Below, in pieces: positions 1-64,000 of a stretch of DNA of 64,000 nucleotides. The stretch covers positions 124,001-188,000 of the forward strand of contig NZ_JAODIW010000005.1 in assembly GCF_026586625.1 (NCBI RefSeq), in the 5' to 3' direction. The notes under the pieces are model-generated. The model saw only the letters and a program-made list of their open reading frames with translations. It did no database searches and was not told the DNA's origin. Numbering within the stretch: the stretch's first letter is position 1; every line of letters starts with the position of its first letter. The position numbers were made by a program, and so were the translations under genes. The DNA comes from Halobium salinum. GTDB lineage: Archaea; Halobacteriota; Halobacteria; Halobacteriales; Haloferacaceae.

Positions 1-183
1 GGCGGCATGGTCGGCCCGGCCCTGTTCGGCCTCGCGTCGACCGTCACCTCTATCGAACTCACCTACGCGGTCGGGAGCCTGCTCGCGTTCGCGGCCGCCG
101 TCCTGACCCAGGTCGCGCTCGTCGAGAGCTTCGAGACGCCGGACGCCCCCGTCGGCGCGGAGCCGGAGTCGGACGCGGACTGA
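1..183 (+). CDS. C-terminal end of a membrane transporter (partial)
   Basis: An open frame enters from the left edge and stops with TGA at 181-183, giving the last 60 residues of a protein. It has a glycine/alanine-rich hydrophobic segment of about 20 residues (around residues 28-47 of the visible part) and a short acidic tail rich in Asp, Glu and Pro. A last transmembrane helix followed by an acidic cytoplasmic tail is what haloarchaeal major-facilitator permeases look like, so a transporter is likely, but the family cannot be proved from this fragment. It is transcribed toward the convergent gene at 220-630. Confidence 0.5.
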   Translation, partial: GGMVGPALFGLASTVTSIELTYAVGSLLAFAAAVLTQVALVESFETPDAPVGAEPESDAD

Positions 184-219
184 CCCCCCGTCACGGGCCC
201 GCCGACTCTCGCGTCCGGG

Positions 220-630
220 TCAATCCGACCGGCGCAGCCGGAGGCGTGCGCCGCCGTCCAAATCGTCGAGCCCCGAGACGTCGTCGACCGTCGCGAACAC
301 CCCGACCGGCGAGGCGGCGACCGGTACCGCCCCGTCGCTCGCCGGCGTCGGCCCCCAGAACAGACAGACCGCCCGGCCGGCCGGCCAGTAGGCGAGCGCG
401 CCGACGGGCACCTCCCGGACCCCGTCTTCTACCGGCGCGTCGATTCCGGTCCGCACGTACAGTTCCTCGCCCCACCGGGCGGCGTCACCCTCGACGGGGA
501 GCGCCGCCGAGACCGCGTCACGGAGCGCCGGTTCGGCGTCCGTCCACGTCGCGTCGAGGGCCAGGTCGTCGACGTCGACGAGGAAGTCGGTGTCGGTCGG
601 GTCGTCGCTCGGCGTGTCGGCCGGTGACAT
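220..630 (-). CDS. Cyclophilin-like fold protein (COG2164 type)
   Basis: This 136-residue acidic protein contains the stretch GALAYWPAGRAVCLFWGPTP (about residues 79-98) followed by an ASPV motif. That arrangement is characteristic of the small cyclophilin-like proteins of COG2164, whose biochemical role is unsettled. I start it at the ATG complementary to 628-630 (protein beginning MSPADTP); the frame stays open much further upstream, but that extension overlaps the start of the opposite gene at 742 and has unsuitable composition. It is divergent from the dehydratase gene at 742. Family assignment is from remembered motif resemblance; function is unknown. Confidence 0.6.
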   Translation of the reverse strand: MSPADTPSDDPTDTDFLVDVDDLALDATWTDAEPALRDAVSAALPVEGDAARWGEELYVRTGIDAPVEDGVREVPVGALAYWPAGRAVCLFWGPTPASDGAVPVAASPVGVFATVDDVSGLDDLDGGARLRLRRSD

Positions 631-741
631 GGGACCGTGCTCGGAGTCGGGAACCAAAAGGATTCGTCCGTACTCGGAGCCGACCGACGTGACCCCGACC
701 GCCGGGCGAAGCTTCTTGTCGGCCCCTCTCGACCACGGACC

Positions 742-1905
742 ATGCCACCGACTATCACGTCCGTGGAGGCGTTCGCGTTCACCTACGACCGGGAGCACGT
801 CCGGAGTCAGACGGTCGGGCCGCTGGTGTACGCCGAGGGGGAGACGGCCGAGCTGACGGGGTACGCCGTCCGAATCGACACCGACTCCGGGGTCACCGGG
901 GAGTTCGTCGGCGGGACGGCCTCGGGCCACGCGCAGATAGCCGAGGTGGCCCCCTACCTGGTCGGGGAGAACCCGCTCGACCGGGAGCGCCACTGGTCCG
1001 AACTGAAACGGGCGCTGCGCGCCACCGACCGGATGGGGCTCGGGCCGCTGGACATCGCGCTGTGGGACCTCGCCGGCGAGCGCTACGACGCGCCGGTTCA
1101 CGAGCTACTCGGCACGTACCGCGACCGACTGCCGGCGTACGCCTCGACGTACTTCGGTGACGCCGACGCGGCGGGGCTCGACACGCCGGCGGCCTACGCC
1201 GACTACGCCGAGGCCTGTCGCGACGCCGGCTTCCCTGCGTTCAAGGTTCACCCCGTCGAGGGCGGCGACGTCGACCGGGACGTCGCGACGGTTCACGCCG
1301 TCGCGGACGCGGTCGGCGACGACCTCGACCTGATGCTCGACCCCGTCTGCGGGTACGGGACGTTCGCCGAGGCGCTCGCGGTCGGGCGGGCCTGTGACGA
1401 GTGCGGCTTCTACTGGTACGAGGACCCCTACCGCGACGCAGGCACCTCGGCTCACGGCCACGGGGCGCTCAGAGACCGCCTCGACACCCCGCTGCTGCAG
1501 GCGGAGATGATTCGAGGGGTGGAGGCCCACACCGACTTCGTCGACGCCGGCGCGACCGACTTCGTCCGCGCCGACCCGGTCTGGGACGGGGGCATCACGG
1601 GTGCGATGAAGATCGCCCGCGTCGCCGAGGGCCACGGGCTCGACGTGGAGTACCACCTCGCCGGCCCGCACACCCGCCACTGCATGGCCGCCACCCGCAA
1701 CGCGAACTACTACGAACTCGGCCTGGTCGGCCCGGAGGCGTCGGTACCCCACTCCGAGCCGCCGGTGTACGATTCGTACACGGACGGGGTCGACGCGCTC
1801 GACGGCGACGGGACGGTACCGGTCCCCGACGGGCCGGGGCTCGGCGTCGACTACGACTGGGCGTACATCGAGGACAACGCGACCGACGTCGTCGTCGCCG
1901 AGTGA
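742..1905 (+). CDS. Enolase-superfamily (mandelate racemase/muconate lactonizing) sugar-acid dehydratase
   Basis: The 387-residue protein has the two-domain enolase-superfamily layout: a capping domain (residues 1-125) and a TIM barrel. The metal ligands are in place (D200 in LMLDPV, E227 in WYEDPY, E255 in QAEM), and a K-x-H (168-170) stands where the catalytic K-x-K usually lies on barrel strand 2. A WHLAGPH-like histidine region is seen near residues 303-312. Members dehydrate aldonates or epimerise alpha-hydroxy acids. The substrate is not readable; L-rhamnonate, L-fuconate or a pentonate would fit the neighbourhood. The ATG at 742 is chosen because the upstream in-frame extension lacks family similarity. 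Confidence 0.78.
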   Translation: MPPTITSVEAFAFTYDREHVRSQTVGPLVYAEGETAELTGYAVRIDTDSGVTGEFVGGTASGHAQIAEVAPYLVGENPLDRERHWSELKRALRATDRMGLGPLDIALWDLAGERYDAPVHELLGTYRDRLPAYASTYFGDADAAGLDTPAAYADYAEACRDAGFPAFKVHPVEGGDVDRDVATVHAVADAVGDDLDLMLDPVCGYGTFAEALAVGRACDECGFYWYEDPYRDAGTSAHGHGALRDRLDTPLLQAEMIRGVEAHTDFVDAGATDFVRADPVWDGGITGAMKIARVAEGHGLDVEYHLAGPHTRHCMAATRNANYYELGLVGPEASVPHSEPPVYDSYTDGVDALDGDGTVPVPDGPGLGVDYDWAYIEDNATDVVVAE

Positions 1906-2009
1906 GGGGTGAGCGGGTCGGGTGGGCCGGGCGGTCGACGACCCGAGCGCGTTTCGTCCTCGATCCTCGGTCGCCAAGAGTTATCAGGGTGCGCACGGAC
2001 CGACGAGAC

Positions 2010-2978
2010 ATGGTTGAGCCTGCACTCATCCTCCCGCCGGAGCCGGACGACCGCTGGAAACTCGCGAGACAGATGGGCGTCGAGAAGGCCGTCGTCCACC
2101 CGCTCGAAATCGGCGAGGACAAGCGCTTCTGGGAGTTCGAGGAGCTGCGCGGCATGGTGAACTGGTTCGAGGGCGCCGGCCTCGACGTGGCCGTCATCGA
2201 GGGGAGCGTCCCGATTACGGACAAGACGCGCCTCGGGCTGGAGGGGCGCGAGGAGGAGATAGAGACGTTCAAGCAGTTCCTCCGGGACTGCGGCGAGTTG
2301 GGTATCCCCACCGTCTGCTACGACTGGATGGCGAGCGTCCGCTGGGCGCGCACCGACGTCCACATCGAGAGTCGCGGCGGGTCGCTCACCTCCGGTTTCG
2401 ACCTCGACCGGATGGAGGGCCTCCCCGAAGGGCGAGAGCCGGTCGACGTGACCCACGAGGAACTGTGGGGGAACTTAGAGTACTTCCTCGAGGAGGTCGT
2501 CCCCGTCGCCGAGGAGGCCGGTGTGAAACTCGGGCTCCACCCCGACGACCCGCCGCGCGAGGAGCTGGCGGGAATCCCCCGGATAATCAACAGCGTCGAG
2601 GCGTACGACCGCGTGCTGGACATCGTCGACAGCCCGCACAACGGCGTCACGTTCGGACAGGGGAACTTCACGGCGATGGGCGCAGACATCCCCGAGGCCA
2701 TCCGCCACTTCGGCGACCGCATCGTGTTCGCACACTTCCGCGACGTCGAGGGCGACGCCGACGGGTTCGTCGAGACGTGGCACGACGACGGACCGACGGA
2801 CATGCTCGAGGCGATGCGCGCGTACCACGAGGTCGGCTTCGAGGGCGTGATGCGCCCGGACCACGTGCCGACGATGGCCGGCGAGCAGAACGACAACCCG
2901 GGGTACGAGACGAAAGGTCGGCTGTTCGCCATCGGCTACATGAAGGGGCTACTGGAGGCCGTCGAGAAGGGGTCGTGA
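2010..2978 (+). CDS. uxuA: D-mannonate dehydratase
   Basis: This 322-residue protein matches the UxuA family, which dehydrates D-mannonate to 2-keto-3-deoxy-D-gluconate in hexuronate catabolism. Family landmarks are CYDWM at residues 103-107, HPDDPP at 177-182 and MRPDHVP around 281-287, which supply metal and active-site residues. The protein is shorter than the bacterial enzymes of about 390 residues but not truncated at either end. A TATA-like GAGTTATCAG lies at 1977-1986, about 25-30 bp before the ATG, so transcription probably starts very near the start codon. The product feeds the PfkB kinase or DapA-type aldolase nearby. Confidence 0.88.
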   Translation: MVEPALILPPEPDDRWKLARQMGVEKAVVHPLEIGEDKRFWEFEELRGMVNWFEGAGLDVAVIEGSVPITDKTRLGLEGREEEIETFKQFLRDCGELGIPTVCYDWMASVRWARTDVHIESRGGSLTSGFDLDRMEGLPEGREPVDVTHEELWGNLEYFLEEVVPVAEEAGVKLGLHPDDPPREELAGIPRIINSVEAYDRVLDIVDSPHNGVTFGQGNFTAMGADIPEAIRHFGDRIVFAHFRDVEGDADGFVETWHDDGPTDMLEAMRAYHEVGFEGVMRPDHVPTMAGEQNDNPGYETKGRLFAIGYMKGLLEAVEKGS

Positions 2979-2997
2979 GGCGAACGCGGCGGGGGTC

Positions 2998-4041
2998 TCA
3001 CTCCCGGAGGACGGAGACGTCGAACACCGGCTTGCACGTCCGCCCGGCGAGAAACGCCTCGAACGCCTCGTCGGCGTCGTCGAGTGAGAACCGGTCGTCG
3101 AGGAGCGTCCCGGCGTCGACGTCGCCCGAGCGAATGAGCCGGACCGAGCGCTCGAAGTCCTCGTAGGTCGAGGCGTACGAACACTGGAGGTCGACCTCGG
3201 CGCGAACCAGCGGCGAGTACGGCATCGTCGTCTCCCCCGTCTGTCCCACGAGGACGACCTGCCCGCCCTTGCGCACCTCGTCGACCGACATCCGGAGTCC
3301 GGAGGGATGGCCGGTCGTGTCGAAGACGACGTCGTATCCGACGCCGTCTGTCGCCGCTTCCCGCCGCGCCGCCGGGTCCTCGGCTTCGACGTTCAGCGTC
3401 TCGAAGCCGAGCTCCTCGGCGAGCGGGAGCCGGTACTCCGCGTCGCGGCCGACGCCGGCGACGACGACATCCCCGCCCTGGGCGTCGGCGATCTGTGCGG
3501 TGAGCAGTCCGATGGGTCCGGGGCCGGCGACGAGCACCCGGTCGCCCGCGTCGAGACGGGAGTTGTGGATGACCGCGCGGGCGCCGATGCTCGTCGGTTC
3601 GACGAGGGCGGCGTGTTCCGGCGGGATGTCGTCCGGGACGGGGTGGAGCGCGTCCTCGGGAACGGCGATGTAGCCGGCGTAGGCGCCGTCGTGGTCGACC
3701 CCGGTGATGACGGCGTCCTGGCAGACATTCTCCTCACCGAGTCGACACTGGTAACACTCCCCACAGCCCCGGATGGGGCGCTCGACGACGCGGTCGCCCG
3801 GCGAGAACGCCGTCACCGCCTCGCCGACCGCGACGACGCGCCCCGAGTACTCGTGACCGATGACCGTCGGCAGCTCCATCCGCTCGAACGCCGACTCGAA
3901 CTCGTAGATGCCCGCGTCGCTCCCACAGAGACCGGCGTAGTCGACTTCTATCAGTGCCTCGTCGGCGGCCGGTTCCGGCTTCGGACGGTCGACGATACCC
4001 ATTGCACCCTCGGTTCGGCGTTGCTTGGCGAGTCCGCGCAT
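2998..4041 (-). CDS. Zinc-dependent medium-chain alcohol/polyol dehydrogenase
   Basis: The 347-residue protein is a medium-chain dehydrogenase of the threonine/sorbitol dehydrogenase type. Catalytic zinc ligands C39 and H63-E64 are present, as is the four-cysteine structural zinc lobe (C93, C96, C99, C107), followed by a Rossmann motif VLVAGPGPIGLL near residue 170. It probably oxidises a sugar, polyol or L-threonine-like substrate with NAD(P)+. Starting at the ATG complementary to 4039-4041 places a TATA-like box (TTTTTGG on the minus strand, about 4063-4070) at the usual distance. It is convergent with uxuA and divergent from the dehydratase at 4164. Confidence 0.8.
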   Translation of the reverse strand: MRGLAKQRRTEGAMGIVDRPKPEPAADEALIEVDYAGLCGSDAGIYEFESAFERMELPTVIGHEYSGRVVAVGEAVTAFSPGDRVVERPIRGCGECYQCRLGEENVCQDAVITGVDHDGAYAGYIAVPEDALHPVPDDIPPEHAALVEPTSIGARAVIHNSRLDAGDRVLVAGPGPIGLLTAQIADAQGGDVVVAGVGRDAEYRLPLAEELGFETLNVEAEDPAARREAATDGVGYDVVFDTTGHPSGLRMSVDEVRKGGQVVLVGQTGETTMPYSPLVRAEVDLQCSYASTYEDFERSVRLIRSGDVDAGTLLDDRFSLDDADEAFEAFLAGRTCKPVFDVSVLRE

Positions 4042-4163
4042 ACCCGGATAGGCGGTCGGTCGGACCAAAAATGTGGCGAGCCGAGCGCCGAGACGGCGGA
4101 CTCGACTCGGCCGTGCCTACAGATGCCAAACGTGAAATGTCCGCACCCAGATGTCGCAGGCGC

Positions 4164-5405
4164 ATGCCCGACTACCGGAAGCTACGCGACCCGAACGCCG
4201 AGTACACCATGCGCGACCTCTCGGGAGAGACGATGGGGCTGGAGGCCGACCGCGGCGGCCCCCGCGACGTCGAGATAACCGACGTGCAGACCACGATGGT
4301 CGACGGCAACTACCCCTGGATTCTCGTGCGCGTCTACACCGACGCCGGAATCGTCGGCACCGGCGAGTCCTACTGGGGCGGCGGCGACGCCGAGATTATC
4401 GACCGCATGACACCCTTCCTCGTCGGCGAGAACCCCCTCGACATCGACCGTCTGTTCGAGCATCTCATCCAGAAGATGTCCGGCGAGGGCTCCATCTCCG
4501 GGAAGGTCGTCTCCGGCATCTCCGGCATCGAGATCGCCCTCCACGACGCCGCCGGCAAGATTCTCGACGTCCCGGCCTACCAACTCGTCGGCGGGAAGTA
4601 CCGCGACGAGGTCCGCATGTACTGTGACTGTCACGCCGGCGACGAGTCCGAACCCGCGTCGAACGCCCGCGAGGCCGAGCGCGTCGTCGAGGAGTTGGGG
4701 TACGACGCGCTGAAGTTCGACCTCGACGTTCCGTCGGGCCACGAGAAGGACCGCGCCAACCGCCACCTCCGAGGGCCGGAGGTACAACACAAGGTCGACA
4801 TCGTGGAGGCGGTCTGTGAGGCGGTCGGCGACCGTGCGGACGTCGCCTTCGACTGCCACTGGTCGTTCTCGGGCGGGAGCGCGAAACGGCTCGCGGCCGG
4901 TATCGAGGAGTACGACGTCTGGTGGCTCGAAGACCCCGTCCCGCCGGAGAACCACGACGTCCAGCGCGAGGTGACCCAGTCGGCGCCGACGACGCCGGTC
5001 ACGGTCGGCGAGAACGTCTACCGCAAACACGGCCACCGGCGACTGTTCGAGGAACAGGCCGTCGACATCGTCGCGCCGGACCTGCCCCGAGTCGGCGGGA
5101 TGCGCGAGACGCGGAAGATCGCGGACATGGCCGACACCTACTACGTCCCCGTCGCGATGCACAACGTCTCCTCGCCCATCGGGACGATGGCCTCCGCGCA
5201 GGTGGCGGCGGCCATCCCGAACTCGCTGGCCGTCGAGTACCACTCCTACCAGCTCGGCTGGTGGGAGGACCTCGTCGAGGAGGACGACCTCATCGAGGAC
5301 GGCCGGATGGAGATTCCCGAGAAGCCGGGACTGGGTCTCACGCTGAATCTGGACGCCGTCGAAGAGCACATGGTCGAAGGGGAGACGCTGTTCGACGAGG
5401 CGTAG
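4164..5405 (+). CDS. Enolase-superfamily sugar-acid dehydratase (gluconate/galactonate dehydratase-like)
   Basis: A 413-residue enolase-superfamily protein with an N-terminal capping domain and a TIM barrel. Likely metal and catalytic residues are D230 and H232 in AFDCHW, E256 in WLEDPV and E283 in VGENVY, with a late MHNVSSPIG motif carrying the general-acid histidine near residue 329. K184 in LKFD stands in the strand-2 lysine position. The family converts aldonates such as gluconate, galactonate or xylonate into 2-keto-3-deoxy acids. The start at 4164 gives a 40-residue N-terminal extension before the domain; the internal ATG at 4209 is an alternative. Exact substrate is open. Confidence 0.78.
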   Translation: MPDYRKLRDPNAEYTMRDLSGETMGLEADRGGPRDVEITDVQTTMVDGNYPWILVRVYTDAGIVGTGESYWGGGDAEIIDRMTPFLVGENPLDIDRLFEHLIQKMSGEGSISGKVVSGISGIEIALHDAAGKILDVPAYQLVGGKYRDEVRMYCDCHAGDESEPASNAREAERVVEELGYDALKFDLDVPSGHEKDRANRHLRGPEVQHKVDIVEAVCEAVGDRADVAFDCHWSFSGGSAKRLAAGIEEYDVWWLEDPVPPENHDVQREVTQSAPTTPVTVGENVYRKHGHRRLFEEQAVDIVAPDLPRVGGMRETRKIADMADTYYVPVAMHNVSSPIGTMASAQVAAAIPNSLAVEYHSYQLGWWEDLVEEDDLIEDGRMEIPEKPGLGLTLNLDAVEEHMVEGETLFDEA

Positions 5406-5493
5406 ACCGGCCGAAGCAGTTCGGTCTCCCGGTCTCTCGGCCCCAGTCACCTAACCCCGTTCACACCGACCACTCCGATTTCTCGCACCGCCG

Positions 5494-6300
5494 CTACGCC
5501 GACCAGGGGGCGCCCTCCCGCTCGATGAGGCGCTCCGTCCGCCGGACGCCGTCGATGGATTCGACCTCCGCGCTCGTCAGCGCGAGGTCGAGCGCGGCCC
5601 TGTTGTCCGCGATGTGAGCCTCGCTCGTCGCCTTCGGGACGGCGGTCACGTTCTCCTTCGAGAGGAGCCAGGCGAGACAGACCTGCGCGGGGCTGACTCC
5701 GCGCCGTTCCGCGATTCGGACGACCTCGGGCACGTCGAACGCGCCGCCCTGCGCGAGCGGGGAGTAGGCGACCTGGTAGTAGTCGTGTTCCCGGGCGTGT
5801 TCTAAGAGCGCCTCCTGCTGGAGGAGCGGGTGCATCTCCACCTGGTGGGCGAACAGCGGAGCGTCGAGGACGTCCAGCGCCTCGTCGAGCAGGTCGGGGC
5901 CGAAGTTGGAGACGCCGACGTGGTCGACGGTACCGCGGTCGACCAGTTCGTCGAACGCCGGGAGCGTCTCGGCGGCGTCGTAGTTGCCGACCGGCCAGTG
6001 AACGTACAGCAGGTCGAGAGTGTCGACGCCGAGTCGGCGCAGACTGTCCTCGACGCCGTCGAGCACCTCGTCGTACGCGAGCCCCGTCTGCTCCGGGTGG
6101 AGTTTCGTCGCGACGAAGACCTCCTCCCGCGGGACCGACGCGGCCGCGATTCCCTCCCCGACCGCACGCTCGTTGCCGTAGAACTGGGCGGTGTCGACGT
6201 GCGTGTAGCCGGACTCCAGCGCGAGTCTGACGCTCTCTGCGCACTGTTCGGGGTCGGTGTTCTGCCACGTGCCGAGTCCGAGCGCTGGAATTCGGTTCAT
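5494..6300 (-). CDS. Aldo/keto reductase
   Basis: A 268-residue aldo/keto reductase of the small (AKR5-like) type. The beginning IPALGLGTWQ, the catalytic tetrad region HVDTAQFYGNE with Asp and Tyr, the lysine in ATKLHPE, and the VHWP and GVSNFG motifs follow the family order; the C-terminal part carries VPKATS, which contacts the cofactor phosphate. It reduces or oxidises sugar aldehydes with NADPH. The ATG at 6298-6300 is supported by a TATA-like box on the minus strand at 6324-6333. A longer reading frame runs upstream but is arginine-rich and out of character. Role in the cluster (aldose dehydrogenase or keto-acid reductase) is inferred. Confidence 0.85.
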   Translation of the reverse strand: MNRIPALGLGTWQNTDPEQCAESVRLALESGYTHVDTAQFYGNERAVGEGIAAASVPREEVFVATKLHPEQTGLAYDEVLDGVEDSLRRLGVDTLDLLYVHWPVGNYDAAETLPAFDELVDRGTVDHVGVSNFGPDLLDEALDVLDAPLFAHQVEMHPLLQQEALLEHAREHDYYQVAYSPLAQGGAFDVPEVVRIAERRGVSPAQVCLAWLLSKENVTAVPKATSEAHIADNRAALDLALTSAEVESIDGVRRTERLIEREGAPWSA

Positions 6301-6604
6301 AGGGACAGCAACGCCGGTTCGTGCCATATAACTCCGGGTTCGGCCAGACGCCGGCCCCGCCGGTGTGCTGGTCGGCCGCCGGGTCGACCGGTCCGGCCCC
6401 GAGACCGAACACGACGAAGGAGTTCGGTCGGGCGGTCGGCTCCGCGGACCGTGTGACCCGTGTCTCGCCTCCACGAGGGAGCTACTGCTTCGTCCGGTCG
6501 AGCACCGGGATGGCCGTCCCGCCACCCGTCGTCGGAGGGGCGCCCCGACCGCAAGCGGCGGGGTGAGGAAAACGATTAACCGTGCTCCCGCGCGACACGC
6601 TACC
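6301..6604. promoter_or_regulatory. Divergent promoter region of the aldo/keto reductase and lutC
   Basis: The 304-bp gap separates two divergent genes. A minus-strand TATA-like AGTTATATGG at 6324-6333 serves the aldo/keto reductase starting at 6300, and a plus-strand CGATTAACC at about 6571-6579 lies 26-34 bp before the lutC ATG at 6605. Both spacings suit leaderless or near-leaderless haloarchaeal transcripts. No convincing gene or operator palindrome is seen between them. Confidence 0.5.
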
Positions 6605-7114
6605 ATGTCAGCCACACGTATCGCCGAGTTCGGCGAGTCGCTGGAGGCCCACGGGGTCTCGTGGGCACGCACCGACGCCGACGGGTTCGCATCGACGCTA
6701 GTCGAGTCGCTCGTCGAACCGGCCGTCGGCGTCCCGCTCGGCTACGAAGGGGTGTCGCTCGACGATGCACCGGTGACGGTCGACCCGACGCCCGCGGAGC
6801 TACGCGCGGCGACGACGGGCGTCACCCCCGTCAGACTGGGCGTCGCCGCCTACGGGAGCTTCCTCGTCGACTCTGACGCGAAGGGGTCCGAGCCGGTGAG
6901 CCTCTACCCCGAGCGCCACGTCGCCGTCGTCCGCGGGAGCGACCTCGTCGCCGACCTCCCGGCGGCGCTCGACGAGTTGGGGGCGTCGTACGCGGCGGAG
7001 CCGTCGAGCGCGGTGTTCGCTACCGGGCCGAGCGCGACCGGCGACATGGGCGCACTCGTCGAAGGAGTCCACGGGCCGAAGCACGTCCACGCGGTCGTGC
7101 TGGAGGACCGGTAG
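6605..7114 (+). CDS. lutC: LutC, lactate utilisation LUD-domain protein
   Basis: A 169-residue LUD-domain protein. The fold is recognised by AAYGSFLVDSD (about residues 79-89), the SLYPERHVAVV strand and the C-terminal EGVHGPKHVHAVVLE ending typical of LutC. In bacteria LutABC together oxidise L-lactate to pyruvate through an iron-sulfur complex. It is immediately followed, with no gap, by the LutB-LutA fusion at 7115, so the two are almost certainly co-transcribed and form one complex. The pair would remove lactate produced from lactaldehyde in deoxysugar breakdown (inference). Confidence 0.85.
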   Translation: MSATRIAEFGESLEAHGVSWARTDADGFASTLVESLVEPAVGVPLGYEGVSLDDAPVTVDPTPAELRAATTGVTPVRLGVAAYGSFLVDSDAKGSEPVSLYPERHVAVVRGSDLVADLPAALDELGASYAAEPSSAVFATGPSATGDMGALVEGVHGPKHVHAVVLEDR

Positions 7115-9337
7115 ATGGCCGTCGACGACCCCACGGAGAAGGCGGCCCACATCCGCCACCTGCTCGCGACCGAGCGCGAGGCGGTCCGGGAGAACACGAG
7201 CCACTTCAACCGCGAGCGCTACCGCGCGTCGGCCGAGTACGAGGGGTACGAGGAGCTCAGGAGCCGGGCGCGGGAGATCAAGGAGGACGCCATCGAGCGC
7301 CTGCCGGAACTGGTCGAGACGGTCCGCGAGTCGGTCGAGGCGAACGGCGGGACGGTGTACGTCGCCGACGACGCCGCGGACGCGAACCGCTACGTCGAGG
7401 AGGTCGTCCGGGACCAAGGCGACACGGTCGTGAAGTCGAAGTCGATGACGACCGAGGAGATCGACCTCAACGAGGCCCTGGAGGCGGCGGGCGCCGACGT
7501 GTACGAGACGGACCTCGGCGAGTTCGTCGTGCAGGTCGCCGACGAGGCGCCCTCACACATCGTCGGCCCCTCGCTGCACAAGTCAAGCGACGACATCGCG
7601 GCGCTGTTCAACGCCCACTTCGACCCGGAGGAGCCGCTCTCGACCGCCGAGGAGCTCACCGAGTTCGCCCGCGACTACCTCGGCGACCGTATCGTCGAGG
7701 CCGACGTGGGGGTCACGGGCGCGAACTTCGTGCTCGCCGAGTCGGGGACCATCACCCTCGTCACGAACGAGGGGAACGCCCGGAAGGTGGCGGCGACGCC
7801 GGACACGCACGTCGCCGTCGCCGGGATAGAGAAGCTCCTCCCCTCTATCGAGGAGCTGGGGCCGTTCACCGAACTCATCGCCCGCGCCGCGACCGGTCAG
7901 GACGTCCCGCAGTACCTCTCGATGCTCACGCCGCCCTCCGACTCCCCCTCGCTCGACTTCGACGACCCCACCACGCCGCTGTCCGAGCAGGGAAGCGAGA
8001 ATCGGGAGTTCCACCTCGTTCTCCTCGACAACGGCCGGACGGCGATGCGCGACGACCCCGAACTGCGGGAGACGCTGTACTGTATCCGCTGTGGCGCCTG
8101 CGCGAACTCCTGTGCGAACTTCCAGCAGGTGGGCGGCCACGCCTTCGGCGGGGAGACCTACACCGGCGGCATCGCCACCGGCTGGGAGGCCGGCGTCGAG
8201 GGCCTCGACACCGCCGCCGAGTTCAACGACCTCTGTACGGGCTGTTCGCGCTGCGTGAACGCCTGCCCCGTCGAGATCGACATCCCGTGGATAAACACGG
8301 TCGTCCGTGACCGCGTGAACAGGAACGGCGACGAGGGGCAGTTCGACCACCTCGTCGAGGGGCTCACGCCCGACGCGGAGCCGGGCGGGATGGACCTCGG
8401 CAAGCGCTTCTTCGGCAACTTCGAGACGGCGGCGAAGCTGGGGAGCGCGACGGCTCCGCTGTCGAACTGGCTCGCGAAGTCGGGGCCGGTTCGTGCGGGC
8501 ATGGAGCGTGCCCTGGGAATCGACCGCCGGCGCGACCTCCCCCGGTTCGAGCGGGAGACGTTCCGCGACTGGTTCGAGGCCCGCGGCGGCGCGCTGGTCT
8601 CCGCCGACGAGGCGACCCGCGAGGCGGTGGTGTACCCCGACCTCTACACGAACTACGTCCGGCCGGAGCGCGGGCGCGCCGCCGTCCGGGTACTGGAGGC
8701 GCTCTCGGTCCGCGTGCAGGTGCCGGACGTCCCCTCCAGTGGCCGGGCGCCCCTCTCGCAGGGGATGGTCGCCACCGCCGACGCGAAGGCCAGCCGGGTG
8801 TTCGGCGCGCTCGCGGAGCACCTCGACGCCGGCCGCGACGTCGTCGTGGTCGAGCCGAGCGACCTCGCCATGTTCCGCCGGGAGTACGAGAAGTTCCTCC
8901 CCGAGGCCTCCCACGAACGCCTGTCGGAGAACAGCTACGAGGTCGTCGAGTACGTGTTCGGCCTACTGGAGAACGGCGGGGACGCCGAGGCGCTCGCGGG
9001 ACCGGACGCCGACGACCCGGGCGTCGCCTACCACAGCCACTGCCAGCAGCGGACGCTCGGTGCCGCCGCTCACACCGAGGCGGTGCTCGACCGACTGGGG
9101 TACGACGTCGTCCTCTCGGAGGCCGAGTGCTGCGGGATGGCCGGCAGCTTCGGCTACAAGCGCGACTACTACGAGCTCAGCATGGCCGTCGGCGAGGAGC
9201 TGGCGACGGAGTTCGGCGGCGCCCACGAGGGGCGACGGGTCGTCGCCAGCGGGACCTCCTGTCTCGACCAGCTGGACGACCTCCTCGAACGGAAGCCGGC
9301 ACACCCGGTCGAACTGCTCGACCCGGCGCGGCGGTGA
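7115..9337 (+). CDS. Fused LutB-LutA iron-sulfur lactate oxidation protein
   Basis: This 740-residue protein joins two subunits that are separate in bacteria. Residues 60-300 form a LUD domain; two [4Fe-4S] motifs follow (C323, C326, C329, C333 and C374, C377, C380, C384), as in LutB; the C-terminal third carries one clear CCG element (ECCGMAGSFGY near residue 672) preceded by HSHCQQR, as in the cysteine-rich LutA/GlpC domain. It would pass electrons from L-lactate to a quinone or other acceptor at the cytoplasmic face of the membrane. The ATG directly abuts the lutC stop codon. The fused architecture is visible in the sequence; substrate is inferred from family. Confidence 0.83.
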   Translation: MAVDDPTEKAAHIRHLLATEREAVRENTSHFNRERYRASAEYEGYEELRSRAREIKEDAIERLPELVETVRESVEANGGTVYVADDAADANRYVEEVVRDQGDTVVKSKSMTTEEIDLNEALEAAGADVYETDLGEFVVQVADEAPSHIVGPSLHKSSDDIAALFNAHFDPEEPLSTAEELTEFARDYLGDRIVEADVGVTGANFVLAESGTITLVTNEGNARKVAATPDTHVAVAGIEKLLPSIEELGPFTELIARAATGQDVPQYLSMLTPPSDSPSLDFDDPTTPLSEQGSENREFHLVLLDNGRTAMRDDPELRETLYCIRCGACANSCANFQQVGGHAFGGETYTGGIATGWEAGVEGLDTAAEFNDLCTGCSRCVNACPVEIDIPWINTVVRDRVNRNGDEGQFDHLVEGLTPDAEPGGMDLGKRFFGNFETAAKLGSATAPLSNWLAKSGPVRAGMERALGIDRRRDLPRFERETFRDWFEARGGALVSADEATREAVVYPDLYTNYVRPERGRAAVRVLEALSVRVQVPDVPSSGRAPLSQGMVATADAKASRVFGALAEHLDAGRDVVVVEPSDLAMFRREYEKFLPEASHERLSENSYEVVEYVFGLLENGGDAEALAGPDADDPGVAYHSHCQQRTLGAAAHTEAVLDRLGYDVVLSEAECCGMAGSFGYKRDYYELSMAVGEELATEFGGAHEGRRVVASGTSCLDQLDDLLERKPAHPVELLDPARR

Positions 9338-9370
9338 GCCTCGGGTCGATGAATCGCTGAGGCGCCGCGT

Positions 9371-10309
9371 TCAGTCGAGGTCCGCGGAGTCGACGACGTC
9401 GAGGGCGGTGTCGACCGCATCGCCAATCTCCGCCCGCGTGTCGTTGCCGAGTTCGACCAGCGGCGGGCGCACCGTCGTCCCGTCGAGGACGCCCCGTTCG
9501 GCCAGCGCGGCCTTCGTCGCCGGCGCGAAGCCGTGGGCGACGCACTGCTGGAACAGGGGGGCGATGCCCTCCGAGCCGATTCGGCGTGCGGCCTCGACGT
9601 CGCCGGCGGCCGCCGCCTCCGCCGCGGCCGCGAACGCCTCCGGAATCGCGTTCGAGAGGGCGTTGATGCCGCCGGTCCCGCCCTGCAGCATTCCGGGGAC
9701 GAGGTAGCTGTCGAACCCCTGGTAGCAGTCGAAGTCGTTCGGGGTCCGGCGCAGCGCCTCGACGAAGTAGTTGAAGTCGCCGCTCGAGTCCTTCAGTCCC
9801 CGAATCCGGTCGTGGTCTGCGACCGACTCGACTACGTCGGGGGCGATGGCCTGCCCGGTGCAGGCCGGGATGTTGTAGAGGTAGAGGGGGAGCGCGGCGT
9901 CGTCGGCGACGCGCCGGAGGAACTCGGCGTTGCCCTCGGGGTCGTTCGCCGTGTGGAAGTACGGGAGGACGATTAGACCGACGTCGGCGCCGACGTCGGC
10001 GGCGGTCTCGACGCGGTCGAGCGTCCCGGCGACGCTCGTCGCGGCGGTGCCCGCCATGACCGGCGCGTCGCCCGCGGCGTCGACGGTCGTCTCCAGTACG
10101 GCGCGGTACTCCGCCGCGTCGAGGCTAGCGAACTCGCCCGTCGTGCCGCAAGGGACGAGACCCTCGACGCCGCCCTCGCGAACGTGGTCGACGAGGGTGG
10201 CGAGGGCCTCGTGGTCGACCGCTTCGTCGTCGTCGAAGGGGGTGACGAGGGGGCACCAGGTTCGGACCGGGTCGTCGTTCGAATCGGGCTCCGCGTCGGT
10301 GCCGCTCAT
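9371..10309 (-). CDS. DapA-family aldolase (2-keto-3-deoxy sugar acid aldolase type)
   Basis: The 312-residue protein is a class I aldolase of the dihydrodipicolinate synthase / N-acetylneuraminate lyase superfamily. It has GTTGEF at residues 55-60, the catalytic tyrosine Y145 in YLYNIP and the Schiff-base lysine K173 in GLKDSSGD. In a cluster with aldonate dehydratases and no lysine genes it most likely cleaves a 2-keto-3-deoxy acid to pyruvate and an aldehyde. It is convergent with the LutB-LutA gene, 33 bp apart. True DapA activity is unlikely but not excluded by sequence alone. Confidence 0.8.
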   Translation of the reverse strand: MSGTDAEPDSNDDPVRTWCPLVTPFDDDEAVDHEALATLVDHVREGGVEGLVPCGTTGEFASLDAAEYRAVLETTVDAAGDAPVMAGTAATSVAGTLDRVETAADVGADVGLIVLPYFHTANDPEGNAEFLRRVADDAALPLYLYNIPACTGQAIAPDVVESVADHDRIRGLKDSSGDFNYFVEALRRTPNDFDCYQGFDSYLVPGMLQGGTGGINALSNAIPEAFAAAAEAAAAGDVEAARRIGSEGIAPLFQQCVAHGFAPATKAALAERGVLDGTTVRPPLVELGNDTRAEIGDAVDTALDVVDSADLD

Positions 10310-10583
10310 CGGCCCGTCGACCTCGTGAGTCCGAGCGTCGCGGTCGTCCGTTCGGTCCTGCCGAGTGGCACGGTCGAGTCCGTCGGCTCCGGAAGCTGTG
10401 GCATACGACGTCGACTCACACGGCGCCGAGCATAGGCGTTCCGACCGCGGAAAGACCCGCGAGCGGCAGCGAGGGCGGGAAGCCGCGCAGGCGGAGGTTT
10501 CTTGCTCCGATGGCGAGTGGGTTCACCCACCATGCGAACGCATGCCGATACCGACGGCCACCCCGGAGGGGAGGGGTGAGCCG

Positions 10584-11456
10584 ATGCGGCTCGTCGACAC
10601 TCACACCCACGCGTGGGGACCGGACACCGCGGAGCTCCCGTGGCCGGCCGAACTGCTGCCACCCGGCTGGGAGGGCCCGTACACGGCACACGACCTCGTG
10701 GCCGACATGGACGCGGCGAGCGTCGACGAGGCGGTCGTCGTAACGACGCCCCTCTACGGCCGCGGCGAGCGCGCGAACGAGTACACCATGCGCGCCATCG
10801 AGGCGTACCCCGACCGCCTCTGGGGCGTCGCCCTCATGGACTTCTTCCGGGGCGACCCGGACGAGGTGCACGCGGCCCTGCGCCGCGTCGTCGGCCACGA
10901 CCGGGTTCTCGGCGTCCGGATGCACGCCTGTCTCCGATACGAGGAGCACTCCTCCGAACTGGACCGGACGGCGGACTGGATTCTCGACGACGCGCTCGAC
11001 CCGGTCTGGACGGAGGCCGCCCGGCTCGACACGTCGGTGTTTCTCTTCCCGAAGGCCGACCAACTGTCGATGGTCGGGACGCTCGCCGAGCGCCACCCGG
11101 AGGTTTCGATGGTGGTCGACCACATGGCGTACCCCGACGAGACGACCGCCCCGGACGAGCCGCCCTGGACGGACTTCGAGGCCCTGGCCGACCACGGCAA
11201 CGTGGCCGTGAAGGTGAGTTCGCTCCCGCGCTCCAGCGAGGAAGCGTGGCCCTACGAGGACCTCCACGGGTACGTGCGACGCCTGGTCGACTGGTTCGGT
11301 CCCGAGCGGCTGCTGCTCGGCTCCGACTACCCGTGGATGGACGACTGGGCGACCTACGGGGAGTGTCTGAACTGGGTCGAGGAAGCCCCCTTCCTCTCGT
11401 CGCGCGACCTGTCGTATCTCTCTCACCGGAGCTTCGAGCGCGTCCACGAGGTGTAG
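10584..11456 (+). CDS. Amidohydrolase-2 family protein, lactonase type
   Basis: This 290-residue protein starts VDTHTHAWGP, the first metal site (H-x-H) of the amidohydrolase-2 superfamily, has VVDHMAYP near residue 177 and ends its barrel with LLLGSDYPW (about 247-255) carrying the last metal aspartate. The closest functional group is the L-fucono/L-rhamnono-1,4-lactonases of COG3618, which open sugar lactones. The ATG at 10584 follows a purine-rich GGAGGGGAGGGGTGAG stretch that includes Shine-Dalgarno-like sequence; an upstream ATG at 10542 would add 14 residues. Its place next to aldolase and mutarotase genes fits a lactonase. Confidence 0.72.
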   Translation: MRLVDTHTHAWGPDTAELPWPAELLPPGWEGPYTAHDLVADMDAASVDEAVVVTTPLYGRGERANEYTMRAIEAYPDRLWGVALMDFFRGDPDEVHAALRRVVGHDRVLGVRMHACLRYEEHSSELDRTADWILDDALDPVWTEAARLDTSVFLFPKADQLSMVGTLAERHPEVSMVVDHMAYPDETTAPDEPPWTDFEALADHGNVAVKVSSLPRSSEEAWPYEDLHGYVRRLVDWFGPERLLLGSDYPWMDDWATYGECLNWVEEAPFLSSRDLSYLSHRSFERVHEV

Positions 11457-11510
11457 TCCCCCCGGAGGTCGTACCCTCTCGGGAAGCCGGACGCCGTTCG
11501 GTCGCCGGGG

Positions 11511-12482
11511 TTACTCGTCCCAGGGGACGTCGGCGTGGAGGCGGCGGACCGCGTCGAGGTCGGTCAACGCCGAGACGGCCCCGGGCGCCGTCGTGGCGAC
11601 GGCGCCGGTGGCGTTGGCGAGGGCGAGCGCGCGAGCGCCGTCGCGGACGCCGTGTGTGAGCGACGCGACGAACCCCGCGAGAAACGCGTCGCCGGCGCCG
11701 GTCGTGTCCACCACCTCAACCTCGTAGCCGGCGTGGCTCGTCTCGCCGGCGACGGGGCTCTCGGCGGTTCCGTAGCAGTACGCGCCGTCCCGGCCGAGCG
11801 TCAGGACGACGGTGTGCGGGCCGTGTGCGGCGACGGCCCGCGTGAGCGCCGCCGGGTCGTCCGCCTCGAACCCGGCCGCGGCGAGGTCTCCGGGGGTCGC
11901 CTTGACCACGTCGACGTGGGCCAGCGCGCCGCGGACGACGGCGCCGAACGCCTCCCGGCTGTACCACATCTCCGGCCGCCAGTTCGGGTCGAACGAGACG
12001 GGACAGCGGCCGTCGGCGCGGGCCTGCAGGTCGAGCGTCGCGGTGCGGCTGGGTTCGACGCTCAGGGTGACGCCCGTCGTGTGAACCCACCCGACGGCGT
12101 CGAGCGTCTCGTCAGGGACCGTCCCCGCTTCGAGGCGCGTGTCGGCCCCGTCCTCACGGTAGAAGGTGAACGAGCGGTCACCCTCGGCGTCGTGAGTGAC
12201 CACCGCCAGCGTCGTCCGGGCGGCCGCGTCGGTCACCAGCAGGTCGTCGGGAATCGCAGATTCGGCGAGGTGTGACCGGAGGAACGCACCGAAATCGTCG
12301 TCGGCCAGGCGCGTCCAGAACAGTGGCGGGACCCCGATTCGGTCGAGAGCGAGCGCGACGTTGGCGGCGGAGCCGCCGAACTTCGGGGCGTAACCGCCGG
12401 CGCGCCCGGGCGGACCGGGCCGCTCGGGGACGAAGTCGACGAGCGTGTCACCGGCCACCAGGATGGGTCGGTCGACGGCCAT
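11511..12482 (-). CDS. PfkB-family sugar kinase (KDG kinase/fructokinase type)
   Basis: A 323-residue ribokinase-fold enzyme. The N-terminal GGSAANVALAL (residues 36-46) and the C-terminal DTTGAGDAF (259-267), with catalytic base D265, are the two PfkB signatures. In haloarchaea such kinases phosphorylate 2-keto-3-deoxygluconate in the semi-phosphorylative Entner-Doudoroff route, or fructose. The start at 12482 is preferred over an upstream ATG 15 bp earlier because a TATA-like GTTATGTC lies on the minus strand at about 12505-12512. It is 72 bp downstream of the transaldolase gene on the same strand and may be co-transcribed with it. Confidence 0.82.
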   Translation of the reverse strand: MAVDRPILVAGDTLVDFVPERPGPPGRAGGYAPKFGGSAANVALALDRIGVPPLFWTRLADDDFGAFLRSHLAESAIPDDLLVTDAAARTTLAVVTHDAEGDRSFTFYREDGADTRLEAGTVPDETLDAVGWVHTTGVTLSVEPSRTATLDLQARADGRCPVSFDPNWRPEMWYSREAFGAVVRGALAHVDVVKATPGDLAAAGFEADDPAALTRAVAAHGPHTVVLTLGRDGAYCYGTAESPVAGETSHAGYEVEVVDTTGAGDAFLAGFVASLTHGVRDGARALALANATGAVATTAPGAVSALTDLDAVRRLHADVPWDE

Positions 12483-12554
12483 GCAGGGGGGTCGCACGCG
12501 CCGGACATAACTGCTCCTCCGGCCGCGGCGGGGACGGGGACGTCGCCGGGGGTC

Positions 12555-13211
12555 TCACTCCCCTATCGGACTACCCCGGTCCCCCCAGGCGGCCTCGAAC
12601 CCGGCCATCCCCTCGGCGGTCTTCGGGTGTCCGACGTGGGCCTCCAGCACGTCCGGCGACATCGTCACCGCGTCGACGCCGGCCTCGTACAGCGCCAGCG
12701 CCTGCGTGGTGTTCCGAACGCTCGCCGCCAGGACGTCCGTCTCGAACCCCTGGGCGTCGTAGATTCGGCAGATGCGTTCGACCGCACCGACCCCGTCGGC
12801 GCCGGCGTCGTCGAGGCGTCCGACGTAGGGCGCGACGAACGAGGCGTCGTTCTTCGCCGCCAGGACGGCCTGTTCGGCCGAGAACACCACCGTCGTGCCC
12901 GCCGGGACGCCGTCGGCGCGGAGTCGGGCGAGCGCCGCGAACCCCTCGCGGGTCGCCGGGAGCTTCACGACCACCTCGTCGGCCCACGCCTGGTACGCCC
13001 GCCCCTCGCGAACCATCCCGTCGACGTCGGCGGCGATGGTCTGGGCGAACACCGGCCCGTCGACGGTGTCGGCGACCGACTCGACCGCCTCCCGGTACCC
13101 CACGCCCGCCTCGGCGACGATCGACGGGTTGGTCGTGACACCGTCGACGACGCCGAGCGCCGCGACGTCGCGGATGCGGTCGACGTCCGCCGTATCGACG
13201 TACAACTTCAT
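12555..13211 (-). CDS. Fructose-6-phosphate aldolase / transaldolase-like protein
   Basis: A 218-residue TIM-barrel protein of the small transaldolase (TalC/FSA) family. The start KLYVDTADVD with the conserved aspartate, VTTNPS (25-30) and the Schiff-base lysine K83 in VVKLPAT are all present. Members either transfer dihydroxyacetone units or cleave fructose 6-phosphate. The length equals that of bacterial FSA (about 220). It is divergent from the ABC transporter beginning at 13373; the 160-bp gap holds the importer's promoter. The true sugar substrate is not determined by sequence. Confidence 0.83.
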   Translation of the reverse strand: MKLYVDTADVDRIRDVAALGVVDGVTTNPSIVAEAGVGYREAVESVADTVDGPVFAQTIAADVDGMVREGRAYQAWADEVVVKLPATREGFAALARLRADGVPAGTTVVFSAEQAVLAAKNDASFVAPYVGRLDDAGADGVGAVERICRIYDAQGFETDVLAASVRNTTQALALYEAGVDAVTMSPDVLEAHVGHPKTAEGMAGFEAAWGDRGSPIGE

Positions 13212-13338
13212 GGGAGGTGGTACGGTCGCGGCGGGATGAAGCTACCGCTCGTCGTCGACGCGCCGACGGGCGCCTCCGCCGAACGGCCGTTCGGGGTGAA
13301 GAGCCGCCCCGTCCGGCGTTTTTTCCCGTGTTGGGAAG

Positions 13339-13372
13339 ATTTATCACGAACCATCAGAAACATCTTCGTGGT
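13339..13372 (+). promoter_or_regulatory. TATA box and core promoter of the first sugar ABC importer
   Basis: ATTTATCAC at 13339-13347 ends 25 bp before the importer's ATG at 13373, the spacing of a haloarchaeal TATA box for a leaderless transcript. A T-rich run precedes it. No separate ribosome-binding site is visible, in keeping with leaderless translation. Confidence 0.5.
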
Positions 13373-14575
13373 ATGCGAAGCGATAGCAGGCGCAGGTTTC
13401 TGAAGGCGACCGGGGCCGCGGTGACACTCCCCGCTATCGCCGGCTGCACAGGCGGAGGCAACGGCGAGGGAACGACGGGCGGCGGTGGGGGTAACGACTC
13501 CGCCGGCACCACGACCGGCTCCTCGGGCGGCGGCGGGAGCGGGAGCCTGCAGAAGGTCGGGATGTCGGCGTACGTCCGCGGCGGGGCCTGGATCACGGCG
13601 TATATCGAGGCGGCGAGGTTCTACGCCGAGGACCAGGGAATCGAACTCGACGTGCGCCCGAACCAGCAGAGCGCACAGAAGCAGGTCCAGGACATCCGCG
13701 AGTTCGCTACCGGGGACCACGACGCGATTCTCGTCGGCGTCTGGCAGACCGGTGCGGCGGAGGGCGCCATCAACCAGGCCATCAACCAGGGGACGCCCGT
13801 GTTCGCGACGAACGCCGACACGTCGAGTTCGGAGATTCCGCTGTACGTCGGGTTCAGCAACTACGACGGCGGCGCGAGTTCGGCCGAACAGATGGTGAAG
13901 GCGCTCGGGGAGCAGTACCCCGACGAGAGCACCTGGCGCGTGTTGAACGTCCGCGGGCCGCAGGGGAACCAGTCGGCGAACCAACGGTCGAACGGGTTCC
14001 TGGAGACGGTGGAGGAGAACGACAAGGTGGAGGTGGCGGCGACGCTCAACGGGGAGTTCGCCCGGGACGTCGCCCAGTCGACGGTACAGGAGTGGGTCCG
14101 GTCCAACGGGCGGGTCCACGGCATCTACTCCGGCAACCTCTCGATGGGGCTCGGCGTCGTCCAGGCGATGCGCAACCTCGACATGCTCGTGCCGAAGGGC
14201 GAGGAGGGCCACGTCGTCCTCACGCAGATGGACGGCAGCCCCGAGGTGAACCCCCTCGTCGGGGACGGGACCATCGACGCCGCGGTCGACCAGCCGAACT
14301 ACTTCTACAACCCCATCGCGCTGAAGTACATGAAACAGTACGTCGAGGCGGGGAACGACGCGAGCGTCATCCCGTCGGTCGACTCGGAGGTCACGGCCGA
14401 CCAGTTCAGCGTCGAGTCCGCCCAGCACAAGGGCGTCGACATGTGGTCCGAGCAGATCTGGGAGCCGGGGGTCATGCGCGAGCAGAACGGCCACCCCTGG
14501 TTCCGGACCAACAGCATCGTCATCACCCAAGAGAACTACGACGAGCCGTACCTCTGGGGTAACATCTGGGGCTGA
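13373..14575 (+). CDS. Sugar ABC transporter substrate-binding lipoprotein
   Basis: The 400-residue protein opens with a Tat motif (RRRFLK, residues 6-11), a hydrophobic stretch and a lipobox (AGC near residue 24), then a low-complexity Gly/Ser/Thr linker of about 35 residues typical of halophilic lipoproteins. The mature part is a type I periplasmic-binding domain of the RbsB/XylF class, which captures sugars outside the membrane. It is followed at 19 bp by the permease and then the ATPase, giving a complete importer. The GC-rich linker and acidic mature domain are normal for haloarchaea. Sugar specificity is unknown; the surrounding genes suggest a deoxysugar or uronate-derived sugar. Confidence 0.87.
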   Translation: MRSDSRRRFLKATGAAVTLPAIAGCTGGGNGEGTTGGGGGNDSAGTTTGSSGGGGSGSLQKVGMSAYVRGGAWITAYIEAARFYAEDQGIELDVRPNQQSAQKQVQDIREFATGDHDAILVGVWQTGAAEGAINQAINQGTPVFATNADTSSSEIPLYVGFSNYDGGASSAEQMVKALGEQYPDESTWRVLNVRGPQGNQSANQRSNGFLETVEENDKVEVAATLNGEFARDVAQSTVQEWVRSNGRVHGIYSGNLSMGLGVVQAMRNLDMLVPKGEEGHVVLTQMDGSPEVNPLVGDGTIDAAVDQPNYFYNPIALKYMKQYVEAGNDASVIPSVDSEVTADQFSVESAQHKGVDMWSEQIWEPGVMREQNGHPWFRTNSIVITQENYDEPYLWGNIWG

Positions 14576-14594
14576 CGCCCCGTCTTCTCCCACT

Positions 14595-15602
14595 ATGTCT
14601 ACAGAACAAGGGTTTCTCAGTCGGACGTTCGGCGACAGCGACGACCTCGCGTTGACCCTGCTGGACAACATGATCTGGCCGATTCTGGCCGTCGTCATCC
14701 TCGGCGTCCTCGTGTTCGTCCCGCAGACGTTCCGCTCCATCCAACTCATCCTCTGGGGAGCGGTGCCCATCGGTCTCCTGGTGCTGGCCGAGAGCCTCTG
14801 TCTCCTCTCGGGGCACTTCGACCTCTCCATCGGCTCGATCGCCGGTTTCTCGGCCATGTTCACGGGGATGCTCCTCGGCACCTGTCCGAGCTGCTGGGGG
14901 GTGACGACGAGCCCCTGGGTCGGCTTCGGCGTCATCCTCCTGACCGGCTCGCTCATCGGCCTCGTCAACGGTGTGATGATAGCGAAGGTCGGCCTCAACC
15001 CGTTCCTCCAGACGCTCGCCTTCCTCATCGTCTTCGAGGGGGCGAAAACCGCCATGCAGACCCAGCCGGTGACCGGACTGCCGAGTCTCTACGTCCGGGT
15101 CGGCGGGACGCCCAACCTCGCCATCGGGGTGATGCTCGTGGCGTTCCTCGTCTTCGGCCTCGTGTTGCGGTACACCTCGTTCGGCCAGGCGGTGTACGCG
15201 CTGGGGAGCTCCGAGGTGTCCGCCCGCGAGGTGGGAATCGACACCGAGCGGCTCGTCATCGTCATCTACACCATCAGCGGGCTTCTGGCGGCCATCGCCG
15301 GGCTGATGCTCACCGGCTTCGTCGGCGTCGTCCCGCCGCTGATCGGCGAGGGGCTGGTGTTCCAGGCGTTCGCCGGGGCGGTAATCGGCGGTATCAGCCT
15401 CTTCGGTGGCCGGGGGAAGATCACCGGCGCGCTCGGCGGCGTCATCCTCATCCAGCTGGTGCAGTCGGCGCTGAACAACAGCCCCGCCATCGGAGCGACC
15501 CAGATTCAGATGATCAACGGGCTCGTGCTGCTCGGCGCGATCTTGCTGTACAACACGCAGACCAAGCTCCGCTCTCGCATCCTCGCGAGTGGTGCGACAT
15601 GA
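14595..15602 (+). CDS. Sugar ABC transporter permease (RbsC/AraH type)
   Basis: A 335-residue integral membrane protein with eight or more hydrophobic segments and the RbsC-family hallmark LSGHFDLSIGSIAGFSA (about residues 70-87) plus GLVNGVMIAKVGLNPFLQTL and a C-terminal IGGISLFGGRGKITGALGG. These identify the BPD_transp_2 permease family used by ribose, xylose and similar importers. Its stop codon overlaps the ATG of the ATPase gene (ATGA), so translation is probably coupled. Confidence 0.9.
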   Translation: MSTEQGFLSRTFGDSDDLALTLLDNMIWPILAVVILGVLVFVPQTFRSIQLILWGAVPIGLLVLAESLCLLSGHFDLSIGSIAGFSAMFTGMLLGTCPSCWGVTTSPWVGFGVILLTGSLIGLVNGVMIAKVGLNPFLQTLAFLIVFEGAKTAMQTQPVTGLPSLYVRVGGTPNLAIGVMLVAFLVFGLVLRYTSFGQAVYALGSSEVSAREVGIDTERLVIVIYTISGLLAAIAGLMLTGFVGVVPPLIGEGLVFQAFAGAVIGGISLFGGRGKITGALGGVILIQLVQSALNNSPAIGATQIQMINGLVLLGAILLYNTQTKLRSRILASGAT

Positions 15603-16444
15603 GCGTCGAGGACGACCCCGCGACGACGGAGCGGGAGACGGCCGAGGAGGAGGCGGCCGGAGACGCCGGAGCCGCCGCGTCGGCGACGCCGAAGCTCCGC
15701 GCCGAGAACGTCACCAAGCAGTTCGGGCGCATCGTCGCCGTCGACGACGTGACCCTCGACGTCCGGCCCGGCGAGATATTCGCCCTCGTCGGCGACAACG
15801 GGGCCGGCAAGTCGACGCTGATGAACGTCCTCAGCGGCGTCCACGCGCCGACCGAGGGGCAACTGTACAAGGACGGCGAGCCGGTCCAGTTCTCGAACCC
15901 CTCCGACGCGCGGGCGAAGGGAATCGAGACGGTGTACCAGGACCTCGCGCTGATGGACGACCTCGACATCGCGACGAACATCTTCATGGGGTCGTTCCCG
16001 AAGCGCGGGGTCGGGCCGTTGCGGGTTATCGACTGGAACGCCACCTACGAGCGCTCCCGCGCCATCATGCGCGAGCAGCTCGGACGGGAGATGGACATCC
16101 AGACGGAAGTGGAGTTCCTCTCGGGCGGACAGCGACAGCTCGTCGCCATCGGACGGGCGCTCGCGTTCGACCCCGACGTCATTATTCTCGACGAGCCGAC
16201 GAGCGCGCTGTCCGTCGACGCGACGCGGCTCGTCCAGAACACGCTCGACCGCCTCGCCGAGGAGGGTATCACCATCGTCATCGTCAGCCACAACATCGAG
16301 TCCGTCCTCGAACACGCCGACCGGATCGGCGTCCTCTACCAGGGGAGCCTCGTCGACATCATGGCCCCCTCGGAGACCGACCTGGAGGAGCTGAACGAGC
16401 TGATGACGACCGGGACGCTCGAGACGGGCCTACTCGACGACTGA
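15599..16444 (+). CDS. Sugar ABC transporter ATP-binding protein (single NBD)
   Basis: The 281-residue ATPase has Walker A GDNGAGKST (about 64-72), the signature LSGGQRQ, Walker B VIILDEPTSALS and the H-loop IVSHN. Unlike the tandem RbsA/XylG ATPases of bacteria it has one nucleotide-binding domain, so it would work as a homodimer, as in FrcA. An acidic 35-residue N-terminal tail precedes the domain. It overlaps the permease stop by 4 bp. A separate TATA-like box follows for the next gene, so the importer operon probably ends here. Confidence 0.9.
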   Translation: MSVEDDPATTERETAEEEAAGDAGAAASATPKLRAENVTKQFGRIVAVDDVTLDVRPGEIFALVGDNGAGKSTLMNVLSGVHAPTEGQLYKDGEPVQFSNPSDARAKGIETVYQDLALMDDLDIATNIFMGSFPKRGVGPLRVIDWNATYERSRAIMREQLGREMDIQTEVEFLSGGQRQLVAIGRALAFDPDVIILDEPTSALSVDATRLVQNTLDRLAEEGITIVIVSHNIESVLEHADRIGVLYQGSLVDIMAPSETDLEELNELMTTGTLETGLLDD

Positions 16445-16521
16445 GCGCCGGGCGGGTCCGTGCGGACCCGTGCGGGCGCCGCCGGCAGTACGTTTACGCC
16501 CCGGGGAGCCGACGTCGGCGT

Positions 16522-17427
16522 ATGGCGGACACGATTCGACCGGAACTCGTCGTCGACGTGGAGTGTGAGACGGGCGAGGGGCCGCTGTGGCACCCCGACG
16601 AACGGCGACTGTACTGGTGTGACATCCCGAACGGGCGGGTGTACCGGTACGACCCCGACGCGGGCGACCACGAACTCGTCTACGAGGACGCCGACGAGCG
16701 CATCGGAGGGTTCACGATACAGGCGGACGGCTCGTTGTTACTGTTCCAGGAGGCCGGCGCGGTCCGCCGGCTGGACCAGGGGAGCGGGACGGTCGACGTC
16801 GCCGTCGAACCGGACCCGGACCGGTTCCACGAGCGGTTCAACGACGTCGTCGCGGACCCCGAGGGACGCGTCTTCGCCGGCGTGATGCCGGACACCGACC
16901 GGGACCTCCCCGGCCGGCTGTTCCGTCTCGACACCGACGGGACGTTCGAGCGCGTCCGGGAGGAGTGCGTCCTGCCGAACGGGATGGGGTTCTCGGGCGA
17001 CCTGTCGTCGTTCTACTTCACCGACACCGGCGAGGTCGACCCCGACCACCCCGGGTGCGTCTACCGGTACGACTACGACCGGGCGACGGGAGAGATATCG
17101 AACCCCGAGACGTTCTTCGACGCGAGTGGAATCGAGGGGATGCCGGACGGGCTGACGGTCGATACGGAGGACCGCGTCTGGTCGGCGTTCTGGGAGGGCC
17201 ACAAACTGCTCCGGGTCGCCCCTGACGGGACCCGGGAGCGGACCGTCGAGTTCCCCCCGCGGAAGGTGTCGTCGGTGACGTTCGGCGGGGACGGGTACGA
17301 CACCGCGTACGTGACGACGGCGTGTGAGGAGGGACGGGAGCGGGAGGGCGACGGGGCGGGCGGACTCTTCCGCGTCGACCTCGACGCGACCGGCCGCGAG
17401 GAGTTCCGCTCCGACGTCGAGGTGTGA
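16522..17427 (+). CDS. SMP-30/gluconolactonase-family lactonase
   Basis: This 301-residue six-bladed beta-propeller has the family's GEGPLWHPDERRLYWCDI start (metal ligand Glu18), RFNDVVADPEGRVFAG and LPNGMGFSGD (metal Asn) and EGMPDGLTVD with the catalytic Asp. SMP-30 enzymes hydrolyse aldono-lactones such as glucono- or arabinono-lactone. A TATA-like CGTTTACGC at about 16490-16498 lies 25-30 bp before the ATG. With the importer upstream and a mutarotase downstream, it fits the lactone-opening step of an oxidative sugar pathway. Confidence 0.86.
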   Translation: MADTIRPELVVDVECETGEGPLWHPDERRLYWCDIPNGRVYRYDPDAGDHELVYEDADERIGGFTIQADGSLLLFQEAGAVRRLDQGSGTVDVAVEPDPDRFHERFNDVVADPEGRVFAGVMPDTDRDLPGRLFRLDTDGTFERVREECVLPNGMGFSGDLSSFYFTDTGEVDPDHPGCVYRYDYDRATGEISNPETFFDASGIEGMPDGLTVDTEDRVWSAFWEGHKLLRVAPDGTRERTVEFPPRKVSSVTFGGDGYDTAYVTTACEEGREREGDGAGGLFRVDLDATGREEFRSDVEV

Positions 17428-17498
17428 GTGGCAGACCGGCGGCGGTCGCCTCTCGGGTCCGGCGCAAGGCTCATGCACGCGGGCCGGGTCGGTCCGTC

Positions 17499-17846
17499 AT
17501 GGTCGAAACCGAACGCGCGGTGTACGTCCAGCGGCTCGACCCCGACCGACGCGAGGCGTACGTCGAGGCCCACGAGGAGGTCCCCGACGGCGTGACGGAC
17601 GCGATGGCGCGCGGCGGGGTCGAGGAGTTCGAACTGTACGTCCGGGACGACGTCGCCGTCTGCATCCTGGAGTGTCGGGACCTGGAGGCGTACCTCGATG
17701 CCGTCGACGGCGACGAGGCGGTCGCCGAGTGGGAGCGCTACACCGGCGAGTTCAAGCGGGAAGGCGTCGACGCCGACGCGGACCCCGAGTCCGGCATCCC
17801 GTTCATGGAGCGAATCTGGCGGTTCGACCCCGACGACCGGCAGTAA
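17499..17846 (+). CDS. rhaM: L-rhamnose mutarotase family protein
   Basis: A 115-residue ferredoxin-like-fold protein with the RhaM pattern: an N-terminal VQRLDPDRREAYVEAHEEV strand and helix carrying the catalytic His, a central ELYVRDDVAVCILE strand and the C-terminal MERIWRFD. The family interconverts alpha and beta anomers of L-rhamnose or L-fucose. Length matches bacterial RhaM (about 104-115). It lies 71 bp after the lactonase gene on the same strand. This is the clearest pointer in the window to a 6-deoxyhexose substrate. I cannot tell rhamnose from fucose by sequence. Confidence 0.75.
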   Translation: MVETERAVYVQRLDPDRREAYVEAHEEVPDGVTDAMARGGVEEFELYVRDDVAVCILECRDLEAYLDAVDGDEAVAEWERYTGEFKREGVDADADPESGIPFMERIWRFDPDDRQ

Positions 17847-17892
17847 CTCCCGATTCGGAAGGATTTTTGGCGGGGTCTCGTGAAGGGGTACC

Positions 17893-18354
17893 ATGGACCT
17901 CTCGTTCGAGACGATCGTCCTCGCCGTCGGACCGCAGGACGACGACCGACTGGACCGACTCGCCGAGGCCGTACTGCAGGTCGCGAAACCCACCGACGCG
18001 ACGGTCGTGCTCACCCACGTCTTCAGACAGGGGGAGTTCGAAAACGTGGCCGCGGGGCTGGACCTGCCGAACGCCACCGCCGAGGATATCGACACGGTGC
18101 TGAAGCGCCATCAGTCCGTGCGCCGCCTCGAGCGCCTGTTCGAGGAGCACGCCGTCGACTACGAACTCCGGGGTATCGTCGGCGACGTCAGCGACTCTAT
18201 CGTCGCGTTGGCCGAGGAGACGGCGGCCGACCGCGTCGTCGTCTCCGGGGCGACGCGCTCGCCCGTCGGAAAGGCCGTCTTCGGGAGCACGACCCAGGAC
18301 GTGCTCCTCGGGGCGCCGTGTCCGGTGACGTACGTTCGCTCGCCGGACAAGTAA
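17893..18354 (+). CDS. Universal stress protein (UspA family)
   Basis: A 153-residue UspA-fold protein. It starts with an IVLAVG strand, has an aspartate-rich first loop, and ends with VVSGATRSPVGKAVFGST, which matches the G-x2-G-x9-G(S/T) nucleotide-binding loop, followed by CPVTYVR. Such proteins bind ATP and act in stress responses; the target is unknown. A TATA-like GATTTTTGG at about 17860-17868 precedes the ATG. It is probably a single-gene unit, convergent with the LLM oxidoreductase. Confidence 0.85.
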   Translation: MDLSFETIVLAVGPQDDDRLDRLAEAVLQVAKPTDATVVLTHVFRQGEFENVAAGLDLPNATAEDIDTVLKRHQSVRRLERLFEEHAVDYELRGIVGDVSDSIVALAEETAADRVVVSGATRSPVGKAVFGSTTQDVLLGAPCPVTYVRSPDK

Positions 18355-18396
18355 CCGGACGGTTCCGGTGGGACGCGACCGCCGAGTCGACGGCGA

Positions 18397-19398
18397 CTAC
18401 TGGAACTCCGGCATCACCTCGTCGCTGAACAACTCCATCCCCCGGGTGTCCGGGAAGTCGAGGAACATCAGTTGGAGCTTCCCGAAGCCGAGGTCGCGAA
18501 TGTCGTCGATCTGTGCGGCGACCTGTTCGGGCGTGCCGATGAGCATGCTTCCTTTCTCCCGGGCGTCCTCGGCGTCGCGAAGCTGGTCGTCCATGTCGGA
18601 CTCCTCACCCCACGGGAGCGGGAATACCTCGTCGACGACCCGCTCGAGTTCGGCCTCGTCACGCCGAACGAGCACGTGGGCGAGCCAGGAACGCTCCACG
18701 TCCCCGGGATCCCGCCCTTCGTTCTCGAGATACTCGTCGAACTTCCGGACCTTGAACTCGATGGGCTTCCCCCGAGCGCGGGCGCTGATCTCGACGTTCC
18801 ACTCGTCGGCGTGGCGGGCGATGAGTCGGAGCATCCGCGGCCCGGCGCCACCGACGACGATGGGTGGGTGTGGGTCGCTGGTGGGTTTCGGGTTGTTGAG
18901 CGCCCCGTCGATGGTGTAGTGCTCGCCGTCGAAGGTCGGGTCGTCCTCGGTGAACATCGCCTTCACGACTCGAATCCCCTCCTCGAGCATCTCGATTCGG
19001 GTGTTCACGTCGGGGAACTCGTACCCGTAGGCCCGGTGTTCTTCCTCGTGCCAGCCGGCGCCGAGGCCGAGGCGGAGCCGTCCCTCCGAGAGCACGTCGA
19101 CAGTCGTCGCCATCTTCGCCAGCAGCGCCGGGTTCCGGTAGGTGACGGAGCCGACGAGCGGCCCGAGGTCGACGTCGTCGGTGCGCTCGGCCAACGCGCT
19201 CAACAGGGTCCACACCTCGTACTCCTCGGCCTTCGGGCCGAGCATGAAGTGGTCGGGCGCCCACAGCCCCTCTAACCCGGCGTCGACCGCCGCGTCCACG
19301 CCCGTCAGTATCGTCTCGCGTTCGAGCGTGTCGAGCATCGGTGTGTCGCGGTGGACGCCGGCGCCGGCGTAACACTGCACCATCCAGTCGAACTGCAT
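18397..19398 (-). CDS. LLM-class F420-dependent oxidoreductase
   Basis: The 333-residue TIM-barrel flavin/F420 enzyme has LWAPDHF (about 45-51), the GSVTYRNPALLAKMATTVD segment and GRLRLGLGAGWHEEEHRAYG, all standard for the luciferase-like superfamily, with GGAGPRMLR later on. In haloarchaea such enzymes typically use coenzyme F420 for hydride transfer, and several act as sugar or alcohol dehydrogenases. The ATG at 19396-19398 has GGTTAACC on the minus strand at about 19423-19430 as promoter. Its position inside the sugar cluster suggests, but does not prove, a sugar substrate. Confidence 0.82.
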   Translation of the reverse strand: MQFDWMVQCYAGAGVHRDTPMLDTLERETILTGVDAAVDAGLEGLWAPDHFMLGPKAEEYEVWTLLSALAERTDDVDLGPLVGSVTYRNPALLAKMATTVDVLSEGRLRLGLGAGWHEEEHRAYGYEFPDVNTRIEMLEEGIRVVKAMFTEDDPTFDGEHYTIDGALNNPKPTSDPHPPIVVGGAGPRMLRLIARHADEWNVEISARARGKPIEFKVRKFDEYLENEGRDPGDVERSWLAHVLVRRDEAELERVVDEVFPLPWGEESDMDDQLRDAEDAREKGSMLIGTPEQVAAQIDDIRDLGFGKLQLMFLDFPDTRGMELFSDEVMPEFQ

Positions 19399-19524
19399 AC
19401 TCGTGGTCGGGTGACTGGCCGGTTAACCGTTGGGGAGGGCGCAAACCCGCGGTCTCCTCCCTCTCCCGGTCGGCCCCGGTCGACGCGAATCCGTCCGGGA
19501 CTGTCCGGGGCCCAGCCCGACGCC

Positions 19525-20313
19525 TCAGAGCCCGCTGTGGGCGAGCCACCCGCCGTCGACCGGGAGGTTCGCCCCGGTGACGAACCCAGCCTCGTCGCTG
19601 GCGAGGAACACCGCGGCGTCGCCGACGTCCTCGGGCGTGCCGAACCGGGGGACGAGCGTCTGCTCGCGCGACTTCTCGACGTCCTCGTCGGTGTTGATGT
19701 CCTGGAGCGGCGTCTCGATGTACCCGGGGTTGATGCAGTTCACCCGGACGCCGTCGTCGCCGAGTTCCATGGCCAGGTCCCGCGTCATGTTGACGACCCC
19801 GCCCTTCGCGGCGGCGTACGGCGGGCCGCCGCCGCCCTCGAACCCGCGGACGGAGCCGACGTTGACGATCTGTCCCCCGCTCTCCACGAGGTGCGGAATC
19901 GCGTACTTCGCGCAGTAGAACGCCCCGCTGAGGTCGACGGCGATCGACCGCTCCCACTCCTCGAGCGTCGTCGTCTGGGAGTCACCCTCTATCTGGATGC
20001 CCGCGTTGTTGACGAGTACGTCGACGCCGCCGTACGCTTCGACGGTCGCCTCGACCATCGTCTCGACGCTCTCGGGGTCGCCCACGTCGGTCTCGACGAA
20101 CGTCGCGTCGCCGTCGGTCTCCGACGCGACGAGTTCGTCCGTGGGTCTCGTCACGTCGGTGTCGTAGCGCTCGCCCTGCTTCGGCTCCCGGCGGACGTCC
20201 GCGACGACGACGGTCGCCCCTTCCTCGCCGAACCGTCGCGCGATGCCACGTCCGATACCACTCGCCGCGCCGGTCACGATAACCGTCCGGTCCGCGTGTC
20301 TGCCGGCTGCCAT
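19525..20313 (-). CDS. Short-chain dehydrogenase/reductase
   Basis: A 262-residue classical SDR: TGAASGIGRG nucleotide-binding motif (about 15-24), NNAG near residue 94, a catalytic Ser in NVGSVRG, Y-x3-K in YAAAKGG, and the C-terminal PEDVGDAAVFLAS. It oxidises or reduces a hydroxyl with NAD(P). In haloarchaeal rhamnose and pentose routes SDRs do the first sugar oxidation or the dehydrogenation of keto-deoxy acids. A TATA-like CGTTAAGTC lies on the minus strand at about 20336-20344. Substrate unknown. Confidence 0.85.
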   Translation of the reverse strand: MAAGRHADRTVIVTGAASGIGRGIARRFGEEGATVVVADVRREPKQGERYDTDVTRPTDELVASETDGDATFVETDVGDPESVETMVEATVEAYGGVDVLVNNAGIQIEGDSQTTTLEEWERSIAVDLSGAFYCAKYAIPHLVESGGQIVNVGSVRGFEGGGGPPYAAAKGGVVNMTRDLAMELGDDGVRVNCINPGYIETPLQDINTDEDVEKSREQTLVPRFGTPEDVGDAAVFLASDEAGFVTGANLPVDGGWLAHSGL

Positions 20314-20373
20314 GGTCCCGACTCGGCGGCCACCGACTTAACGCTGTGTCGGCGCGGGCGCCGAGCGTGACAC

Positions 20374-21693
20374 TCAGCCCTCGAACCCGAACGCGAAGTC
20401 GCCGTCGCCGTCGAACGCCATCTCCCGACGCTCCCCCACCTCGACGTCGTCGCGCTGCGCCAGTTCGTCGGCGACGGGCTCGGAGACGTACAGTTCGTCC
20501 GGGTGGAGCGTACTCCGGATGTACCCGATGCGGAGGTCCTCGGGGTCGCGAACGCCCGTAATCGAGTACGCGAGCAGCAGCGCGGTCCGGTCGCTCGGCG
20601 AGACGATAGGGACGAACGCGCGGGAGGGCTCGCCGCTCGTCACGGCGTTCACGTAGGTGTCCGAGAGGTTCAGCTGGGCGACGAGGTCCTCGTGGACGAA
20701 GTCGGCGAGCCCCATCCCGATGCCGTTGCCGTGGGAGGCGTCGGTGACGTCCCGGACGTAGATGCGCGTGATGTCGGGCAGGGCTGGCTCCTCCTCGTCG
20801 AGGAACTGGTAGCGACCGACGACGTTGGTGTCCATCCCGGTGCCGGAGACGTCCTTCCCGATCTCGTCGACGACCAGCAGGTCGAGGTGGTCGACCGGAA
20901 GTTCGCCGAACAGCTCCTTCGAGCGCGCGAGCAGTTCGGGCTCGCGGTCGGGAATCTCCCCGACCGGGACGCCCTCGACGAGCGCGGCGCGGTCGTTCGC
21001 GTTCTCGACGAGGGCGATGCCGCCGACGACGGGGGCGTGCTCGAAGATGGCGTCGGCGCGCTCCTGAATCACGGTGTCGAGGCCGCGGGAGATGGCGGCG
21101 TTGTGCATCTCCTCGGCGCCGCGCTGCTTGCCGAGGCCGACGACGGTCATCTTCGTCAGCCCGGACTCCACCTCGTTGCGGAAGTCGGTGTGGAGCTTCA
21201 CGCGGTTGGCGACGAGCACGGCGTCGGCCTCAAGCGCGACCGTCGACACCGGAATCGGACGCCCCTCGGGGTCGTCGGCGACGGACTCGACGGCCATCGA
21301 GTCGCGTATCTCACAGCCCAGCCGTTCCTCGGTGATGCCGTACTCCTCGAGGACACCACGCTGGCCCTCGGGCGTCGCGCCGCCGTGGCTCCCCATCGCC
21401 GGCATGACGAACGGCTTCAGGCCGCGCTCGGAGAGCTCGGCGACGGCCGCCTCGACGAGTTCGGGCATGTCGTGGATGCCGCGGCTGCCGGCCGTGACGG
21501 CCACTTCGGCGCCCTCGTCGAGGTCCGAGAGGGCGGGAATCTCCGCGACCGCGTCGCGCGTCGCCGCGGAGACGTCGTCGACTCGCGGCGGGTCGCGGTG
21601 GCGCTCGGCGTGGGCGAGGCGCGGGAAGTCGTCGATGCCGACGTCGTTGACGTCCGCGAGCGTCTCGGCGTCGGGTACGTCGAGTTCGACCAT
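20374..21693 (-). CDS. LarA-like (DUF2088) protein, lactate racemase superfamily
   Basis: The 439-residue protein has the DUF2088 N-terminal domain (TAGSRGIHDMPELVEAAV near residues 66-83; AMGSHGGATPEGQRGVLE near 99-116) and the NRVKLHTDFRNEVESGLTKM segment where LarA-type proteins hold active-site residues. LarA is a nickel-pincer lactate racemase; relatives epimerise other 2-hydroxy acids. This branch also carries IGKDVSGTGMDTN and SHGNGIGMGLADF, seen in a widespread uncharacterised LarA subgroup. No LarB, LarC or LarE genes are in the window. It is divergent from the KARI-like gene at 21845. The start uses the ATG at 21691-21693. Confidence 0.7.
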   Translation of the reverse strand: MVELDVPDAETLADVNDVGIDDFPRLAHAERHRDPPRVDDVSAATRDAVAEIPALSDLDEGAEVAVTAGSRGIHDMPELVEAAVAELSERGLKPFVMPAMGSHGGATPEGQRGVLEEYGITEERLGCEIRDSMAVESVADDPEGRPIPVSTVALEADAVLVANRVKLHTDFRNEVESGLTKMTVVGLGKQRGAEEMHNAAISRGLDTVIQERADAIFEHAPVVGGIALVENANDRAALVEGVPVGEIPDREPELLARSKELFGELPVDHLDLLVVDEIGKDVSGTGMDTNVVGRYQFLDEEEPALPDITRIYVRDVTDASHGNGIGMGLADFVHEDLVAQLNLSDTYVNAVTSGEPSRAFVPIVSPSDRTALLLAYSITGVRDPEDLRIGYIRSTLHPDELYVSEPVADELAQRDDVEVGERREMAFDGDGDFAFGFEG

Positions 21694-21844
21694 GAGAGTG
21701 GGTCGCAGGCGCGGCCGCTTAGTTCTGTCTCCGGCAGCGTGTCTCGCCTCCCTGGTCCGGCCCGCCCGAGCGAGCGCACGGTGAGTCTTGCCGAACCGGG
21801 CCGAGTCGAGCAAACGCTTAGTCGGTCGCCGTACATCGTCGGGC

Positions 21845-22882
21845 ATGGAGCCGACGGACGACAGCGAAGACAGCGACGCGGCCGAGACGACGGCGACCGT
21901 CTACCACGAGAGCGACGCGAGCCTGGACCCGCTGGACGGCAGGACGATAGCCGTCCTCGGCTACGGGAACCAGGGCCGCTCACAGGCGCTGAACATGCGC
22001 GACGAGGGGCTCGACGTCGTGGTCGGGAACCGCGCGGACGACTCCCGGGAGCGGGCTCGTGAGGACGGGTTCGACGCCTACCCCATGGCCGAGGCGACGG
22101 CCCGGGCGGACATCGTGCTCTTTCTCGTCCCCGACGAGGTCCAGCCCGAGGTGTACGAACGGACGGTCGGACCGAATCTCGACGCCGGCGACACGCTCGT
22201 GTTCGCCTCCGGCTACAACGTCACGTACGACTACATCGAGGTCGACCCCGCGGTCGACGTCGTGCTGGTCGCCCCGCGCATGATCGGGGCGGTCGTCCGC
22301 GAACTGTACGAGGAGGGCCGGGGCGCCCCCGCGCTGCTTGCCGTCCACCGGGACGCCACGGGCGAGGCGAAAGCCCGGGCGCTCGCGATTGCGGCCGGAA
22401 TCGGGAGCATGCGTTCGGGCGTCGTCGAGACCGACTTCGAGACGGAGACGCGCACGGACCTCCTGAGCGAGCAGGGGCTCTTTCCGGTGTTCGCCGCCGC
22501 ACTGCTCGCCCGTTTCGAAGTGGAGTCCGAGGCGGGCGTCCCGCCCGAGGTGACGCTGCTCGAGTCGTACCTCTCCCGCGAGATGGCCCACATCTTCGAG
22601 AAGTGCGCGACCGAGGGGCTGATCGGACAGATGGACCTCCACTCGCGGACGAGCCAGTACGGCCAGTTACTCGGGCTGGAGGCGTTCGACCGCGAGCCGA
22701 TTCGCGAGTTCATGCGCGAGCGACTCGAAGCCATCGACTCCGGGGCGTTCGCCGAGGAGTGGACCAGAGAGCAGGAGTCCGAGGACTCCCGTCTGGAACG
22801 CCTCCGCCGGCGGTACGAGGGGAGCGAGTTCGTCGAGACCGAGCAGGCGACGCTCGACGCGTTCGGGCTCCGGGAGACGTAA
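21845..22882 (+). CDS. Ketol-acid reductoisomerase (IlvC)-like protein, divergent paralogue
   Basis: A 345-residue protein with the KARI N-terminal Rossmann motif (AVLGYGNQGRSQALN), LLPDEVQP-like FLVPDEVQPEVYE, VAPRMIGAVVR and RGAPALLAVH, then the knotted all-alpha domain with FETETRTDLLSEQ, which keeps the magnesium-binding Asp and Glu. The usual SISNTAEYG is replaced by HSRTSQYG, so the substrate pocket has changed. Authentic IlvC makes dihydroxy acids for branched amino acids; here, with no ilvBHD genes nearby and amid sugar-acid genes, a related isomeroreductase reaction on a sugar acid seems likelier (inference). The ATG at 21845 follows a TATA-like CGCTTAGTC at about 21815-21823. Confidence 0.75.
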   Translation: MEPTDDSEDSDAAETTATVYHESDASLDPLDGRTIAVLGYGNQGRSQALNMRDEGLDVVVGNRADDSRERAREDGFDAYPMAEATARADIVLFLVPDEVQPEVYERTVGPNLDAGDTLVFASGYNVTYDYIEVDPAVDVVLVAPRMIGAVVRELYEEGRGAPALLAVHRDATGEAKARALAIAAGIGSMRSGVVETDFETETRTDLLSEQGLFPVFAAALLARFEVESEAGVPPEVTLLESYLSREMAHIFEKCATEGLIGQMDLHSRTSQYGQLLGLEAFDREPIREFMRERLEAIDSGAFAEEWTREQESEDSRLERLRRRYEGSEFVETEQATLDAFGLRET

Positions 22883-22928
22883 CGCGGCTCGACGTCGACG
22901 CCGTATGTGACCGTGAACGTGGGGTCGA

Positions 22929-22954
22929 GTGCACGTGCACGTAGAGTGCACGTG
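22929..22954. promoter_or_regulatory. GTGCACGTGCAC palindrome plus half-repeat, possible operator
   Basis: A perfect 12-bp palindrome GTGCACGTGCAC spans 22929-22940, and GTGCACGTG recurs at 22946-22954. The site lies just after the KARI-like gene and about 85 bp before the small ORF at 23025. It resembles a protein-binding site by symmetry only; no regulator is assigned. Confidence 0.3.
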
Positions 22955-23024
22955 GGATGCGAGTGTGGATGACAGCCACACGAACTATGGGCGAGGCGGC
23001 CGTCGGACCGACGGAGGGTTCACG

Positions 23025-23237
23025 ATGGACATCACCGACACGAACGATATCGAGTTGTCGCGGGGCGAGGCGCAGACGGTCGTCGCGGCGCTGGCGGAGT
23101 ACGAGACCACCGCCCAGGGGACCGAGGAGGAGTCGGTCGTCTCAATTCGACGCCGCTTCGAGGAGGAGTACGACCTCGGCGGCGGGGACGACGGGGACGG
23201 CGACGACGGGACGCCGACGTCGTCGCGCCCGACCTGA
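23025..23237 (+). CDS. Small acidic hypothetical protein
   Basis: A 70-residue ORF starting MDITDTNDIELSRGEAQ. It contains a helical, Ala/Glu-rich middle (QTVVAALAEYE) and a basic patch (SIRRRFEEEYDL), then a glycine/aspartate-rich disordered tail. The codon usage and acidity are like real haloarchaeal proteins, and the frame is open from an upstream ATG at 22929, which I judge less likely. I do not recognise the family. It ends at the first of two GAGGCGAGTCACGA direct repeats. Confidence 0.45.
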   Translation: MDITDTNDIELSRGEAQTVVAALAEYETTAQGTEEESVVSIRRRFEEEYDLGGGDDGDGDDGTPTSSRPT

Positions 23238-23271
23238 GGCGAGTCACGAGTACCCCGAGGCGAGTCACGAC
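23237..23271. repeat. 14-bp direct repeat pair, 21 bp apart
   Basis: GAGGCGAGTCACGA occurs at 23237-23250 and exactly again at 23258-23271, a spacing of 21 bp, which puts both on one face of the helix. The pair lies about 135 bp upstream of the class II aldolase operon and could be a regulator site, or merely a local duplication. Confidence 0.35.
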
Positions 23272-23368
23272 CAACTCGAACCGAGTCGGGGCCACCGCCA
23301 CGGTCGTTGCCGGCGGCGCCCACCGCGGGCGTCTCGCCGGTCCGACCCCACGACGACCCCGTACCGTT

Positions 23369-23406
23369 CCGATAGAATTAATCGGCGGTGTTCGGTCAGG
23401 TAGCGT
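23369..23406 (+). promoter_or_regulatory. Promoter of the aldolase-kinase-dehydrogenase operon with inverted repeat around the TATA box
   Basis: AGAATTA at 23374-23380 is a TATA-like element 26-33 bp before the ATG at 23407. It is enclosed by the inverted arms CCGAT (23369-23373) and ATCGG (23381-23385), so a repressor bound here would block TBP. The symmetry is short (5 bp arms) and may be chance. Confidence 0.4.
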
Positions 23407-24420
23407 ATGTCACACCACGCGGGTGTCGATCTCCGGGGGCTGTACGAGCGGGCCCGGGAGGGCGGCTACGGATTCTTCGCCAGCAACGTCACCCACTTCG
23501 ACGTGCTCGTCGGCCTGCTCCGGGGGAGCGACCGCGCCGACTCGGACCTCGTCGTTCAGCTCGGACGCGAGGAGGCGGCGTTCTTCGGCGACGGCGACCC
23601 GGCGGTCGGAATCCGCGTCTTCGGCGGCTGTCTCGACGCCTTCGCGGCGCGCTTCGACGTCGAAGTCTTCTGCAACGTCGACCACGTCCACCTCCCCGAG
23701 GACGACGACTTCCTGACGGCGTGTCTCGACTCGGGCGTCCCCGACTCGGTGATGGTCGACGCCTCCGCCGAGCCGTTCGAGCGCAACGTCGAACTCACCC
23801 GGGAGGCCGTCGAGCGCGCCGACGAGGCGGTGCTCGTCGAGGCCGAGTTGGGCCGCATCGCCGGCGTCGAGGGGAGCACGGAGACGCCGGACGACGAGGC
23901 GTTCTACACCGACCCGGACGACGCCGTCGAGTTCGTCGAGCGGACGGGCTGTGACCTCCTCGCGGTGTCGGTCGGCACCCAGCACGGCGTCGCCTCCGGG
24001 CGCGACCTCGACGTTCGGCCGGACATCGCGGCCGACATCGGGCGGGCGCTCGCCGACGCCGGGGTGGACGCGTTTCTCGTCGTCCACGGCGCCTCGGGGC
24101 TCGCGGACGAGCAGTTGGCGGCGCTCCTCGACGCGGGCGTCGTCAAGTTCAACAAGAACACCCGGTACCAGTACGAGTACGCGCGGACCGCCGCGGACTT
24201 CTATCACGAACACGCCGACGCGGTCCGACCCCCCGACGGCGTCGCCGACGACCGGGCGAGCTTCTTCGCCGGCAGCGACTGGGCGCCTGACAAGACGTAC
24301 TTCCACCCGCACGTCGTCTCGAACGCGGCCCGGGACCGAATCGCCGACGTGATGACCGGGCTGTGCGAACTCACCGGGAGCGCCGGCGAGTCGCTTCGGT
24401 CGAACCGAGCGAACCGATGA
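23407..24420 (+). CDS. Class II (ketose-bisphosphate type) aldolase
   Basis: A 337-residue class II aldolase. The zinc site is shown by NVDHVHLP (about 95-102), GTQHGVAS (near 188) and VVHGASGL (near 219), and KFNKNT carries the substrate-binding Asn. The standard FbaA/GatY/KbaY fold is complete, but spacing differs from housekeeping FBP aldolase. Its stop codon overlaps the next ATG (ATGA), so it is translationally coupled to the FGGY kinase, which suggests it cleaves the phosphorylated product of that kinase to dihydroxyacetone phosphate plus a smaller aldehyde or ketone. Confidence 0.82.
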   Translation: MSHHAGVDLRGLYERAREGGYGFFASNVTHFDVLVGLLRGSDRADSDLVVQLGREEAAFFGDGDPAVGIRVFGGCLDAFAARFDVEVFCNVDHVHLPEDDDFLTACLDSGVPDSVMVDASAEPFERNVELTREAVERADEAVLVEAELGRIAGVEGSTETPDDEAFYTDPDDAVEFVERTGCDLLAVSVGTQHGVASGRDLDVRPDIAADIGRALADAGVDAFLVVHGASGLADEQLAALLDAGVVKFNKNTRYQYEYARTAADFYHEHADAVRPPDGVADDRASFFAGSDWAPDKTYFHPHVVSNAARDRIADVMTGLCELTGSAGESLRSNRANR

Positions 24421-25961
24421 CGGGCGACGTGCTCGTCGGCATCGACGCCGGACTCACCAACGTCACGGTGGCCGCTTACGACACCGATGGGACCGAACTC
24501 GCGGCCGCGTCGCGGTCGACGCCGGGGTCGAATCCCGCCACGGAACCCGACGGGACGGCCGGCGAGTCGGCCGACCGCGAGGAGCAGGACCACGACCGCC
24601 TGTGGGCGGTCGTCGCGGAGACCGTCGCGGCGGTCGTCGGGAGCGACGACGTTCCGACCGACGCGGTCGCCGGCGTCGGCGTCGCCGGCCACGGTCACGG
24701 TCTCTACGGGGTGGACGCGGCGGGCGAGCCGGTCTGTGGAATCAAGTCCACCGATAGCCGGGCGCTCGACGCCCTCGACGAACACTGTACCGAGGTGGGC
24801 CGCGAGCGCGCCGTCGACCGCCTCGGCTGGGAGCCGTTCGGGGCAGACCCGCTGAGCCTCCTCGTGTGGCTTCGGGCCAACGAGCCGGCGACGTACGACC
24901 GCCTCGACACGCTCCTGTTCTGCAAGGACGTGCTGACCCACCGCCTCACCGGCGAACGTGGCACGGACCCGACCGAGGGGAGCGTCTTCTACGGTCCCGA
25001 CGCCGAGTACGACCGGGAGGCGTTCGACGCGCTCGGCGTCGAGGCGGCGTTCGACGCGTTGCCGCCGGTCGTCCCCAGCACCGAGTCCTGCGGGGCGGTG
25101 ACGGCCGAGGCCGCGGCCGACACCGGGCTCCCCGAGGGGACCCCCGTCGCCGCCGGGCTACAGGACGTCGGCGCCTGCACCTTCGGCGCGGGACTCGTCG
25201 AGCCGGGCGACGGGCTCGCCATCCTCGGGACGTGGGGCCAGAGCGTCGCGGTGCTCGACTCGCCGGCCGACGGCGAGGGCGGCCTCCCCCGTCGATACCT
25301 CGACGGCTGGTACCGGTATCGGGGAATCAGGGCGGGGGCGGCCTGCGTCGACTGGTTCGTCGAGCAGTGCGGCGGCGACTGGCGTCGGGAGGCAAAGAAG
25401 CGCGACGTCGACCCCTACGAGGTGTACGAGGAAGCGGTCGCCGGGGTCGACCCGGGCGCGGAGGGGCTCGTCTTCCACCCGTTTCTGCAGGGGTCGACGG
25501 ACGCCCCGAACAGCGCCGGCGGGTTCTACGGGCTCCGGCTCTCGCACACGAGCGCGCACATGCTGCGAGCCATCTACGAGGGGGTCGCCATCACCCAAGC
25601 GGGTGCGCTCGACACCCTCGCACCCGATATCGGGACGATTCGACTGACCGGCGGGGGCGCACAGAGCGACGCCTGGTCGGGACTGTTCGCCGACGTCGCC
25701 GACACCCCGGTGACGGTCCCGGACGCGCGTGAGACCGGCGCGCTCGGGGCGGCGCTGTGCGGGGGAACGGCCGCGGGCGTCTACCCGGACGCGGCGACGG
25801 CGGTCGAGCGGGCGGTCGGGACCGCCCGGTCGTACGAGCCGAACCCGGCGGCGGCCGCCGCCTACCGACGCGTCTCCGAAGCGTTCGACCAGGCCGCCGA
25901 CGGGATGGAAGCCCCCTGGGAAACGCTCAAGGCGTTCAGGCGGGAGGGTCGAAGCGGATGA
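24417..25961 (+). CDS. FGGY-family carbohydrate kinase
   Basis: The 514-residue kinase opens with VGIDAGLTNVTVAAYD, the phosphate-1 ATPase motif of the FGGY family, has GVAGHGHGLYGVD and a late LTGGGAQSDAWSGLFADV with the adenosine motif. Family members phosphorylate ketoses such as xylulose, ribulose, fuculose or apulose. A low-complexity acidic insert (residues 38-60) is likely surface. The gene overlaps its neighbours by 4 bp on both sides (ATGA at 24417 and at 25958). Which ketose is used cannot be read from sequence. Confidence 0.85.
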   Translation: MTGDVLVGIDAGLTNVTVAAYDTDGTELAAASRSTPGSNPATEPDGTAGESADREEQDHDRLWAVVAETVAAVVGSDDVPTDAVAGVGVAGHGHGLYGVDAAGEPVCGIKSTDSRALDALDEHCTEVGRERAVDRLGWEPFGADPLSLLVWLRANEPATYDRLDTLLFCKDVLTHRLTGERGTDPTEGSVFYGPDAEYDREAFDALGVEAAFDALPPVVPSTESCGAVTAEAAADTGLPEGTPVAAGLQDVGACTFGAGLVEPGDGLAILGTWGQSVAVLDSPADGEGGLPRRYLDGWYRYRGIRAGAACVDWFVEQCGGDWRREAKKRDVDPYEVYEEAVAGVDPGAEGLVFHPFLQGSTDAPNSAGGFYGLRLSHTSAHMLRAIYEGVAITQAGALDTLAPDIGTIRLTGGGAQSDAWSGLFADVADTPVTVPDARETGALGAALCGGTAAGVYPDAATAVERAVGTARSYEPNPAAAAAYRRVSEAFDQAADGMEAPWETLKAFRREGRSG

Positions 25962-26989
25962 AGGTACTACTCTGCGGGGACCCACAACAGCCGAGCGAGT
26001 ACATGTACGAGGCGCTTGGGCGGCTCGAGGAGCGGGGCGTGACGTTCGACCGGATGGACTGGATGGGCGACGCCTCGCCCGCCGAGTTCCGGAACGTGAC
26101 GATGGACATGGAGTCGGCCGGACCGGGGAGCTACGACACCGACGCCATCGCCGCGAAGCTCGACGGGGCCGACGCGCTGGTCGTCCACAAGGCGCCCGTC
26201 TCCCGGGAGCTCATCGAGGGGGCGGACTCGCTCGAAGTCGTCGCCGCCGCCCGCGGCGGCACCGAGAACGTCGACGTCGAGGCCGCCGCGGACAACGGCG
26301 TCACCGTACTCCACGCGCCGGGACGCAACCGCGACGCCGTCGCCGACTACGCCGTCTCGATGCTGCTCTCGCGGCTGCGGGAGATTCCGTTCAACCACGC
26401 GGAGCTCTCCTCGGGGGAGTGGAGCCAGGTGTTCGACCCCGACCGGCTCCCGCCGGACGTCCGGACGACGACGGTCGGAATCGTCGGCTTCGGCCACATC
26501 GGGCGGGGGGTCGCCCGCCGGCTCGCCGGGTTCGAGCCCGAGATTCTGGCGTACGACCCGTTCGTCGACGACGAGGATGTCCGCGAACTGGGCCCGGAGC
26601 CGGCCGACCTGGAGACCCTGCTGGCGGAGTCCGACGCCGTGACGCTCCACGTTCGCCTCTCGAGCGACACGGAGGGGATGATGGGCCGCGAGGAGTTCGA
26701 GCGGATGAAACCCTCGGCGTACCTGATCAACACCGCCCGGGGCGGCCTCGTCGACGAGGCGGCCCTGGTCGAGGCGCTCGAGGACGGCGAGCTCGGCGGC
26801 GCGGCGCTGGACGTGTTCCGGGAGGAGCCGCTGCCCGCGGACCACCCGCTGTTCGACCGCGACGAGGTCGTCCTGACCCCGCACGTCGCCGGGTCGACCC
26901 GGGACGCGGTGCTCGGCGGGCCCCGCATCATCGCCGCCCAACTCGACGACTACATCGACGGCGAGACGCCCGAACACGTCGTCGGGTGA
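25958..26989 (+). CDS. D-isomer-specific 2-hydroxyacid dehydrogenase family protein
   Basis: A 343-residue two-domain dehydrogenase: the Rossmann motif GIVGFGHIGRGVARRL (about 170-185), the RGG arginine in INTARGGLVDE, and a late TPHVAGST with the catalytic histidine. The closest recognisable types are phosphoglycerate-, glyoxylate- and erythronate-like dehydrogenases. It is the third gene of the ATGA-coupled trio with aldolase and kinase and could oxidise or reduce the hydroxy acid formed there. Direction and substrate are inferred. Confidence 0.83.
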   Translation: MKVLLCGDPQQPSEYMYEALGRLEERGVTFDRMDWMGDASPAEFRNVTMDMESAGPGSYDTDAIAAKLDGADALVVHKAPVSRELIEGADSLEVVAAARGGTENVDVEAAADNGVTVLHAPGRNRDAVADYAVSMLLSRLREIPFNHAELSSGEWSQVFDPDRLPPDVRTTTVGIVGFGHIGRGVARRLAGFEPEILAYDPFVDDEDVRELGPEPADLETLLAESDAVTLHVRLSSDTEGMMGREEFERMKPSAYLINTARGGLVDEAALVEALEDGELGGAALDVFREEPLPADHPLFDRDEVVLTPHVAGSTRDAVLGGPRIIAAQLDDYIDGETPEHVVG

Positions 26990-27209
26990 CGCCTCCGGTC
27001 GGTCGAGAGGAGGAAGAAGAACAGAAGAGGAGACGGCCGAGGCCCGGAGCAGCGAGAGCCCCGCTTCCGGCGGGATAGCCGTTTCGAGCGTCTCGGTACA
27101 CCGTCCGGTCGTCAGCCCTTCGACCCGTCGGGGGCGCCTCGACTACGGGAACCGCGAAATTCTCGGTGAAGAGTAGAGTCTAATAGTTGGCTCAGAGAGC
27201 GACTATCGT

Positions 27210-28661
27210 ATGCCGCAAGCACACAGCTACTACTGTGACGGCGAGTGGGTCGACTCCGACTCGGGCGAGACGTTCGCGGTCCGGAACCCGGCGAACCCGG
27301 ACGACGTGGTCGCCGAGTTCCCGAAGGTGACGGTCGAGGAGACCGAGAGAGCGATCGAGGCGGCCGTCGACGCACAGGAGGCGTGGGCGTCGACGCCCGG
27401 GCCGGAACGAGGGGCCGTCCTCCGGCGCGCGGCGGCGCTGCTCGACGAGCGCTCCGAGGCGGTCACCGAGACGCTGACCCGCGAGGAGGGGAAGGCGCTC
27501 CCGGAGGCTCGCGGCGAGGTCGGACGTGCGGTGGACATCCTCTACTACTACGCCGAGAAGGCACGCGACCTCGGCGGCGACGTGAAGGCGTCGAGTTCGG
27601 CGGAGACGACCCTTCGAACCTCCGTCGAACCGCTCGGGACGGTCGGACTCATCACGCCGTGGAACTACCCCATCGCCATCCCGACCTGGAAGCTCGCGCC
27701 CGCGCTCGCCGCGGGCAACACGGTCGTCCTCAAGCCGGCCTCGATGGCACCGACGGTCGCTCGGGAACTCACCGACTGTCTCGCCGAGGCGGGCCTGCCC
27801 GACGGCGTCCTCAACGTCCTGACCGGCTCCGGGTCGGTCGTCGGCTCGACCATCACCGAGCACGAGGACGTGGACGCCGTCTCCTTCACCGGGAGTTCGA
27901 GCGTGGGCTCGCAGGTCGGCGAGACCGCGGCTGCAACCGGCAAACGCGTCCAACTCGAGATGGGTGGGAAGAACCCGACCGCCGTGATGCCCAGCGCCGA
28001 CCCCGCGGAAGCGGCGCGTATCGTCGCGGACGGCGCCTTCGGCGTCACCGGACAGGCCTGTACGGCCACCTCCCGTGCTATCGTTCACACGGACGTCTAC
28101 GACGAGTTCGTCGACGCGCTCGTCGAGGAGGCGGAGTCGAAGGAGCTCGGCCCGGGCCTCGACGGCTACGGGATGGGGCCACAGGTCAGCGCCGACGAGC
28201 GCGAAAGCACCCTCGACTACGTCGAGGTCGGCGAGTCGGAGGGGGCGACGCTCGAGACCGGCGGCGGGGTGCCCGCCGAACCGCGCCACGAGACCGGCCA
28301 CTACGTGGAGCCGACGGTGTTCTCCGACGTCGACTCGGAGATGCGCATCGCACAGGAGGAGATATTCGGGCCGGTGGTCGGGGTCATCCCGGTCGGGAGC
28401 TTCGAGGAGGCGGTCGACGTAGCCAACGACACCGAGTTCGGTCTCGCGGCCAGCGTCGTCACCGACAGCCTCGGCGAGGCGGAGCGCTTCGGCGACCGCG
28501 TCGACGCGGGCGTCATCAAGGTCAACGAGAAGACCACCGGACTCGAACTCCACGTTCCCTTCGGCGGGATGAAGGCCTCGTCGAGCGAAACCTATCGCGA
28601 GCAGGGCGACGCCGGCCTCGACTTCTACACGACGACCAAGACCCGGTACATCAACTACTGA
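27210..28661 (+). CDS. NAD(P)-dependent aldehyde dehydrogenase
   Basis: The 483-residue protein is a full-length ALDH: LITPWNYPIAIPTWKLAPAL (oxyanion Asn), SFTGSSSVGSQV, the general-base motif LEMGGKNP and the catalytic cysteine in GQACTATSR. The C-terminal PFGGMKASS is normal. Best family analogues are alpha-ketoglutarate semialdehyde / 2,5-dioxovalerate dehydrogenases of pentose pathways and lactaldehyde dehydrogenases. In this window it could oxidise lactaldehyde to lactate for LutBC. The 220 bp upstream are gene-free and purine-rich, so it likely has its own promoter. Confidence 0.88.
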   Translation: MPQAHSYYCDGEWVDSDSGETFAVRNPANPDDVVAEFPKVTVEETERAIEAAVDAQEAWASTPGPERGAVLRRAAALLDERSEAVTETLTREEGKALPEARGEVGRAVDILYYYAEKARDLGGDVKASSSAETTLRTSVEPLGTVGLITPWNYPIAIPTWKLAPALAAGNTVVLKPASMAPTVARELTDCLAEAGLPDGVLNVLTGSGSVVGSTITEHEDVDAVSFTGSSSVGSQVGETAAATGKRVQLEMGGKNPTAVMPSADPAEAARIVADGAFGVTGQACTATSRAIVHTDVYDEFVDALVEEAESKELGPGLDGYGMGPQVSADERESTLDYVEVGESEGATLETGGGVPAEPRHETGHYVEPTVFSDVDSEMRIAQEEIFGPVVGVIPVGSFEEAVDVANDTEFGLAASVVTDSLGEAERFGDRVDAGVIKVNEKTTGLELHVPFGGMKASSSETYREQGDAGLDFYTTTKTRYINY

Positions 28662-28838
28662 ACCGACTGCTGCGTCTCCCCGCGTCTCCTTCCGCTTTCG
28701 CACCGGTCCGATGTCGTCGGGCGAAGAGACGAGAGGGGGGACAGGAGGAGGGAACAACACGGCGGATGCGGTGGCACGCTGTCGCCGCCACGTCGTCGAT
28801 ATCTACCCGTACGTGGACACACAGCGTGAGAACGCGCC

Positions 28839-29987
28839 CTACCACTCGGCGACGCTCCCGTCGTCGTGGCGCCAGACGGGGTTGTGCCAGTCGACGTCGC
28901 CGGACTGTGCTCGTACGTGTGATTCGTCGACGTCGATACCGAGACCCGGGCCGTCGGGGATGTCGACGAAGCCGTCCTCGTACTCGAACACGCTCGCGTC
29001 CGCGAGGTAGTCGAGGACGTCGCTTGTCTCGTTGTAGTGGATGTCGAGACTCTGCTCCTGGATGAGCGCGTTCGGGGAGCAGGCGTCGACCTGGAGACAC
29101 GACGCCAGCGCGACCGGTCCGAGCGGGCAGTGCGGTGCGAGTGCGACGTCGTACGCTTCGGCCATGTCGGCGATCTTCTTCACCTCGGTGATGCCGCCGG
29201 CGTGTGAGAGGTCCGGCTGGACGACGTCGACGGCCCCCTGCTCGAAGACCTCCTTGAAGTCCCAGCGCGAGTACATCCGCTCACCGGTCGCGATGGGGGC
29301 CGACGTGTGTTCCGCGATCGCCGGCAGGGCGTCGTTGTGTTCGGGGAGAACCGGTTCTTCGACGAAGAACGGGTCGTACGGCTCGAGCGCTTCGACGAGC
29401 CGTTTCGCCATCGACTTCGCCACGCGACCGTGGAAGTCCACCCCGATGTCGACTTCCGCGCCGACCGCGTCGCGCACCTGTGCGATGCGGTCGACCGCGT
29501 CCTGGACCGCCCGTGGCGTGTCGATTCGGCGCAGTTCGGGCGTCGCGTTCATCTTCAGCGCGGTGAACCCTGCCTCCACCTGCTCGGCTGCGGCCGCCCC
29601 GACGTCGGCGGGACGGTCACCGCCGATCCACTGGTACACGCGAATCCGGTCGCGGGCCTTCCCGCCGAGCAGTTCGTGGACCGGAACGTCGAGCCGTTTC
29701 CCTTTGATGTCCCAGAGGGCCTGGTCGATACCGGCGATGGCACTCATGAGAATCGGCCCGCCCCGATAGAACCCGCCGCGGTACATCGTCTGCCAGTGGT
29801 CCTCGATGCGGGTCGGGTCCGCTCCCAGCAGGTACGAGTCCATCAGCTCCGCCACGGCGGCCCGGACAGTTCGGGCGCGTCCCTCGACGATCGGTTCCCC
29901 CCACCCGACCGTTCCATCCGACGTTTCGACGCGCAGGAAGAGCCAGCGTGGTGGAACCTCGAACAGTTCGTAGTCGACGATCTCCAT
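28839..29987 (-). CDS. dgoD: D-galactonate dehydratase
   Basis: At 382 residues it has the same length as bacterial DgoD and follows it throughout: WLFLRVETSDGTVGWGEP start, GFYRGGPILMSAIAGIDQAL, YQWIGGDRP, DFHGRV with metal Asp and catalytic His, FVEEPVLPEH and the GERMYSRWDF glutamate, APHCPLGP with the second catalytic His, and the HNPVWRHDDGSVAEW end. The enzyme turns D-galactonate into 2-keto-3-deoxy-D-galactonate. A minus-strand TATA-like TACTTATTA at 30021-30029 sits about 35-40 bp before the ATG at 29987. It is divergent from the glucarate-dehydratase-like gene. Confidence 0.9.
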   Translation of the reverse strand: MEIVDYELFEVPPRWLFLRVETSDGTVGWGEPIVEGRARTVRAAVAELMDSYLLGADPTRIEDHWQTMYRGGFYRGGPILMSAIAGIDQALWDIKGKRLDVPVHELLGGKARDRIRVYQWIGGDRPADVGAAAAEQVEAGFTALKMNATPELRRIDTPRAVQDAVDRIAQVRDAVGAEVDIGVDFHGRVAKSMAKRLVEALEPYDPFFVEEPVLPEHNDALPAIAEHTSAPIATGERMYSRWDFKEVFEQGAVDVVQPDLSHAGGITEVKKIADMAEAYDVALAPHCPLGPVALASCLQVDACSPNALIQEQSLDIHYNETSDVLDYLADASVFEYEDGFVDIPDGPGLGIDVDESHVRAQSGDVDWHNPVWRHDDGSVAEW

Positions 29988-30182
29988 GGTCTCTGTCCCT
30001 CTCATCTGGCGGTGAGCCCGTAATAAGTATTGGTCCGCCCGACGGCCCCGACCCGGTGGTGCTCCGGAAGGGACCGGTGGGTTTCGCATCCACCGACCGG
30101 CCTCACACCCTCACCCTCCCCGACCGAACGGACCGACGGTCCCACCCATACATTGACGTGTCGGGAGGAGTAGAGAGTCGTC

Positions 30183-31403
30183 ATGCGGATTACTGACATG
30201 GAGGTCATCCCGGTCGCCCACCGGGAGCCGCCGCTCCGAAACTCGTGGGGAGCACACAGCGAACTGGCCGCACGCACGGTCGTCCGACTCACGACCGCCG
30301 ACGGGGAGGTCGGCGTCGGCGAGACCTACGGCGACGAGGCCGTCATCGACGCGCTCGAAGGCGCACGCGACCTCGTCGAGGGGATGAACCCCTACGAGTC
30401 CAGACGCCTCCGGTACAAACTCGGCGACGACATGGCGTACGGCGCGATCGACACCGCTCTGTACGACCTCATCGGCCGCGTGGTCGGCGAACCCGTCTAC
30501 AACCTCCTCGGGGGGAAGGTCCGGGAGCGCGCCGAGTTCTCCGCGTACCTGTTCTACAAGTACGCCGACTCGGACCCGGACACCGCGGCGATTTCCCCGG
30601 GGGAGGTGCTGTCGCCGGAGGCGATGGTCGAGGAGGCCCGCGAGTTCGTCGACCGGGGCGGGTTCGAGACCATCAAGGTGAAGGGCGGCGTGCTGGAGCC
30701 CGACGCGGAACTCGAGACGCTGCGGCTGCTCGGCGAGGAGTTCGGCCCGGACACCCCACTGCGGCTCGACCCCAACGGGGCGTGGTCCGTCGGGACCGCG
30801 ACGCGGCTCGCCCGGGAGATGCGCGAGGGGGACTTCCGCGTCGAGTTCCTCGAGGACCCGGTCGTGTCGATGAACGCCCACGCGCGGCTCAAGCGTAACG
30901 TGGACTACCCGGTCGCGACCAACATGTTCGTCACCGAGTTCGACCACGTCGCGCCCGCCGTCGAGACGGGGGCCGTCGACGTCATCCTCAGCGACCACCA
31001 CTACTGGGGCGGGCTGTCGGGGAACATGCGCCTGGACCACGTAGCTCGGACGCTCGACCTCGGCGTCGGGATGCACTCGAACTCCCACCTCGGCGTGTCG
31101 ATGGCGGCCATGGCCCACGTCGCCTGCGCGATGCCGACCGTCCGGTACGCCTGTGACACCCACTACCCGTGGATGGCCGACGACGTGATCGAGTCGCCGT
31201 TCGAGTTCGAAGGTGGGACTATCGACCCGACGGACGCCCCCGGACTGGGGGTCCGTATCGACGAGGACGAACTCGAGCGGCTCCACGAACAGTACCGGGA
31301 GGAGGACGTACTCGCGTACTCGAGTGTCGACTCCATGGCCGCCGAGTACGCCGACGCCATGGCCGATCGGACCGACTGGTTGCCGAACAAACCCATCTGG
31401 TAG
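30183..31403 (+). CDS. Glucarate dehydratase-like enolase-superfamily protein
   Basis: This 406-residue protein shows the glucarate-dehydratase subgroup signature: the active-site Lys in IKVKGGVLEP, metal Asp in LDPNGAWS, Glu in FLEDPV, Asn in TNMFVTEF and the acid/base histidine in MHSNSHLGVS. Glucarate dehydratases make 5-keto-4-deoxyglucarate; some relatives act on other hexarates or aldonates. A TATA-like CATACATTG at about 30147-30155 is 28-36 bp before the ATG. It shares its promoter region with dgoD, so both may respond to the same inducer. Confidence 0.82.
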   Translation: MRITDMEVIPVAHREPPLRNSWGAHSELAARTVVRLTTADGEVGVGETYGDEAVIDALEGARDLVEGMNPYESRRLRYKLGDDMAYGAIDTALYDLIGRVVGEPVYNLLGGKVRERAEFSAYLFYKYADSDPDTAAISPGEVLSPEAMVEEAREFVDRGGFETIKVKGGVLEPDAELETLRLLGEEFGPDTPLRLDPNGAWSVGTATRLAREMREGDFRVEFLEDPVVSMNAHARLKRNVDYPVATNMFVTEFDHVAPAVETGAVDVILSDHHYWGGLSGNMRLDHVARTLDLGVGMHSNSHLGVSMAAMAHVACAMPTVRYACDTHYPWMADDVIESPFEFEGGTIDPTDAPGLGVRIDEDELERLHEQYREEDVLAYSSVDSMAAEYADAMADRTDWLPNKPIW

Positions 31404-31847
31404 GTCGGGTGGGGTGGTCGACGACCGGGGATGGTGGCGGTGCTTCTTCGACCTGCGGTCGAGGTCGCGCGCGTCCCGTCCACCAATCGGGCATCGAACG
31501 TCGGTCGGACGTCGGTCGACCCCCGCGTCCAACGGTCCGTCGATGACGCCCGGGAGGAATTCACCACGCAGGACCGCGTCTGCCGCCTCCTCGAGGAGCA
31601 GGCGTTCCTCGGTGTCACCGAGAGTCACCACACCGGCGGCGGTCGTAGACAGGGGAGTTATCTCGAACACCGCCCGATGTGGGCCCCGAAATCGCTCTGA
31701 GCGTGTCGGATGGGTAACCGACGGCGGACAGTCACGACCGAACACGTGCGAGCACCCCTCGCTGCTCCCGAGATGCGACTGAGGGACGATCTGTACTGCC
31801 TATCCACCGACACCTCTTTGAGTCGGCGAATAGATACAAGTGAACGT
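31404..31847. other. Gene-free gap with a possible winged-helix gene remnant
   Basis: No intact gene is supported in these 444 bp. In the plus-strand frame covering about 31535-31680 the translation reads FTTQDRVCRLLEEQAFLGVT followed by a Gly/Arg-rich turn and YLEH, which looks like a C-terminal winged helix of Orc1/Cdc6-like or similar proteins, but with no upstream ATPase domain. A TATA-like GAATAGATAC at about 31828-31837 lies just before the next gene's ATG at 31848. Confidence 0.35.
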
Positions 31848-32942
31848 ATGACACGCGACGTAGACAGACGCCAGTTTATCCACGGCGGCGCCATCGTCTC
31901 GGCGGGACTGCTCGCGGGGTGTACCGGCGACGGAGACGGCGAAGCGACCACGACGGGAAGCGGCGAAACGACCGCCGACGGGAACGGGACGGCGTCGGGC
32001 GACTCCGATACGACGGCCGGCGGTAACGAGACGGCCGGCGGGGACGAAACGGCGTCGGGGTCGGGTTCCACGCCGTCGGTGGCTCTCTCCGTCCCGTCGC
32101 TCGAGTTCACGTTCTTCGCACGGATGCAGAACGCGTTCAACGAGGCGAAAAATCAGGGGAACATCGCCGACAGTTCGACGTTCTACGACGCCGGTAACAA
32201 CCAGAGCACGCAGGTTTCGGACGTCGAAACCGCCATCTCGAACGAGGTGGACCTCCTGATGATCTCCGCCATCACGGCCGAAGGCGTGATCAACGCCATC
32301 AGGCAGGCCAACGAAGCCGACATCCCGGTCGTCGCCATCGACCGCAACGTCGCCGAAGGAGAGACGATCACGTACGTCGCCTCGGACAACGTGCAGCTCG
32401 GGCAGCGGTCGACGGAGCTCTGCCTTCGGTTCATGGAAGGGAGTTCCGACGCCGACTCGTACAGCGTCGTCCAACTCGAAGGTACGCCCGGGGCGAGCGT
32501 CACCAACGAACGCGGACAGGGGTTCCAGCAGGCCGTCGACGAAAACGACAGCCTGCAGAGACTGGCCAGCCAGACGGGGGAGTTCTCCACGCAGGACGCG
32601 CTGAGCGTCATGGAGGACTTCATCACGCAGTACGGCGACGAGATCGACGGCGTGTTCTGTCAGAACGACCTGATGGCTCTCGGCGCACATCAGGCGCTCC
32701 AGAACGCGAACATGTCCGTCCCGATAACCGGGATCGACGGGACGGAGGCGTGGGTGGAACGGTTCTCCGACAACCAGTACTACGGAACGCTCGCCCAGCT
32801 TCCGGAGGACATGGTGAACACGGGAATCGAGAGAGGGAAGGCCCACCTCGCCGGGGAGGACGTCGAGGACACCATCGTGGTCGACGGGCTCGAGGTCACA
32901 CAGGAGAACGCGTCGGATTACCTCGACCAGTACTTCGGGTGA
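31848..32942 (+). CDS. Second sugar ABC substrate-binding lipoprotein (RbsB type)
   Basis: A 364-residue exported protein with a Tat motif (DRRQFIHGG), hydrophobic core and lipobox (LAGC, about residue 24), then a 45-residue Gly/Thr/Ser/Glu linker. The mature domain is a type I binding fold with NEVDLLMISAITAEGVINAI, VVAIDRNV, a ligand-proximal NERGQGF segment and DGVFCQNDLMALGA, the typical RbsB order. It would bind a sugar for the permease at 34873 and ATPase at 33951. It is unlike the binding protein at 13373 in detail, so the two importers probably differ in substrate. Confidence 0.88.
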   Translation: MTRDVDRRQFIHGGAIVSAGLLAGCTGDGDGEATTTGSGETTADGNGTASGDSDTTAGGNETAGGDETASGSGSTPSVALSVPSLEFTFFARMQNAFNEAKNQGNIADSSTFYDAGNNQSTQVSDVETAISNEVDLLMISAITAEGVINAIRQANEADIPVVAIDRNVAEGETITYVASDNVQLGQRSTELCLRFMEGSSDADSYSVVQLEGTPGASVTNERGQGFQQAVDENDSLQRLASQTGEFSTQDALSVMEDFITQYGDEIDGVFCQNDLMALGAHQALQNANMSVPITGIDGTEAWVERFSDNQYYGTLAQLPEDMVNTGIERGKAHLAGEDVEDTIVVDGLEVTQENASDYLDQYFG

Positions 32943-33120
32943 CCGGCGCGCCGTCGGATACCCGCCGAGCAGCCGGGTTATCGGTGGGCGGATACCCGCC
33001 GACCGGGTTCGAGCCGCCGGACCAGCGATCGGCGCTCGGACACCTCTCGGTCGGGGACGGGGAGCCGAGCCGTCGTACACCGGTGCGCTCTTCTCGACGT
33101 GATTCGACGTGAGACGTGTC

Positions 33121-33927
33121 ATGGTTGGACACACCAAGTACGACTATCGAGGGGAGTCGGCCATCGTCACCGGGTCGACGACGGGAATCGGGCGCGGTAT
33201 CGCGGAGGCGCTGGCCGACGCGGACGCGAACGTCGCCGTCAACGCCCCGGACGAGTCCGAAGTCGACTCCGTCGCCGCCGAGTTGGACGAGCGCGGGGAC
33301 GGTGCGGTGGTCGGCGTCGCGGCCGACGTGGGCGAGCCGGCACAGGTCGAGGCGCTCGTCGACCACGCCGTCGACGCGTTCGACGGTATCGACCTCCTGG
33401 TCAACAACGCCGCGGTCTGGCCGAACGAGGAGTCGCTCGTCGAATCCGAACTCGACCAGTGGGACCGCACGATGGACGTCAACGTCCGGGCACAGTACTA
33501 CGCATCGAAGCTCGTCGCCGCGCACATGATCGACCGGGGGGAAGACGGCTGCATCGTCAACGTGACGAGTCAGGCCGGGGACCGCCGAACAGGACCGTTC
33601 GGCCTCTACGGCATCTCCAAGGCGTCCATCAACGGCCTGACGTGGCGGATGGCACAGGAGCTCGCCGAGCACGGCATCAGGATGAACGCAGTCTCGACGG
33701 ACGTGACCGAGACGGCTCAGACCCGATACGAGGCCGAACAGGAGGCGACGACCGACCCCGAGCGGACGGCCGAGGAGATACTCCGGGCTCGCGGCGAGAA
33801 GCGACCCCTCGGCCGGCTCGGTCGACCCGAGGACCTGGCGGATGCGGTGCTCTGGCTGGCCAGCGACCGGGCCTCGTACGTCGTCGGGGACGTCGTCAGG
33901 GTCAGCGGCGGCGGCAACCTGCAGTGA
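33121..33927 (+). CDS. Short-chain dehydrogenase/reductase
   Basis: The 268-residue SDR has TGSTTGIGRG (about 16-25), LLVNNAAVWPNE, a catalytic Ser in NVTSQAGD, Y-x3-K in YGISKAS and a C-terminal LADAVLWLASDRASYVVGD. It lies between the binding-protein and ATPase genes of the second importer, reading with the former, so it may oxidise the imported sugar as the first catabolic step. An ATG 12 bp upstream (33109) is an alternative start. Substrate unknown. Confidence 0.85.
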   Translation: MVGHTKYDYRGESAIVTGSTTGIGRGIAEALADADANVAVNAPDESEVDSVAAELDERGDGAVVGVAADVGEPAQVEALVDHAVDAFDGIDLLVNNAAVWPNEESLVESELDQWDRTMDVNVRAQYYASKLVAAHMIDRGEDGCIVNVTSQAGDRRTGPFGLYGISKASINGLTWRMAQELAEHGIRMNAVSTDVTETAQTRYEAEQEATTDPERTAEEILRARGEKRPLGRLGRPEDLADAVLWLASDRASYVVGDVVRVSGGGNLQ

Positions 33928-33950
33928 CGACCGGTGCTCGACGGACGCGC

Positions 33951-34745
33951 TCAGTCGACGGCAGCGTGCCGCTCGTCTTCGCTCGACGGCTTTCCCGCGA
34001 CCATGCGCTTGACGATCTCGTCCTGCGTGACGGTGGCTCCGTCGAGGACGCCGGCGTCGGTTCCCTGATGCAGGATCTGGACCCGGTCGGCCGCCCGGCG
34101 GATGTGGTCGAGGTTGTGTGAGATGAGGATGATAGAGATGCCCTGTGCCTGCATTCGGTCGATGAGGTCGAGCACTCGCTCGGCGCCCTCGACCGAGAGC
34201 GCACTCGTCGGTTCGTCCATGATGACGATCTTCGGGTCGGAGAGCAGCGTTCGGGAGATGCTGACGAGCTGCCGTTCGCCGCCCGAGAGGTTCGACACCT
34301 TCTCTTCGACGTCGACGCCGATCTCCAGCTCCTCGAGGAGTTCGCGCGCACGCCGTCGCATGGAGCTCTTGTCGAGTATTCCGAACAGCCCACCCGGACC
34401 GGAGGCCCGCTCGCGACCGAGGAAGACGTTCTGCGTGACGGTGAGGTTGCCGGCGACGGCGAGGTCCTGAAACGTGGTCTCGATGCCGAGGCGCTTGGCG
34501 GTCCGAGGGGAGTCCATCTCGACGACCTCGCCGTCGACGCGAATCGTGCCGTCGTCCGGTCGGACGGCGCCGGCGAGACACTTGATCAGCGTGGACTTGC
34601 CGGCGCCGTTGTCGCCGGCGAGCGCCAGCACCTCGTTGCGACGGAGCTCCAGCGTCACGTCCTCCAGCGCCACGACCTCCCCGTACCGCTTCGTTATGTC
34701 CTCCATCACCACGATGGGGTCGTGACCCTGCGTTCCCTCGTCCAT
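33951..34745 (-). CDS. Second sugar ABC transporter ATP-binding protein (single NBD)
   Basis: A 264-residue ATPase with Walker A AGDNGAGKST, the signature LSGGERQ, Walker B IVIMDEPTSALS and H-loop LISHN. It has one nucleotide-binding domain, like the ATPase at 15599, and belongs to the same ribose-type class. The frame is open far upstream, but starting at the ATG complementary to 34743-34745 fits both the domain start and a minus-strand TATA-like GGTTTTTGC around 34769-34777. It is transcribed opposite to its permease, an odd layout. Confidence 0.88.
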   Translation of the reverse strand: MDEGTQGHDPIVVMEDITKRYGEVVALEDVTLELRRNEVLALAGDNGAGKSTLIKCLAGAVRPDDGTIRVDGEVVEMDSPRTAKRLGIETTFQDLAVAGNLTVTQNVFLGRERASGPGGLFGILDKSSMRRRARELLEELEIGVDVEEKVSNLSGGERQLVSISRTLLSDPKIVIMDEPTSALSVEGAERVLDLIDRMQAQGISIILISHNLDHIRRAADRVQILHQGTDAGVLDGATVTQDEIVKRMVAGKPSSEDERHAAVD

Positions 34746-34770
34746 GTGTGGGCATCCATGACGTGGTAGC

Positions 34771-34872
34771 AAAAACCTTCGCACGGGAACGACGACGAGC
34801 GCTCCCCCTGGCGCTCGCGGAGTGGTGACAGTCCCCAAAGTTATAATATCGCTCCCGAGATAAGCCACGCTA
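34771..34872. promoter_or_regulatory. Back-to-back promoters between ATPase and permease of the second importer
   Basis: On the plus strand TTATAATATC (34841-34850) lies 22-32 bp before the permease ATG at 34873. On the minus strand GAAGGTTTTT (34771-34780) lies 26-35 bp before the ATPase ATG. The divergent arrangement lets one regulator control both. Confidence 0.5.
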
Positions 34873-35859
34873 ATGTCGTCCTCGGCCGTCGACGTGAGCG
34901 TCGTGAGGCGTCGACTAACGCTGATGGAGCTGAGTCGGTACGGGCCGGTCATCGGGTTGATCGGGCTGTACGTCGCGTTTACGCTCCTCAACGACCGGTT
35001 TCTCACGGTCCAGAACCAGGTGAACGTCCTCCAGCAGGTGTCGATAATCGGCATCATGGCTATCGGAGTGACGTTCCCGATCCTCTGTGCGGAGATCGAT
35101 CTGAGCATCGCACAGGTGATGGAGGTCGCCGGGCTGACGATGGCGACGCTAGCCGTCGGGGCGCGACTCTTCGAGGGCTCGGCCCTCCCGGTCCCGGCGG
35201 CCATCCTCGGCGGCCTGCTCCTGGCCGCGGCGTTCGGAACGCTCTCGGGGTACGTGACCGCCCGGTTCGGCGTCCCGTCGTTCATGACGACGTTGGCCGT
35301 CCTCTTTCTCGCGGACGGTCTCGGCCTCATCGTCTCGGGGAACCGACCGATCATCGGCCTCCCGGCCTCCCTCACCGGCGTCGGCGGGTCGCGCGTCTTC
35401 GGATTCCCGAGCATCGTCATCGTCTTCGCCGTGTTGCTCGTCCTCTCGCAACTGCTGCTCTCGTACACCCGGTTCGGGCTCTACATTTACGCCGTCGGCG
35501 GGGATCGAACGGCTGCCGAGCGAATGGGCATCGACGTGATGACGGTGCGGATGGGGACGCTCGTAATCTCGTCGTTGTTCGCGGCCGTCGCCGGCCTGGT
35601 CACACTCGGACGGATCGGGAGCGCAGTTCCGACGATGGGCGCCGGACTCCTGCTCCCACCGATCGCCGCGGTCATCCTCGGCGGGGCCGACCTGTTCGGC
35701 GGCTCCGGCAACATGGTCGGAACGCTCGTCGGCGTCCTCATCCTCGGCGTCCTCCAGAACGGGTTGAACTTGCTGGGCGTCGACCCGGCGGGACAGCTCG
35801 TCGCGCAGGGGATCGTCCTGATGCTCGCGGTCCTGGCGAACGTTCTCGGTCGGGACTGA
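34873..35859 (+). CDS. Second sugar ABC transporter permease (RbsC type)
   Basis: This 328-residue protein has eight to ten hydrophobic helices and the RbsC-family core: CAEIDLSIAQVMEVAGL, YVTARFGVPSFMTTLAVLFLADGLGLI and LPPIAAVILGGADLFGGSG near the C-terminus. It forms the membrane channel for the importer made with the proteins at 31848 and 33951. It is less GC-biased at wobble positions than the first permease. No further transporter genes follow. Confidence 0.88.
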   Translation: MSSSAVDVSVVRRRLTLMELSRYGPVIGLIGLYVAFTLLNDRFLTVQNQVNVLQQVSIIGIMAIGVTFPILCAEIDLSIAQVMEVAGLTMATLAVGARLFEGSALPVPAAILGGLLLAAAFGTLSGYVTARFGVPSFMTTLAVLFLADGLGLIVSGNRPIIGLPASLTGVGGSRVFGFPSIVIVFAVLLVLSQLLLSYTRFGLYIYAVGGDRTAAERMGIDVMTVRMGTLVISSLFAAVAGLVTLGRIGSAVPTMGAGLLLPPIAAVILGGADLFGGSGNMVGTLVGVLILGVLQNGLNLLGVDPAGQLVAQGIVLMLAVLANVLGRD

Positions 35860-36084
35860 GGGCAACGAGGACGGACGGGGCGCGCTCGAACCGCCGAAGA
35901 CCGACACCACGTTTCAAGAACTCAACTGGTCGGAGCGGCCTTCCGCGTCGGCTTCTTCGCCGAACACACGCTCCGGCCACTGGAGGTGGTCTCACAGCGG
36001 CTGTTCTCGGGGCGAATCGAGGACGTCCATCCGTGAGATGGTCGACGTTTCCGCGACAGGAGTTCGGCCGAAACGCCCGCCGAC
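35860..36084. other. Gap with a possible C-terminal gene remnant
   Basis: In the plus-strand frame ending with TGA at 36032-36034 about 40 residues read like a protein end (LVGAAFRVGFFAEHTLRPLE then VVSQRLFSGRIEDV), without any start codon or upstream domain. I regard this as a possible gene relic. No family is recognised. Confidence 0.25.
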
Positions 36085-36492
36085 TCAGCGGAGGTTCAAC
36101 TCTTCGAGGCGCGCCGCGAACGCCTCGGGGTCCATCTCGCTGACGGTTTCGATGCCGTCGGCGACGACGACCGGGTAGTAGTGGCGGTTCTTCTTCGGCT
36201 TCCAGTCGAGGTCGCGCCCGCACTCGTACACCAGTCGGTCGAACTCCGCGTCGAGCGGTCCGTCGATGTCGTCCGGGAGGTAGACGTACGTCCCGTTCCA
36301 CTCCTCCTTGACGTTCCGAACGTTCCGACTGCGTTCGCCGCGTTGGTCGTCTTCACCATGTTCGTCGTGCTCGGCGTTCTCCCCGTCGTCGGAGCCGTCG
36401 GCCCTCTCGGCGTCCGCGTCGTCCTCGTCGCCGGCGAACCGGCGGGACATGCGGTCGGCGACGGCCTTCCCGCGGTCGCTCCGGTCGCTCAT
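36085..36492 (-). CDS. Small acidic partner of ParA (putative ParB-like/adaptor)
   Basis: A 135-residue protein whose ATG overlaps the ParA stop (ATGA at 36489-36492), so the two are translated together. Residues 1-20 are basic, residues 22-62 are a low-complexity Asp/Glu/His region, and residues 68-135 form a conserved-looking domain with GTYVYLPDDIDGPLDAEFDR and a DLDWKPKKNRHYYPVVV strand. I recognise the gene position, typical of a partition adaptor, rather than a known ParB fold; no HTH is visible. It likely links DNA to the ATPase. Confidence 0.6.
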   Translation of the reverse strand: MSDRSDRGKAVADRMSRRFAGDEDDADAERADGSDDGENAEHDEHGEDDQRGERSRNVRNVKEEWNGTYVYLPDDIDGPLDAEFDRLVYECGRDLDWKPKKNRHYYPVVVADGIETVSEMDPEAFAARLEELNLR

Positions 36493-37295
36493 CGCGCCAC
36501 CTCCTGTCTCCCGGCGAGCTCGTGGAAGTGGTCGGCGAGGTCGAGGAGGACCTCGCGCTGGTCGCAGTCCTCGTCGTGTGCGAACATCGAGACGCCGGCG
36601 TTGAACGCCCGCTTGATGGCCGCGCGGGAGCGCAGTTCGTACACCGGGATGCGGTCGGCGAACGTATCGTCGAACCACTCCAGCATCCCCTTCTGTTCCC
36701 CGTCGAGGGGGTAGTCGACGTTCGAGACGACGAGCGCGCGTTCGTTGATGCTCGTCCCGTAGTTGTCCTCCAAGGTGTCGATCTGCTTGAACAGCAGGTC
36801 GAGGGCGCGGATGCTGGTGTCCTCAGCCTCCGCGGGGATGAGGAGGTTCGGACAGGCGAGTAGCGCGTTGTCGGTGAGGATTCCGAGGGAGGGTGGACAG
36901 TCGACGACCACGAAGTCGTACCCCTCTACGTCCTCGAGAAGCATCGAGAGTCGCTCGCGTCCGCGCATCGCGCTGACGAGCTCCTGTTCTAAGTTGAACA
37001 TGTCGATGTTCGCAGGGAGCACGTCGAACTCGTCGTGTTCGTAGACGAGCGCCGAGACGTCGTGCTCGCCGGGGTCGGTGAGCGCGTCGTACAGTGACGG
37101 CGGCTCCTGCGTGTAGGCCTCGTCGTAGCCGACGCCGGTGGTCAGGTAGCCCTGGGGGTCGAGGTCGACGACGAGCACGTCGGCGCCGCGGTACGCGAGC
37201 GCGCCCGCGGCGTTGATAGCGACGGTCGTCTTGCCGACGCCGCCCTTCTGATTCGAGACGACGATGGGGTACGGTTCGGAACGTTCGGAGCTCAT
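36489..37295 (-). CDS. parA: ParA/Soj-family partition ATPase
   Basis: The 268-residue ATPase has the deviant Walker A KGGVGKTT (residues 17-24) with the signature lysine, the switch I-type DLDPQGYLTTG, Walker B FVVVDCPPSLG and the later VVSNVDY segment. ParA proteins segregate plasmids or chromosomes by forming ATP-dependent gradients on the nucleoid. The ATG at 37293-37295 begins MSSERSE; an upstream GTG at 37320-37322 in the same frame is possible and sits closer to the TATA-like TTTAAG at about 37338-37343. No replication initiator gene is adjacent, so this may be a chromosomal or captured plasmid partition module. Confidence 0.88.
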   Translation of the reverse strand: MSSERSEPYPIVVSNQKGGVGKTTVAINAAGALAYRGADVLVVDLDPQGYLTTGVGYDEAYTQEPPSLYDALTDPGEHDVSALVYEHDEFDVLPANIDMFNLEQELVSAMRGRERLSMLLEDVEGYDFVVVDCPPSLGILTDNALLACPNLLIPAEAEDTSIRALDLLFKQIDTLEDNYGTSINERALVVSNVDYPLDGEQKGMLEWFDDTFADRIPVYELRSRAAIKRAFNAGVSMFAHDEDCDQREVLLDLADHFHELAGRQEVAR

Positions 37296-37337
37296 CACGT
37301 GTTCACCTGGGTCGGACGTCACTGCACGGTGAACGGG

Positions 37338-37366
37338 CTTAAATCTCCGTCAGACACGTGTCTGAC
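37338..37366 (-). promoter_or_regulatory. parA promoter with 18-bp perfect palindrome
   Basis: GTCAGACACGTGTCTGAC at 37349-37366 is its own reverse complement over all 18 bp. It lies directly upstream of the TATA-like TTTAAG (minus strand, about 37338-37343) of the parA unit, at the place of the BRE. Such a site suits autoregulation of the partition operon. Confidence 0.55.
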
Positions 37367-37862
37367 TACCGGCCGTCGTCGGTTGGGCGACCACCCATCG
37401 GAACGGTGGACCCCCCGACCGTCGGTAAGAGATAATCGGTAGTAAACCACTTATTGGGCAGTATTCCGAACTAGTTCGGCGCGCCGACCGTGATCGGGAG
37501 ACGTAGGGAAGAGGCCATTTGTCGTTCTCCCTTTGCTCTGCTTCGACGCGCTGATTCGAGTGAACGGTCGGCGCGTTCGGCGCGTTTTGAGTAGTGCACA
37601 CTGCTCAAATATTCCGCCTGGTTCGGTGGCCCATCTCGAGATTTTCCTGTGCTGGACAGTAATCATCGAACGTCGACGCATGTCCGATCGATACTGCGAG
37701 CATCGTCGTCGCGGCCAACGAGCACAACGGAGTCGGAACGGTGAACGTTCCGAACACAGTGTGATGGTAGAACGACCCGGGCCCGGTTCGACTGGGACAC
37801 CCATCGTACTCGCCACCGCCGACTCCACCACGTCGAGACGCTACCGCGCGGATACTGCCGGC
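37367..37862. other. Gene-poor stretch upstream of parA
   Basis: No convincing coding region is seen. Isolated copies of the iteron core occur here, for example GTTCGGCGC with flanking GGTCGGCGC around 37566-37583 and TTCGGCGCGCC near 37471-37481. GC content is visibly lower than in the catabolic cluster to the left. Confidence 0.4.
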
Positions 37863-37863
37863 G

Positions 37864-38072
37864 GTGTTCGGCGGAGTTCCCGTAGAGTGTGAATCCGTCG
37901 TGACTGTCGTGTTCACCGGAGTCGCCGTATTCGGCGCTCAGTTCGAGTTCGATGCTCACCTCGCGTTCGTCGTGCTCGTCACGCTCGTAATGTTCGGTGG
38001 GTTCGACACATTCGGCACATTCGTCGCGTTTAGCGCGTTTGGTGCATTCTGCGCGTTCGGCGCGTTCGGAAT
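37864..38072. repeat. Phased 9-bp iteron array near parA (candidate centromere)
   Basis: Twelve adjoining 9-bp units with consensus RYRTTCGKC can be laid out without gaps from 37963 to 38070: for example GCGTTCGTC (37963), ATGTTCGGT (37990), ACATTCGGC (38008), ACATTCGTC (38017), GCGTTTAGC (38026), GCGTTCGGC (38053). Weaker units keep the same 9-bp phase back to about 37864 (GTGTTCGGC at 37864, GTGTTCACC at 37909, GTATTCGGC at 37927). On the minus strand this would encode an Asn-Ala-Pro-like tripeptide repeat, but the frame is short and interrupted, so I read it as DNA repeats. Confidence 0.6.
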
Positions 38073-38722
38073 TCCGAACGTAGAGAAGGTGGCGACTCGG
38101 TCGCTCGCTTCCTGTCTCGAGTTCGGTACCACTCTCCGGATCACTCGAACGTCGCTCGACGTTCCCGACTACCCCACGCCTTCAGTCGAGAACGCTCACG
38201 ACATCAGGGTGGGTGGCCATCACTCGTCCCGTAGTCGTTCTCGCCGTGAGACTGCGTACCGTGCGGAGGGGTCGGAACGCACGGTCGTCTCGGGGCCTCG
38301 GATAAACGGGTTATACGATTAAGCCAGAAGCCAATGCCAACGTAGCCCTTCTGTTCTCCTGTATGGCACGGAGAAGCAGTGCCGACGAGCGAGTGGGAGC
38401 AACCGAGTCGAAATTATACCTTCCCGCCGGGTCCAACCCGTCGTTCGTGGTCAGTCGCTTGGAGCGGGTTTGGGGGACGCTGTTCAACCACGGCGTAGAA
38501 GCGGAGACGTAGCCGCGGACGAACACGGTGAAACGGTCGGCTCGGAGCAGATGGGTCGGTTCCGACTGGACTCCTCAGTCCGAACCGACACCCGTGAGAC
38601 GGGAGTTCTCCTGTAGTACCTCCCGCTTCAGTAGCGAGCGTTACACCGTGGACTTCGTCGGGCGTCTGAAGAACCGTTAAGTACAGCGGTCGTGTTGCTA
38701 GAGACCGCTATCCGAGAGAACA
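38073..38722. other. Non-coding stretch between iterons and the HTH-10 gene
   Basis: No gene is supported. It includes the first copy of a diverged ~130-bp duplication (38302-38430; see the second at 39552-39678) starting ATAAACGGGTTATA. A TATA-like CCGTTAAGTAC at about 38674-38684 serves the regulator gene at 38723, implying a leader of roughly 15-20 nt. Confidence 0.4.
38302..38430 (+). repeat. First copy of a ~130-bp duplicated leader-like sequence
   Basis: It begins with ATAAACGGGTTATA (38302-38315), continues through GTATGGCACG- and GAGTCGAAATTATAC-type segments, and ends CTTCCCGCCG (38420-38429). The same landmarks in the same order and nearly the same spacing (118 versus 117 bp) appear at 39552-39678 in front of the DmdA-like gene. 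Here no gene of that family follows, so it may be a relic of a former duplicate. Confidence 0.5.
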
Positions 38723-39388
38723 ATGACCGATATCAAAGCGGTCGTCCGAATCCAGCACCCCGACATAGTACTCACAGAGACGGTCTGTCACGACCAGAGC
38801 TCCACGGTCAGGTCGGTGTCGGAGGCGGGAACTGACCCGACGTCGGGGAAGTTCTTCTACCACATAGAGTCGTCCGATTTCCGCCAGTTCGAAGAGGGGT
38901 TGCGAAACGACAGAACCGTTGGTGAATTCGAACGAGTCATCGAGACCAGAGACAGAGAGGCAATCTACAGCTTCGAGTATACGGACGAAGCGAAAATCGT
39001 CTCTCCGGTCGTCTCGGCCGCGAACGGCGTCGTTCTCGACATGGAGAACGAGGGAGACGCGTGGGTCCTATCGGTGTGGGTCCCCGAACGCACGGACCTG
39101 GCCCACGTCTGGGACTACGCACGACAGCACGGGATCGATATCGAGCTGCTCCGGGTGAACGATTACGACAGCTTAGGTGATACGGACGCCGGGCTGACCG
39201 ATAGCCAACGAAAAGCGCTCCTCGTCGCGGTCGAACGGGGGTACTTCGAAGAGCCACGGGACGCGACCCTCAGCGAGGTCGCCGCCGACCTGGGTATCTC
39301 TCAACCCGCAGCTAGCGGTCTCCTTCGGCGTGGGATGAAGCGACTCGTCGTCTCGTCCGTGGTCGACGACAGCGAACGGCCGGAGTGA
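38723..39388 (+). CDS. Bacterio-opsin-activator-type HTH-10 transcription regulator
   Basis: A 221-residue regulator of the haloarchaeal Bat/HTH-10 family. The N-terminal 150 residues form a BAT sensor-like domain; the C-terminus carries LTDSQRKALLVAVERGYFEEPRDATLSEVA (about 158-187), followed by GISQPAASGLLRRGMKRL, the HTH-10 recognition part. Many such regulators control a neighbouring catabolic gene; here that is the DmdA-like demethylase 380 bp downstream on the same strand. No separate signal-receiver domain is present. Confidence 0.85.
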   Translation: MTDIKAVVRIQHPDIVLTETVCHDQSSTVRSVSEAGTDPTSGKFFYHIESSDFRQFEEGLRNDRTVGEFERVIETRDREAIYSFEYTDEAKIVSPVVSAANGVVLDMENEGDAWVLSVWVPERTDLAHVWDYARQHGIDIELLRVNDYDSLGDTDAGLTDSQRKALLVAVERGYFEEPRDATLSEVAADLGISQPAASGLLRRGMKRLVVSSVVDDSERPE

Positions 39389-39767
39389 TAGAACAGTACA
39401 TCGGCCCGGAGCGACGATAGACACGCAGCGATATCGTCATCGCGTTCTCTGCCGGGAGTCCTCCAGTTGTGGTTGCCCCTCGTTGTTCGCACCGTTACGC
39501 CGAGCACCGTGCCGAAAGGGTCGAAGAGTCATGGTATTCGCTATCATTGGTATAAACGGGTTATATCGATAAGCTGCAGAACAATGCGGTCTCGGGTCGT
39601 CCGTGCTCCCGTATGCTACGTCAGAGGCTCGTCGACGACCGAAGGGGCGTCACCGAATCGAAGCTCTTCCTTCCCGCCGTGGTCTCGCCACTCGACCCCG
39701 GCCGGTTCGGACGCCTCCGGGCGAACCTGGCTACCCAATGCGGCGGATTAAGGAAAGGAGAGCGCCA
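39389..39767 (+). promoter_or_regulatory. Promoter and long leader of the DmdA-like gene
   Basis: The second copy of the duplicated sequence lies at 39552-39678. Its GTTATATCG (39560-39568) is a good TATA-like box, which would leave a leader of roughly 170 nt before the ATG at 39768, unusually long for haloarchaea. GGAAAGGAGAG just before the ATG is Shine-Dalgarno-like. An alternative is a start codon within the leader in the same frame (39603), but that extension has poor coding character. Confidence 0.45.
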
Positions 39768-41144
39768 ATGACGGGACACAACCACCATCCGAACCACCCC
39801 AGCGTCGACCAGTCGGACCGTACCGTCCCCAGAAACCTCCGTCAGACGGGCGACGCGGACGTCGACCTCCTGATGTCCACCCGGGTTCGGCAGTCGCCGT
39901 TCTGGCACCTCTCGGTCGAAGAGGGGTGTCGGCAGGCGACGGTCTACAACCACATGTGCCACCCTCGCGGGTACATCGACCCCGAAGAGGGAGGGTTGGA
40001 GGCCGAGTACGAGCACCTGGTCGACGACGTGACGCTGATGGACGTCGCAGTCGAGCGCCAGATTCGTGTCGCGGGCCCCGACGCCGAGTCGTTCGTCAAC
40101 TACGTGGTCACGCGAGATGCGACCGACATCGAGCCGATGCGTGGCAAGTACGCCATCTGCTGTAACCCCGAGGGCGGTATCCTCAACGACTTCGTCCTGT
40201 TGCGACTCGACGACGACGAGTTCTGGTTCTCCATCGCCGACTCCGACCTGTTGCAGTGGCTACAAGGGGTCACCGTCCAGTCCGACTTCGAGGTCGACAT
40301 CGACGAGATCGACGTCTCGCCGATGCAGGTCCAGGGTCCGAAGTCGCCCGACGTGATGACGTCACTCCTCGGCGACGTTATCGAGGACATCCCGTACTAC
40401 GGACTGATGGAAGCGACGGTCGGCGGCGTCCCGGTGCTCGTGAGTCAGACGGGCTTCTCCGGAGAGGCGGGGTTCGAAATCTACGTCCGCGAGGCGTCGA
40501 AGAACGCCGAAGCGGTGTGGAACCCGGTGCTCGAGACGGTCAAAGACCACGGCGGTGCCGCGACGGCGATCTCCCATCAGCGACGTATCGCCGCCGGAAT
40601 CCTGTCGCTGGGACAGGATATGGACCACGAGACGTCGCCGTTCCAGGTCAATCTCGGGTATCAGGTCCCGGACGACAAGGCCGCCGACTACGTCGGCAAA
40701 GCCGAACTGGAGCGCCAGCGGGACGCCATCGAGAACGGCGAGTTCCCGTTCACGCACAAACTGGTCGGCCTGAAGATGGCCGGCGAACCCATCATGGACT
40801 ACGCCCCAGACTTCTGGCTCGTCTCGGACCCCGAGACCGGCGAGGAGTGTGGCTACCTGACGTCGGCGTGGTGGAATCCGGACCTCGAGACCAACATCGG
40901 CCTCGGATTCGTGCCGGCATCGACGTTGCAGGCCGCGACCGACGTTCCGCTCGACGACTCGATATACGACGTGGACGTCGACGTGGAGTTCGAAGTACAC
41001 CTCCCGGACGAGTACGCCGACGAACCAGGCGAACCCGTATTCGCGACGCTGGCGAAGGTTCCGTTCAAGGAGTCGGTCAACCCCAGCGCCCGCGAACAGG
41101 CCAAGATTCACGCCCGGGACGAGATGGGTGGGTCGAAGTCGTAG
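39768..41144 (+). CDS. DmdA/GcvT-family tetrahydrofolate-dependent demethylase (DMSP demethylase-like)
   Basis: The 458-residue protein belongs to the aminomethyltransferase (GcvT) superfamily and most resembles DmdA: ATVYNHMCHPRGY, DVAVERQIRVAGPDA, GGILNDFVLLRL, WFSIADSDLLQW, VSPMQVQGPKSPDV and GFSGEAGFEIYV occur in DmdA order. DmdA moves a methyl group from dimethylsulfoniopropionate to tetrahydrofolate; relatives demethylate other S-, N- or O-methyl compounds, so substrate is uncertain. It is about 80 residues longer than typical DmdA. Thiolase and DUF35 genes follow, and an HTH-10 regulator precedes. Confidence 0.72.
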   Translation: MTGHNHHPNHPSVDQSDRTVPRNLRQTGDADVDLLMSTRVRQSPFWHLSVEEGCRQATVYNHMCHPRGYIDPEEGGLEAEYEHLVDDVTLMDVAVERQIRVAGPDAESFVNYVVTRDATDIEPMRGKYAICCNPEGGILNDFVLLRLDDDEFWFSIADSDLLQWLQGVTVQSDFEVDIDEIDVSPMQVQGPKSPDVMTSLLGDVIEDIPYYGLMEATVGGVPVLVSQTGFSGEAGFEIYVREASKNAEAVWNPVLETVKDHGGAATAISHQRRIAAGILSLGQDMDHETSPFQVNLGYQVPDDKAADYVGKAELERQRDAIENGEFPFTHKLVGLKMAGEPIMDYAPDFWLVSDPETGEECGYLTSAWWNPDLETNIGLGFVPASTLQAATDVPLDDSIYDVDVDVEFEVHLPDEYADEPGEPVFATLAKVPFKESVNPSAREQAKIHARDEMGGSKS

Positions 41145-41197
41145 TCGGCGGACGAATGCGAATGGCTAACAATCACCACTGAAACCAATAAAGACGC

Positions 41198-42367
41198 ATG
41201 CCAGAACCAGTCATCGCGTCGGTCGGCGCCTCGCCGCTCGGCCGCACGGACCTCCCGGGCCGCGACCTGTTTTCGGTCGCCCTCGCGGAGGCGTTCGACG
41301 GACTGCCCGACCCCGCCGACCTCGTCGAGGCGGTGTACGTCGGCAACCAGTCGGAGAGCTACGAACACCAGATCATGTACGGGACGCTGTTGGCCGAGTG
41401 GGCCGGCCTCCGTCACGTCCCCGCCGAGCGGGTCGAGGGGTGTGCCGCCGCGGGCGCGCTCGCGCTGCGCCACGCCGTGAAAGACGTCCGCAACGGGGAA
41501 CACGAGGCCGTGCTCGCCTGTGGCGTCGAGAAGATGACCTCCGCGGGCACGAGCGGCGCGACGGACGCCCTGTCGGCGGCGTTCGACCGAGCCATCGAGC
41601 AGCGTTCCGGTATCACCGCGCCCAGCCAGTACGCACTGCTCGCCCAGCGTTACCTCCACGAGACGGACGCCACGGAGCGCGACCTCGCCGAAATCGCGGT
41701 GAAGAACCACGCCAACGCCGCGCACAACCCCCGGGCACAGTTCCCGAAGGAGATAGACGTGGCGACGGTCCTGGACTCCGACCCCATCGCCCCGCCGCTG
41801 AAGCTCTTCGACTGCGCGCCGGTCGGTGACGGCGCCGCGGCCGTTCTCGTGACGACCGAGGAGTTGGCGGCCGACCTCGACCGCCCGCAGGTGCGCGTCG
41901 CGGGCAGCGGCGCCTCCGCGAACAACATCGCGGTCGCCGAGCGGGACATGACGGACATCGCGGGCGCTCGCATCGCCGCCGAGACGGCCTACGAGGAGGC
42001 GGGCATCGACGCCACCGATGTCGACTTCGCGGAGGTCCACGACGCCTTCACCGTCTGTGAGGCGCTGCTCGCGGAGGCCGTCGGCTTCGCCCCCTCCGGG
42101 ATGGGCTATCAGAGCTACCGGGAGCCGGCGGAACGGGCCGACGGCTGGACGGACGTGCAGTTGAGTCCGAGCGGCGGGCTGAAGGCCCGCGGCCACCCCA
42201 TCGGCGCGACCGGACTCTTGCAGGCGCTCGAAGCCTACGAACAGCTCACGGGGGCCGCAGGCGACCGCGCGGTCGAGGGGGCCGAGACGGCCCTGTTGCT
42301 CAACGAAGGGGGCGTCGCGGACGCCGTCACCGTCGGTCACGTGCTCACGACGGCGGAGGCACCATGA
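41198..42367 (+). CDS. Thiolase-family acetyl-CoA acyltransferase
   Basis: A 389-residue thiolase of the SCP-x/archaeal type. The nucleophile cysteine is in VEGCAAAGALAL (about residue 84), FAEVHDAFTVCEALL holds the catalytic His region, and GGLKARGHPIGATG near the C-terminus gives the second active-site loop. Such thiolases work with a DUF35 partner that follows at once (ATGA overlap). They condense or cleave acyl-CoA; in haloarchaea the pair often forms a complex with HMG-CoA synthase-type enzymes, absent here. It starts 53 bp after the demethylase stop. Confidence 0.87.
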   Translation: MPEPVIASVGASPLGRTDLPGRDLFSVALAEAFDGLPDPADLVEAVYVGNQSESYEHQIMYGTLLAEWAGLRHVPAERVEGCAAAGALALRHAVKDVRNGEHEAVLACGVEKMTSAGTSGATDALSAAFDRAIEQRSGITAPSQYALLAQRYLHETDATERDLAEIAVKNHANAAHNPRAQFPKEIDVATVLDSDPIAPPLKLFDCAPVGDGAAAVLVTTEELAADLDRPQVRVAGSGASANNIAVAERDMTDIAGARIAAETAYEEAGIDATDVDFAEVHDAFTVCEALLAEAVGFAPSGMGYQSYREPAERADGWTDVQLSPSGGLKARGHPIGATGLLQALEAYEQLTGAAGDRAVEGAETALLLNEGGVADAVTVGHVLTTAEAP

Positions 42368-42795
42368 GCGACGCCGACCTCGACGCGACCGACCCGCGGA
42401 CGCTCCCGGGCTTCTTCGACGCCCTCGCGGACGGCGAACTCCTCGGCGGAGTCTGTGCGGACTGCGGGCAGGTGCTGTTGCCGCCGCGGCCGGCCTGCTA
42501 CGCCTGCGGCAGTCGCGCCGTCGACGTCGAACCCCAGTCACACGACGGTGAAATCTACACGTACACGGCGGTCCACACGCCGCCGCCGGCGTTCGCGGCG
42601 GACGCACCCTACACGGTCGCCGTCGTGGCGCTCGCGGACGGCGGCCGCCTCCTCGGGCGCGTGGCCGCCGACTACGCCGACGTCGCTATCGGCGACCCGG
42701 TCGAACTCACGGTGCGCGAGCCGACGGCCGCGGAGCGGGAAGTCGCACTCGACTACGAGACCGACTGGCCGGTCCACGTCTTCGAGCCGCGGTGA
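42364..42795 (+). CDS. DUF35 zinc-ribbon/OB-fold acyl-CoA-associated protein
   Basis: A 143-residue protein with a rubredoxin-like zinc ribbon (C-x2-C in CADCGQ and C-x2-C in CYACGS, about residues 34-55) and an OB-fold beginning GEIYTYTAVHTPPPAF. This is the standard partner of archaeal thiolases, thought to channel acyl-CoA. Its ATG overlaps the thiolase stop. It is the last GC-rich gene before the accessory region. Confidence 0.88.
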   Translation: MSDADLDATDPRTLPGFFDALADGELLGGVCADCGQVLLPPRPACYACGSRAVDVEPQSHDGEIYTYTAVHTPPPAFAADAPYTVAVVALADGGRLLGRVAADYADVAIGDPVELTVREPTAAEREVALDYETDWPVHVFEPR

Positions 42796-42869
42796 GGGCC
42801 GTCCGGTCGTCGATACTCTGCACCCATGGCGATATCGACTGCAGCCGGCCATACAACGTTGTGGGCATC

Positions 42870-43299
42870 ATGATACCGATTACATCGTCAGGAAGCTGTC
42901 CGCCGTCGACCCGACCGGGCTGCATGATCTCGTCACCGGCAGTGGCTCAACGTGCGTCTTCCCGCGCGCATACCAGTGGGAGACGGAGGACCACCTCACC
43001 GACAACGTGATGTACTCGCTGCTGCGCAGATTTACGCTGCAACCGACGTCGACGACGAGACGAAGACTGCAGAACTCGAGGTCCTCGTCGAACGGGCGGC
43101 CCACGTCGGGATCGCTATCTCAGTCGATGCAGCGAGGAACGACCTCGGGGAACACGATATCGAAGTCCCGTCGTACAGTTGGGTGCATCCGAACGACTTT
43201 CGTCTCTTCGAACTCCACGGACGATGTTACCCGTGGGCGACCGAGGAGGCGTTGCTCGAGGCTACGGACGAGCTGCCAGAGTTACCACGGCCAGGGTAG
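42870..43299 (+). pseudogene. Frameshifted ORF of unknown family
   Basis: Two plus-strand frames carry one apparent protein. The first (about 42875-43028) reads DYIVRKLSAVDPTGLHDLV and later DHLTDNVMYSLLR; the second (about 43028-43299) continues QIYAATDVDDETKTAELEVL and ends with YSWVHPNDFRLFELHG, PWATEEALLEAT and TAG at 43297. A single-base indel near 43,028 would rejoin them. No start codon is convincing. Haloarchaeal composition of both parts argues it was real. I do not recognise the family. Confidence 0.4.
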
Positions 43300-43788
43300 G
43301 AGCAGTAGGTGATCGGCAGACGCAGACAGTCGGACTCACGTTGGTCAAATCAACGCTTCGACAGCGGTGTGTTCACAAAACGGCCGCTCTCGAACGAGAT
43401 GAGTACGTCCGTTACTGTCGATAACCAGCGTATCGTCCGTCCTTTCGATGGAGCCGGTTCACCTCGTCGAGGCGGCTTCAATCGCGATTCAATTTAAGTA
43501 CTGTCGACGGGTTCTGGGTGCTGAGGAGCGTTCGAGGAGGTACCCCAGTCCGTAGTTCCGCGATACTCCAGAGGGAGCAGTAGAGGGAAGCCGCGAGGGA
43601 GACCGTTACTAGAGTTGTTCCCGTGGATTCTTTCATTTCCAGTAACTGGTTTGATGGAGTAGATATGTATTGCGACCAGTTAGGTGGCTGCCTCGAGAAC
43701 GATGCTGGCGACCATCCACAGATCAGCACGTGACTCGGACGGTCTGCAGAGAACACCAGTGCGAGGAGAACTCGTTCATCGGCACTGT
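43300..43788. other. Gene-free accessory DNA
   Basis: Nothing convincing is encoded in either strand. AT content rises and stop codons are frequent. It probably represents decayed insertion DNA between the broken ORF and the transposase relic. Confidence 0.3.
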
Positions 43789-44404
43789 CTAGTTAGCCTC
43801 CTCGACCGGTGTTCGTCCATCAAGTGCTTGATACGGCCGTTGAAAATTATACTAGTGGCCGAACAGCGCAAGTCACCGGCGAACGCTCAGCCGACTGCCC
43901 ACCCACGAATTATGGAAGCGGTCGACTCGCATTTTGAAGGTGTGAAACCACTTATCGAGATGGTTTCTGTCGGTATAGTCGACCTGACCGCTCAACCCTA
44001 ATCGAGAGAGGGCAGTCCGGTAGCCGAACTGGTCGACCAGAAACACCGTGTCTTCACAGTCATGTTTCTCAGCGACTCGGTAAAGGGATGCAGCCGCCGG
44101 ATCGGTTCCGTGTCGTTTGAACAGCTGTACGTCGAGAAGTAATTTTGTGTCGAGGTCTATTGCAGCATACAACCAAGATCACTCGCCATTGATTTTGACA
44201 GCGGTTTCGTCGACCGCGACCCGCTTCGGCTGTGCCGTCACCAGAACGCTCCGCGTTCTGGCTGGCTGCACGGAGCTCCGCTCTCGTGAACGAAGGCGGG
44301 TCAGGAACGCTGTCAGCCAAGCGGTGAACCCATTGGAAAATCGCCTGAAACGACCGATCTACGCCGATCAAGTGTAGAATCGCTTCTGTCTCTCTGAGCG
44401 ATAA
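43789..44404 (-). pseudogene. Decayed IS6-type transposase
   Basis: Pieces of one DDE transposase appear in order on the minus strand in more than one frame. AAGLSLRETEAILHLIGVDR lies near 44404-44345, an AIDLDTKLLLDVQLFKRHGTD block near 44172-44100, FLVDQFGYRTALSRLGLSG and TDRNHLDKWFHTFKMRVDRF down to about 43920, and the usual end QRPYQALDGRTPVEEA with a stop at 43789-43791. These are hallmarks of the haloarchaeal IS6 family (ISH15-like). At least two frame changes and missing segments make it inactive. Terminal inverted repeats are not recognisable. Confidence 0.75.
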
Positions 44405-44417
44405 CCCGGCAGCGGGA

Positions 44418-44453
44418 GCGGACGGCGACGCCCGTTAGGGCGTTCGCCGTCCG
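44418..44453. repeat. GC-rich hairpin
   Basis: GCGGACGGCG-ACGCCC, a TTAG-type loop and GGGCGTTCGCCGTCCGC form an almost perfect 16-17 bp stem between 44418 and 44453. It lies beside the 5' end of the transposase relic and could be part of its old end or a terminator-like structure. Confidence 0.4.
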
Positions 44454-45171
44454 CCTCCACGCTGCCAACATTCAAGCGTAGCTGTGTCTAAACTCTCTTT
44501 GAGCAGGTTTTCCCACGGTGGGGGCGAGCAGTCCTATGGCGGCGTCAACTAAAACCAGAGGGACGACAAGTACGAGCAGCGTCACAATGAGCCGTCAGAG
44601 GAGTCGAAGTCCCGTTTAGCCGAGTTCCACAAGATACCATGGAGCATCGCCCGGCCGTCGACGGAATCGAGTCGGTGCGACACGGGTGGTGATTCGCAAC
44701 GCGTGTATTCCGTGTCGTGGTCAGCACCGCTTCGACATCGCTCCTGGTTCGCTGTCGGCACCTACGCGAACACGGCTCCAGCGTCTGCCAACGCCTCAGT
44801 ACCTCTCTCAGTGTCGATAGCCTCGTTCAGCTAGTCAAGGAGATATGGGTGAACCGAACTACGAGTCATGAACCCCGTACTCTCTTCGAGGTGGAGTATG
44901 ATCCCATCTGCTTCTAATTGACTGTCTGCTCGGAGATATGTCTGAGTAGGGCCGGCGAGAAGGCCTTAGAATGACTCGTGACGACCGGTCACCTTACGCA
45001 GTATGGCTGTGAACCGCAACAGGATCGCCCTGGAACTGCCTGCGAGTCGAATACAGATGCAGTAGTACGAGCACCTTCCAGCGACGCCGAGCACTGTTTC
45101 GAAGCCGGGTAGGCAGGGGTCGGTCACTCCTCCTGTCGGCCGGTACAAATATTTGTCAATCGAAGTCGTTC
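44454..45171. other. Gene-free decayed region before the CPBP protease
   Basis: No coding potential is convincing on either strand over these ~700 bp, and I recognise no repeat. A TATA-like AAATATTTG at about 45147-45155 near its right end lies 17-25 bp before the first ATG of the protease gene. Confidence 0.35.
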
Positions 45172-46026
45172 ATGAGCCGTGATATTGTTATGACTCATTC
45201 AAATTCCACCTCCGATAGTAGAGACGTTAAAATCGTCGATATCGCTGCATTTCTCGTTTTGACGTTCGCGTGGTCGTGGGGATTTTGGGGATCAAGAATC
45301 CTCCTGGAACTGGGTCTCATAGAGGGAGCACCGGTCCTGCCGAACCTCGGTGCGTTCGGGCCGACCGTTGCTGCGTTTATCCTCGTCGCGTATGCGAGCG
45401 GGCTCGGGGGCGTACGCCGACTTCTCGGCCGGGCGATACAGCTCGACTACTCCAACCGGTGGCTTCTCGTGGCTCTACTGCTCCCTCCAGCGATTGTCGG
45501 TGGTGCACTCGTGGTTGCGGTCGCCACCGGCACCACACCGACGTTCCCATGGGCTGGTCAACCGATTGTCCTGCTCATCGCGTTCGTCTGGATTCTTCTC
45601 CTGGGCGGGCCGATTCAGGAGGAGTTCGGGTGGCGTGGATACCTCCTTGATCCGCTTCAGGAGCGACTCACCCCCCTCGGTGGTGGAGTCGCAGTCGGTC
45701 TCATCTGGGCCGTCTGGCACCTCCCGCTGTTCTACATCCCGAGCGCGACGATTTACTACCAGAACCCGTTCCTCGGTTTCGTCGTCTCCATTACCCTCCT
45801 CTCCGTGCTGATGACGTGGGTGTACAACAGCACGAACGGGAGCCTGCTTCCAGTGCTTCTCATGCACACGTCGTGGAATTGGGCACAGGGGATGTTTCCC
45901 ATTCTTGAGTCTGACCCGGCCAGTCTCACGATGGTTGGATTGCTCGTAGTTGCCACCGTCGTCGCGGTGATGTACTCTGGGTCGAGGCGACTGGGACGGG
46001 TTGCAGACGTCGCCCGAACGGAGTAA
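45172..46026 (+). CDS. CPBP-family intramembrane metalloprotease
   Basis: A 284-residue protein with about eight transmembrane segments. The three CPBP/Abi motifs are clear: EEFGWRGYLLDPL (about 148-160), WHLPLFYIP (about 182-190) and the last HTSWN (about 225-229), which hold the glutamates and histidines of the metal site. Relatives include CAAX prenyl proteases and bacteriocin-immunity proteins. The first ATG (45172) is used; a second one six codons later is also possible. Surroundings give no substrate clue. Composition is lower in GC than the catabolic region. Confidence 0.87.
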   Translation: MSRDIVMTHSNSTSDSRDVKIVDIAAFLVLTFAWSWGFWGSRILLELGLIEGAPVLPNLGAFGPTVAAFILVAYASGLGGVRRLLGRAIQLDYSNRWLLVALLLPPAIVGGALVVAVATGTTPTFPWAGQPIVLLIAFVWILLLGGPIQEEFGWRGYLLDPLQERLTPLGGGVAVGLIWAVWHLPLFYIPSATIYYQNPFLGFVVSITLLSVLMTWVYNSTNGSLLPVLLMHTSWNWAQGMFPILESDPASLTMVGLLVVATVVAVMYSGSRRLGRVADVARTE

Positions 46027-46076
46027 ATCTATCGAAGGGGGATACCGGCTGTCGTCGGTGAATTGACTCTCTCCAG

Positions 46077-46132
46077 TCTTCTGAACACACCCCCTGACTG
46101 TTACTCTTCTGAACACACCCCCTGACTGTTAC
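46077..46132. repeat. Exact 28-bp tandem duplication
   Basis: A 28-bp unit beginning TCTTCTGAACACACCCCC occurs at 46077-46104 and again without change at 46105-46132. It lies 50 bp after the protease stop, in non-coding DNA, and includes GAACACAC, similar to the left end of the dispersed hairpin repeats. Confidence 0.6.
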
Positions 46133-46203
46133 ACACCGTTTTTGACGACGTTCGGGTAGATTTTTTCGGGCGCGCTGAACTCAGGGTGCGAGTCGGTCAG
46201 CTA

Positions 46204-46422
46204 CTAGCTACCGCCGGACTGGTCGAACAGCGCCACGACCGTGAACCCAATATAGAACCCCAACGTGTGGATGCCGACCTCAGTGACGAACTCGGTGACC
46301 GTCTTGATGTCCTTCAGATGAATGAAGAGAACGTCGGTCGTCACGACGAAGACGGTAACTAGGAGACAGAGCGTGAAGCGACGAATACTGAAGAGTGGGC
46401 TCAAACGGAGGAAGTCGAACAT
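46204..46422 (-). CDS. Small membrane protein, unknown
   Basis: A 72-residue ORF beginning MFDFLRLSPLFSIRR with two hydrophobic segments (about 18-37 and 49-66). No family is recognised. Composition (Phe, Val, Thr-rich helices; basic N-terminus) is like a genuine inner-membrane protein. It lies just left of repeat copy A and reads away from it. Confidence 0.5.
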   Translation of the reverse strand: MFDFLRLSPLFSIRRFTLCLLVTVFVVTTDVLFIHLKDIKTVTEFVTEVGIHTLGFYIGFTVVALFDQSGGS

Positions 46423-46484
46423 TCCTGCGCGATGTGTTCAGAACGGACGAGCAAGGGTCTTGCGTCCTGATGGGCCGTCTGCTG

Positions 46485-46597
46485 AACACACGCTATGTCT
46501 CTAGGAGCCCGAGTTAGTTCGATTGCCGTTGGAAGAAAGAGCCTTCGTTTCGACCGGATTCGACGTGGCTCAGCTTTTGGAGTTGTGCCGCGCATTC
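46485..46597 (+). repeat. Hairpin repeat copy A (~113 bp)
   Basis: A copy of the dispersed repeat. The left arm reads ACGCTATGTCTCTAGGAGC, the core TTGGAAGAAAGAGCC...TCGTTTCGACCGGATTCGACG, and the right arm GTGGCTCAGCTTTTGGAG ending TGTGCCGCG. The arms are roughly inverted repeats of each other. It separates the two small minus-strand membrane genes and lies 32 bp beyond the stop of the gene at 46630. Confidence 0.75.
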
Positions 46598-46629
46598 AGT
46601 AACGAGTAACCTCGGTGAAGCGACGTTCG

Positions 46630-46989
46630 TTAGCTGGAGCGTGGATTGATTGGAGGAGTGGGTTCGTCTTTTTGCCCACCGACCACAATAAGCAAAGCCG
46701 CAATACCAACGATGAAATACAGTACCAAATCGTTTTGAATGCCCTGCTGAGTGAAAGTCTGGATGGCAAATGTAGTAGCCATCACTCCGAATCCGATAGC
46801 TGTCCAACGAGCCCTGTATGCAAGGCCGACAACGGTTCCCCACGTAAGCAACGTCGTCATAGTCGCTCCGACGACCGTCGAAACCGAGACACCAGCTACC
46901 GCTGACGGGGAGAATATCTGAAGGAGAGCAAGAACCCCGATAGCAGGGAATCCGACGACAGCAAGTGGACGATACAGCGCGGATGTCAC
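46630..46989 (-). CDS. Small four-helix membrane protein, unknown
   Basis: A 119-residue ORF with four hydrophobic segments (about 8-30, 34-52, 62-80, 86-103) and a charged C-terminus (GGQKDEPTPP). I do not recognise the family. It occupies the unit between repeat copies A and B, reading leftward, with its stop 32 bp from copy A and its start 58 bp from copy B. Confidence 0.55.
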   Translation of the reverse strand: MTSALYRPLAVVGFPAIGVLALLQIFSPSAVAGVSVSTVVGATMTTLLTWGTVVGLAYRARWTAIGFGVMATTFAIQTFTQQGIQNDLVLYFIVGIAALLIVVGGQKDEPTPPINPRSS

Positions 46990-47047
46990 TAATGAATCAT
47001 TGAACCCCGGTCAATGTGAAGGTTGTGTGGGGGTGACTCCATTGCTG

Positions 47048-47159
47048 AACTCACGCTCTGTTTCCAACATCTGAGTCACCACGACCACTGCTGAAGAAAA
47101 CACCCTTTGTTCCAACCGAGTTCAACGTGACTCAGCTTCTATAGCGGTGCCGCGAACCT
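47048..47159 (+). repeat. Hairpin repeat copy B (~112 bp)
   Basis: Same organisation as copy A: left arm AACTCACGCTCTGTTTCC with CTGAGTCA, core TGAAGAAAACACCCTTTGTT and CCGAGTTCAACG, right arm TGACTCAGCTTCTATAG, end GCCGCGAACCT. The inner CTGAGTCA and TGACTCAG pair. It precedes the two-gene unit at 47190. Confidence 0.75.
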
Positions 47160-47189
47160 AGGAGCGATGAGCGAATACCGAACTGCTGG

Positions 47190-47465
47190 ATGGAAAGTTT
47201 CATTGACATAGCGCAAAGCTTCCTTTACACAATGGTCGAAATCCCACTCATAGGACGAGAGGATGAACGGGCGCAGGAGGTCGGTCGGCGGGCTGGAACT
47301 AACGCGTTTGTCGTCCTCTCAGCGCTGTTCATCGCGATTATCGTCCAACATGTCGTGACCGGGGGTGTCGGGAGCCTTGACGCCGTAGGTTTCGAGATAG
47401 GGGCCTTACTGCTCGGCTGGATTGTTTACGTTGCCACAGGCATCTACTATACCCGAACGATGTGA
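47190..47465 (+). CDS. Small membrane protein paired with an Xre regulator
   Basis: A 91-residue protein with a charged loop (IGREDERAQEVGRRAG) between an amphipathic start and two hydrophobic segments (about 41-58 and 66-87). It lies 3 bp upstream of the Xre gene at 47469, so the two are one operon. Membrane proteins with an N-terminal loop of this kind followed by a small Xre regulator recur in archaea; some are of the DUF2178 sort, but I am not certain of that assignment. Confidence 0.65.
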   Translation: MESFIDIAQSFLYTMVEIPLIGREDERAQEVGRRAGTNAFVVLSALFIAIIVQHVVTGGVGSLDAVGFEIGALLLGWIVYVATGIYYTRTM

Positions 47466-47468
47466 CTC

Positions 47469-47669
47469 ATGGAAAATGACCTCGCTGTTCGACGAGCCAA
47501 GCACGAATTGACCCAGAGCGACCTAGCAGACGCAGTAGATGTATCCCGGCAGACAATTAGTGCAATTGAAGGGGGCCGCTACAACCCCAGTCTTGATCTT
47601 GCGTTTCGATTCGCGCAGTATTTCGACTGTTCTATCGAGGATATATTTGAACCGCCACAAGATGGTTGA
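47469..47669 (+). CDS. Small Xre-family (HTH_3) transcription regulator
   Basis: A 66-residue single-domain regulator: RRAKHELTQSDLADAVDVSR then QTISAIEGGRYNPSLDLAFR, the canonical Cro/C1 helix-turn-helix, ending in FDCSIEDIFEP. Length and ending match small YgzD/HigA-like regulators. It follows the membrane protein with 3 bp between, and its TGA stop (47667-47669) overlaps the first bases of repeat copy C. Confidence 0.88.
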   Translation: MENDLAVRRAKHELTQSDLADAVDVSRQTISAIEGGRYNPSLDLAFRFAQYFDCSIEDIFEPPQDG

Positions 47670-47777
47670 CTCACGCTCTGTCTTTAGAGCTGAGTCACTC
47701 CGGACTACCTTGAAAGAAACACGCTTTGTTTCGACCGGGTTCGACGTGAGTCCGCTCTTGGAGACATGCCGCGAGTC
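47668..47777 (+). repeat. Hairpin repeat copy C (~110 bp), starting in the stop codon of the Xre gene
   Basis: It begins GACTCACGCTCTGTC inside the TGA of the preceding gene and ends GACATGCCGCGAGTC at 47777. The terminal octamer GACTCACG and CGTGAGTC further in are complementary, and AGAGCTGAGTCA pairs partly with GAGTCCGCTCTT. The core GAAAGAAACACGCTTTGTTT is also self-complementary. Confidence 0.8.
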
Positions 47778-47819
47778 TAGCAAAGATGGATTTATCCAAG
47801 TGACAATTCAAGCAATTGT

Positions 47820-48023
47820 ATGTCGAATGCGTTGCAGCTCTATTACCGTTTAGAGGAGCGGGTTGAGGAATTACCTCGATTGTGGTATGCCGTCGCGATT
47901 GGCTCGGCTTCTTGTCTTGGAATGCTCGCAGGGAGTCTCGTGCTGAAGGAAATCACGGTCGCCGACGCAGCCATGATGGGAGTTATGGCGACTATTGTCT
48001 ACTATGCGCTTGAACCCCGATAG
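47820..48023 (+). CDS. Small two-helix membrane protein, unknown
   Basis: A 67-residue ORF starting MSNALQLYYRLEERVEELPR, then two hydrophobic segments (about 21-40 and 45-62). It fills the ~390-bp unit between repeats C and D. Family unknown. The balance of charged head and paired helices makes it a credible protein. Confidence 0.55.
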   Translation: MSNALQLYYRLEERVEELPRLWYAVAIGSASCLGMLAGSLVLKEITVADAAMMGVMATIVYYALEPR

Positions 48024-48063
48024 AACAGCCGTTTCCACTACGAGATAGAGAGGTGCTGCGTTA

Positions 48064-48173
48064 GACCCACGCTCTATCTCTAGGAGCTGAGTCGGTGCGG
48101 GCCACGGTGAAAGAAACTGCCTTTGTTTCGACCGTGATTAACGTGACTCAACCCCTAGAGACGTGCCGCGTCT
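48064..48173 (+). repeat. Hairpin repeat copy D (~110 bp)
   Basis: Left arm GACCCACGCTCTATCTCTAG with GAGCTGAGTC, core GTGAAAGAAACTGCCTTTGT, right arm TGACTCAACCCCTAGAGACG and end GTGCCGCGTCTT. CTCTAG in the left arm pairs with CTAGAG in the right. It follows the gene ending at 48023 by 40 bp. Confidence 0.75.
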
Positions 48174-48288
48174 TGACTGAGACAACGGCGATCTCGGTGG
48201 GTGATGAGTTTAACCCACGTACCACTCTTTGACTGCCGTACCATACGCCTGAAATACCTCAGCGTCCTGTTTCCAGTAAGAATAACTC

Positions 48289-48624
48289 ATGAATCGGAAA
48301 GCGCTTTTCAGTCTCGTAGGCGTTATCACATTGCTCGGGGTTGCTGGCGTCGGCTTCGCGGCAACGGGTGGCTTGACGGCTGCAGAACCCACCCTCTCTG
48401 AACAGGAAGCTATGAATATCGCAGAAGAGCGAGTCGGGGGAACCGCTCAGACCATCGAACAGGAGAACGAAGGTGGCGGTCCCGTTTACGAAGTTCTGGT
48501 GCAGCAGTCAGACGGGGAGATGAAGGAAGTAGAGATCGACGGGGACAGCGGCGAAGTGCTGGAAGTCGAGAACGCCGATAAGGAAGAGAACGAAGAGAAC
48601 GAAGACGAAGCCGACGAGAACTGA
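48289..48624 (+). CDS. PepSY-domain exported/membrane-anchored protein
   Basis: A 111-residue protein with an N-terminal signal-anchor (residues 5-27, ending FAATGG), then a PepSY domain: LSEQEAMNIAEERVGGTAQT, a short strand pair GGPVYEVLVQQ and VEIDGDSGEVLEVE. The tail is very acidic (about residues 95-111). PepSY proteins inhibit peptidases or shape local extracellular environment. It could be relevant to the subtilase at 52678, but nothing ties them directly. Its promoter region includes a TATA-like AATACC. Confidence 0.82.
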   Translation: MNRKALFSLVGVITLLGVAGVGFAATGGLTAAEPTLSEQEAMNIAEERVGGTAQTIEQENEGGGPVYEVLVQQSDGEMKEVEIDGDSGEVLEVENADKEENEENEDEADEN

Positions 48625-48731
48625 CGGGAGAGTCAGAGCTGTCCCGGAAGGTCTCTCCCTCGTATTCTCCGAGAGTTTCCATTCCAATACCTTGCTTTAA
48701 AACCCGTGCCAAGTCCATCTATCGCAACTCT

Positions 48732-49013
48732 ATGGTCGAAATCGAAATACTAGTTAATGCTGTTACTCTCGTCGTCGTTCTCGTTGTTTTCACGTTCGTC
48801 AGTATCGCGTTCTATCGAACCCGTATTCGGCGTCTCCTCGTCCTCCTCCTGTTGAGCGCACTACTGGGTGTGAATATGGTCGTCTCGATCGCCGAAGACC
48901 TCCTCGAGGGCACGATCCCGTTCATCGAGGTGTTCACGAGTTTACTCTCCCTTGGAATTGCTCTCCTGCTTCTGATCACACTTATGCGTCAGTTCTCGTG
49001 GGAGCCACGATGA
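48732..49013 (+). CDS. Small three-helix membrane protein
   Basis: A 93-residue protein with three hydrophobic segments (about 5-27, 34-53 and 65-86) and a short RTRIRR loop. Such proteins often precede a winged-helix regulator in haloarchaea (DUF7521-like), and here one follows 35 bp downstream. Function unknown. Confidence 0.65.
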   Translation: MVEIEILVNAVTLVVVLVVFTFVSIAFYRTRIRRLLVLLLLSALLGVNMVVSIAEDLLEGTIPFIEVFTSLLSLGIALLLLITLMRQFSWEPR

Positions 49014-49048
49014 ATTCGTGTCCGATCTACAGTTGCCGGTGGTGAGAA

Positions 49049-49594
49049 ATGGAGGGCTCCGACCGGGACAGAGAACCATCAGACGCCAATGATCTGTCGC
49101 TGGCTACTCGGAGAGAAATCTTCGGTCGTGTGAAGGACAACCCCGGCATCCACTTCAGTCAACTCAAACGAGATCTCGATATGGAGACTGGACTCCTTCA
49201 GTATCACCTGAGAGAACTCGAGGAGTACGGTGCCCTCGAAAGTGAGGAACATCAGGGAAAACGTCGAGTCTTCGTCGCCCGTGAACTCAACGAGGAGGAG
49301 CGGTCGATCCTCGCGGTGTTGCGATACGAGACGACTCGACGTATTCTTCTCTACCTGCTAGAGAACGGACCGGCACGGAACGGGGAGATCGCTGAAGCCG
49401 TGGGAGTAACCCCGGCGACGATTTCCTATCATATGTCGACCTTAGCGGACAACGACATCATCGACTCGGTACGGGACGGTCGGGCGACGCAGTACGAAGT
49501 GACTAATGAAGAACTCGTCGTCCAGCTCCTTCTCCGGTACCGAGAGAGTTTCGTCGACCGCGCTGTCGACCGAATCATCGACTTCTGGGGATGA
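49049..49594 (+). CDS. Tandem winged-helix transcription regulator
   Basis: A 181-residue regulator with two winged-helix domains. The first (about 22-75) reads FGRVKDNPGIHFSQLKRDLD and GLLQYHLRELEEYGALE; the second (about 95-160) reads LLYLLENGPARNGEIAEAVG and PATISYHMSTLADNDIIDSV. This duplicated ArsR-like arrangement is common in haloarchaea. It is probably co-transcribed with the membrane protein at 48732 and may control it. Confidence 0.87.
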   Translation: MEGSDRDREPSDANDLSLATRREIFGRVKDNPGIHFSQLKRDLDMETGLLQYHLRELEEYGALESEEHQGKRRVFVARELNEEERSILAVLRYETTRRILLYLLENGPARNGEIAEAVGVTPATISYHMSTLADNDIIDSVRDGRATQYEVTNEELVVQLLLRYRESFVDRAVDRIIDFWG

Positions 49595-49632
49595 GACAGA
49601 GAACCGATTGGTCGATTTTCCGAGGACCTCGG

Positions 49633-50649
49633 TCAGCCCCCTCCGCTTATGCGCTCAGCCAAGGACGGTGTGGCGATCGTTGCGCCTGCCGCGACAGCAG
49701 TACCGACGACCGTGACCAGAAGAGGTGGAGAGGTAACGTAAATACCGACCCACAGAGCGGCAATCGGAATACCTGCGATGATCGTTTCTCGAAGACCGAG
49801 CTGGCAAGAAGGTCGAACCGCATACCAGGCAACCCCTGCACCGATAGATCCACCGAGCCACTGACCGGCGCTCCAGACTTCCCCGGCTGGGGAGACAGCG
49901 CTTGCACCGACTGCAAGGACTCCAAGAACCGACCCCAGAACGAACACGCGCAACGGCTCCCGACTCCCGACCGAGGCAGCGACCGCGAAGAGGCTCACGC
50001 CAGCAATTACTCCGACTACGATGTCGACGAGGAAGTGGACGCCGAGGGCGATTCGAGAGAGAGCTACGAGGGCGATTCCGATAGCGGCGACCACCCATCT
50101 ACTAGTTCGTGATCCCACCTCTAACCGGTAAGCTAACGCTGAAAAGACGGCTGCCGTTCCGAGAGCGTGTCCGCTCGGGAACGCATACCCAGCTCCGGTC
50201 GTAATACTCCGAAATGGACCACCGAGGACGGCTGGAAGCCAAGCCGGAAGCTGTACCGTCCCGGCCCCGGGAGGACGCGGCGCGATGAAGAAGTTCTTGA
50301 GTAGATCGATGAACGAAAACGCTGCGAACGTTACTGCGAGTACGAATGCTCCTTCTTGTGGCCTCTGAACGAGCGACCGCTGTGTCCCAATTAGATAGAG
50401 GAGCGTAGCGATGAGTAGGAGAAACCACGGATCGCCGAACTGAGTGACGAACCCAGCAACTGTGAGAGCAATCCCCGTTTGGAATGAGAAAATTTGGAAA
50501 AAGCCGATACCTCGGCGGGGGACGGCAATGTCGAATACTACTACGGAAGCTATGATGGCCGCAGTTAACGCGGTCAGGACAGCCGCAATGCGCTGCCAAT
50601 TAAATCCATCTCCCTCTGATCGATTAGGGATTCCGTCACTAATCGTCAT
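49633..50649 (-). CDS. PAP2-superfamily membrane phosphatase
   Basis: A 338-residue protein with eight or more transmembrane helices. The three phosphatase motifs are visible: KNFFIAPRP (about 117-125), PSGHA (about 159-163) and SRIALGVHFLVD (about 198-209), giving the catalytic His pair and Arg/Lys residues. It would dephosphorylate a lipid phosphate or polyprenyl diphosphate on the outer face. The C-terminal third adds helices beyond the minimal domain. It is convergent with the winged-helix gene. Confidence 0.87.
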   Translation of the reverse strand: MTISDGIPNRSEGDGFNWQRIAAVLTALTAAIIASVVVFDIAVPRRGIGFFQIFSFQTGIALTVAGFVTQFGDPWFLLLIATLLYLIGTQRSLVQRPQEGAFVLAVTFAAFSFIDLLKNFFIAPRPPGAGTVQLPAWLPAVLGGPFRSITTGAGYAFPSGHALGTAAVFSALAYRLEVGSRTSRWVVAAIGIALVALSRIALGVHFLVDIVVGVIAGVSLFAVAASVGSREPLRVFVLGSVLGVLAVGASAVSPAGEVWSAGQWLGGSIGAGVAWYAVRPSCQLGLRETIIAGIPIAALWVGIYVTSPPLLVTVVGTAVAAGATIATPSLAERISGGG

Positions 50650-51039
50650 GAGGTGTCTGTCCTGTCGATCGTCGGTCTGATTACTCCTGAAGAGGTGGTA
50701 CAGAAATCGCCAATCACAAGCAGAAGAGAAGGTCTACTATCTGAGTTCGGCTGACCCGATGTGGTGTTCATCTACGTCTCAATAATCGCGTCTCCCACTT
50801 GGGGCGTCTGGTAGAGCAGTCTAAGAGTAGCAGATCAGTCAAGATAGCTGTAAATTCCACTCTATGTGGATAGAATCGTCCTCCAAGACACACGCTCTGT
50901 CTCTATGAGATGAATCACTGACAACTACGGTGAACGAAAGTCGTGCACCGGATCCACCTTCCGAAGGCACGAAAGTCGAAGGTATCGAAGACTCGACAGC
51001 GAGAGGCACAAAAGCGTGAAGCCAGGAACGGTAGCTCTA
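50650..51039. other. Intergenic stretch with truncated repeat
   Basis: No gene is evident in 390 bp. It contains the left half of hairpin repeat copy G (50887-50948). The remainder is AT-richer than neighbours with no clear structure. Confidence 0.4.
50887..50948 (+). repeat. Truncated hairpin repeat copy G (left half)
   Basis: GACACACGCTCTGTCTCTAT followed by GAGATGAATCACTGAC and CGGTGAACGAAAG matches the left arm and core start of the family, after which similarity stops. The right arm is absent, apart from a CATGCCGCGAG sequence (51745-51755) about 800 bp away which may be its detached right end, with vapBC in between. Confidence 0.6.
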
Positions 51040-51435
51040 TCAATACGATTCCACTTCGATCCTCTCGAATTTCTCGAAATCCTTAGTGTTGTCCGTAACG
51101 ACCGGCGCACCGAGGTCGTTGGCCACGCCCGCAAGGAGGATGTCCGTCGCCAACTTCTCGTGATACTCGCCCGCTTCTCTCAGTTCGGCCTCGATCTCCG
51201 CCGCTTCGAGACCATGCGAAAGGAGGTACGGCTCGACTCGAACCCATTGGAAGTCGTTGCGGATGTCCTGCTGAGTGGGCGTTGGAGACTGAATCAGAAA
51301 GCGCCCTACAGCGATTTCCTTGAGGTTGATAGTGGACGTGACGAGCGTCTCACTCTCATGCTCAGAGAGGTAGTCCTCAACCCGAGATTCACCGTTCTGA
51401 TGGTCGATCAAAAACGTCGTGTCGAGAAACTTCAT
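51040..51435 (-). CDS. vapC: VapC-type PIN-domain toxin
   Basis: A 131-residue PIN-domain protein: D5 in FLDTTFLID, E40 in NLKEIAVG, D98 in ATDILLAG and D114 in VTDNTKDF give the four acidic residues of the nuclease site. VapC toxins cleave tRNA or rRNA. Its ATG immediately follows the antitoxin stop (TGA ATG), the usual coupled antitoxin-toxin order. Confidence 0.87.
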   Translation of the reverse strand: MKFLDTTFLIDHQNGESRVEDYLSEHESETLVTSTINLKEIAVGRFLIQSPTPTQQDIRNDFQWVRVEPYLLSHGLEAAEIEAELREAGEYHEKLATDILLAGVANDLGAPVVTDNTKDFEKFERIEVESY

Positions 51436-51714
51436 TCAGGCTTCCCGCTCCTCCTCATCGTCACCCGACTGTATCCGCTCGATGACCTCGTCTTGGCGCT
51501 TCGAGAGGCCCTCACTCATCTCTTCACGCTGGTCCTTGACGACTCTCTCGAACTCCTCAGCGTCCTCTTTCATCCGCCCGAACGAGTGGCGCCAATCAGA
51601 CTGCTCACCGTCGAGGATTCTATCCACGACGTCGCTGAAGCTCTCTCCCTCCCGCTTCTCTGCGGCGAGGCGCTCGTAAACCTCATCCCGGAGTCCGACA
51701 GTCTTCGTTCCCAT
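51436..51714 (-). CDS. vapB: VapB-type antitoxin
   Basis: A 92-residue protein with an N-terminal GTKTVGLRDEVYERLAAEKR ribbon-helix-like domain and EGESFSDVVDRILDG, as in archaeal VapB (DUF217-like) antitoxins, then a charged helical C-terminus that would wrap the toxin. The ATG at 51712-51714 begins MGTKTVGL; an in-frame upstream start adds 11 residues. It directly precedes vapC. Confidence 0.83.
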   Translation of the reverse strand: MGTKTVGLRDEVYERLAAEKREGESFSDVVDRILDGEQSDWRHSFGRMKEDAEEFERVVKDQREEMSEGLSKRQDEVIERIQSGDDEEEREA

Positions 51715-51807
51715 GGTCTGTGTTTGTGTATGCAAACACAAAAACATGCCGCGAGCGTATCAGCTAAGCAGCCAAACATACTTACTGACCGACAGCAACA
51801 GACCGAC

Positions 51808-52017
51808 ATGGTTAGCGTCTCTAAGTACTGGTCCCGCAAACGCGGTCGAGGTCTTCTTATCGCAGTATCCGCCCTCATAGCCATCCAACTCTCCTACGAT
51901 TACTGGGCGGCAACGGGACAAGGTAAGAGTTACATTATTTTCATTGCTGTGAGCGTACTGTTGGGTGTACTCTTTGCTATACTTGCGCTATTTGACAACG
52001 GTTCGATGTCGGACTGA
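51808..52017 (+). CDS. Small two-helix membrane protein, unknown
   Basis: A 69-residue ORF with a basic start (YWSRKRGRG), two hydrophobic segments (about 15-33 and 41-60) and an acidic end. No family recognised. Its stop codon TGA (52015-52017) is directly followed by repeat copy E at 52018, like the Xre gene and copy C. Confidence 0.55.
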   Translation: MVSVSKYWSRKRGRGLLIAVSALIAIQLSYDYWAATGQGKSYIIFIAVSVLLGVLFAILALFDNGSMSD

Positions 52018-52128
52018 GACACACGCTCTGACTTTAGGAGCTGAGTCAGTTCGGACTAGGTTGGAAGAAACACACTTTGTTCCGACTGGGCTCGACGTGA
52101 CTCAGCTCCAAGAGACGCGCCGCGAGTC
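52018..52128 (+). repeat. Hairpin repeat copy E (111 bp), most symmetric copy
   Basis: Arms 52018-52048 and 52098-52128 are 31-nt imperfect inverted repeats (22 of 31 positions pair by my count), and the inner 12 bp are perfect: GGAGCTGAGTCA with TGACTCAGCTCC. The 49-nt centre contains GGAAGAAACACACTTTGTTCC, itself able to fold. It begins the base after the TGA of the ORF at 51808. Confidence 0.85.
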
Positions 52129-52200
52129 TATTGGATGCGACCTCTTGACCAATGCTCAGCAACTGTAAAGACAGCTGAAATACAAGAAGGACTCGAGAAC

Positions 52201-52443
52201 ATGTCCTTTCTGCGCCGAGTGTGGTGGAACCTCTCTCCTACCGCTCGCGTTGGGCTTTTCGGCCTCGCCACGATCACCTCATTCGCAGTCTGTGTCAGTG
52301 GATGGCTGATTGTCCGGCTCCAACTCCTTACTCCTGCGGAGCGGGAGCTGCTGACTGTTCCAATGCTCATCTGTGGGCTGTTTCTTCTTGGGTTGTCTGT
52401 CTTCATCGCACTAGATTCACCCGCTACTCCGACTGCTGAATAG
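52201..52443 (+). CDS. Small two-helix membrane protein, unknown
   Basis: An 80-residue ORF with hydrophobic segments at about 19-42 and 53-71 and a SPATPTAE end. It fills the unit between copies E and H; its TAG stop (52441-52443) overlaps the first base of copy H. Unlike the other tiny ORFs it has a strongly basic head (FLRRVWW). No family recognised. Confidence 0.55.
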   Translation: MSFLRRVWWNLSPTARVGLFGLATITSFAVCVSGWLIVRLQLLTPAERELLTVPMLICGLFLLGLSVFIALDSPATPTAE

Positions 52444-52497
52444 ACACTCTGTCTGTAGGAGTTAAGTCAGTTCAGCCACCGCTGAAAGAAGCGAAGG
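52443..52497 (+). repeat. Truncated hairpin repeat copy H (left half)
   Basis: GACACTCTGTCTGTAGGAGT followed by TAAGTCAGTTCAGCC and CGCTGAAAGAAG matches the left arm and early core of the family, then diverges. It starts in the stop codon of the gene at 52201, the same position as copies C and E. Confidence 0.65.
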
Positions 52498-52677
52498 AAC
52501 ACAGACTGTCGCTCTCTGGTCGTGTTCAGTTGAGCGCGAAAGCGAAGTGAGCATACCTCTCCCGTGCAGACGGCACGGCTCTGGAGGGCCAAACAAACCA
52601 GACGTCTCCGAGCCGCCTGACTGGACGAAAAGCAGTTTTTTCGATGCGTCTGTGGTCTTTCTTCGGTATGACTCGGT

Positions 52678-54150
52678 TTAGGGGCCCCTACCGTTGTCAG
52701 GACCTTGGGAAGATTCAGACGCACCGCCTTCACTACCAGTACCGAGTGACCGGACAGCAGCCCCGGTATCGAGGTGACCTTCACCGTGGTACAACGGACT
52801 GCCGAGGTCGGTTGCGGTCTCCTCTAAGTGATTTCGGATTTCGTCAGGAGTCATCTCTGGTCGGAGACTTCGGATAAGCGCAACGACTCCTGCAACCTGT
52901 GGTGAAGCCATACTCGTTCCAGCTTTCCACCCGTATGAGGGCTCGAACGGCGGGTCGGGAGCATCGTCGTCATCAGTATCTTCCCCAGAAAAGGTAGTAC
53001 TCAGCACAAGGTCGTATTTCGCGTTCTCGACCGAGTCTAGTGCTTCGAGATCGGCGTCACCTCCTGGTGCACTGATATCGACAGCTTCCGGCCCGTAGTT
53101 AGTATAGAATGCGGGGTCGTGCGTCGGTTCTTCGAGGTGCTTGAGGGCCGCTCGGTAGTTACGCTGTTCCTGACCTTTGCCGTTGCCTGGCCCACCCCAC
53201 CGATAACCGATCGGACCGGTTGCACTGATGCTCATGTAGTTGTCAGCCTCGTTCGGGAGGCTGATGACGTCACCATCATCGTCGAGATTCGCGCCGTCGT
53301 TCCCGGCTGCCGCGACAAGCATCATTCCTTGCTCGTTCGCATACTCACTGGAAGACGTATACGCTTCCCTACGCACTTCGGCTGCCTCGGACCCTTTCGG
53401 AAGAGGATACGCACCGAGGCTCAAATTCGCAACGTCTGCATCGATGTTCGCGCTGTAAACGATAGCCGCGATGATATTCCCGAACATCGCAAACGGACCG
53501 GAGAACACTCGACAAGCGACAAGGTCGGTATCGGGTGCCATGCCGAGAACTCCGATCCCGTTGTTATCTTCTGCAGCGACGATTCCACCAACGTGCGTTC
53601 CGTGGTCACTTCCGACCGGATTGAAATCACCGCTGTCCTGAGTGAAGTTTTCAGAAAGATCGGAATTGAGAGGTCCGTCTAAATCCGGATGGTCCCCGAA
53701 GATACCCGAGTCGATGATGGAAACACGGGTCCCTTCGCCCCGTGTGATGCCGTGGACATCGGGTACGTTTTGGGCTTGCTTGTCCCACTGTAGATAGTAC
53801 AGTGGGTCGCGTTCATCCTTTGGACCGCCCCAGGGTGGAGGCCCTCCAGGCTTGCTATCGCGCTCAACCGGCGGGCCGGCGTCATCTCGGTCCTCGAGTG
53901 AGAGTTTGATGTCCGGTTCTACTCGTTTTTCGTCTACTGCAGAAGGATTGCCTCGAACGACGGCGAATTCGATTTCATTGAGCCAGTAGATGATTTCGAC
54001 GTCGTCGAACCGTCTCTTCGACAAGCCGCTCGTATCCACGATGTATCGCTCCTCTGCCGGAGCAGCCGAAACTGGGATTGTACCGAGCGTGATTCCACCG
54101 ACTGCAGCACCTGTCTTCGTCAGAAACGATCGACGGCTATGATCTTCCAT
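52678..54150 (-). CDS. Tat-exported S8 subtilase (halolysin-like)
   Basis: A 490-residue secreted serine protease. A Tat signal (SRRSFLTKTG, residues 5-14) with AlaAla cleavage region near 30 precedes a ~100-residue propeptide-like part. The catalytic triad is present: D147 in SIIDSGIFGDHPDLD, H183 in SDHGTHVGGI and a Ser in AGTSMASPQVAG (about 430). VAAAGNDG provides the oxyanion Asn region. An acidic insert (DTDDDDAPDPP) and a Gly/Ser-rich tail follow. No C-terminal PKD domain is present. It lies in the accessory region beside a low-GC island. Confidence 0.9.
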   Translation of the reverse strand: MEDHSRRSFLTKTGAAVGGITLGTIPVSAAPAEERYIVDTSGLSKRRFDDVEIIYWLNEIEFAVVRGNPSAVDEKRVEPDIKLSLEDRDDAGPPVERDSKPGGPPPWGGPKDERDPLYYLQWDKQAQNVPDVHGITRGEGTRVSIIDSGIFGDHPDLDGPLNSDLSENFTQDSGDFNPVGSDHGTHVGGIVAAEDNNGIGVLGMAPDTDLVACRVFSGPFAMFGNIIAAIVYSANIDADVANLSLGAYPLPKGSEAAEVRREAYTSSSEYANEQGMMLVAAAGNDGANLDDDGDVISLPNEADNYMSISATGPIGYRWGGPGNGKGQEQRNYRAALKHLEEPTHDPAFYTNYGPEAVDISAPGGDADLEALDSVENAKYDLVLSTTFSGEDTDDDDAPDPPFEPSYGWKAGTSMASPQVAGVVALIRSLRPEMTPDEIRNHLEETATDLGSPLYHGEGHLDTGAAVRSLGTGSEGGASESSQGPDNGRGP

Positions 54151-54631
54151 TGCAGATCATGTTCAATCAGTCAGTTGATTATGAGTTTTGAAACCCAACA
54201 AATTATCTTATTTATATATTTAATTTCACCTATTAGATTTTATTATATAATTTGAAATATTCTATTGAATAACTAGTATTTTCATACGAAATTCAAACAG
54301 AGGCATAGGACAAACCGAACTATTCGACAATCAGATCTCATCAGTGGTATTCGACCGTCGCGGAAGCAGATGCTGTGCCTTGGAAGAGTGCTTCAATGAC
54401 CTGCTTCTTGAGCAACAGCATGTCCTCACAAAACACTAACTCGATAGTAGAGGGCAGATACTCATTGAACAGGGCTCACTCAACTCGAGCAGGAGGCAGA
54501 AACACGAGCTGCGTAGGAACGGCCCACTGTTCCTCCTCTGTCACGGTAGTTTGCTCACACCTGGAATCGAACTCCGATTGGTGCTGTGTGAATGTATCAG
54601 CCACCTTCTCTGTCCGTTCATTATAATGAAT
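54151..54631. other. AT-rich island and gene-free gap
   Basis: From about 54180 to 54300 the sequence is strikingly AT-rich (runs such as TATTTATATATTTAATTT), rare in haloarchaea, and no gene is seen. The rest up to 54,631 is unassigned. The subtilase promoter probably lies within the first 50 bp of the gap. Confidence 0.5.
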
Positions 54632-54766
54632 GCAAGGCGAAAACCCGCGCCTTCAGGCGCGGGAGGAAACCGACAATCCCTCTTACAAACCACGCACGAT
54701 CGCAGGCCGGCTCCCCAACGCCAACCCAAGTTATTATAAACACTAACCACCACGTATGAAATACAG

Positions 54767-56005
54767 ATGGTGGACGACTTACGCACTCGAACCGTCCCCG
54801 TCAAACTCGATGTGGGCGAGAGTGCCGCCAGTCTCCTCCACCAGACAACCGACCACTTCCTCGACGCCGCCAACCACGTCGTCACCGTCGCGTGGGAACC
54901 TGACTGGAAGATCACCAGCAAACAGAAACTCCACGACCAAACGTACTACGACGTTCGAGACGACTCGCCACTTCCGGCCAACCTCGTGCAATCCGCACGA
55001 AACCGAGCCGCAGAAGCCGTCAAAGGCTGTATCGAACGCTGGAAGGAAGGCAAGAACGCCTCGAAACCACATTTCACGTCACGGTTCGCCAGTTACGACG
55101 TCCGAACCGTCACCGTCAACGACGACCACTGCACGCTTGCCACTATCGACGGGCGAGTTACTGCAGAGTTCGTTCTACCGGACGAACAGCGAGATACGCC
55201 GCACTCGGCGTACCTGTTCAACGATGACTACGACGTGAAAGGAGCCACGCTCCACTACGACACAGTTGAGGACTGCTTCTACCTCCATGTGCGGACAAAG
55301 CCCGCCGTGGAGAACGATGATGCCGACACAGGCGACGCCAAGCACGTCTCCGTCCTTGGTGTTGACCTCGGCATCACAAACATCGCAACCACCTCAACTG
55401 GACGCTTCTGGAGCGGTGGCGAACTCAACCACTGGCACCGCGAATACGAGAAACGCCGAGGGGACCTGCAACAGACCGGGACCCGATGGGCACACAACAA
55501 CGTCCAACGAGTCGGTCGCAAGCAAACCGGACGGTTCGAGCAGATGCTTCATACCATCTCAAACGACCTGGTTGAAGAAGCTCTTGAGAACGACTGTACG
55601 CATATCGTGTTCGAGCAACTCAAGGGCATCCGCGAACGCCTACCGCACGCGAAGGCGGTTCACAAGTGGGCGTTCCACCGCCTATTCGAGTACGTCACGT
55701 ACAAGGCCGAGTCTGAAGGGCTTGTGGTGAAGCAGGTTAATCCTGCGTACACGAGTCAACGTTGCTCAAAATGTGGATTCACCCACAAGGATAATCGTCC
55801 GCACAACAACGGGCAGGACGAGTTCGAGTGTTTGAAATGTGGGTACGATGTTCACGCGGATTACAATGCGGCGAAGAATATCGGTCTGAAGTATCTCCGC
55901 GACCAGCAAAAGTCTGGGCGTGGAGGCGCACCTGTAGGCGTGCGCTTGAACAGCGGGACGTTAAACGTGAACGGCGAATATTCGCCTACCGCTCTCAGCG
56001 GTTAG
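54767..56005 (+). CDS. tnpB: TnpB, RNA-guided nuclease of IS1341-type element
   Basis: A 412-residue TnpB with all RuvC parts: the first Asp in VLGVDLGITN (about 196), the Glu in IVFEQLKGIRE (about 285) and the last Asp in VHADYNAAKNIG (about 367). The zinc ribbon is CSKCGF and CLKCGY. The N-terminal OTU/HTH part is intact, so the protein may be active. The reading frame is uninterrupted with a TATA-like TTATTATAAA at about 54729-54738 upstream. TnpB nucleases use an RNA guide to keep the element at its site. Confidence 0.9.
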   Translation: MVDDLRTRTVPVKLDVGESAASLLHQTTDHFLDAANHVVTVAWEPDWKITSKQKLHDQTYYDVRDDSPLPANLVQSARNRAAEAVKGCIERWKEGKNASKPHFTSRFASYDVRTVTVNDDHCTLATIDGRVTAEFVLPDEQRDTPHSAYLFNDDYDVKGATLHYDTVEDCFYLHVRTKPAVENDDADTGDAKHVSVLGVDLGITNIATTSTGRFWSGGELNHWHREYEKRRGDLQQTGTRWAHNNVQRVGRKQTGRFEQMLHTISNDLVEEALENDCTHIVFEQLKGIRERLPHAKAVHKWAFHRLFEYVTYKAESEGLVVKQVNPAYTSQRCSKCGFTHKDNRPHNNGQDEFECLKCGYDVHADYNAAKNIGLKYLRDQQKSGRGGAPVGVRLNSGTLNVNGEYSPTALSG

Positions 56006-56026
56006 AACGGGAGTCCACGCTGAATG

Positions 56027-56046
56027 CCATGGCGTTCACGCCGTGG
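56027..56046. repeat. Right-end hairpin of the TnpB element
   Basis: CCATGGCG (56027-56034) and CGCCGTGG (56039-56046) pair over 8 bp with one G-T-type mismatch around a TTCA loop. It lies 22 bp after the tnpB stop, where the guide-RNA end of such elements usually folds. Confidence 0.55.
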
Positions 56047-56166
56047 TAGCTTACTGGTGGGTATGTGAGGCAAGCCGAATTCTGCGATCATACCGGGAGA
56101 TACGGTACTTGAGGCAGTTATCTTAGCGATACAACACTTATATGTCTGCATAGAGATGGTTCAGAT

Positions 56167-56994
56167 ATGGTAGGACGATTCACTCGCGGCCTCCGAGTCG
56201 TCGACGACAGCGTCGACGTCTTCCGCGACAATCCCCGCTTGGCCATCCTTCCATTGTTGAGCCTTCTCTCGATTGGAGGTGCATTCGCCATCGTGCTCGG
56301 AACCGCTCTCCGATACGGAGCAGTGAGTTCAGTTCTCACGAGCGACCTCCTCCAGTACGCCGCCATCTTCGTCGCAATCGCAGTTTCGTCGAGCGTCGGG
56401 ACCTTCTTCAACGCCGCTGTGGTCCACTGTGCATTTCAGTACTTTGACGGCAAGGAGACGTCCGTACGTGGTGGACTCGCCGCCGCATGGCAAGTCCGCC
56501 GGAAGATCGCACTCTGGTCAGTGACCGCTGCGACACTCGGGACCGTTCTGTACATCATCGACGAGAACTTCGGTGCGCTGGGATCGCTCGCACGGGTACT
56601 GTTTGACCTTGCCTGGGGTCTGCTGACGTTCTTCGTCATTCCTGTACTCGTACTTGAGGATACGAAGGGCCTCAGACCGCTTCTGCAAGAAAGCGGTACG
56701 GCGTTCCGTGAGACGTGGGGCGAAAGCATCACCGCTTCGCTTGGGATCTCGTTCGTGTTCTTTCCCGTTGGGGTAATCGGACTTAGTGTACTCGGATGGG
56801 CGTATCTGTTCGCAAGCGGTGTCCCAGCACTTCTCATAGGGTCGGCTGGATTCATCGTTCTCGTCGCAGCAATGGTCGCAGCGCAAGTGCTCGGAATGGT
56901 TGCCCGAACAGCTCTTTACCGGTACGCCGTCGCCGATGAGAAGGTCGGTCCGTGTGCAGGCCGGAACCCCGAGACTATCTTCCCATCGGACTGA
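56167..56994 (+). CDS. DUF6159-like multi-pass membrane protein
   Basis: A 275-residue integral membrane protein with about six hydrophobic segments and the typical starts VVDDSVDVFRDNPRLAILPL and SSSVGTFFNAAVVHCAFQYF and FVIPVLVLEDTKGLRPLLQE. These match the DUF6159 family, whose role is unknown. A TATA-like CTTATATGT at 56137-56145 lies 22-30 bp before the ATG. The middle Lys/Arg-rich loops suggest positive-inside topology. Confidence 0.8.
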   Translation: MVGRFTRGLRVVDDSVDVFRDNPRLAILPLLSLLSIGGAFAIVLGTALRYGAVSSVLTSDLLQYAAIFVAIAVSSSVGTFFNAAVVHCAFQYFDGKETSVRGGLAAAWQVRRKIALWSVTAATLGTVLYIIDENFGALGSLARVLFDLAWGLLTFFVIPVLVLEDTKGLRPLLQESGTAFRETWGESITASLGISFVFFPVGVIGLSVLGWAYLFASGVPALLIGSAGFIVLVAAMVAAQVLGMVARTALYRYAVADEKVGPCAGRNPETIFPSD

Positions 56995-57334
56995 AGTACC
57001 TCTCCGGTCCAGCCGTTCTACCGTCGAATGCGAGTTCGACAATGAGTGAACTGATGGACGAATCTCAATCCAGACAACCCCCGGGTGTACGTGTCGGCAA
57101 CGACTACCATGGGTTCTCGTCTAATTTTAGTCACAAAGGAACGCTTTCGGCGGTGAATCATACGGCAGACGGCTAATGCGAATTGTGTCGGAATATCAGT
57201 ATTCAAATCTACCCGTCATTTCGTTTCAGTCGAGAAGATCTACGGGACACGAAGTAAGCTGACGGCGCTGAACTAGTATAGAACTCAGCTATTCACCGGT
57301 AGTGCTAATCTCTCTAGCCGTCAAAATTCTAATG
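56995..57334. other. Gene-free gap
   Basis: I see no convincing gene or repeat in these 340 bp. It lies between the stop codons of convergent membrane-protein genes and might contain terminators, but no clear T-rich run was found. Confidence 0.35.
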
Positions 57335-58807
57335 CTAGATGCGTGCAAGTCCGACCCAGAGAAGCACCCCAACGTGAAAGAGGATGAACGGCGCGAACAA
57401 CACACCAAGAGCCATCGCGAACTCGGGACTGACGTTCGGGTCTAAAATGAGCCCAGCTGGGAGTATCAAAAAGAACAGGAACAAGAGCCCGACAGTAGCG
57501 ACGACACTAAGGTCCTGTTCGGGACGTTCAGTCTTCTGCACCGGTAATCCAAGTGTCTTGACGGCCTGTTCGATATCTACGACGGGGCCGAGTTGGACCT
57601 TCGAACCCTCTACCTCCTCAACTCCGGAAATGGTGAGCGTCCCCGTATCGAGCAACCGATCCGCAATCGCGTTCTTCACCGAAAACGACGACCGCGCGAT
57701 GTCGGCCGTCCACTGGGGGGATTCAAGCAAGGTGTCGTAGGCGACAAGTAACTTGCCACGACGCTGATACTCAATAGTCCCATAGCGAAGGTAGTAGCTG
57801 AGGATACGGACTCCGGCGATAGCAAGGATAATCAGCGCCGTAATCACAATCCACGATGATTTCCCGGAAATGAGCGCGAGGACGAATAGACAGAGAACAA
57901 TGATTCCGAGTCGACTGGCGAAGCCGAAGAGGATGTACGGCAGACTCGTGAGTATGACCGGCGTCCGAGTGACGCGAACACGGCTGTCCACGGCCGCGTC
58001 TGGAAGGTCGATTTCGGGTGGGGCTTCACGAACCTCCTCCTCGTCGAACAAGTGATCACCGAGTCCGAACAACGGTTTCTCGACGCGTTCTGCGTAGAAG
58101 CCGTACACCGACAGGAGCGTCTTTCCGAGAACTGCGACGGCAAAGAGGAGGAGGTTCGTGTCCGAACCACTACTCCCAATCGTTAGGAGGCCGACCCACA
58201 TGAGCGAGAATGTGAGTAGCATCGGCGTCCGGAGTATCTCTCGTGCCGACACCTCCCTATAGCGCTCGTCTCGAACGTACTCGGTTATGAACTCAGCGAG
58301 TTGTGTGACCACCAACCCGAAGATGCCTGCGATTAGTCCGGCAGAGAGAACCGAGCCCAGCGATGACGACCAGAAGAGCAGCGTCATCGGAACGAGGAAC
58401 ACGGCCCAGAAGCCGAGTATCGTGAGCGCGAGCGGGATGTTACGCGGATAGACCGGTGGCCAGTCCGACCGAAGATCCCACCCACCTCGTTTCTCGCGGA
58501 GTTCGTGAAGCGGTTCGATGCCGCTCGTAACGTCCGGGGAGCCACGCTCTGCGAGGAGGGCTTTGACCACGGCGATGAGGACGGTCACGAAAGCTTCGAC
58601 CCAGTAGAGTACGAGCAGCGACGTGAGACTCCAGTCCCAAATAGTGATACCTATGAGCGGGAAGAGATTCACGCAGGCAACCGCAAGCATACCGACCAGC
58701 AGTGTCGCAACGGAGGTGAGGCGCGCGCGGACCGGGCGGTCGTTCACGGTAGGACGAGGGAATAACTGGTTATTGATTTGTCGGTACAGTATCGAGTATT
58801 CCAGCAC
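57335..58807 (-). CDS. Membrane protein with N-terminal DUF6498-like and C-terminal PH-like domain (paralogue 1)
   Basis: A 490-residue protein. Residues 25-270 hold about six helices, including IGITIWDWSLTSLLVLYWVE and WPPVYPRNIPLALTILGFWA, the DUF6498 pattern; the middle helices (around 300-345) are followed by a soluble domain (about 345-430) with IEYQRRGKLLVAYDTLLESP, resembling bacterial PH-like bPH_2; and two terminal helices follow (about 437-488). It is a clear paralogue of the next gene. Function unknown. Confidence 0.72.
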   Translation of the reverse strand: MLEYSILYRQINNQLFPRPTVNDRPVRARLTSVATLLVGMLAVACVNLFPLIGITIWDWSLTSLLVLYWVEAFVTVLIAVVKALLAERGSPDVTSGIEPLHELREKRGGWDLRSDWPPVYPRNIPLALTILGFWAVFLVPMTLLFWSSSLGSVLSAGLIAGIFGLVVTQLAEFITEYVRDERYREVSAREILRTPMLLTFSLMWVGLLTIGSSGSDTNLLLFAVAVLGKTLLSVYGFYAERVEKPLFGLGDHLFDEEEVREAPPEIDLPDAAVDSRVRVTRTPVILTSLPYILFGFASRLGIIVLCLFVLALISGKSSWIVITALIILAIAGVRILSYYLRYGTIEYQRRGKLLVAYDTLLESPQWTADIARSSFSVKNAIADRLLDTGTLTISGVEEVEGSKVQLGPVVDIEQAVKTLGLPVQKTERPEQDLSVVATVGLLFLFFLILPAGLILDPNVSPEFAMALGVLFAPFILFHVGVLLWVGLARI

Positions 58808-58959
58808 TTAGCCTGTCCTTGTCGACTTCTCGAGCGTCAGCCTCGGAGTCAATCCCCGAGCCACCCGCCTCACGTATCTGTAGCGTTCGAGCAGTCTGCG
58901 AGCGATATTAGTCGCCCCTTGTTCTGGTTCACCCTCTGGGCGGGCGACCAGCGAACCGT

Positions 58960-60378
58960 TCACGAATGTGCGAGCTTCCAGAAACCCATCGGAACGATAC
59001 CGAGGAGCGGAAGCGATACTGGAAGGAGCACCCACGAGACGGACGGACCGACTGGTGTGGTAGCCACGACGATACTGCTGACGGCGATGAGGGCGGCCGA
59101 ACCGACCGCAGCACCGACGAATCGCCAGTCGAGTGGCGAGAGATCGGTCGACTGGAGAGGAATGTCGAACGCCTTGACGAACCTCTTCGGGTCGCTGACT
59201 GGGCCAAGCGTCCGCTCGGTTCCACCGCTGTCCCAGCCCGTCGTAACAGTGATCGTTCGCGTCCCGAAGTGCCGGTCAGAGGGGCGCGTTTCGACGACAG
59301 TAGCGTCACGGAGTTCGGTGAGTGGCGTTGTCCACTGTGGCTCGTCAGTTAAGCGGTCGTAAGCGACGAGCTGGCCACTTATCCGATAGTACGTCGTCCA
59401 CCAATTCATCAGAACGACCTCTATGGTGTCGCCGGCGACCATGAGGCCCAATAGGACGAGGCCGGCGAGGCCGCCCGCGAGCCAAAGCGTTAGTGAGGGC
59501 TCTCCTCCCCCGAGAAACGCGGGCACGCCGAGCCAGACGAACCCAGCCAACACGACGTAGAACGGTCCCGTCTCCGAAAGAACACGCCAGACTGCGGCTG
59601 CCGCGATCGACCCCTGGTCGACATCGACCGTAGCCGACGGTTGGCCCACAGGGACGTCGACCGAATCGGCGGTAGTGGTGCTGTTGGGCCCGGAGAGCCA
59701 CCTAGTTAGTCGTCCAGCGCCGCCGTGTTCGGCACTGAAGCCGGACCACTCAACGAGCACCTTCATAGCTACGAATGCGACGAGCACGGATTTTGCTCCT
59801 CCAACTACGACAATGAATAGAAAGACCGCGAGGAAGAGCCCTTGGCGAGCGGGAATTTCGATGACGGCGTACGGCGAAATCTCCGCGTACCGGCCGTTCC
59901 GAAAGTAGATGTGTACCGCTTCTGCGACCTGACCGACAATTAGCGCAACGACGCTGAGCAGTACTTCCGGGCGGCCGAGAATGTCGAGGACCGCGACGAC
60001 CTCCGAGACCGGAGCGAGAACGAAGAAGCCGACCCACACACTACCGCTGACGACTGCGACGGTGAACGGGACGTTCCGTGGATAGACCGGCGGCAAACTA
60101 TCGTGAACGGTGATATTACCGCGCTTGTTCGTGAGAGCGCTCTTGGAGACGCTGAAGACGCCGTTCTCGCGGTCGGAAGCGGGCGGCTTGCCGGCGAATA
60201 GTGCTTTCACTCCCGCGAGCGGCAACAGCACCAGTAACTCGAGCGCGTAAATAGTGACGAGCGTCTCGGGGTTCCAGTCGAACCACGCCACTCCCGCGAG
60301 CGGGAGGATGTTGGTGGCGAGAACGGGGAGAAAGCCAAGTGCGGCCTGTGAGGGGTTGCTGTACCGGATGGAGGACAC
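58960..60378 (-). CDS. Membrane protein with N-terminal DUF6498-like and C-terminal PH-like domain (paralogue 2)
   Basis: The 472-residue protein repeats the architecture of its downstream neighbour: GVAWFDWNPETLVTIYALELL, LPPVYPRNVPFTVAVVSG, four further helices, then a soluble ISGQLVAYDRLTDEPQWTTP segment and FDIPLQSTDLSP before two last helices. The two genes lie head-to-tail, 152 bp apart, and share helix order but differ considerably in sequence, implying an old tandem duplication. Unknown function. Confidence 0.72.
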   Translation of the reverse strand: MSSIRYSNPSQAALGFLPVLATNILPLAGVAWFDWNPETLVTIYALELLVLLPLAGVKALFAGKPPASDRENGVFSVSKSALTNKRGNITVHDSLPPVYPRNVPFTVAVVSGSVWVGFFVLAPVSEVVAVLDILGRPEVLLSVVALIVGQVAEAVHIYFRNGRYAEISPYAVIEIPARQGLFLAVFLFIVVVGGAKSVLVAFVAMKVLVEWSGFSAEHGGAGRLTRWLSGPNSTTTADSVDVPVGQPSATVDVDQGSIAAAAVWRVLSETGPFYVVLAGFVWLGVPAFLGGGEPSLTLWLAGGLAGLVLLGLMVAGDTIEVVLMNWWTTYYRISGQLVAYDRLTDEPQWTTPLTELRDATVVETRPSDRHFGTRTITVTTGWDSGGTERTLGPVSDPKRFVKAFDIPLQSTDLSPLDWRFVGAAVGSAALIAVSSIVVATTPVGPSVSWVLLPVSLPLLGIVPMGFWKLAHS

Positions 60379-60714
60379 TGGTTGCCCTCTCTCTCGTCGG
60401 TGGATATGTCTGGTGGAACGGCTTTTTGAGTTGAACTGGTGGCATCGAATTGTAGAGTGTGAAGTCCGTGTTCAGCAAAGTGGGAGCGAATTACACAGCA
60501 TATGACAGTAAATGTTTCATCGACCACTCGGGTATCCCCTCTCGTTTGATAAATTCCGGGTCTGTCCAGTCACCAGAACCAGGAGGCCACCGACTTCTGG
60601 CATAGAGCACCAAGAAATTACGTCGCCTCGCTCTTCACGCTCACCGAACACGACCGGATAGGCAGTAGGAATTTTAATTATCGGGGGGTCAAGTTATTGT
60701 GGTGAGACCCTCCA
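60379..60714. other. Divergent intergenic region
   Basis: A TATA-like TTTTAATTATC at about 60671-60681 lies 34-44 bp before the AIM24 gene's ATG at 60715. No minus-strand promoter is striking. No gene is visible. Confidence 0.4.
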
Positions 60715-61392
60715 ATGGAGTACGAATTCACCCACAAGCCATCGTACACGCACTTGATTGTGACTCTGGAACCGAGCGAATCAGTGGTCGCTGAACCGGG
60801 CGCGATGGTCGGTCACTCTGCGAACGTCTCAATGGAAACTGAGACGAGTCGAGATGGGCTGCTCAGTTCCGCAAAGTCATTGCTGGGTGGAGAATCCGCG
60901 TTTGCTAACAAGTTCACTGCCAGAGACGAACCAGGAACAGTAACACTCGCTCCTCCGTCACCGGGCGATATCATGTCCTACGAGCTTCACGAGGAGACTC
61001 TGTACTCTACGGATGGTGCGTTTCTGGCAGGGAGTGACGGCATCGATATCGACTCAGAGCTAGGTGACTTCAAATCGATGTTGGGCGAGGCGAGTTTGAC
61101 TCCCTTGGCGCTGAAGGGGACTGGAACGGTATTCGTCGAAGCGTACGGTGGCTTGGAGAAACTTGAGCTAGCGGCTGATGAGTCCTACGTCTTGGACAAC
61201 GAACACTTGGTCGCATGGGATAACAGCGTCGACTACTCAATTGAGCGAGTCGGAAATCTCAAATCGTCGCTATTGAGTGGTGAGGGGCTTGTTTTCGAGT
61301 TCACCGGACCAGGGACGGTTTGGTACCAGACGCGTGATCTGGACGCGTTAGTGTCGACACTTGCTCAGCGAATGCCCGGTCAAGGACAGTGA
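60715..61392 (+). CDS. AIM24/TIGR00266-family protein
   Basis: A 225-residue beta-rich protein of the AIM24 (TIGR00266) family. Landmarks are EPSESVVAEPGAMVGHSAN (about 22-40), LAPPSPGDIM (about 82-91), a Gly-rich FLAGSDG turn, the VFVEAYGGLEKLEL strand and GEGLVFEFTGPGTVWYQTRD near the end. Mitochondrial AIM24 affects inner-membrane organisation; prokaryotic relatives have unknown function. It stands next to membrane proteins, which suits a membrane-surface role. Confidence 0.85.
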   Translation: MEYEFTHKPSYTHLIVTLEPSESVVAEPGAMVGHSANVSMETETSRDGLLSSAKSLLGGESAFANKFTARDEPGTVTLAPPSPGDIMSYELHEETLYSTDGAFLAGSDGIDIDSELGDFKSMLGEASLTPLALKGTGTVFVEAYGGLEKLELAADESYVLDNEHLVAWDNSVDYSIERVGNLKSSLLSGEGLVFEFTGPGTVWYQTRDLDALVSTLAQRMPGQGQ

Positions 61393-61430
61393 ACATGTCG
61401 ACATTTGTCTCGAACGGGAAAAGAATCCAA

Positions 61431-61637
61431 CTACCGCAACCCTGCGAGAAGGAGAATAACTCCGAAGACGATACCTAGACCGAGGAAAGTCGCTCCGGCA
61501 ACCCCGTAGAGTTCGGCAGTAGTGTACTGGAACTGGGCTCCATAGCGCGTGATTCCAGCGGCGATGAGAAACGTGACACCGGAGCCCGCGAGGACAGTGG
61601 CGATGTCGAATCCGCCGGGGTTTCCGATATCGGCCAT
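61431..61637 (-). CDS. Small two-helix membrane protein, unknown
   Basis: A 68-residue ORF with hydrophobic segments at about 11-27 and 43-64, Gly/Ala-rich. No family recognised. It lies tail-to-tail with the AIM24 gene, 38 bp apart. Confidence 0.5.
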   Translation of the reverse strand: MADIGNPGGFDIATVLAGSGVTFLIAAGITRYGAQFQYTTAELYGVAGATFLGLGIVFGVILLLAGLR

Positions 61638-61729
61638 TGGTATAGTCGTTAGCTGTTTGCGAACGTCGAAAGTCCTGACGGCAGTTGTAGAGAAAGGGAA
61701 CTGTGGTCTCGTGAGCTGTACAGTGCCAA

Positions 61730-61939
61730 TCAGATTTGGGCGCTAGTCGCCTCCTCGGATTCGAGGGTTTCAGCCCACATCATGAATCGCTCGAATCCCA
61801 GTAGGATGACGAGGAACACAACCGCGAACACACCGGTTTGCGCGAAGTTGAGTAGACCCGTGAACGCGATCACGGTGAAGATGTACGCAGCGAGAGCGGC
61901 AACCAGACCAGCGACGTAGAGTCGAGTGCGAATTTCCAT
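61730..61939 (-). CDS. Small two-helix membrane protein, unknown
   Basis: A 69-residue ORF starting MEIRTRLYVAGLVAALAAYI; hydrophobic segments at about 7-26 and 31-50, then a short FMMWAETLESEE tail. It lies 92 bp upstream of the other small membrane gene on the same strand and may share its transcript. Confidence 0.5.
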   Translation of the reverse strand: MEIRTRLYVAGLVAALAAYIFTVIAFTGLLNFAQTGVFAVVFLVILLGFERFMMWAETLESEEATSAQI

Positions 61940-62009
61940 TACTGCCCTTTATCGCGTTCTCATAACTTAACCACCGCTGTGAGGAGCGATGGAATATAGC
62001 ACCCCGAAT

Positions 62010-62515
62010 CGAGTCGGATTAGGGTTTGAGCGTATTGATCAGTTCTCTCTCGTTCAATATATCCAGCAGCATATGCGAAATCCTCGGACACGTCCGGAGA
62101 GCGCGACGTACCGCTCGCCGTTCTCCTGGTTCTTCACCGGCGTTCCCTCATCACGCCGGTGCCTACCCTCGAGATACTGGTCCTCGGAGTGGTAGTCTTG
62201 GATGCCGAGCACGTGTAATACACCAATCCACATCATCGTATGCTGGAGCAGGGCGACGATGACATGTTTGATAGACGCGTACTGGTAGTTCGTTAGGTAC
62301 GCGCGGATGTCCGGAGCGGGGTCGGCTTCCAGCATCACGCTCCGCACGTGCTTCCGCGAGTCGACGGACGGCGGGAGAACCTTCGTACTTAAGTCCTGAT
62401 ACACACCGTCGACGGACTCCAGCCAGAACGAATACGCAAAGCGTGTCCATCGGTGATTTCTCAGGCGGTGGTGCGAGGTCGCCGTCGTCTCGCCTCCAGA
62501 TGCGGTTCAGTAGGT
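62010..62515 (-). pseudogene. Broken tyrosine recombinase (haloarchaeal integrase)
   Basis: Fragments of one recombinase occur in three minus-strand frames. LNRIWRRDDGDLAPPPEKSP and DTLCVFV (62515-62440) continue after a shift near 62440 into LESVDGVYQDLSTKVLPPSV, then VALLQHTMMWIGVLHVLGIQ and DEGTPVKNQENGERYVALS (to about 62090), and after a second shift into DVSEDFAYAAGYIERERTD (to about 62030). In intact relatives the third block has TGMR with the first catalytic Arg; here it is TMMW. The catalytic C-terminal His, Arg and Tyr are missing. It starts 44 bp from repeat copy F. Confidence 0.72.
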
Positions 62516-62558
62516 TAGGAGAGGGTCTACATCTCATCTGGTGGGAGCGTCAGTGAAA

Positions 62559-62666
62559 GACTCGCGGCACCGCTATAGAAGCTGACTCGCGTCGAGCCTG
62601 GTCGGAAGAAAGGTCATTTCCTTCATCGTCAGTCGGGATGACTCAGCTCTCAGACAGGGACACATC
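62559..62666 (-). repeat. Hairpin repeat copy F (~108 bp), inverted
   Basis: On the minus strand it reads CTGTCTGAGAGCTGAGTCAT, core GACGATGAAGGAAATGACCT and TTCTTCCGACCAGGCTCGAC, right arm GCGAGTCAGCTTCTATAGC, end GGTGCCGCGAGTC. This is the same family as A-E but 10 kb away, in the opposite direction and next to the recombinase relic. Confidence 0.75.
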
Positions 62667-62774
62667 AAACCTCGGTCGAATACGGTTGAGTGGGTCGACA
62701 TCGAGTTCTTCGAGGGGCTCTCCGCGGCCGCCGTAACTCGACGGTCGACACTCCCCGAACAGCACGGAGCCGAG

Positions 62775-63734
62775 CTACTCCGACGCCGCTTCTTCGATCT
62801 GCTGTGTGGCCTCGACGACTTCCGCGTGGGCACGGCCGTTCGACGCGACGAGACCGCGGCTCCCGTAACACCAGTCGTTCCCTCGGAGGTCGGTGACGGT
62901 CCCCCCAGCCCACTCGACGAGCGCGGCGCCCGCGATCGTATCCCAAGGGTTCAGATCGTCGAGGTTGGTTATCGCTGCCTCGATTTCGCCCGCGGCGACG
63001 GCGGCGAGGGCGAGTTGGGTCGACCCGTAGCGTCGGAGGTCGCTGAACCGTCTGACGACCTCACCCGTCGCGGTTGCGAACTGGTCCCGACTATCGAATC
63101 CCCACCAGTACGTCGGTGCGACCATGAACCCGGTCGGATCCGACCGGTCGCTGACCGAGACTGGTCTGTCGTTTCGCCGGACTCCGGTCGGATCGCCGGT
63201 GTAGATGTCGTCCCGTTCCGGAACGACAGTCGCGGCAGCAACCGCCTTCGCGCTATCTATCGCCGCTACGCTGGTACACCACAGGGCGTTGCCACGCGTA
63301 TAGTTGTACGAGCCGTCGATGGGGTCGACGGTGAACGCGAGTCCGTCACTGGGCACCTCTTTCGTCGCCTCACCCACCTTCTCCTCCCCGATGATGGGTG
63401 CATCCGGATACGCTCGGGTGAGGGTGTCGATCGCGGTTGCCTGAGCCGCTCGGTCGGCGTCGGTCACGACCGCCGCCTTCGAGTCCTCTTTGTACTCTAC
63501 GTCGAGTCCCGTTCGGAAGAGATTCTCCGCCGCAGCCCCGCCCGTGACGGCGGCCTGTTCGACGACCGGGGCGTAGGGGGAGGGCGCCGACGCCTTCGAG
63601 GACGCTTCCTCCGGCGACTCTCCGTCCCCCTCGGACTGTTCACCCTGTGCGGACGCCGAGGTAGCGATTCCGATGCTGGTGACTCCACCCGCGACTCCTT
63701 TCAGGTAATTTCGCCGATTGAATGAGTCGACCAT
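62775..63734 (-). CDS. Inositol-monophosphatase-family protein with Tat-type signal
   Basis: A 319-residue FIG/IMPase-family protein. Metal-site motifs are GEEK (116-119), DPIDGSYNY (137-145) and NPWDTIAG (about 260-267). Unusually, residues 1-30 look like a Tat signal: RRNYLKG (7-13), a hydrophobic stretch and SASAQ. A disordered acidic/Ser linker (31-55) follows, as in exported halophilic proteins. It may dephosphorylate a sugar or inositol phosphate outside the cell, if truly exported. Start at the ATG complementary to 63732-63734. Confidence 0.8.
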   Translation of the reverse strand: MVDSFNRRNYLKGVAGGVTSIGIATSASAQGEQSEGDGESPEEASSKASAPSPYAPVVEQAAVTGGAAAENLFRTGLDVEYKEDSKAAVVTDADRAAQATAIDTLTRAYPDAPIIGEEKVGEATKEVPSDGLAFTVDPIDGSYNYTRGNALWCTSVAAIDSAKAVAAATVVPERDDIYTGDPTGVRRNDRPVSVSDRSDPTGFMVAPTYWWGFDSRDQFATATGEVVRRFSDLRRYGSTQLALAAVAAGEIEAAITNLDDLNPWDTIAGAALVEWAGGTVTDLRGNDWCYGSRGLVASNGRAHAEVVEATQQIEEAASE

Positions 63735-64000
63735 CCGTCGGCGTGATAGAGTATCACAGCCAATAAAAGCAAGTGATTATCCTCCGTCGTACCTGTCGAG
63801 TCGTGCAGAGGCGTCTCGACTGGCACGGACCAACAGTCGAGCGCGAAGCGGTTCGCGGGGAGTTGATCAACCGGCTCTCGCGGTCGTCCTTCCGGGACGG
63901 AAACGGGCGATTCTCGACGAATAGTCGGGTTCTCGTCCCCTGGAAATCGATACGTCGGAGGCGGTCGTGACACCTGCATGGACGATTCCGCTCCCGACCA
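63735..64000. other. Upstream gap at window edge
   Basis: These 266 bp hold no gene I can support on either strand; short open frames have random composition. The promoter of the monophosphatase-family gene probably lies near 63755-63775. Confidence 0.35.

Follow-up and report, generated by a model that had tools for sequence, protein, structure and literature searches.

What is a ketol-acid reductoisomerase (KARI) gene doing beside a divergent LarA-like gene in a haloarchaeal sugar cluster? The window, by which we mean the whole stretch of 64,000 nucleotides analyzed, runs from base 124001 to base 188000 of the 428-kb contig C10 in a haloarchaeal genome of 4.46 Mb. A preliminary description of this DNA had singled out the two genes, and an ORF check and domain scans confirm that both are real. 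We refer to the KARI paralogue as KARI2. The relevant features of the window are:

742..1905, + strand: acid-sugar dehydratase-type gene of the MR/MLE group (enolase superfamily); two other genera (L043/L044, L045) have homologues flanking KARI2
4164..5405, + strand: second MR/MLE gene (galactonate/gluconate dehydratase-like); homologues near KARI2 in L045 and L054
9371..10309, - strand: DapA/KDG-aldolase-type protein; relatives adjoin LarA group 22 in other genomes
20374..21693, - strand: LarA-superfamily protein, NCBIfam nickel-pincer isomerase group 22, 439 aa; assigned by NF052515 and fold
21694..21844, no strand: intergenic region separating the divergently oriented LarA-like and KARI2 genes; 151 bp from one start codon to the other
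21845..22882, + strand: KARI2, ketol-acid reductoisomerase paralogue, 345 aa, ATG at 21845; assigned by Pfam/NCBIfam, alignment and fold
23407..24420, + strand: class II (fructose-bisphosphate-type) aldolase, trio gene 1; NF041368, 550 bits
24417..25961, + strand: FGGY-family sugar kinase, trio gene 2; domain scans
25958..26989, + strand: D-2-hydroxyacid dehydrogenase, trio gene 3; domain scan

The start of the LarA-like gene was set at 21693 (439 aa) because a longer frame of 490 aa enters the divergent intergenic region. No sigma-70-type promoter match was found in this region with a search model that holds no archaeal promoters.

KARI2 and the IlvC of the same genome

KARI2 is a diverged KARI paralogue, distinct from the IlvC of the same genome. 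It matches the Pfam domains KARI_N (206 bits) and KARI_C (85 bits) and passes the ilvC model TIGR00465 (268 bits, cut-off 226), but falls short of NF004017/PRK05479 at 287 bits, where the cut-off is 336 and the canonical IlvC of the genome reaches 538. A search of the same genome located this second KARI, 42% identical to KARI2, on contig C2. It lies in a cluster of the order ilvB-ilvN-ilvC-leuC-leuD-leuB with leuA upstream; ilvB scores 681 bits against TIGR00118, and ilvN, leuD and leuB were named by position and sequence. The preliminary description had counted it against its own reading, in part, if KARI2 were the only IlvC of the genome: the canonical ilvC in the ilv/leu cluster rules this out. 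The AlphaFold model of KARI2 has a pLDDT of 81 and is weak at residues 243-267. Its 50 best PDB matches in the fold comparison are KARI-family proteins, BurG among them, and our tree splits the KARI2 clade from IlvC with 100/100 support.

The altered active site

We aligned KARI2 with canonical KARIs from haloarchaea, methanogens and crenarchaea. Catalysis by canonical KARI relies on a Lys (in PKxPG) and a His (in HGFN). All 14 tabulated KARI2 proteins have Arg in place of the Lys (APRMxG for APKxPGH). The His is replaced by Ser in the window clade (AHGFN to ASGYN): SGYN or SGFN is found in 10 of the 14, and HGYN is retained, as SHGYN, in four loci (L051-L054). SxxTAEYG becomes HSxTSQYG; the window version, HSRTSQYG, aligns with canonical VSDTAEYG at equal length. 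This segment was correctly picked out as changed in the preliminary description, which overlooked the Lys to Arg and His to Ser replacements, an insertion of two residues between the glutamates that serve as the C-terminal metal ligands, and the loss of one residue from the cofactor loop (GNRADD-SRERA vs GLREDSSSRSAA). Judged from the alignment, the shorter loop possibly relaxes the preference for NADPH. In the window protein the motifs are FASGYN at residue 120, APRMIG at 143, DLLSEQ at 205, LLESYLSRE at 238 and HSRTSQYG at 266.

The description's other statement on this protein, that the cofactor and magnesium motifs are kept, agrees with the alignment: the Rossmann motif GYGNQG is retained, and the metal ligands D, E, E, E are aligned and retained in KARI2 members. 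The corresponding literature on Sac-KARI gives the Mg ligands as Asp191, Glu195, Glu227 and Glu231 (PMC5940873). KARI2 thus has in common with canonical class I KARI/IlvC (EC 1.1.1.86) the fold, the Rossmann motif, the four Mg ligands and the Ser of SxxTAEYG. It departs from the canonical enzyme in the catalytic Lys, absent from all members, in the His, absent from most, in scoring below the PRK05479 cut-off, and in lying away from ilv/leu genes.

The same alterations occur in 'Putative ketol-acid reductoisomerase 2' of Saccharolobus (Sulfolobus) solfataricus (Sso-KARI; 6JCV, 6JCZ, 6JD2), which joins KARI2 in a common clade with 100/100 support. Sso-KARI is 43-45% identical to the window protein and displays ASGYN, APRMxG, the 2-residue insertion and HSxTSQYG. 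The window protein carries all the features that mark the KARI2/Sso-KARI subfamily (APRMxG, HSxTSQYG, ASGYN or SHGYN, and the common clade). In contrast to window KARI2, Sso-KARI is a thermoacidophile protein on a long branch, and was deposited as a KARI and not in connection with sugar metabolism; the PDB titles describe complexes with Mg2+, and with Mg2+, NADPH and another ligand.

Distribution and neighborhoods of KARI2

KARI2 is present in 15 of 391 Halobacteria genomes, in eight genera and three families (at least 366 bits, 52-88% identity). Below this set the matches drop to 248 bits and represent canonical IlvC, found in nearly all 391 genomes. The phylum sample outside class Halobacteria contains no KARI2, with a gap in scores from 588 to 332 bits. 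A scan of named genome contigs identified KARI2 relatives in Halobellus salinus and Haloprofundus marisrubri. Every KARI2 genome also has a canonical IlvC match, except G303, whose assembly is 90% complete and in 150 contigs. KARI2 is likely to be annotated automatically as 'IlvC', which is a warning for annotation.

No homologue of ilvB, ilvN, leuA or leuD was found in the 15 KARI2 neighborhoods (about 20 kb each, one of 11 kb). The sole weak ilv/leu-type matches, a relative of tartrate/isopropylmalate dehydrogenase and one of aconitase, lie about 8 kb or more from KARI2. The observation that no branched amino-acid genes lie near KARI2, first made for the window, therefore extends to every other KARI2 locus. 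The sugar setting proposed along with it also stands, as genes of acid-sugar catabolism predominate around KARI2: MR/MLE dehydratases (G030, G048, G322), HpaI aldolase (G322, G303, G355), DapA-type genes, a DUF1537 kinase with PdxA (G030, G048, G216, G060) and GntP permease. A permease, a sugar ABC transporter and an alpha-L-rhamnosidase lie near KARI2 in G226. Some of these neighbors were named by reading their sequences. In one genus no sugar cluster was recognized around KARI2 in any of its five KARI2 genomes. The KARI subfamily KARI2 is real and recurs in the acid-sugar clusters of haloarchaea, and we infer its function from this context. Our literature search found no report on KARI paralogues in haloarchaeal sugar clusters.

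The LarA-like protein

The neighbor of KARI2 scores 486 bits against NF052515 'NPN_iso_grp_22', above the cut-off of 400. Pfam yields just a sub-threshold DUF362 match, so that the LarA name rests on the NCBIfam model and the fold. Fold comparison was chosen because a PDB sequence search, profile included, returned no match. With the model of the LarA-like protein (pLDDT 84.5), the fold search of the PDB gave 18 matches at E<=0.001, every one a LarA-family protein, and the TM-scores were modest (0.39-0.55). His103, His168, Lys181, His197 and Lys280 are invariant across 24 homologues, with His103 and His168 as the candidate catalytic pair; by motif and spacing, the five would correspond to His108, His174, Lys184, His200 and Lys298 of LarA. 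Score and fold place the window protein in group 22 of the LarA superfamily, of which we know no characterized member.

The preliminary description saw here a LarA without maturation genes. This is true of the locus but not of the genome: larB (C11:316329), larC (C11:1054460) and larE (C11:293513), all above cut-off, lie on contig C11 and rule out an orphan LarA lacking its cofactor genes. Contig C10 carries two further LarA-type genes.

Orthologues of LarA group 22 (at least 470 bits) occur in about 46 of the 391 genomes, most of which have no KARI2. Within seven genes of group 22, a PdxA-family gene is found at 19 and a DUF1537 (SBD_N + NBD_C) kinase at 18 of the 32 loci examined. In G237, which has the closest LarA outside an island that the window shares with G323, the gene directly adjoins a DUF1537 kinase on the same strand. 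A second context consists of MR/MLE dehydratases, HpaI aldolase and DapA-type genes. The substrates of DUF1537 kinases are four-carbon acid sugars (PMC10971088). From these neighbors and the function of DUF1537 kinases, LarA group 22 is therefore predicted to catalyze C2 epimerization of tetronate-type acids, and linear four-carbon acid-sugar catabolism is a stronger context for it than branched sugar acids. Genes of the DUF1537 kinase/PdxA2 threonate and erythronate pathways adjoin LarA group 22 in other haloarchaea; none is adjacent in the window, and two such modules lie elsewhere on the same contig.

Association of KARI2 with LarA

Are the two genes of the window connected, or merely adjacent? 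Five genomes from four genera have KARI2 and LarA within about 2.5 kb of each other, and three arrangements are seen among them. The divergent arrangement is found in the window and in G323, which share one island and are not independent. A stress-protein gene separates the pair in G322, and DapA-type and GntP genes do so in G216 and G060. LarA group 22 is present in 7 of the 15 KARI2 genomes, where 1.8 would be expected (Fisher p=6e-4), and in 5 of 8 when counted by genus (p=0.012); neither value is corrected for phylogeny. The pairing noticed in the window thus recurs in other genera, and a KARI2-LarA link is defensible. It is not an obligatory link, because four KARI2 genomes of one genus (G019, G022, G082, G100) have no LarA match at E<=1e-40. 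These four, together with the majority of group-22 genomes that lack KARI2, contradict the scheme of epimerization followed by reductoisomerization as an obligatory route.

The same exceptions are what one would expect if the LarA-like protein and KARI2 were functionally unrelated neighbors, with LarA serving linear tetronates only: group 22 mostly stands beside a DUF1537 kinase and PdxA, and not beside KARI2. Against this, two unrelated genes would fall within 5 kb by chance at a rate of about 0.003 per genome, and the pair is found within about half that distance in four genera and in three gene orders. We consider unrelated neighbors somewhat unlikely.

A proposed role in sugar-acid catabolism

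The best explanation, to which we give about even credence, is that a neofunctionalized KARI, subfamily KARI2, and a nickel-pincer C2-epimerase are paired in an acid-sugar catabolic island. LarA group 22 would invert C2 of a 2,3-dihydroxy acid, either erythronate/threonate-like or a branched counterpart, through a proton-coupled hydride transfer that uses a nickel-pincer cofactor; LarB/C/E, encoded elsewhere in the genome, would supply this cofactor. The acid bound by KARI2, with a 2,3-dihydroxy or a 2-hydroxy-3-oxo pattern, would bridge two Mg2+, and KARI2 would perform KARI-type chemistry on it with NAD(P)(H)—probably C2 oxidation with migration of a C3 substituent, which is KARI run backwards, or else a simple oxidation or reduction. 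The product would enter kinase/aldolase or dehydratase/aldolase steps. We infer the substrate, direction and cofactor preference of KARI2, as well as its action in series with LarA.

A LarA homologue racemizes 2,3-dihydroxyisovalerate, the product of canonical KARI, though weakly, and several LarA homologues epimerize 4-deoxy-tetronates (PMC11770544); it is therefore chemically sound to propose that LarA and KARI act in relay on 2,3-dihydroxy acids. By analogy, BurG is a proven case of KARI neofunctionalization with an intact ilvC alongside; this KARI-derived cyclopropanol synthase, like KARI2, is a paralogue in a separate clade, and its reaction is new (PMC9359912). Unlike KARI2, BurG belongs to a Burkholderia natural-product pathway; the two are 37% identical in the fold alignment, and our tree was built without BurG. 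The literature searched contains no report from archaea of KARI chemistry reversed for sugar catabolism. The specific pathway of the preliminary description is partly supported, as one among several possibilities. If the best explanation is true, archaea have turned a standard branched amino-acid enzyme to the breakdown of sugar acids, a role is suggested for the solved Sso-KARI-2, whose gene is named only 'putative', and the uncharacterized LarA group 22 gains a concrete substrate class, four-carbon acid sugars.

The altered residues also admit a KARI2 that has given up carbon migration altogether and works as a Mg-dependent 2-hydroxy-acid dehydrogenase or 2-keto-acid reductase for sugar acids, which is compatible with a catabolic role. 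Two catalytic residues, the PKxPG Lys and the AHGFN His, have been substituted, but the Rossmann and metal residues have not, and BurG, a remodeled KARI, turns its redox capability to a different reaction (PMC9359912). The Lys to Arg change is, however, conservative and common to the Sulfolobus member, and the His persists in loci L051-L054. We regard this possibility as unlikely; loss of migration with redox chemistry kept is about as likely as reverse KARI on apionate.

KARI2 could instead be a catalytically ordinary spare KARI, a branched amino-acid isozyme for other conditions that lies in sugar islands by chance. Its only solved close relative is titled a KARI in the PDB, with Mg2+, NADPH and a further ligand, and KARI2 itself passes the TIGR00465 cut-off. 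Sso-KARI reportedly has ordinary KARI activity, and KARI2 may therefore still be a general KARI. Three observations weigh against a spare enzyme: all KARI2 genomes but G303 already have a canonical IlvC match, no KARI2 lies near acetolactate synthase, ilvN or leuA, and the catalytic Lys has become Arg in all members and the His Ser in most. A spare KARI seems quite unlikely to us.

Equally improbable, in our estimate, is a narrower version of the best explanation, in which KARI2 acts as an oxidoisomerase of the D-apionate type: apionate would be racemized at C2 by LarA group 22, and KARI2, non-homologous or distant to the bacterial enzyme ApnO, would make 3-oxo-isoapionate. ApnO is the D-apionate oxidoisomerase of bacterial apiose catabolism, and its reaction would be of the reverse-KARI type on a branched sugar acid. 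KARI2 would share that reaction, while its strong family matches are to KARI models only. Apionate is 2,3-dihydroxyisovalerate with two additional hydroxyls, and reverse KARI would therefore yield 3-oxo-isoapionate, whose 4-phosphate is an established intermediate of bacterial apiose catabolism (PMC6302742, citing Carter 2018). This accords with the apiose suggestion of the preliminary description. DUF1537 kinases lie near KARI2 in two genera, yet DUF1537/PdxA genes are common near LarA without KARI2. No apiose-specific gene was recognized. The window's genome has no RuBisCO-fold protein, which rules out the RuBisCO-like branches of apiose catabolism, and our literature search turned up no paper on apiose use by haloarchaea beyond one co-mention in passing. 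As a long shot, slightly below even these estimates, we put forward an archaeal route for branched sugar acids of the apionate type, in which a nickel-pincer C2-epimerase of apionate/tetronate would work in series with KARI2 as the oxidoisomerase. The alternatives overlap in likelihood with the paired acid-sugar reading, since it includes two of them as special cases.

The aldolase, kinase and dehydrogenase trio

The preliminary description had drawn the class II aldolase/FGGY kinase trio, whose third gene encodes the D-2-hydroxyacid dehydrogenase, into the same route. The trio is kept as a module in 21 further loci and lies away from KARI2 in 20 of the 22 other loci listed; it forms an operon of its own, usually in the absence of KARI2, and its status as an obligatory part of a KARI2 pathway is unsupported. 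Six of the 15 KARI2 genomes contain it. The dehydrogenase of the trio occurs in 25 of the 391 Halobacteria genomes, 21 of which have a close LarA group-22 gene.

Among 391 Halobacteria genomes, LarA group 22 (the LarA-superfamily proteins that include the window's own) co-occurs strongly with the aldolase-FGGY kinase-D-2-hydroxyacid dehydrogenase operon, being present in 21 of the 25 genomes that carry it; operon and LarA gene adjoin only in a minority of cases. This operon and three further features of the window are as follows.

2010-2978, UxuA-type mannonate dehydratase relative, only 322 aa
6605-9337, LutC/LutB-like pair (LUD domains and iron-sulfur protein)
23025-23237, acidic ORF of 70 aa, between the ketol-acid reductoisomerase paralogue (KARI2) and the aldolase gene
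23407-26989, aldolase-FGGY kinase-D-2-hydroxyacid dehydrogenase operon

The LutC/LutB-like pair is predicted to oxidize lactate or another 2-hydroxy acid; in other genomes, such a pair is conserved close to LarA/KARI2. The UxuA-type protein matches best in its C-terminal half. A Pfam scan of the acidic ORF returned no matches.

Acid-sugar genes are densely packed as an island at ~60-290 kb of the window's 428-kb contig, C10, with three LarA-type genes, two DUF1537 kinase and PdxA modules, and numerous MR/MLE-like dehydratases.

Haloarchaeal sugar-acid clusters repeatedly contain divergent TCP-1/cpn60-type chaperonin-like proteins (~440-565 aa), often two together, neighboured by ABC transporter and SDR genes. 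The Cpn60_TCP1 model matches one representative at 330 bits; the remainder were either connected to this protein or named through sequence similarity alone.

Chaperonin-like genes (L, extracted loci)
C10:94630-97993, window's own genome, G000 (L114/L115)
L053:7570-9267, KARI2 locus
L054:3981-5675, KARI2 locus
L151:5932-9192

Follow-up and report, generated by a model that had tools for sequence, protein, structure and literature searches.

Paired-site gene cassettes in Halobium salinum and a probable integrase-linked cassette system of haloarchaea

The pdif modules of Acinetobacter are small, often encode toxin-antitoxin systems, and are bounded by paired inverted box-spacer-box sites for XerC/XerD; inverted modules have been observed, and hybrid sites combine the box of one module with the spacer and box of another (PMC7885321, excerpts). 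The archaeal cassette systems described in the excerpts of PMC9668308 are IntI/attC integrons in metagenome-assembled genomes, and no comparable haloarchaeal cassette system was present among the matches listed in the open-licence PMC literature. In the Halobium salinum genome, small gene cassettes number in the dozens and have recombination sites that match one another; judged by sequence, they resemble pdif modules to which a candidate dedicated integrase has been added. They probably represent an integrase-linked gene-cassette system of haloarchaea, and the integrase possibly belongs to the haloarchaeal simple tyrosine recombinases of subgroups Arch1/Arch2 (PMC8138268, excerpts).

The window, i.e., the whole 64-kb stretch of DNA analysed, contains five full repeat copies (A–E), all on the + strand and each of approximately 110 bp. 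The longest repeat family comprised 4 copies of 108 nt with 63–78% identity to the reference copy; an 82-nt family (68–73% identity) includes copy A. Scanning with a site motif derived from the window's own copies gave 13 matches, compared with 0, 0, 0, 0, 1, and 0 in six dinucleotide-block shuffles, confirming that the repeat reported in the initial annotation is real; there were no matches in positions 1–45000 or 53000–62000. No Rfam family reached gathering scores in positions 44000–56500.

Each full copy is a pair of back-to-back recombination sites, the L site that closes one cassette followed by the R site that opens the next, rather than the single hairpin site proposed initially, and its pairing does not covary. 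The L site has the 8-nt spacer AGAGCGTG and the R site the 8-nt spacer GTGCCGCG, with a linker of approximately 85 nt joining them; the gap between the two units at the junction centre was 5 nt in 19 of 20 junctions. The count of five full copies stood, but G and H, described as truncated, are lone L-type end sites, and the outer motif 3' of copy G is common to several terminal L sites. Stop codons had been noted at or in repeats C, E, and H, and they indeed lie 1–4 nt ahead of the L spacer. The unit with the VapBC-like pair ends at junction E, and an R site for it was not found.

Table 1. Sites, cassette cores, and genes in the window
Feature	Position	Strand	Details
Junction A	46485–46593	+	L spacer 46489–46496, − strand reading ATAGCGTG; linker; R spacer 46585–46592, GTGCCGCG
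Cassette core A–B	46585–47059	+	R to L
ORF, core A–B	46630–46989	−	119 aa; membrane-like by eye; no Pfam match
Junction B	47047–47158	+	L spacer 47052–47059; R spacer 47147–47154
Cassette core B–C	47147–47679	+	
ORF, core B–C	47190–47465		91 aa; membrane-like by eye
ORF, core B–C	47469–47669		HTH_3, Xre-type
Junction C	47664–47780	+	L spacer 47672–47679; R spacer 47766–47773
Stop codon of upstream ORF, junction C	47667–47669		
Cassette core C–D	47766–48075	+	
ORF, core C–D	47820–48023		67 aa; membrane-like by eye; no Pfam match
Junction D	48063–48174	+	L spacer 48068–48075; R spacer 48163–48170
Large cassette core D–G	48163–50898	+	
PepSY protein, core D–G	48289–48624		
ORF, core D–G	48732–49013		93 aa
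HTH regulator, core D–G	49049–49594		
PAP2 protein, core D–G	49633–50649	−	
Copy G	50886–50939	+	Lone L-type end site; spacer 50891–50898
VapBC-like pair	51040–51747	−	PIN 51040–51435; VAPB antitoxin scanned as 51436–51711
Junction E	52017–52130	+	L spacer 52022–52029; R spacer 52117–52124
Stop of upstream ORF, junction E	52017		Last nt
Cassette core E–H	52117–52452	+	
ORF, core E–H	52135–52443		102 aa; membrane-like by eye; no Pfam match
Copy H	52438–52491	+	Terminal L-type end site; spacer 52445–52452, 6/8 matches
Further junction of the same kind	62558–62660	−	R spacer 62563–62570

Using a site model built from 52 of its own ends, we recovered 81 unit ends from the H. salinum genome (E ≤ 0.1). 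A second model (R2), trained solely on another genus, also recovered this genome (best E of 9.8e-11) and matched copy C with an E-value of 1.7e-8. Sites were present in 11 of 391 genomes in one search and in 6 of 391 with R2; the viral contigs contained no exact match to two site patterns, nor did the peptide patterns used reveal an integrase relative among them. In eight genomes, inward-facing pairs consisted of one R and one L site in 117 of 118 cases, with no R-R pair. Cores open with GTGCCGCG at the R end, close with the complement of AGAGCGTG at the L end, measure 0.3–1.3 kb (10th–90th percentile), and hold one or a few small genes.

Comparison of near-identical cassettes at different loci revealed an identity jump exactly at the spacer in all 16 end pairs, which come from 9 cassette pairs and are not all independent, since 3 of the 9 form one trio. 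Identity was 0.27 outside, 0.92 in the box, 0.53 in the two nucleotides before the spacer, 1.00 in the spacer (owing in part to general conservation), and 0.95–0.97 inside, with an overall range of up to 1.00. The cassette beside the H. salinum integrase (L117), for example, has a twin at C13:928 kb (L030). Conversely, one dock in three related species (G180, G182, and G389) held three unrelated cores, for which BLAST found only terminal matches of 40, 17, and 11 nt, between flanks aligning at 82–88%; likewise, the H. salinum integrase locus and its counterpart in G394 have similar flanks and arms (86% and 83%) around different ORFs. In genus g79, arrays contained 26 canonical and 0 inverted cassettes, compared with 19 canonical and 11 inverted in single docks (Fisher p = 0.0004). 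At the level of sequence, the comparison shows that cores are bounded at the spacer and cassettes have one end of each type, that the same cassette occupies different docks and different cassettes one dock, and that orientation is free in single-cassette docks and uniform in arrays; the cassettes are presumably excised and integrated.

These comparisons also bear on the MITE raised as a possibility in the initial annotation, that is, a MITE or small DDE transposon with terminal inverted repeats of approximately 55 bp, inserted in tandem. The ends do align tip to tip as inverted repeats, bound lone units, and keep a constant 5-nt gap between units. However, exchanged cores start and stop at two different spacers and the outer ~40 nt of the repeats stay behind, none of the 12 units with both edges had a 5-bp target duplication at the tips (0–3 of 5 bases match), in agreement with the absence of such duplications noted earlier, and visual inspection of the longest ORFs from 117 cores revealed no recognisable transposase. 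A parent IS for the repeats was not found and the units do move, and we reject this reading as extremely improbable. The alignments of cassettes at different loci argue against a transposon with 55-bp ends. A 7.8-kb candidate "autonomous element" on the Haladaptatus pallidirubidus plasmid NZ_CP085307 was rejected because its left end is L-type, its right end shares the L-end outer motif, and no recombinase is annotated between the two ends. Homologous recombination between the ~20-nt arms could swap cassettes without a site-specific enzyme, as the arms are repeats and some site-bearing genomes lack the integrase; this is very unlikely given breakpoints at the spacer, the pair L213/L214, which shares only 11–12 of 19 nt outside the spacer although the cores are 95–96% alike, and the inversion relative to the arms of 11 of 30 classifiable single-dock cassettes.

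An intact candidate enzyme is encoded on the same contig as the window's copies (G000:C10:20343-21143; 266 aa, no internal stop), in a gene flanked by two outward-pointing R sites. The suggested array of gene cassettes, with recombination sites where genes end, is thus upheld both by this tyrosine recombinase gene and by units that move as blocks, the same cassette occurring at different loci and the same dock holding different cassettes. The gene lies between R sites in G182 and G180 as well, giving three genomes of two families in all, among them a genome of another family with a 75%-identical gene; the cassettes following the R sites differ among the three. Flanking inverted repeats were found at only 3 of 30 integrase loci checked (those of H. 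salinum, G182, and G180) when 400 nt to either side were searched without gaps, with short flanks at two loci; the other 27 homologous loci had no flanking inverted sites. The integrase family occurs in 91 of 391 genomes, a wider spread than that of the sites, and homologues in other genomes of the class are 45–59% identical. Broken copies were present in G180 (C14 and C3) and G182 (C11, and C26 in two pieces). Residues R86, K153, H212, R215, W238, and Y247, which we take to be catalytic, were invariant across 14 aligned sequences.

The cassettes could instead be moved by another recombinase, such as a Xer-type resolvase, with the integrase as a passenger between R sites. At E ≤ 1e-8, the integrase was found in only 4 of 12 tested site-bearing genomes (G000, G180, G182, and G151; G408 was outside the test), which means that in the others the enzyme would have to act in trans or have been lost, and pdif modules rely on XerC/XerD (PMC7885321, excerpts). 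Nine outward-facing R-R pairs were found: 4 enclose the integrase, whole or broken, 3 an Orc1/Cdc6-like gene, 1 a short piece resembling the integrase flank, and 1 something else; position between R sites is therefore not special to the integrase. Against the passenger reading, which we consider unlikely, stand these four enclosures, in three genomes of two families, and the homologues that occur elsewhere without such sites.

A true integron (CALIN), in which an IntI-type integrase moves attC cassettes on folded single strands, would share with this system arrays of short genes, inverted arms at sites of ~110 bp, stop codons located at the site, and an integrase gene adjoining mobile gene cassettes. 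As in integrons and CALINs, including those of archaea, small genes of varied kinds form arrays whose sites are alike within a genome, and some loci have a tyrosine recombinase gene beside the cassettes and others no integrase (PMC9668308 and PMC2727003, excerpts). No RYYYAAC/GTTRRRY boxes had been noted in the initial annotation. The boxes of the window's genome read CTAGAG/CTAGAC; the GTTAGAC/GTCTAAC boxes of the related genus g79 do fit these patterns, yet are arranged otherwise than in attC. Single-strand folding, proposed as a check, gave z-scores against shuffles of −2.1, −3.5, and −3.3 for C, D, and E, better than most shuffles, but +1.1 and −0.1 for A and B, which fold no better. Covariation within sites was absent (terms of −0.05 and +0.05) and box pairing was 81.3%, compared with 81.6% in shuffles; these two results, and in part the z-scores, disfavour hairpin recognition of the sites. 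The sites are conserved in sequence without a covarying fold, unlike attC, which keeps its fold while its sequence is poorly conserved.

By profile scores rather than a tree, the predicted recombinase is nearer Xer than IntI. Pfam gave the generic PF00589; the best NCBIfam match, at 24.6 bits with a cut-off of 220, was to an archaeal Xer model, and up to E ≤ 1 only Xer-type models appeared, all far under their cut-offs. The integrase-family profile scored solved Xer proteins at 33–27 bits and IntI4 at 19 bits, and these scores, read without a positive control, do not indicate an integrase of the IntI kind. A single-sequence structure model was uninformative (pLDDT 40). Moreover, no whole attC with a single crossover point lies in the cassette: each has two distinct end sites, two different spacers bound the exchanged core, arms are left behind, docks are many and scattered, and sites flank the integrase on both sides. 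An integrase nearer Xer than IntI and the lack of a covarying fold argue that this is not an integron; the integron reading is strongly disfavoured and highly improbable.

Like pdif modules, the units are bounded by two inverted box-spacer-box sites. The system differs from them in its candidate dedicated integrase located among the sites, the two fixed classes of 8-nt spacer that mark the cassette ends, arrays with a ~85-nt linker and a single orientation, and an archaeal host with most sites on large contigs. The pdif sites, served by housekeeping Xer enzymes, have XerC/XerD arms around a 6-bp spacer; here the two boxes are a single motif in inverted orientation, with 11 nt between them.

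On balance, we lean towards haloarchaeal cassette capture independent of integrons, with a dedicated tyrosine integrase, two non-identical 8-nt crossover spacers, scattered inverted-arm docks with paired-crossover replacement, free orientation in single docks, and directional arrays. Tyrosine recombinases use sites of the form box-spacer-inverted box. A dock consists of two inverted arms that each terminate in a box, so that an inserted cassette has such a site at each end, with 2 nt between the box and the 8-nt spacer and 1 nt between the spacer and the inverted box. The integrase would exchange strands at the box/spacer boundary, and after a second crossover at L the exchanged cassette would sit within the arms of the dock itself; such replacement would be nature's equivalent of recombinase-mediated cassette exchange. 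If so, this gene-cassette system was built separately from integrons, could explain the spread of small membrane, lipoprotein, and toxin-antitoxin genes among haloarchaeal species, and would provide a defined integrase with double-strand sites in archaea, perhaps a salt-tolerant cassette-exchange tool. Free orientation in single docks fits poorly with strict spacer identity.

The genome comparison revealed neither circles nor empty docks, nor was any reaction observed. At the ferredoxin locus in eight congeners, no empty dock was shown; an aRF1-like neighbour lies across 727 nt in G406 and 1372 nt in G407, and G409 is perhaps a further case. Circles of core, L site, and linker would be released within arrays by directly repeated R (or L) sites and would reinsert at an R site, making the arrays grow one way. 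Linkers may travel with the cassettes in arrays: in H. salinum, the likeness of outer R arms was 0.75 within arrays and 0.47 at edges, and that of outer L arms 0.63 and 0.54, respectively.

The initial annotation's positions for the five full repeats (copies A–E) and the two lone L-type end sites (G and H) were confirmed in the window (C10:124001-188000). Both halves of copies A–E consist of one ~55-nt end, mutually inverted, and lone units elsewhere in the Halobium salinum genome (4.46 Mb, 14 contigs) are bounded by one R half and one L half, at opposite ends; a full copy is therefore the L end of one unit plus the R end of the next. The L-to-R gap at such junctions was 5 nt in 19 of 20 cases. 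Each end is laid out as a box, 2 nt, an 8-nt spacer, 1 nt, and an inverted box, the spacer being best conserved. Spacers fall into an R class (GTGCCGCG) and an L class (AGAGCGTG). Of the own-genome ends, 35 were R, 35 were L, and one stayed unclassified; where ends faced each other, an R met an L in 31 of 32 pairs. A wider scan of loci from eight genomes gave R + L in 117 of 118 facing pairs, not all independent because some loci are orthologous; the sole exception was an L–L unit in genome G394.

BLAST with copy E hit 42 places in H. salinum (E ≤ 1), and a 54-position model (R1) built from 52 ends detected 81 unit ends (E ≤ 0.1) spread over roughly two dozen places, arrays among them. Across the class, end-model matches occurred in at least 11 of 391 genomes, H. 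salinum included (E ≤ 3e-4), a lower bound owing to strict filters and 14 candidates scored per genome. The richest were G180, G182, and G389, all of one genus (g79) from a different family than H. salinum; some sites also occurred in G257 and G408 of g79, and a named match was a plasmid of Haladaptatus pallidirubidus. Model R2, built from g79 sites only, matched 6 of 391 genomes, with ten matches in H. salinum, including copy C; R1 and the motif scans were built from the sites themselves, a circularity that R2 offsets only partly. Four G182 contigs (C8, C13, C23, and C26; loci L202, L104, L204, and L105) terminate no more than ~110 nt from a site, a hint of repeats or of variants created by rearrangement.

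Near-identical cassettes were found at separate places (L026/L028, L030/L117, L102/L109, L112/L207, L213/L214/L216, L221/L226, and L224/L229). Over 16 end pairs from nine cassette pairs, identity outside the cassette was 0.27 at −150 to −43, 0.38 at −42 to −20, and 0.64 at −19 to −10; it was 0.92 across the box, fell to 0.53 at −2 to −1, and reached 1.00 over the spacer and 0.95–0.97 inside. The cassette starts at the spacer, and the arms are part of the dock (the inverted-arm pair around it). One dock common to G180, G182, and G389, with flanks 82–88% alike over 406–650 nt, lies between two recognisable genes, which we take to be ferredoxin and the release-factor gene aRF1; its three cores (mobile R-to-L segments) were unrelated save for short terminal matches, and no empty dock was found at this locus in eight congeners. 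Behind a thiolase/OB-fold gene pair (by eye), first cassettes differed among G180, G182, and G408, and the H. salinum integrase locus shared both flanks with its G394 counterpart while the ORFs between differed. We read cassette mobility from these sequence comparisons and infer the reaction itself.

An ORF of ≥45 aa was present in 117 of 118 cores; the longest, which need not be the true gene, ran from R to L in 62 and oppositely in 55 (one of them within the L–L unit). The window's cassettes encode small proteins that look membrane-like by eye, along with one Xre-type and one HTH regulator, a PepSY protein and PAP2, plus a VapBC-like pair, and many g79 cassettes encode short lipoproteins (by eye).

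Cassette orientation is readable in g79 because the two dock arms differ. Arrays contained 26 canonical, 0 inverted, and 27 unclassifiable cassettes, versus 19, 11, and 9 in single docks (Fisher p = 0.0004). In H. salinum, likeness among outer R arms was 0.75 inside arrays versus 0.47 at edges, and among L arms 0.63 versus 0.54. Orientation bias and arm likeness fit circle insertion in arrays and exchange in single docks: circles made up of a core with its L site and linker would insert at R sites, giving one-way array growth, and exchange in a single dock would leave the dock's own arms in place.

In G182, an 838-bp segment between two outward R ends consists of a single tyrosine recombinase gene (PF00589). 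A 75%-identical, stop-free H. salinum gene, on the window's contig ~150 kb from the array, also sits between two outward-pointing R ends. Among 30 integrase loci drawn from the class search (two with short flanks), inverted repeats lay on both sides in three (H. salinum, G182, and G180) and were absent at 27 when 400 nt on either side were searched without gaps. The loci examined held nine outward R–R neighbours: four enclosed the integrase (L103, L105, L109, and L117; some copies broken), one (L227) a 228-nt piece with a flank ~77% like the integrase flank, three an Orc1/Cdc6-like gene (by eye), and one another stretch. This mix of contents speaks against a special bond between integrase and sites. 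Residues at catalytic positions, whose roles we presume, were invariant across 14 aligned integrases. The wider family occurred in 91 of 391 genomes (E ≤ 1e-15), and the integrase was absent (E ≤ 1e-8) from 8 of 12 site-bearing genomes tested. At L105, the left integrase-side site occurs in tandem copy next to a split integrase.

The system is not an integron. The best NCBIfam match of the integrase was an archaeal Xer model (24.6 bits in H. salinum, 26.8 in G182; cut-off 220), and against solved structures the family profile scored 33–27 bits with Xer proteins and 19 with IntI4. attC sites are recognised through a folded bottom strand and poorly conserved in sequence (PMC2727003), whereas the sites here are sequence-conserved without covariation (terms −0.05 for 18 own sites and +0.05 for 28 g79 sites), and pairing of the boxes did not exceed shuffles (81.3% versus 81.6%). 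Some copies do fold, since z varied across A–E (+1.1, −0.1, −2.1, −3.5, and −3.3). Archaeal integrons from 75 metagenome-assembled genomes have IntI and/or folded-strand attC sites, and the terms Halobacter and haloarchaea are absent from the text of that paper (PMC9668308). In published work, the nearest architecture encountered is that of pdif modules on Acinetobacter plasmids: such a module is enclosed by a pair of inverted Xer sites, and both inversions and hybrid sites occur (PMC7885321).

An outer motif of ~28 nt (like CTTCGGAGGATGGGTTTGATGCGTGAC) was common to several terminal L sites, spread across several genomes as well as the Haladaptatus plasmid. Some adjacent cassettes were separated by very short linkers, one merely the 14-nt palindrome GTCTATCGATAGAC. 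The window also contains a perfect 28-bp tandem repeat whose beginning resembles an L end's outer portion, and a TnpB-like ORF near the array; two more family junctions bracket a stretch that includes a gene judged monophosphatase-like by eye.

Coordinates of integrase, site-associated, and neighbouring features
Feature	Locus or contig	Position	Remark
H. salinum integrase	C10 (locus L117)	20343-21143	
Further array	C13, H. salinum	533.4-536 kb	example
Outer ~28-nt motif	L117	6970-6998, 9555-9585	
Outer ~28-nt motif	L027	665-692	
Outer ~28-nt motif	window	50940-50967	
Outer ~28-nt motif	L072	2198-2225, 10001-10028	
Outer ~28-nt motif	L114, L119, L120		
Orc1/Cdc6-like gene between outward R sites	L098; L111; L220	4718-5803; 4036-5168; about 280-1750	by eye; G389, G180
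Tandem integrase-side site	L105	3352-3480	
Very short linkers	L224	around 3438 and 2389	
Very short linker	L241	4911	G408
Tandem repeat	window	46077-46132	
TnpB-like ORF	window	54767-56005	IS200/IS605 type, by eye
Family junction	window	62558-62660	
Family junction	C10, H. salinum	188327-188429
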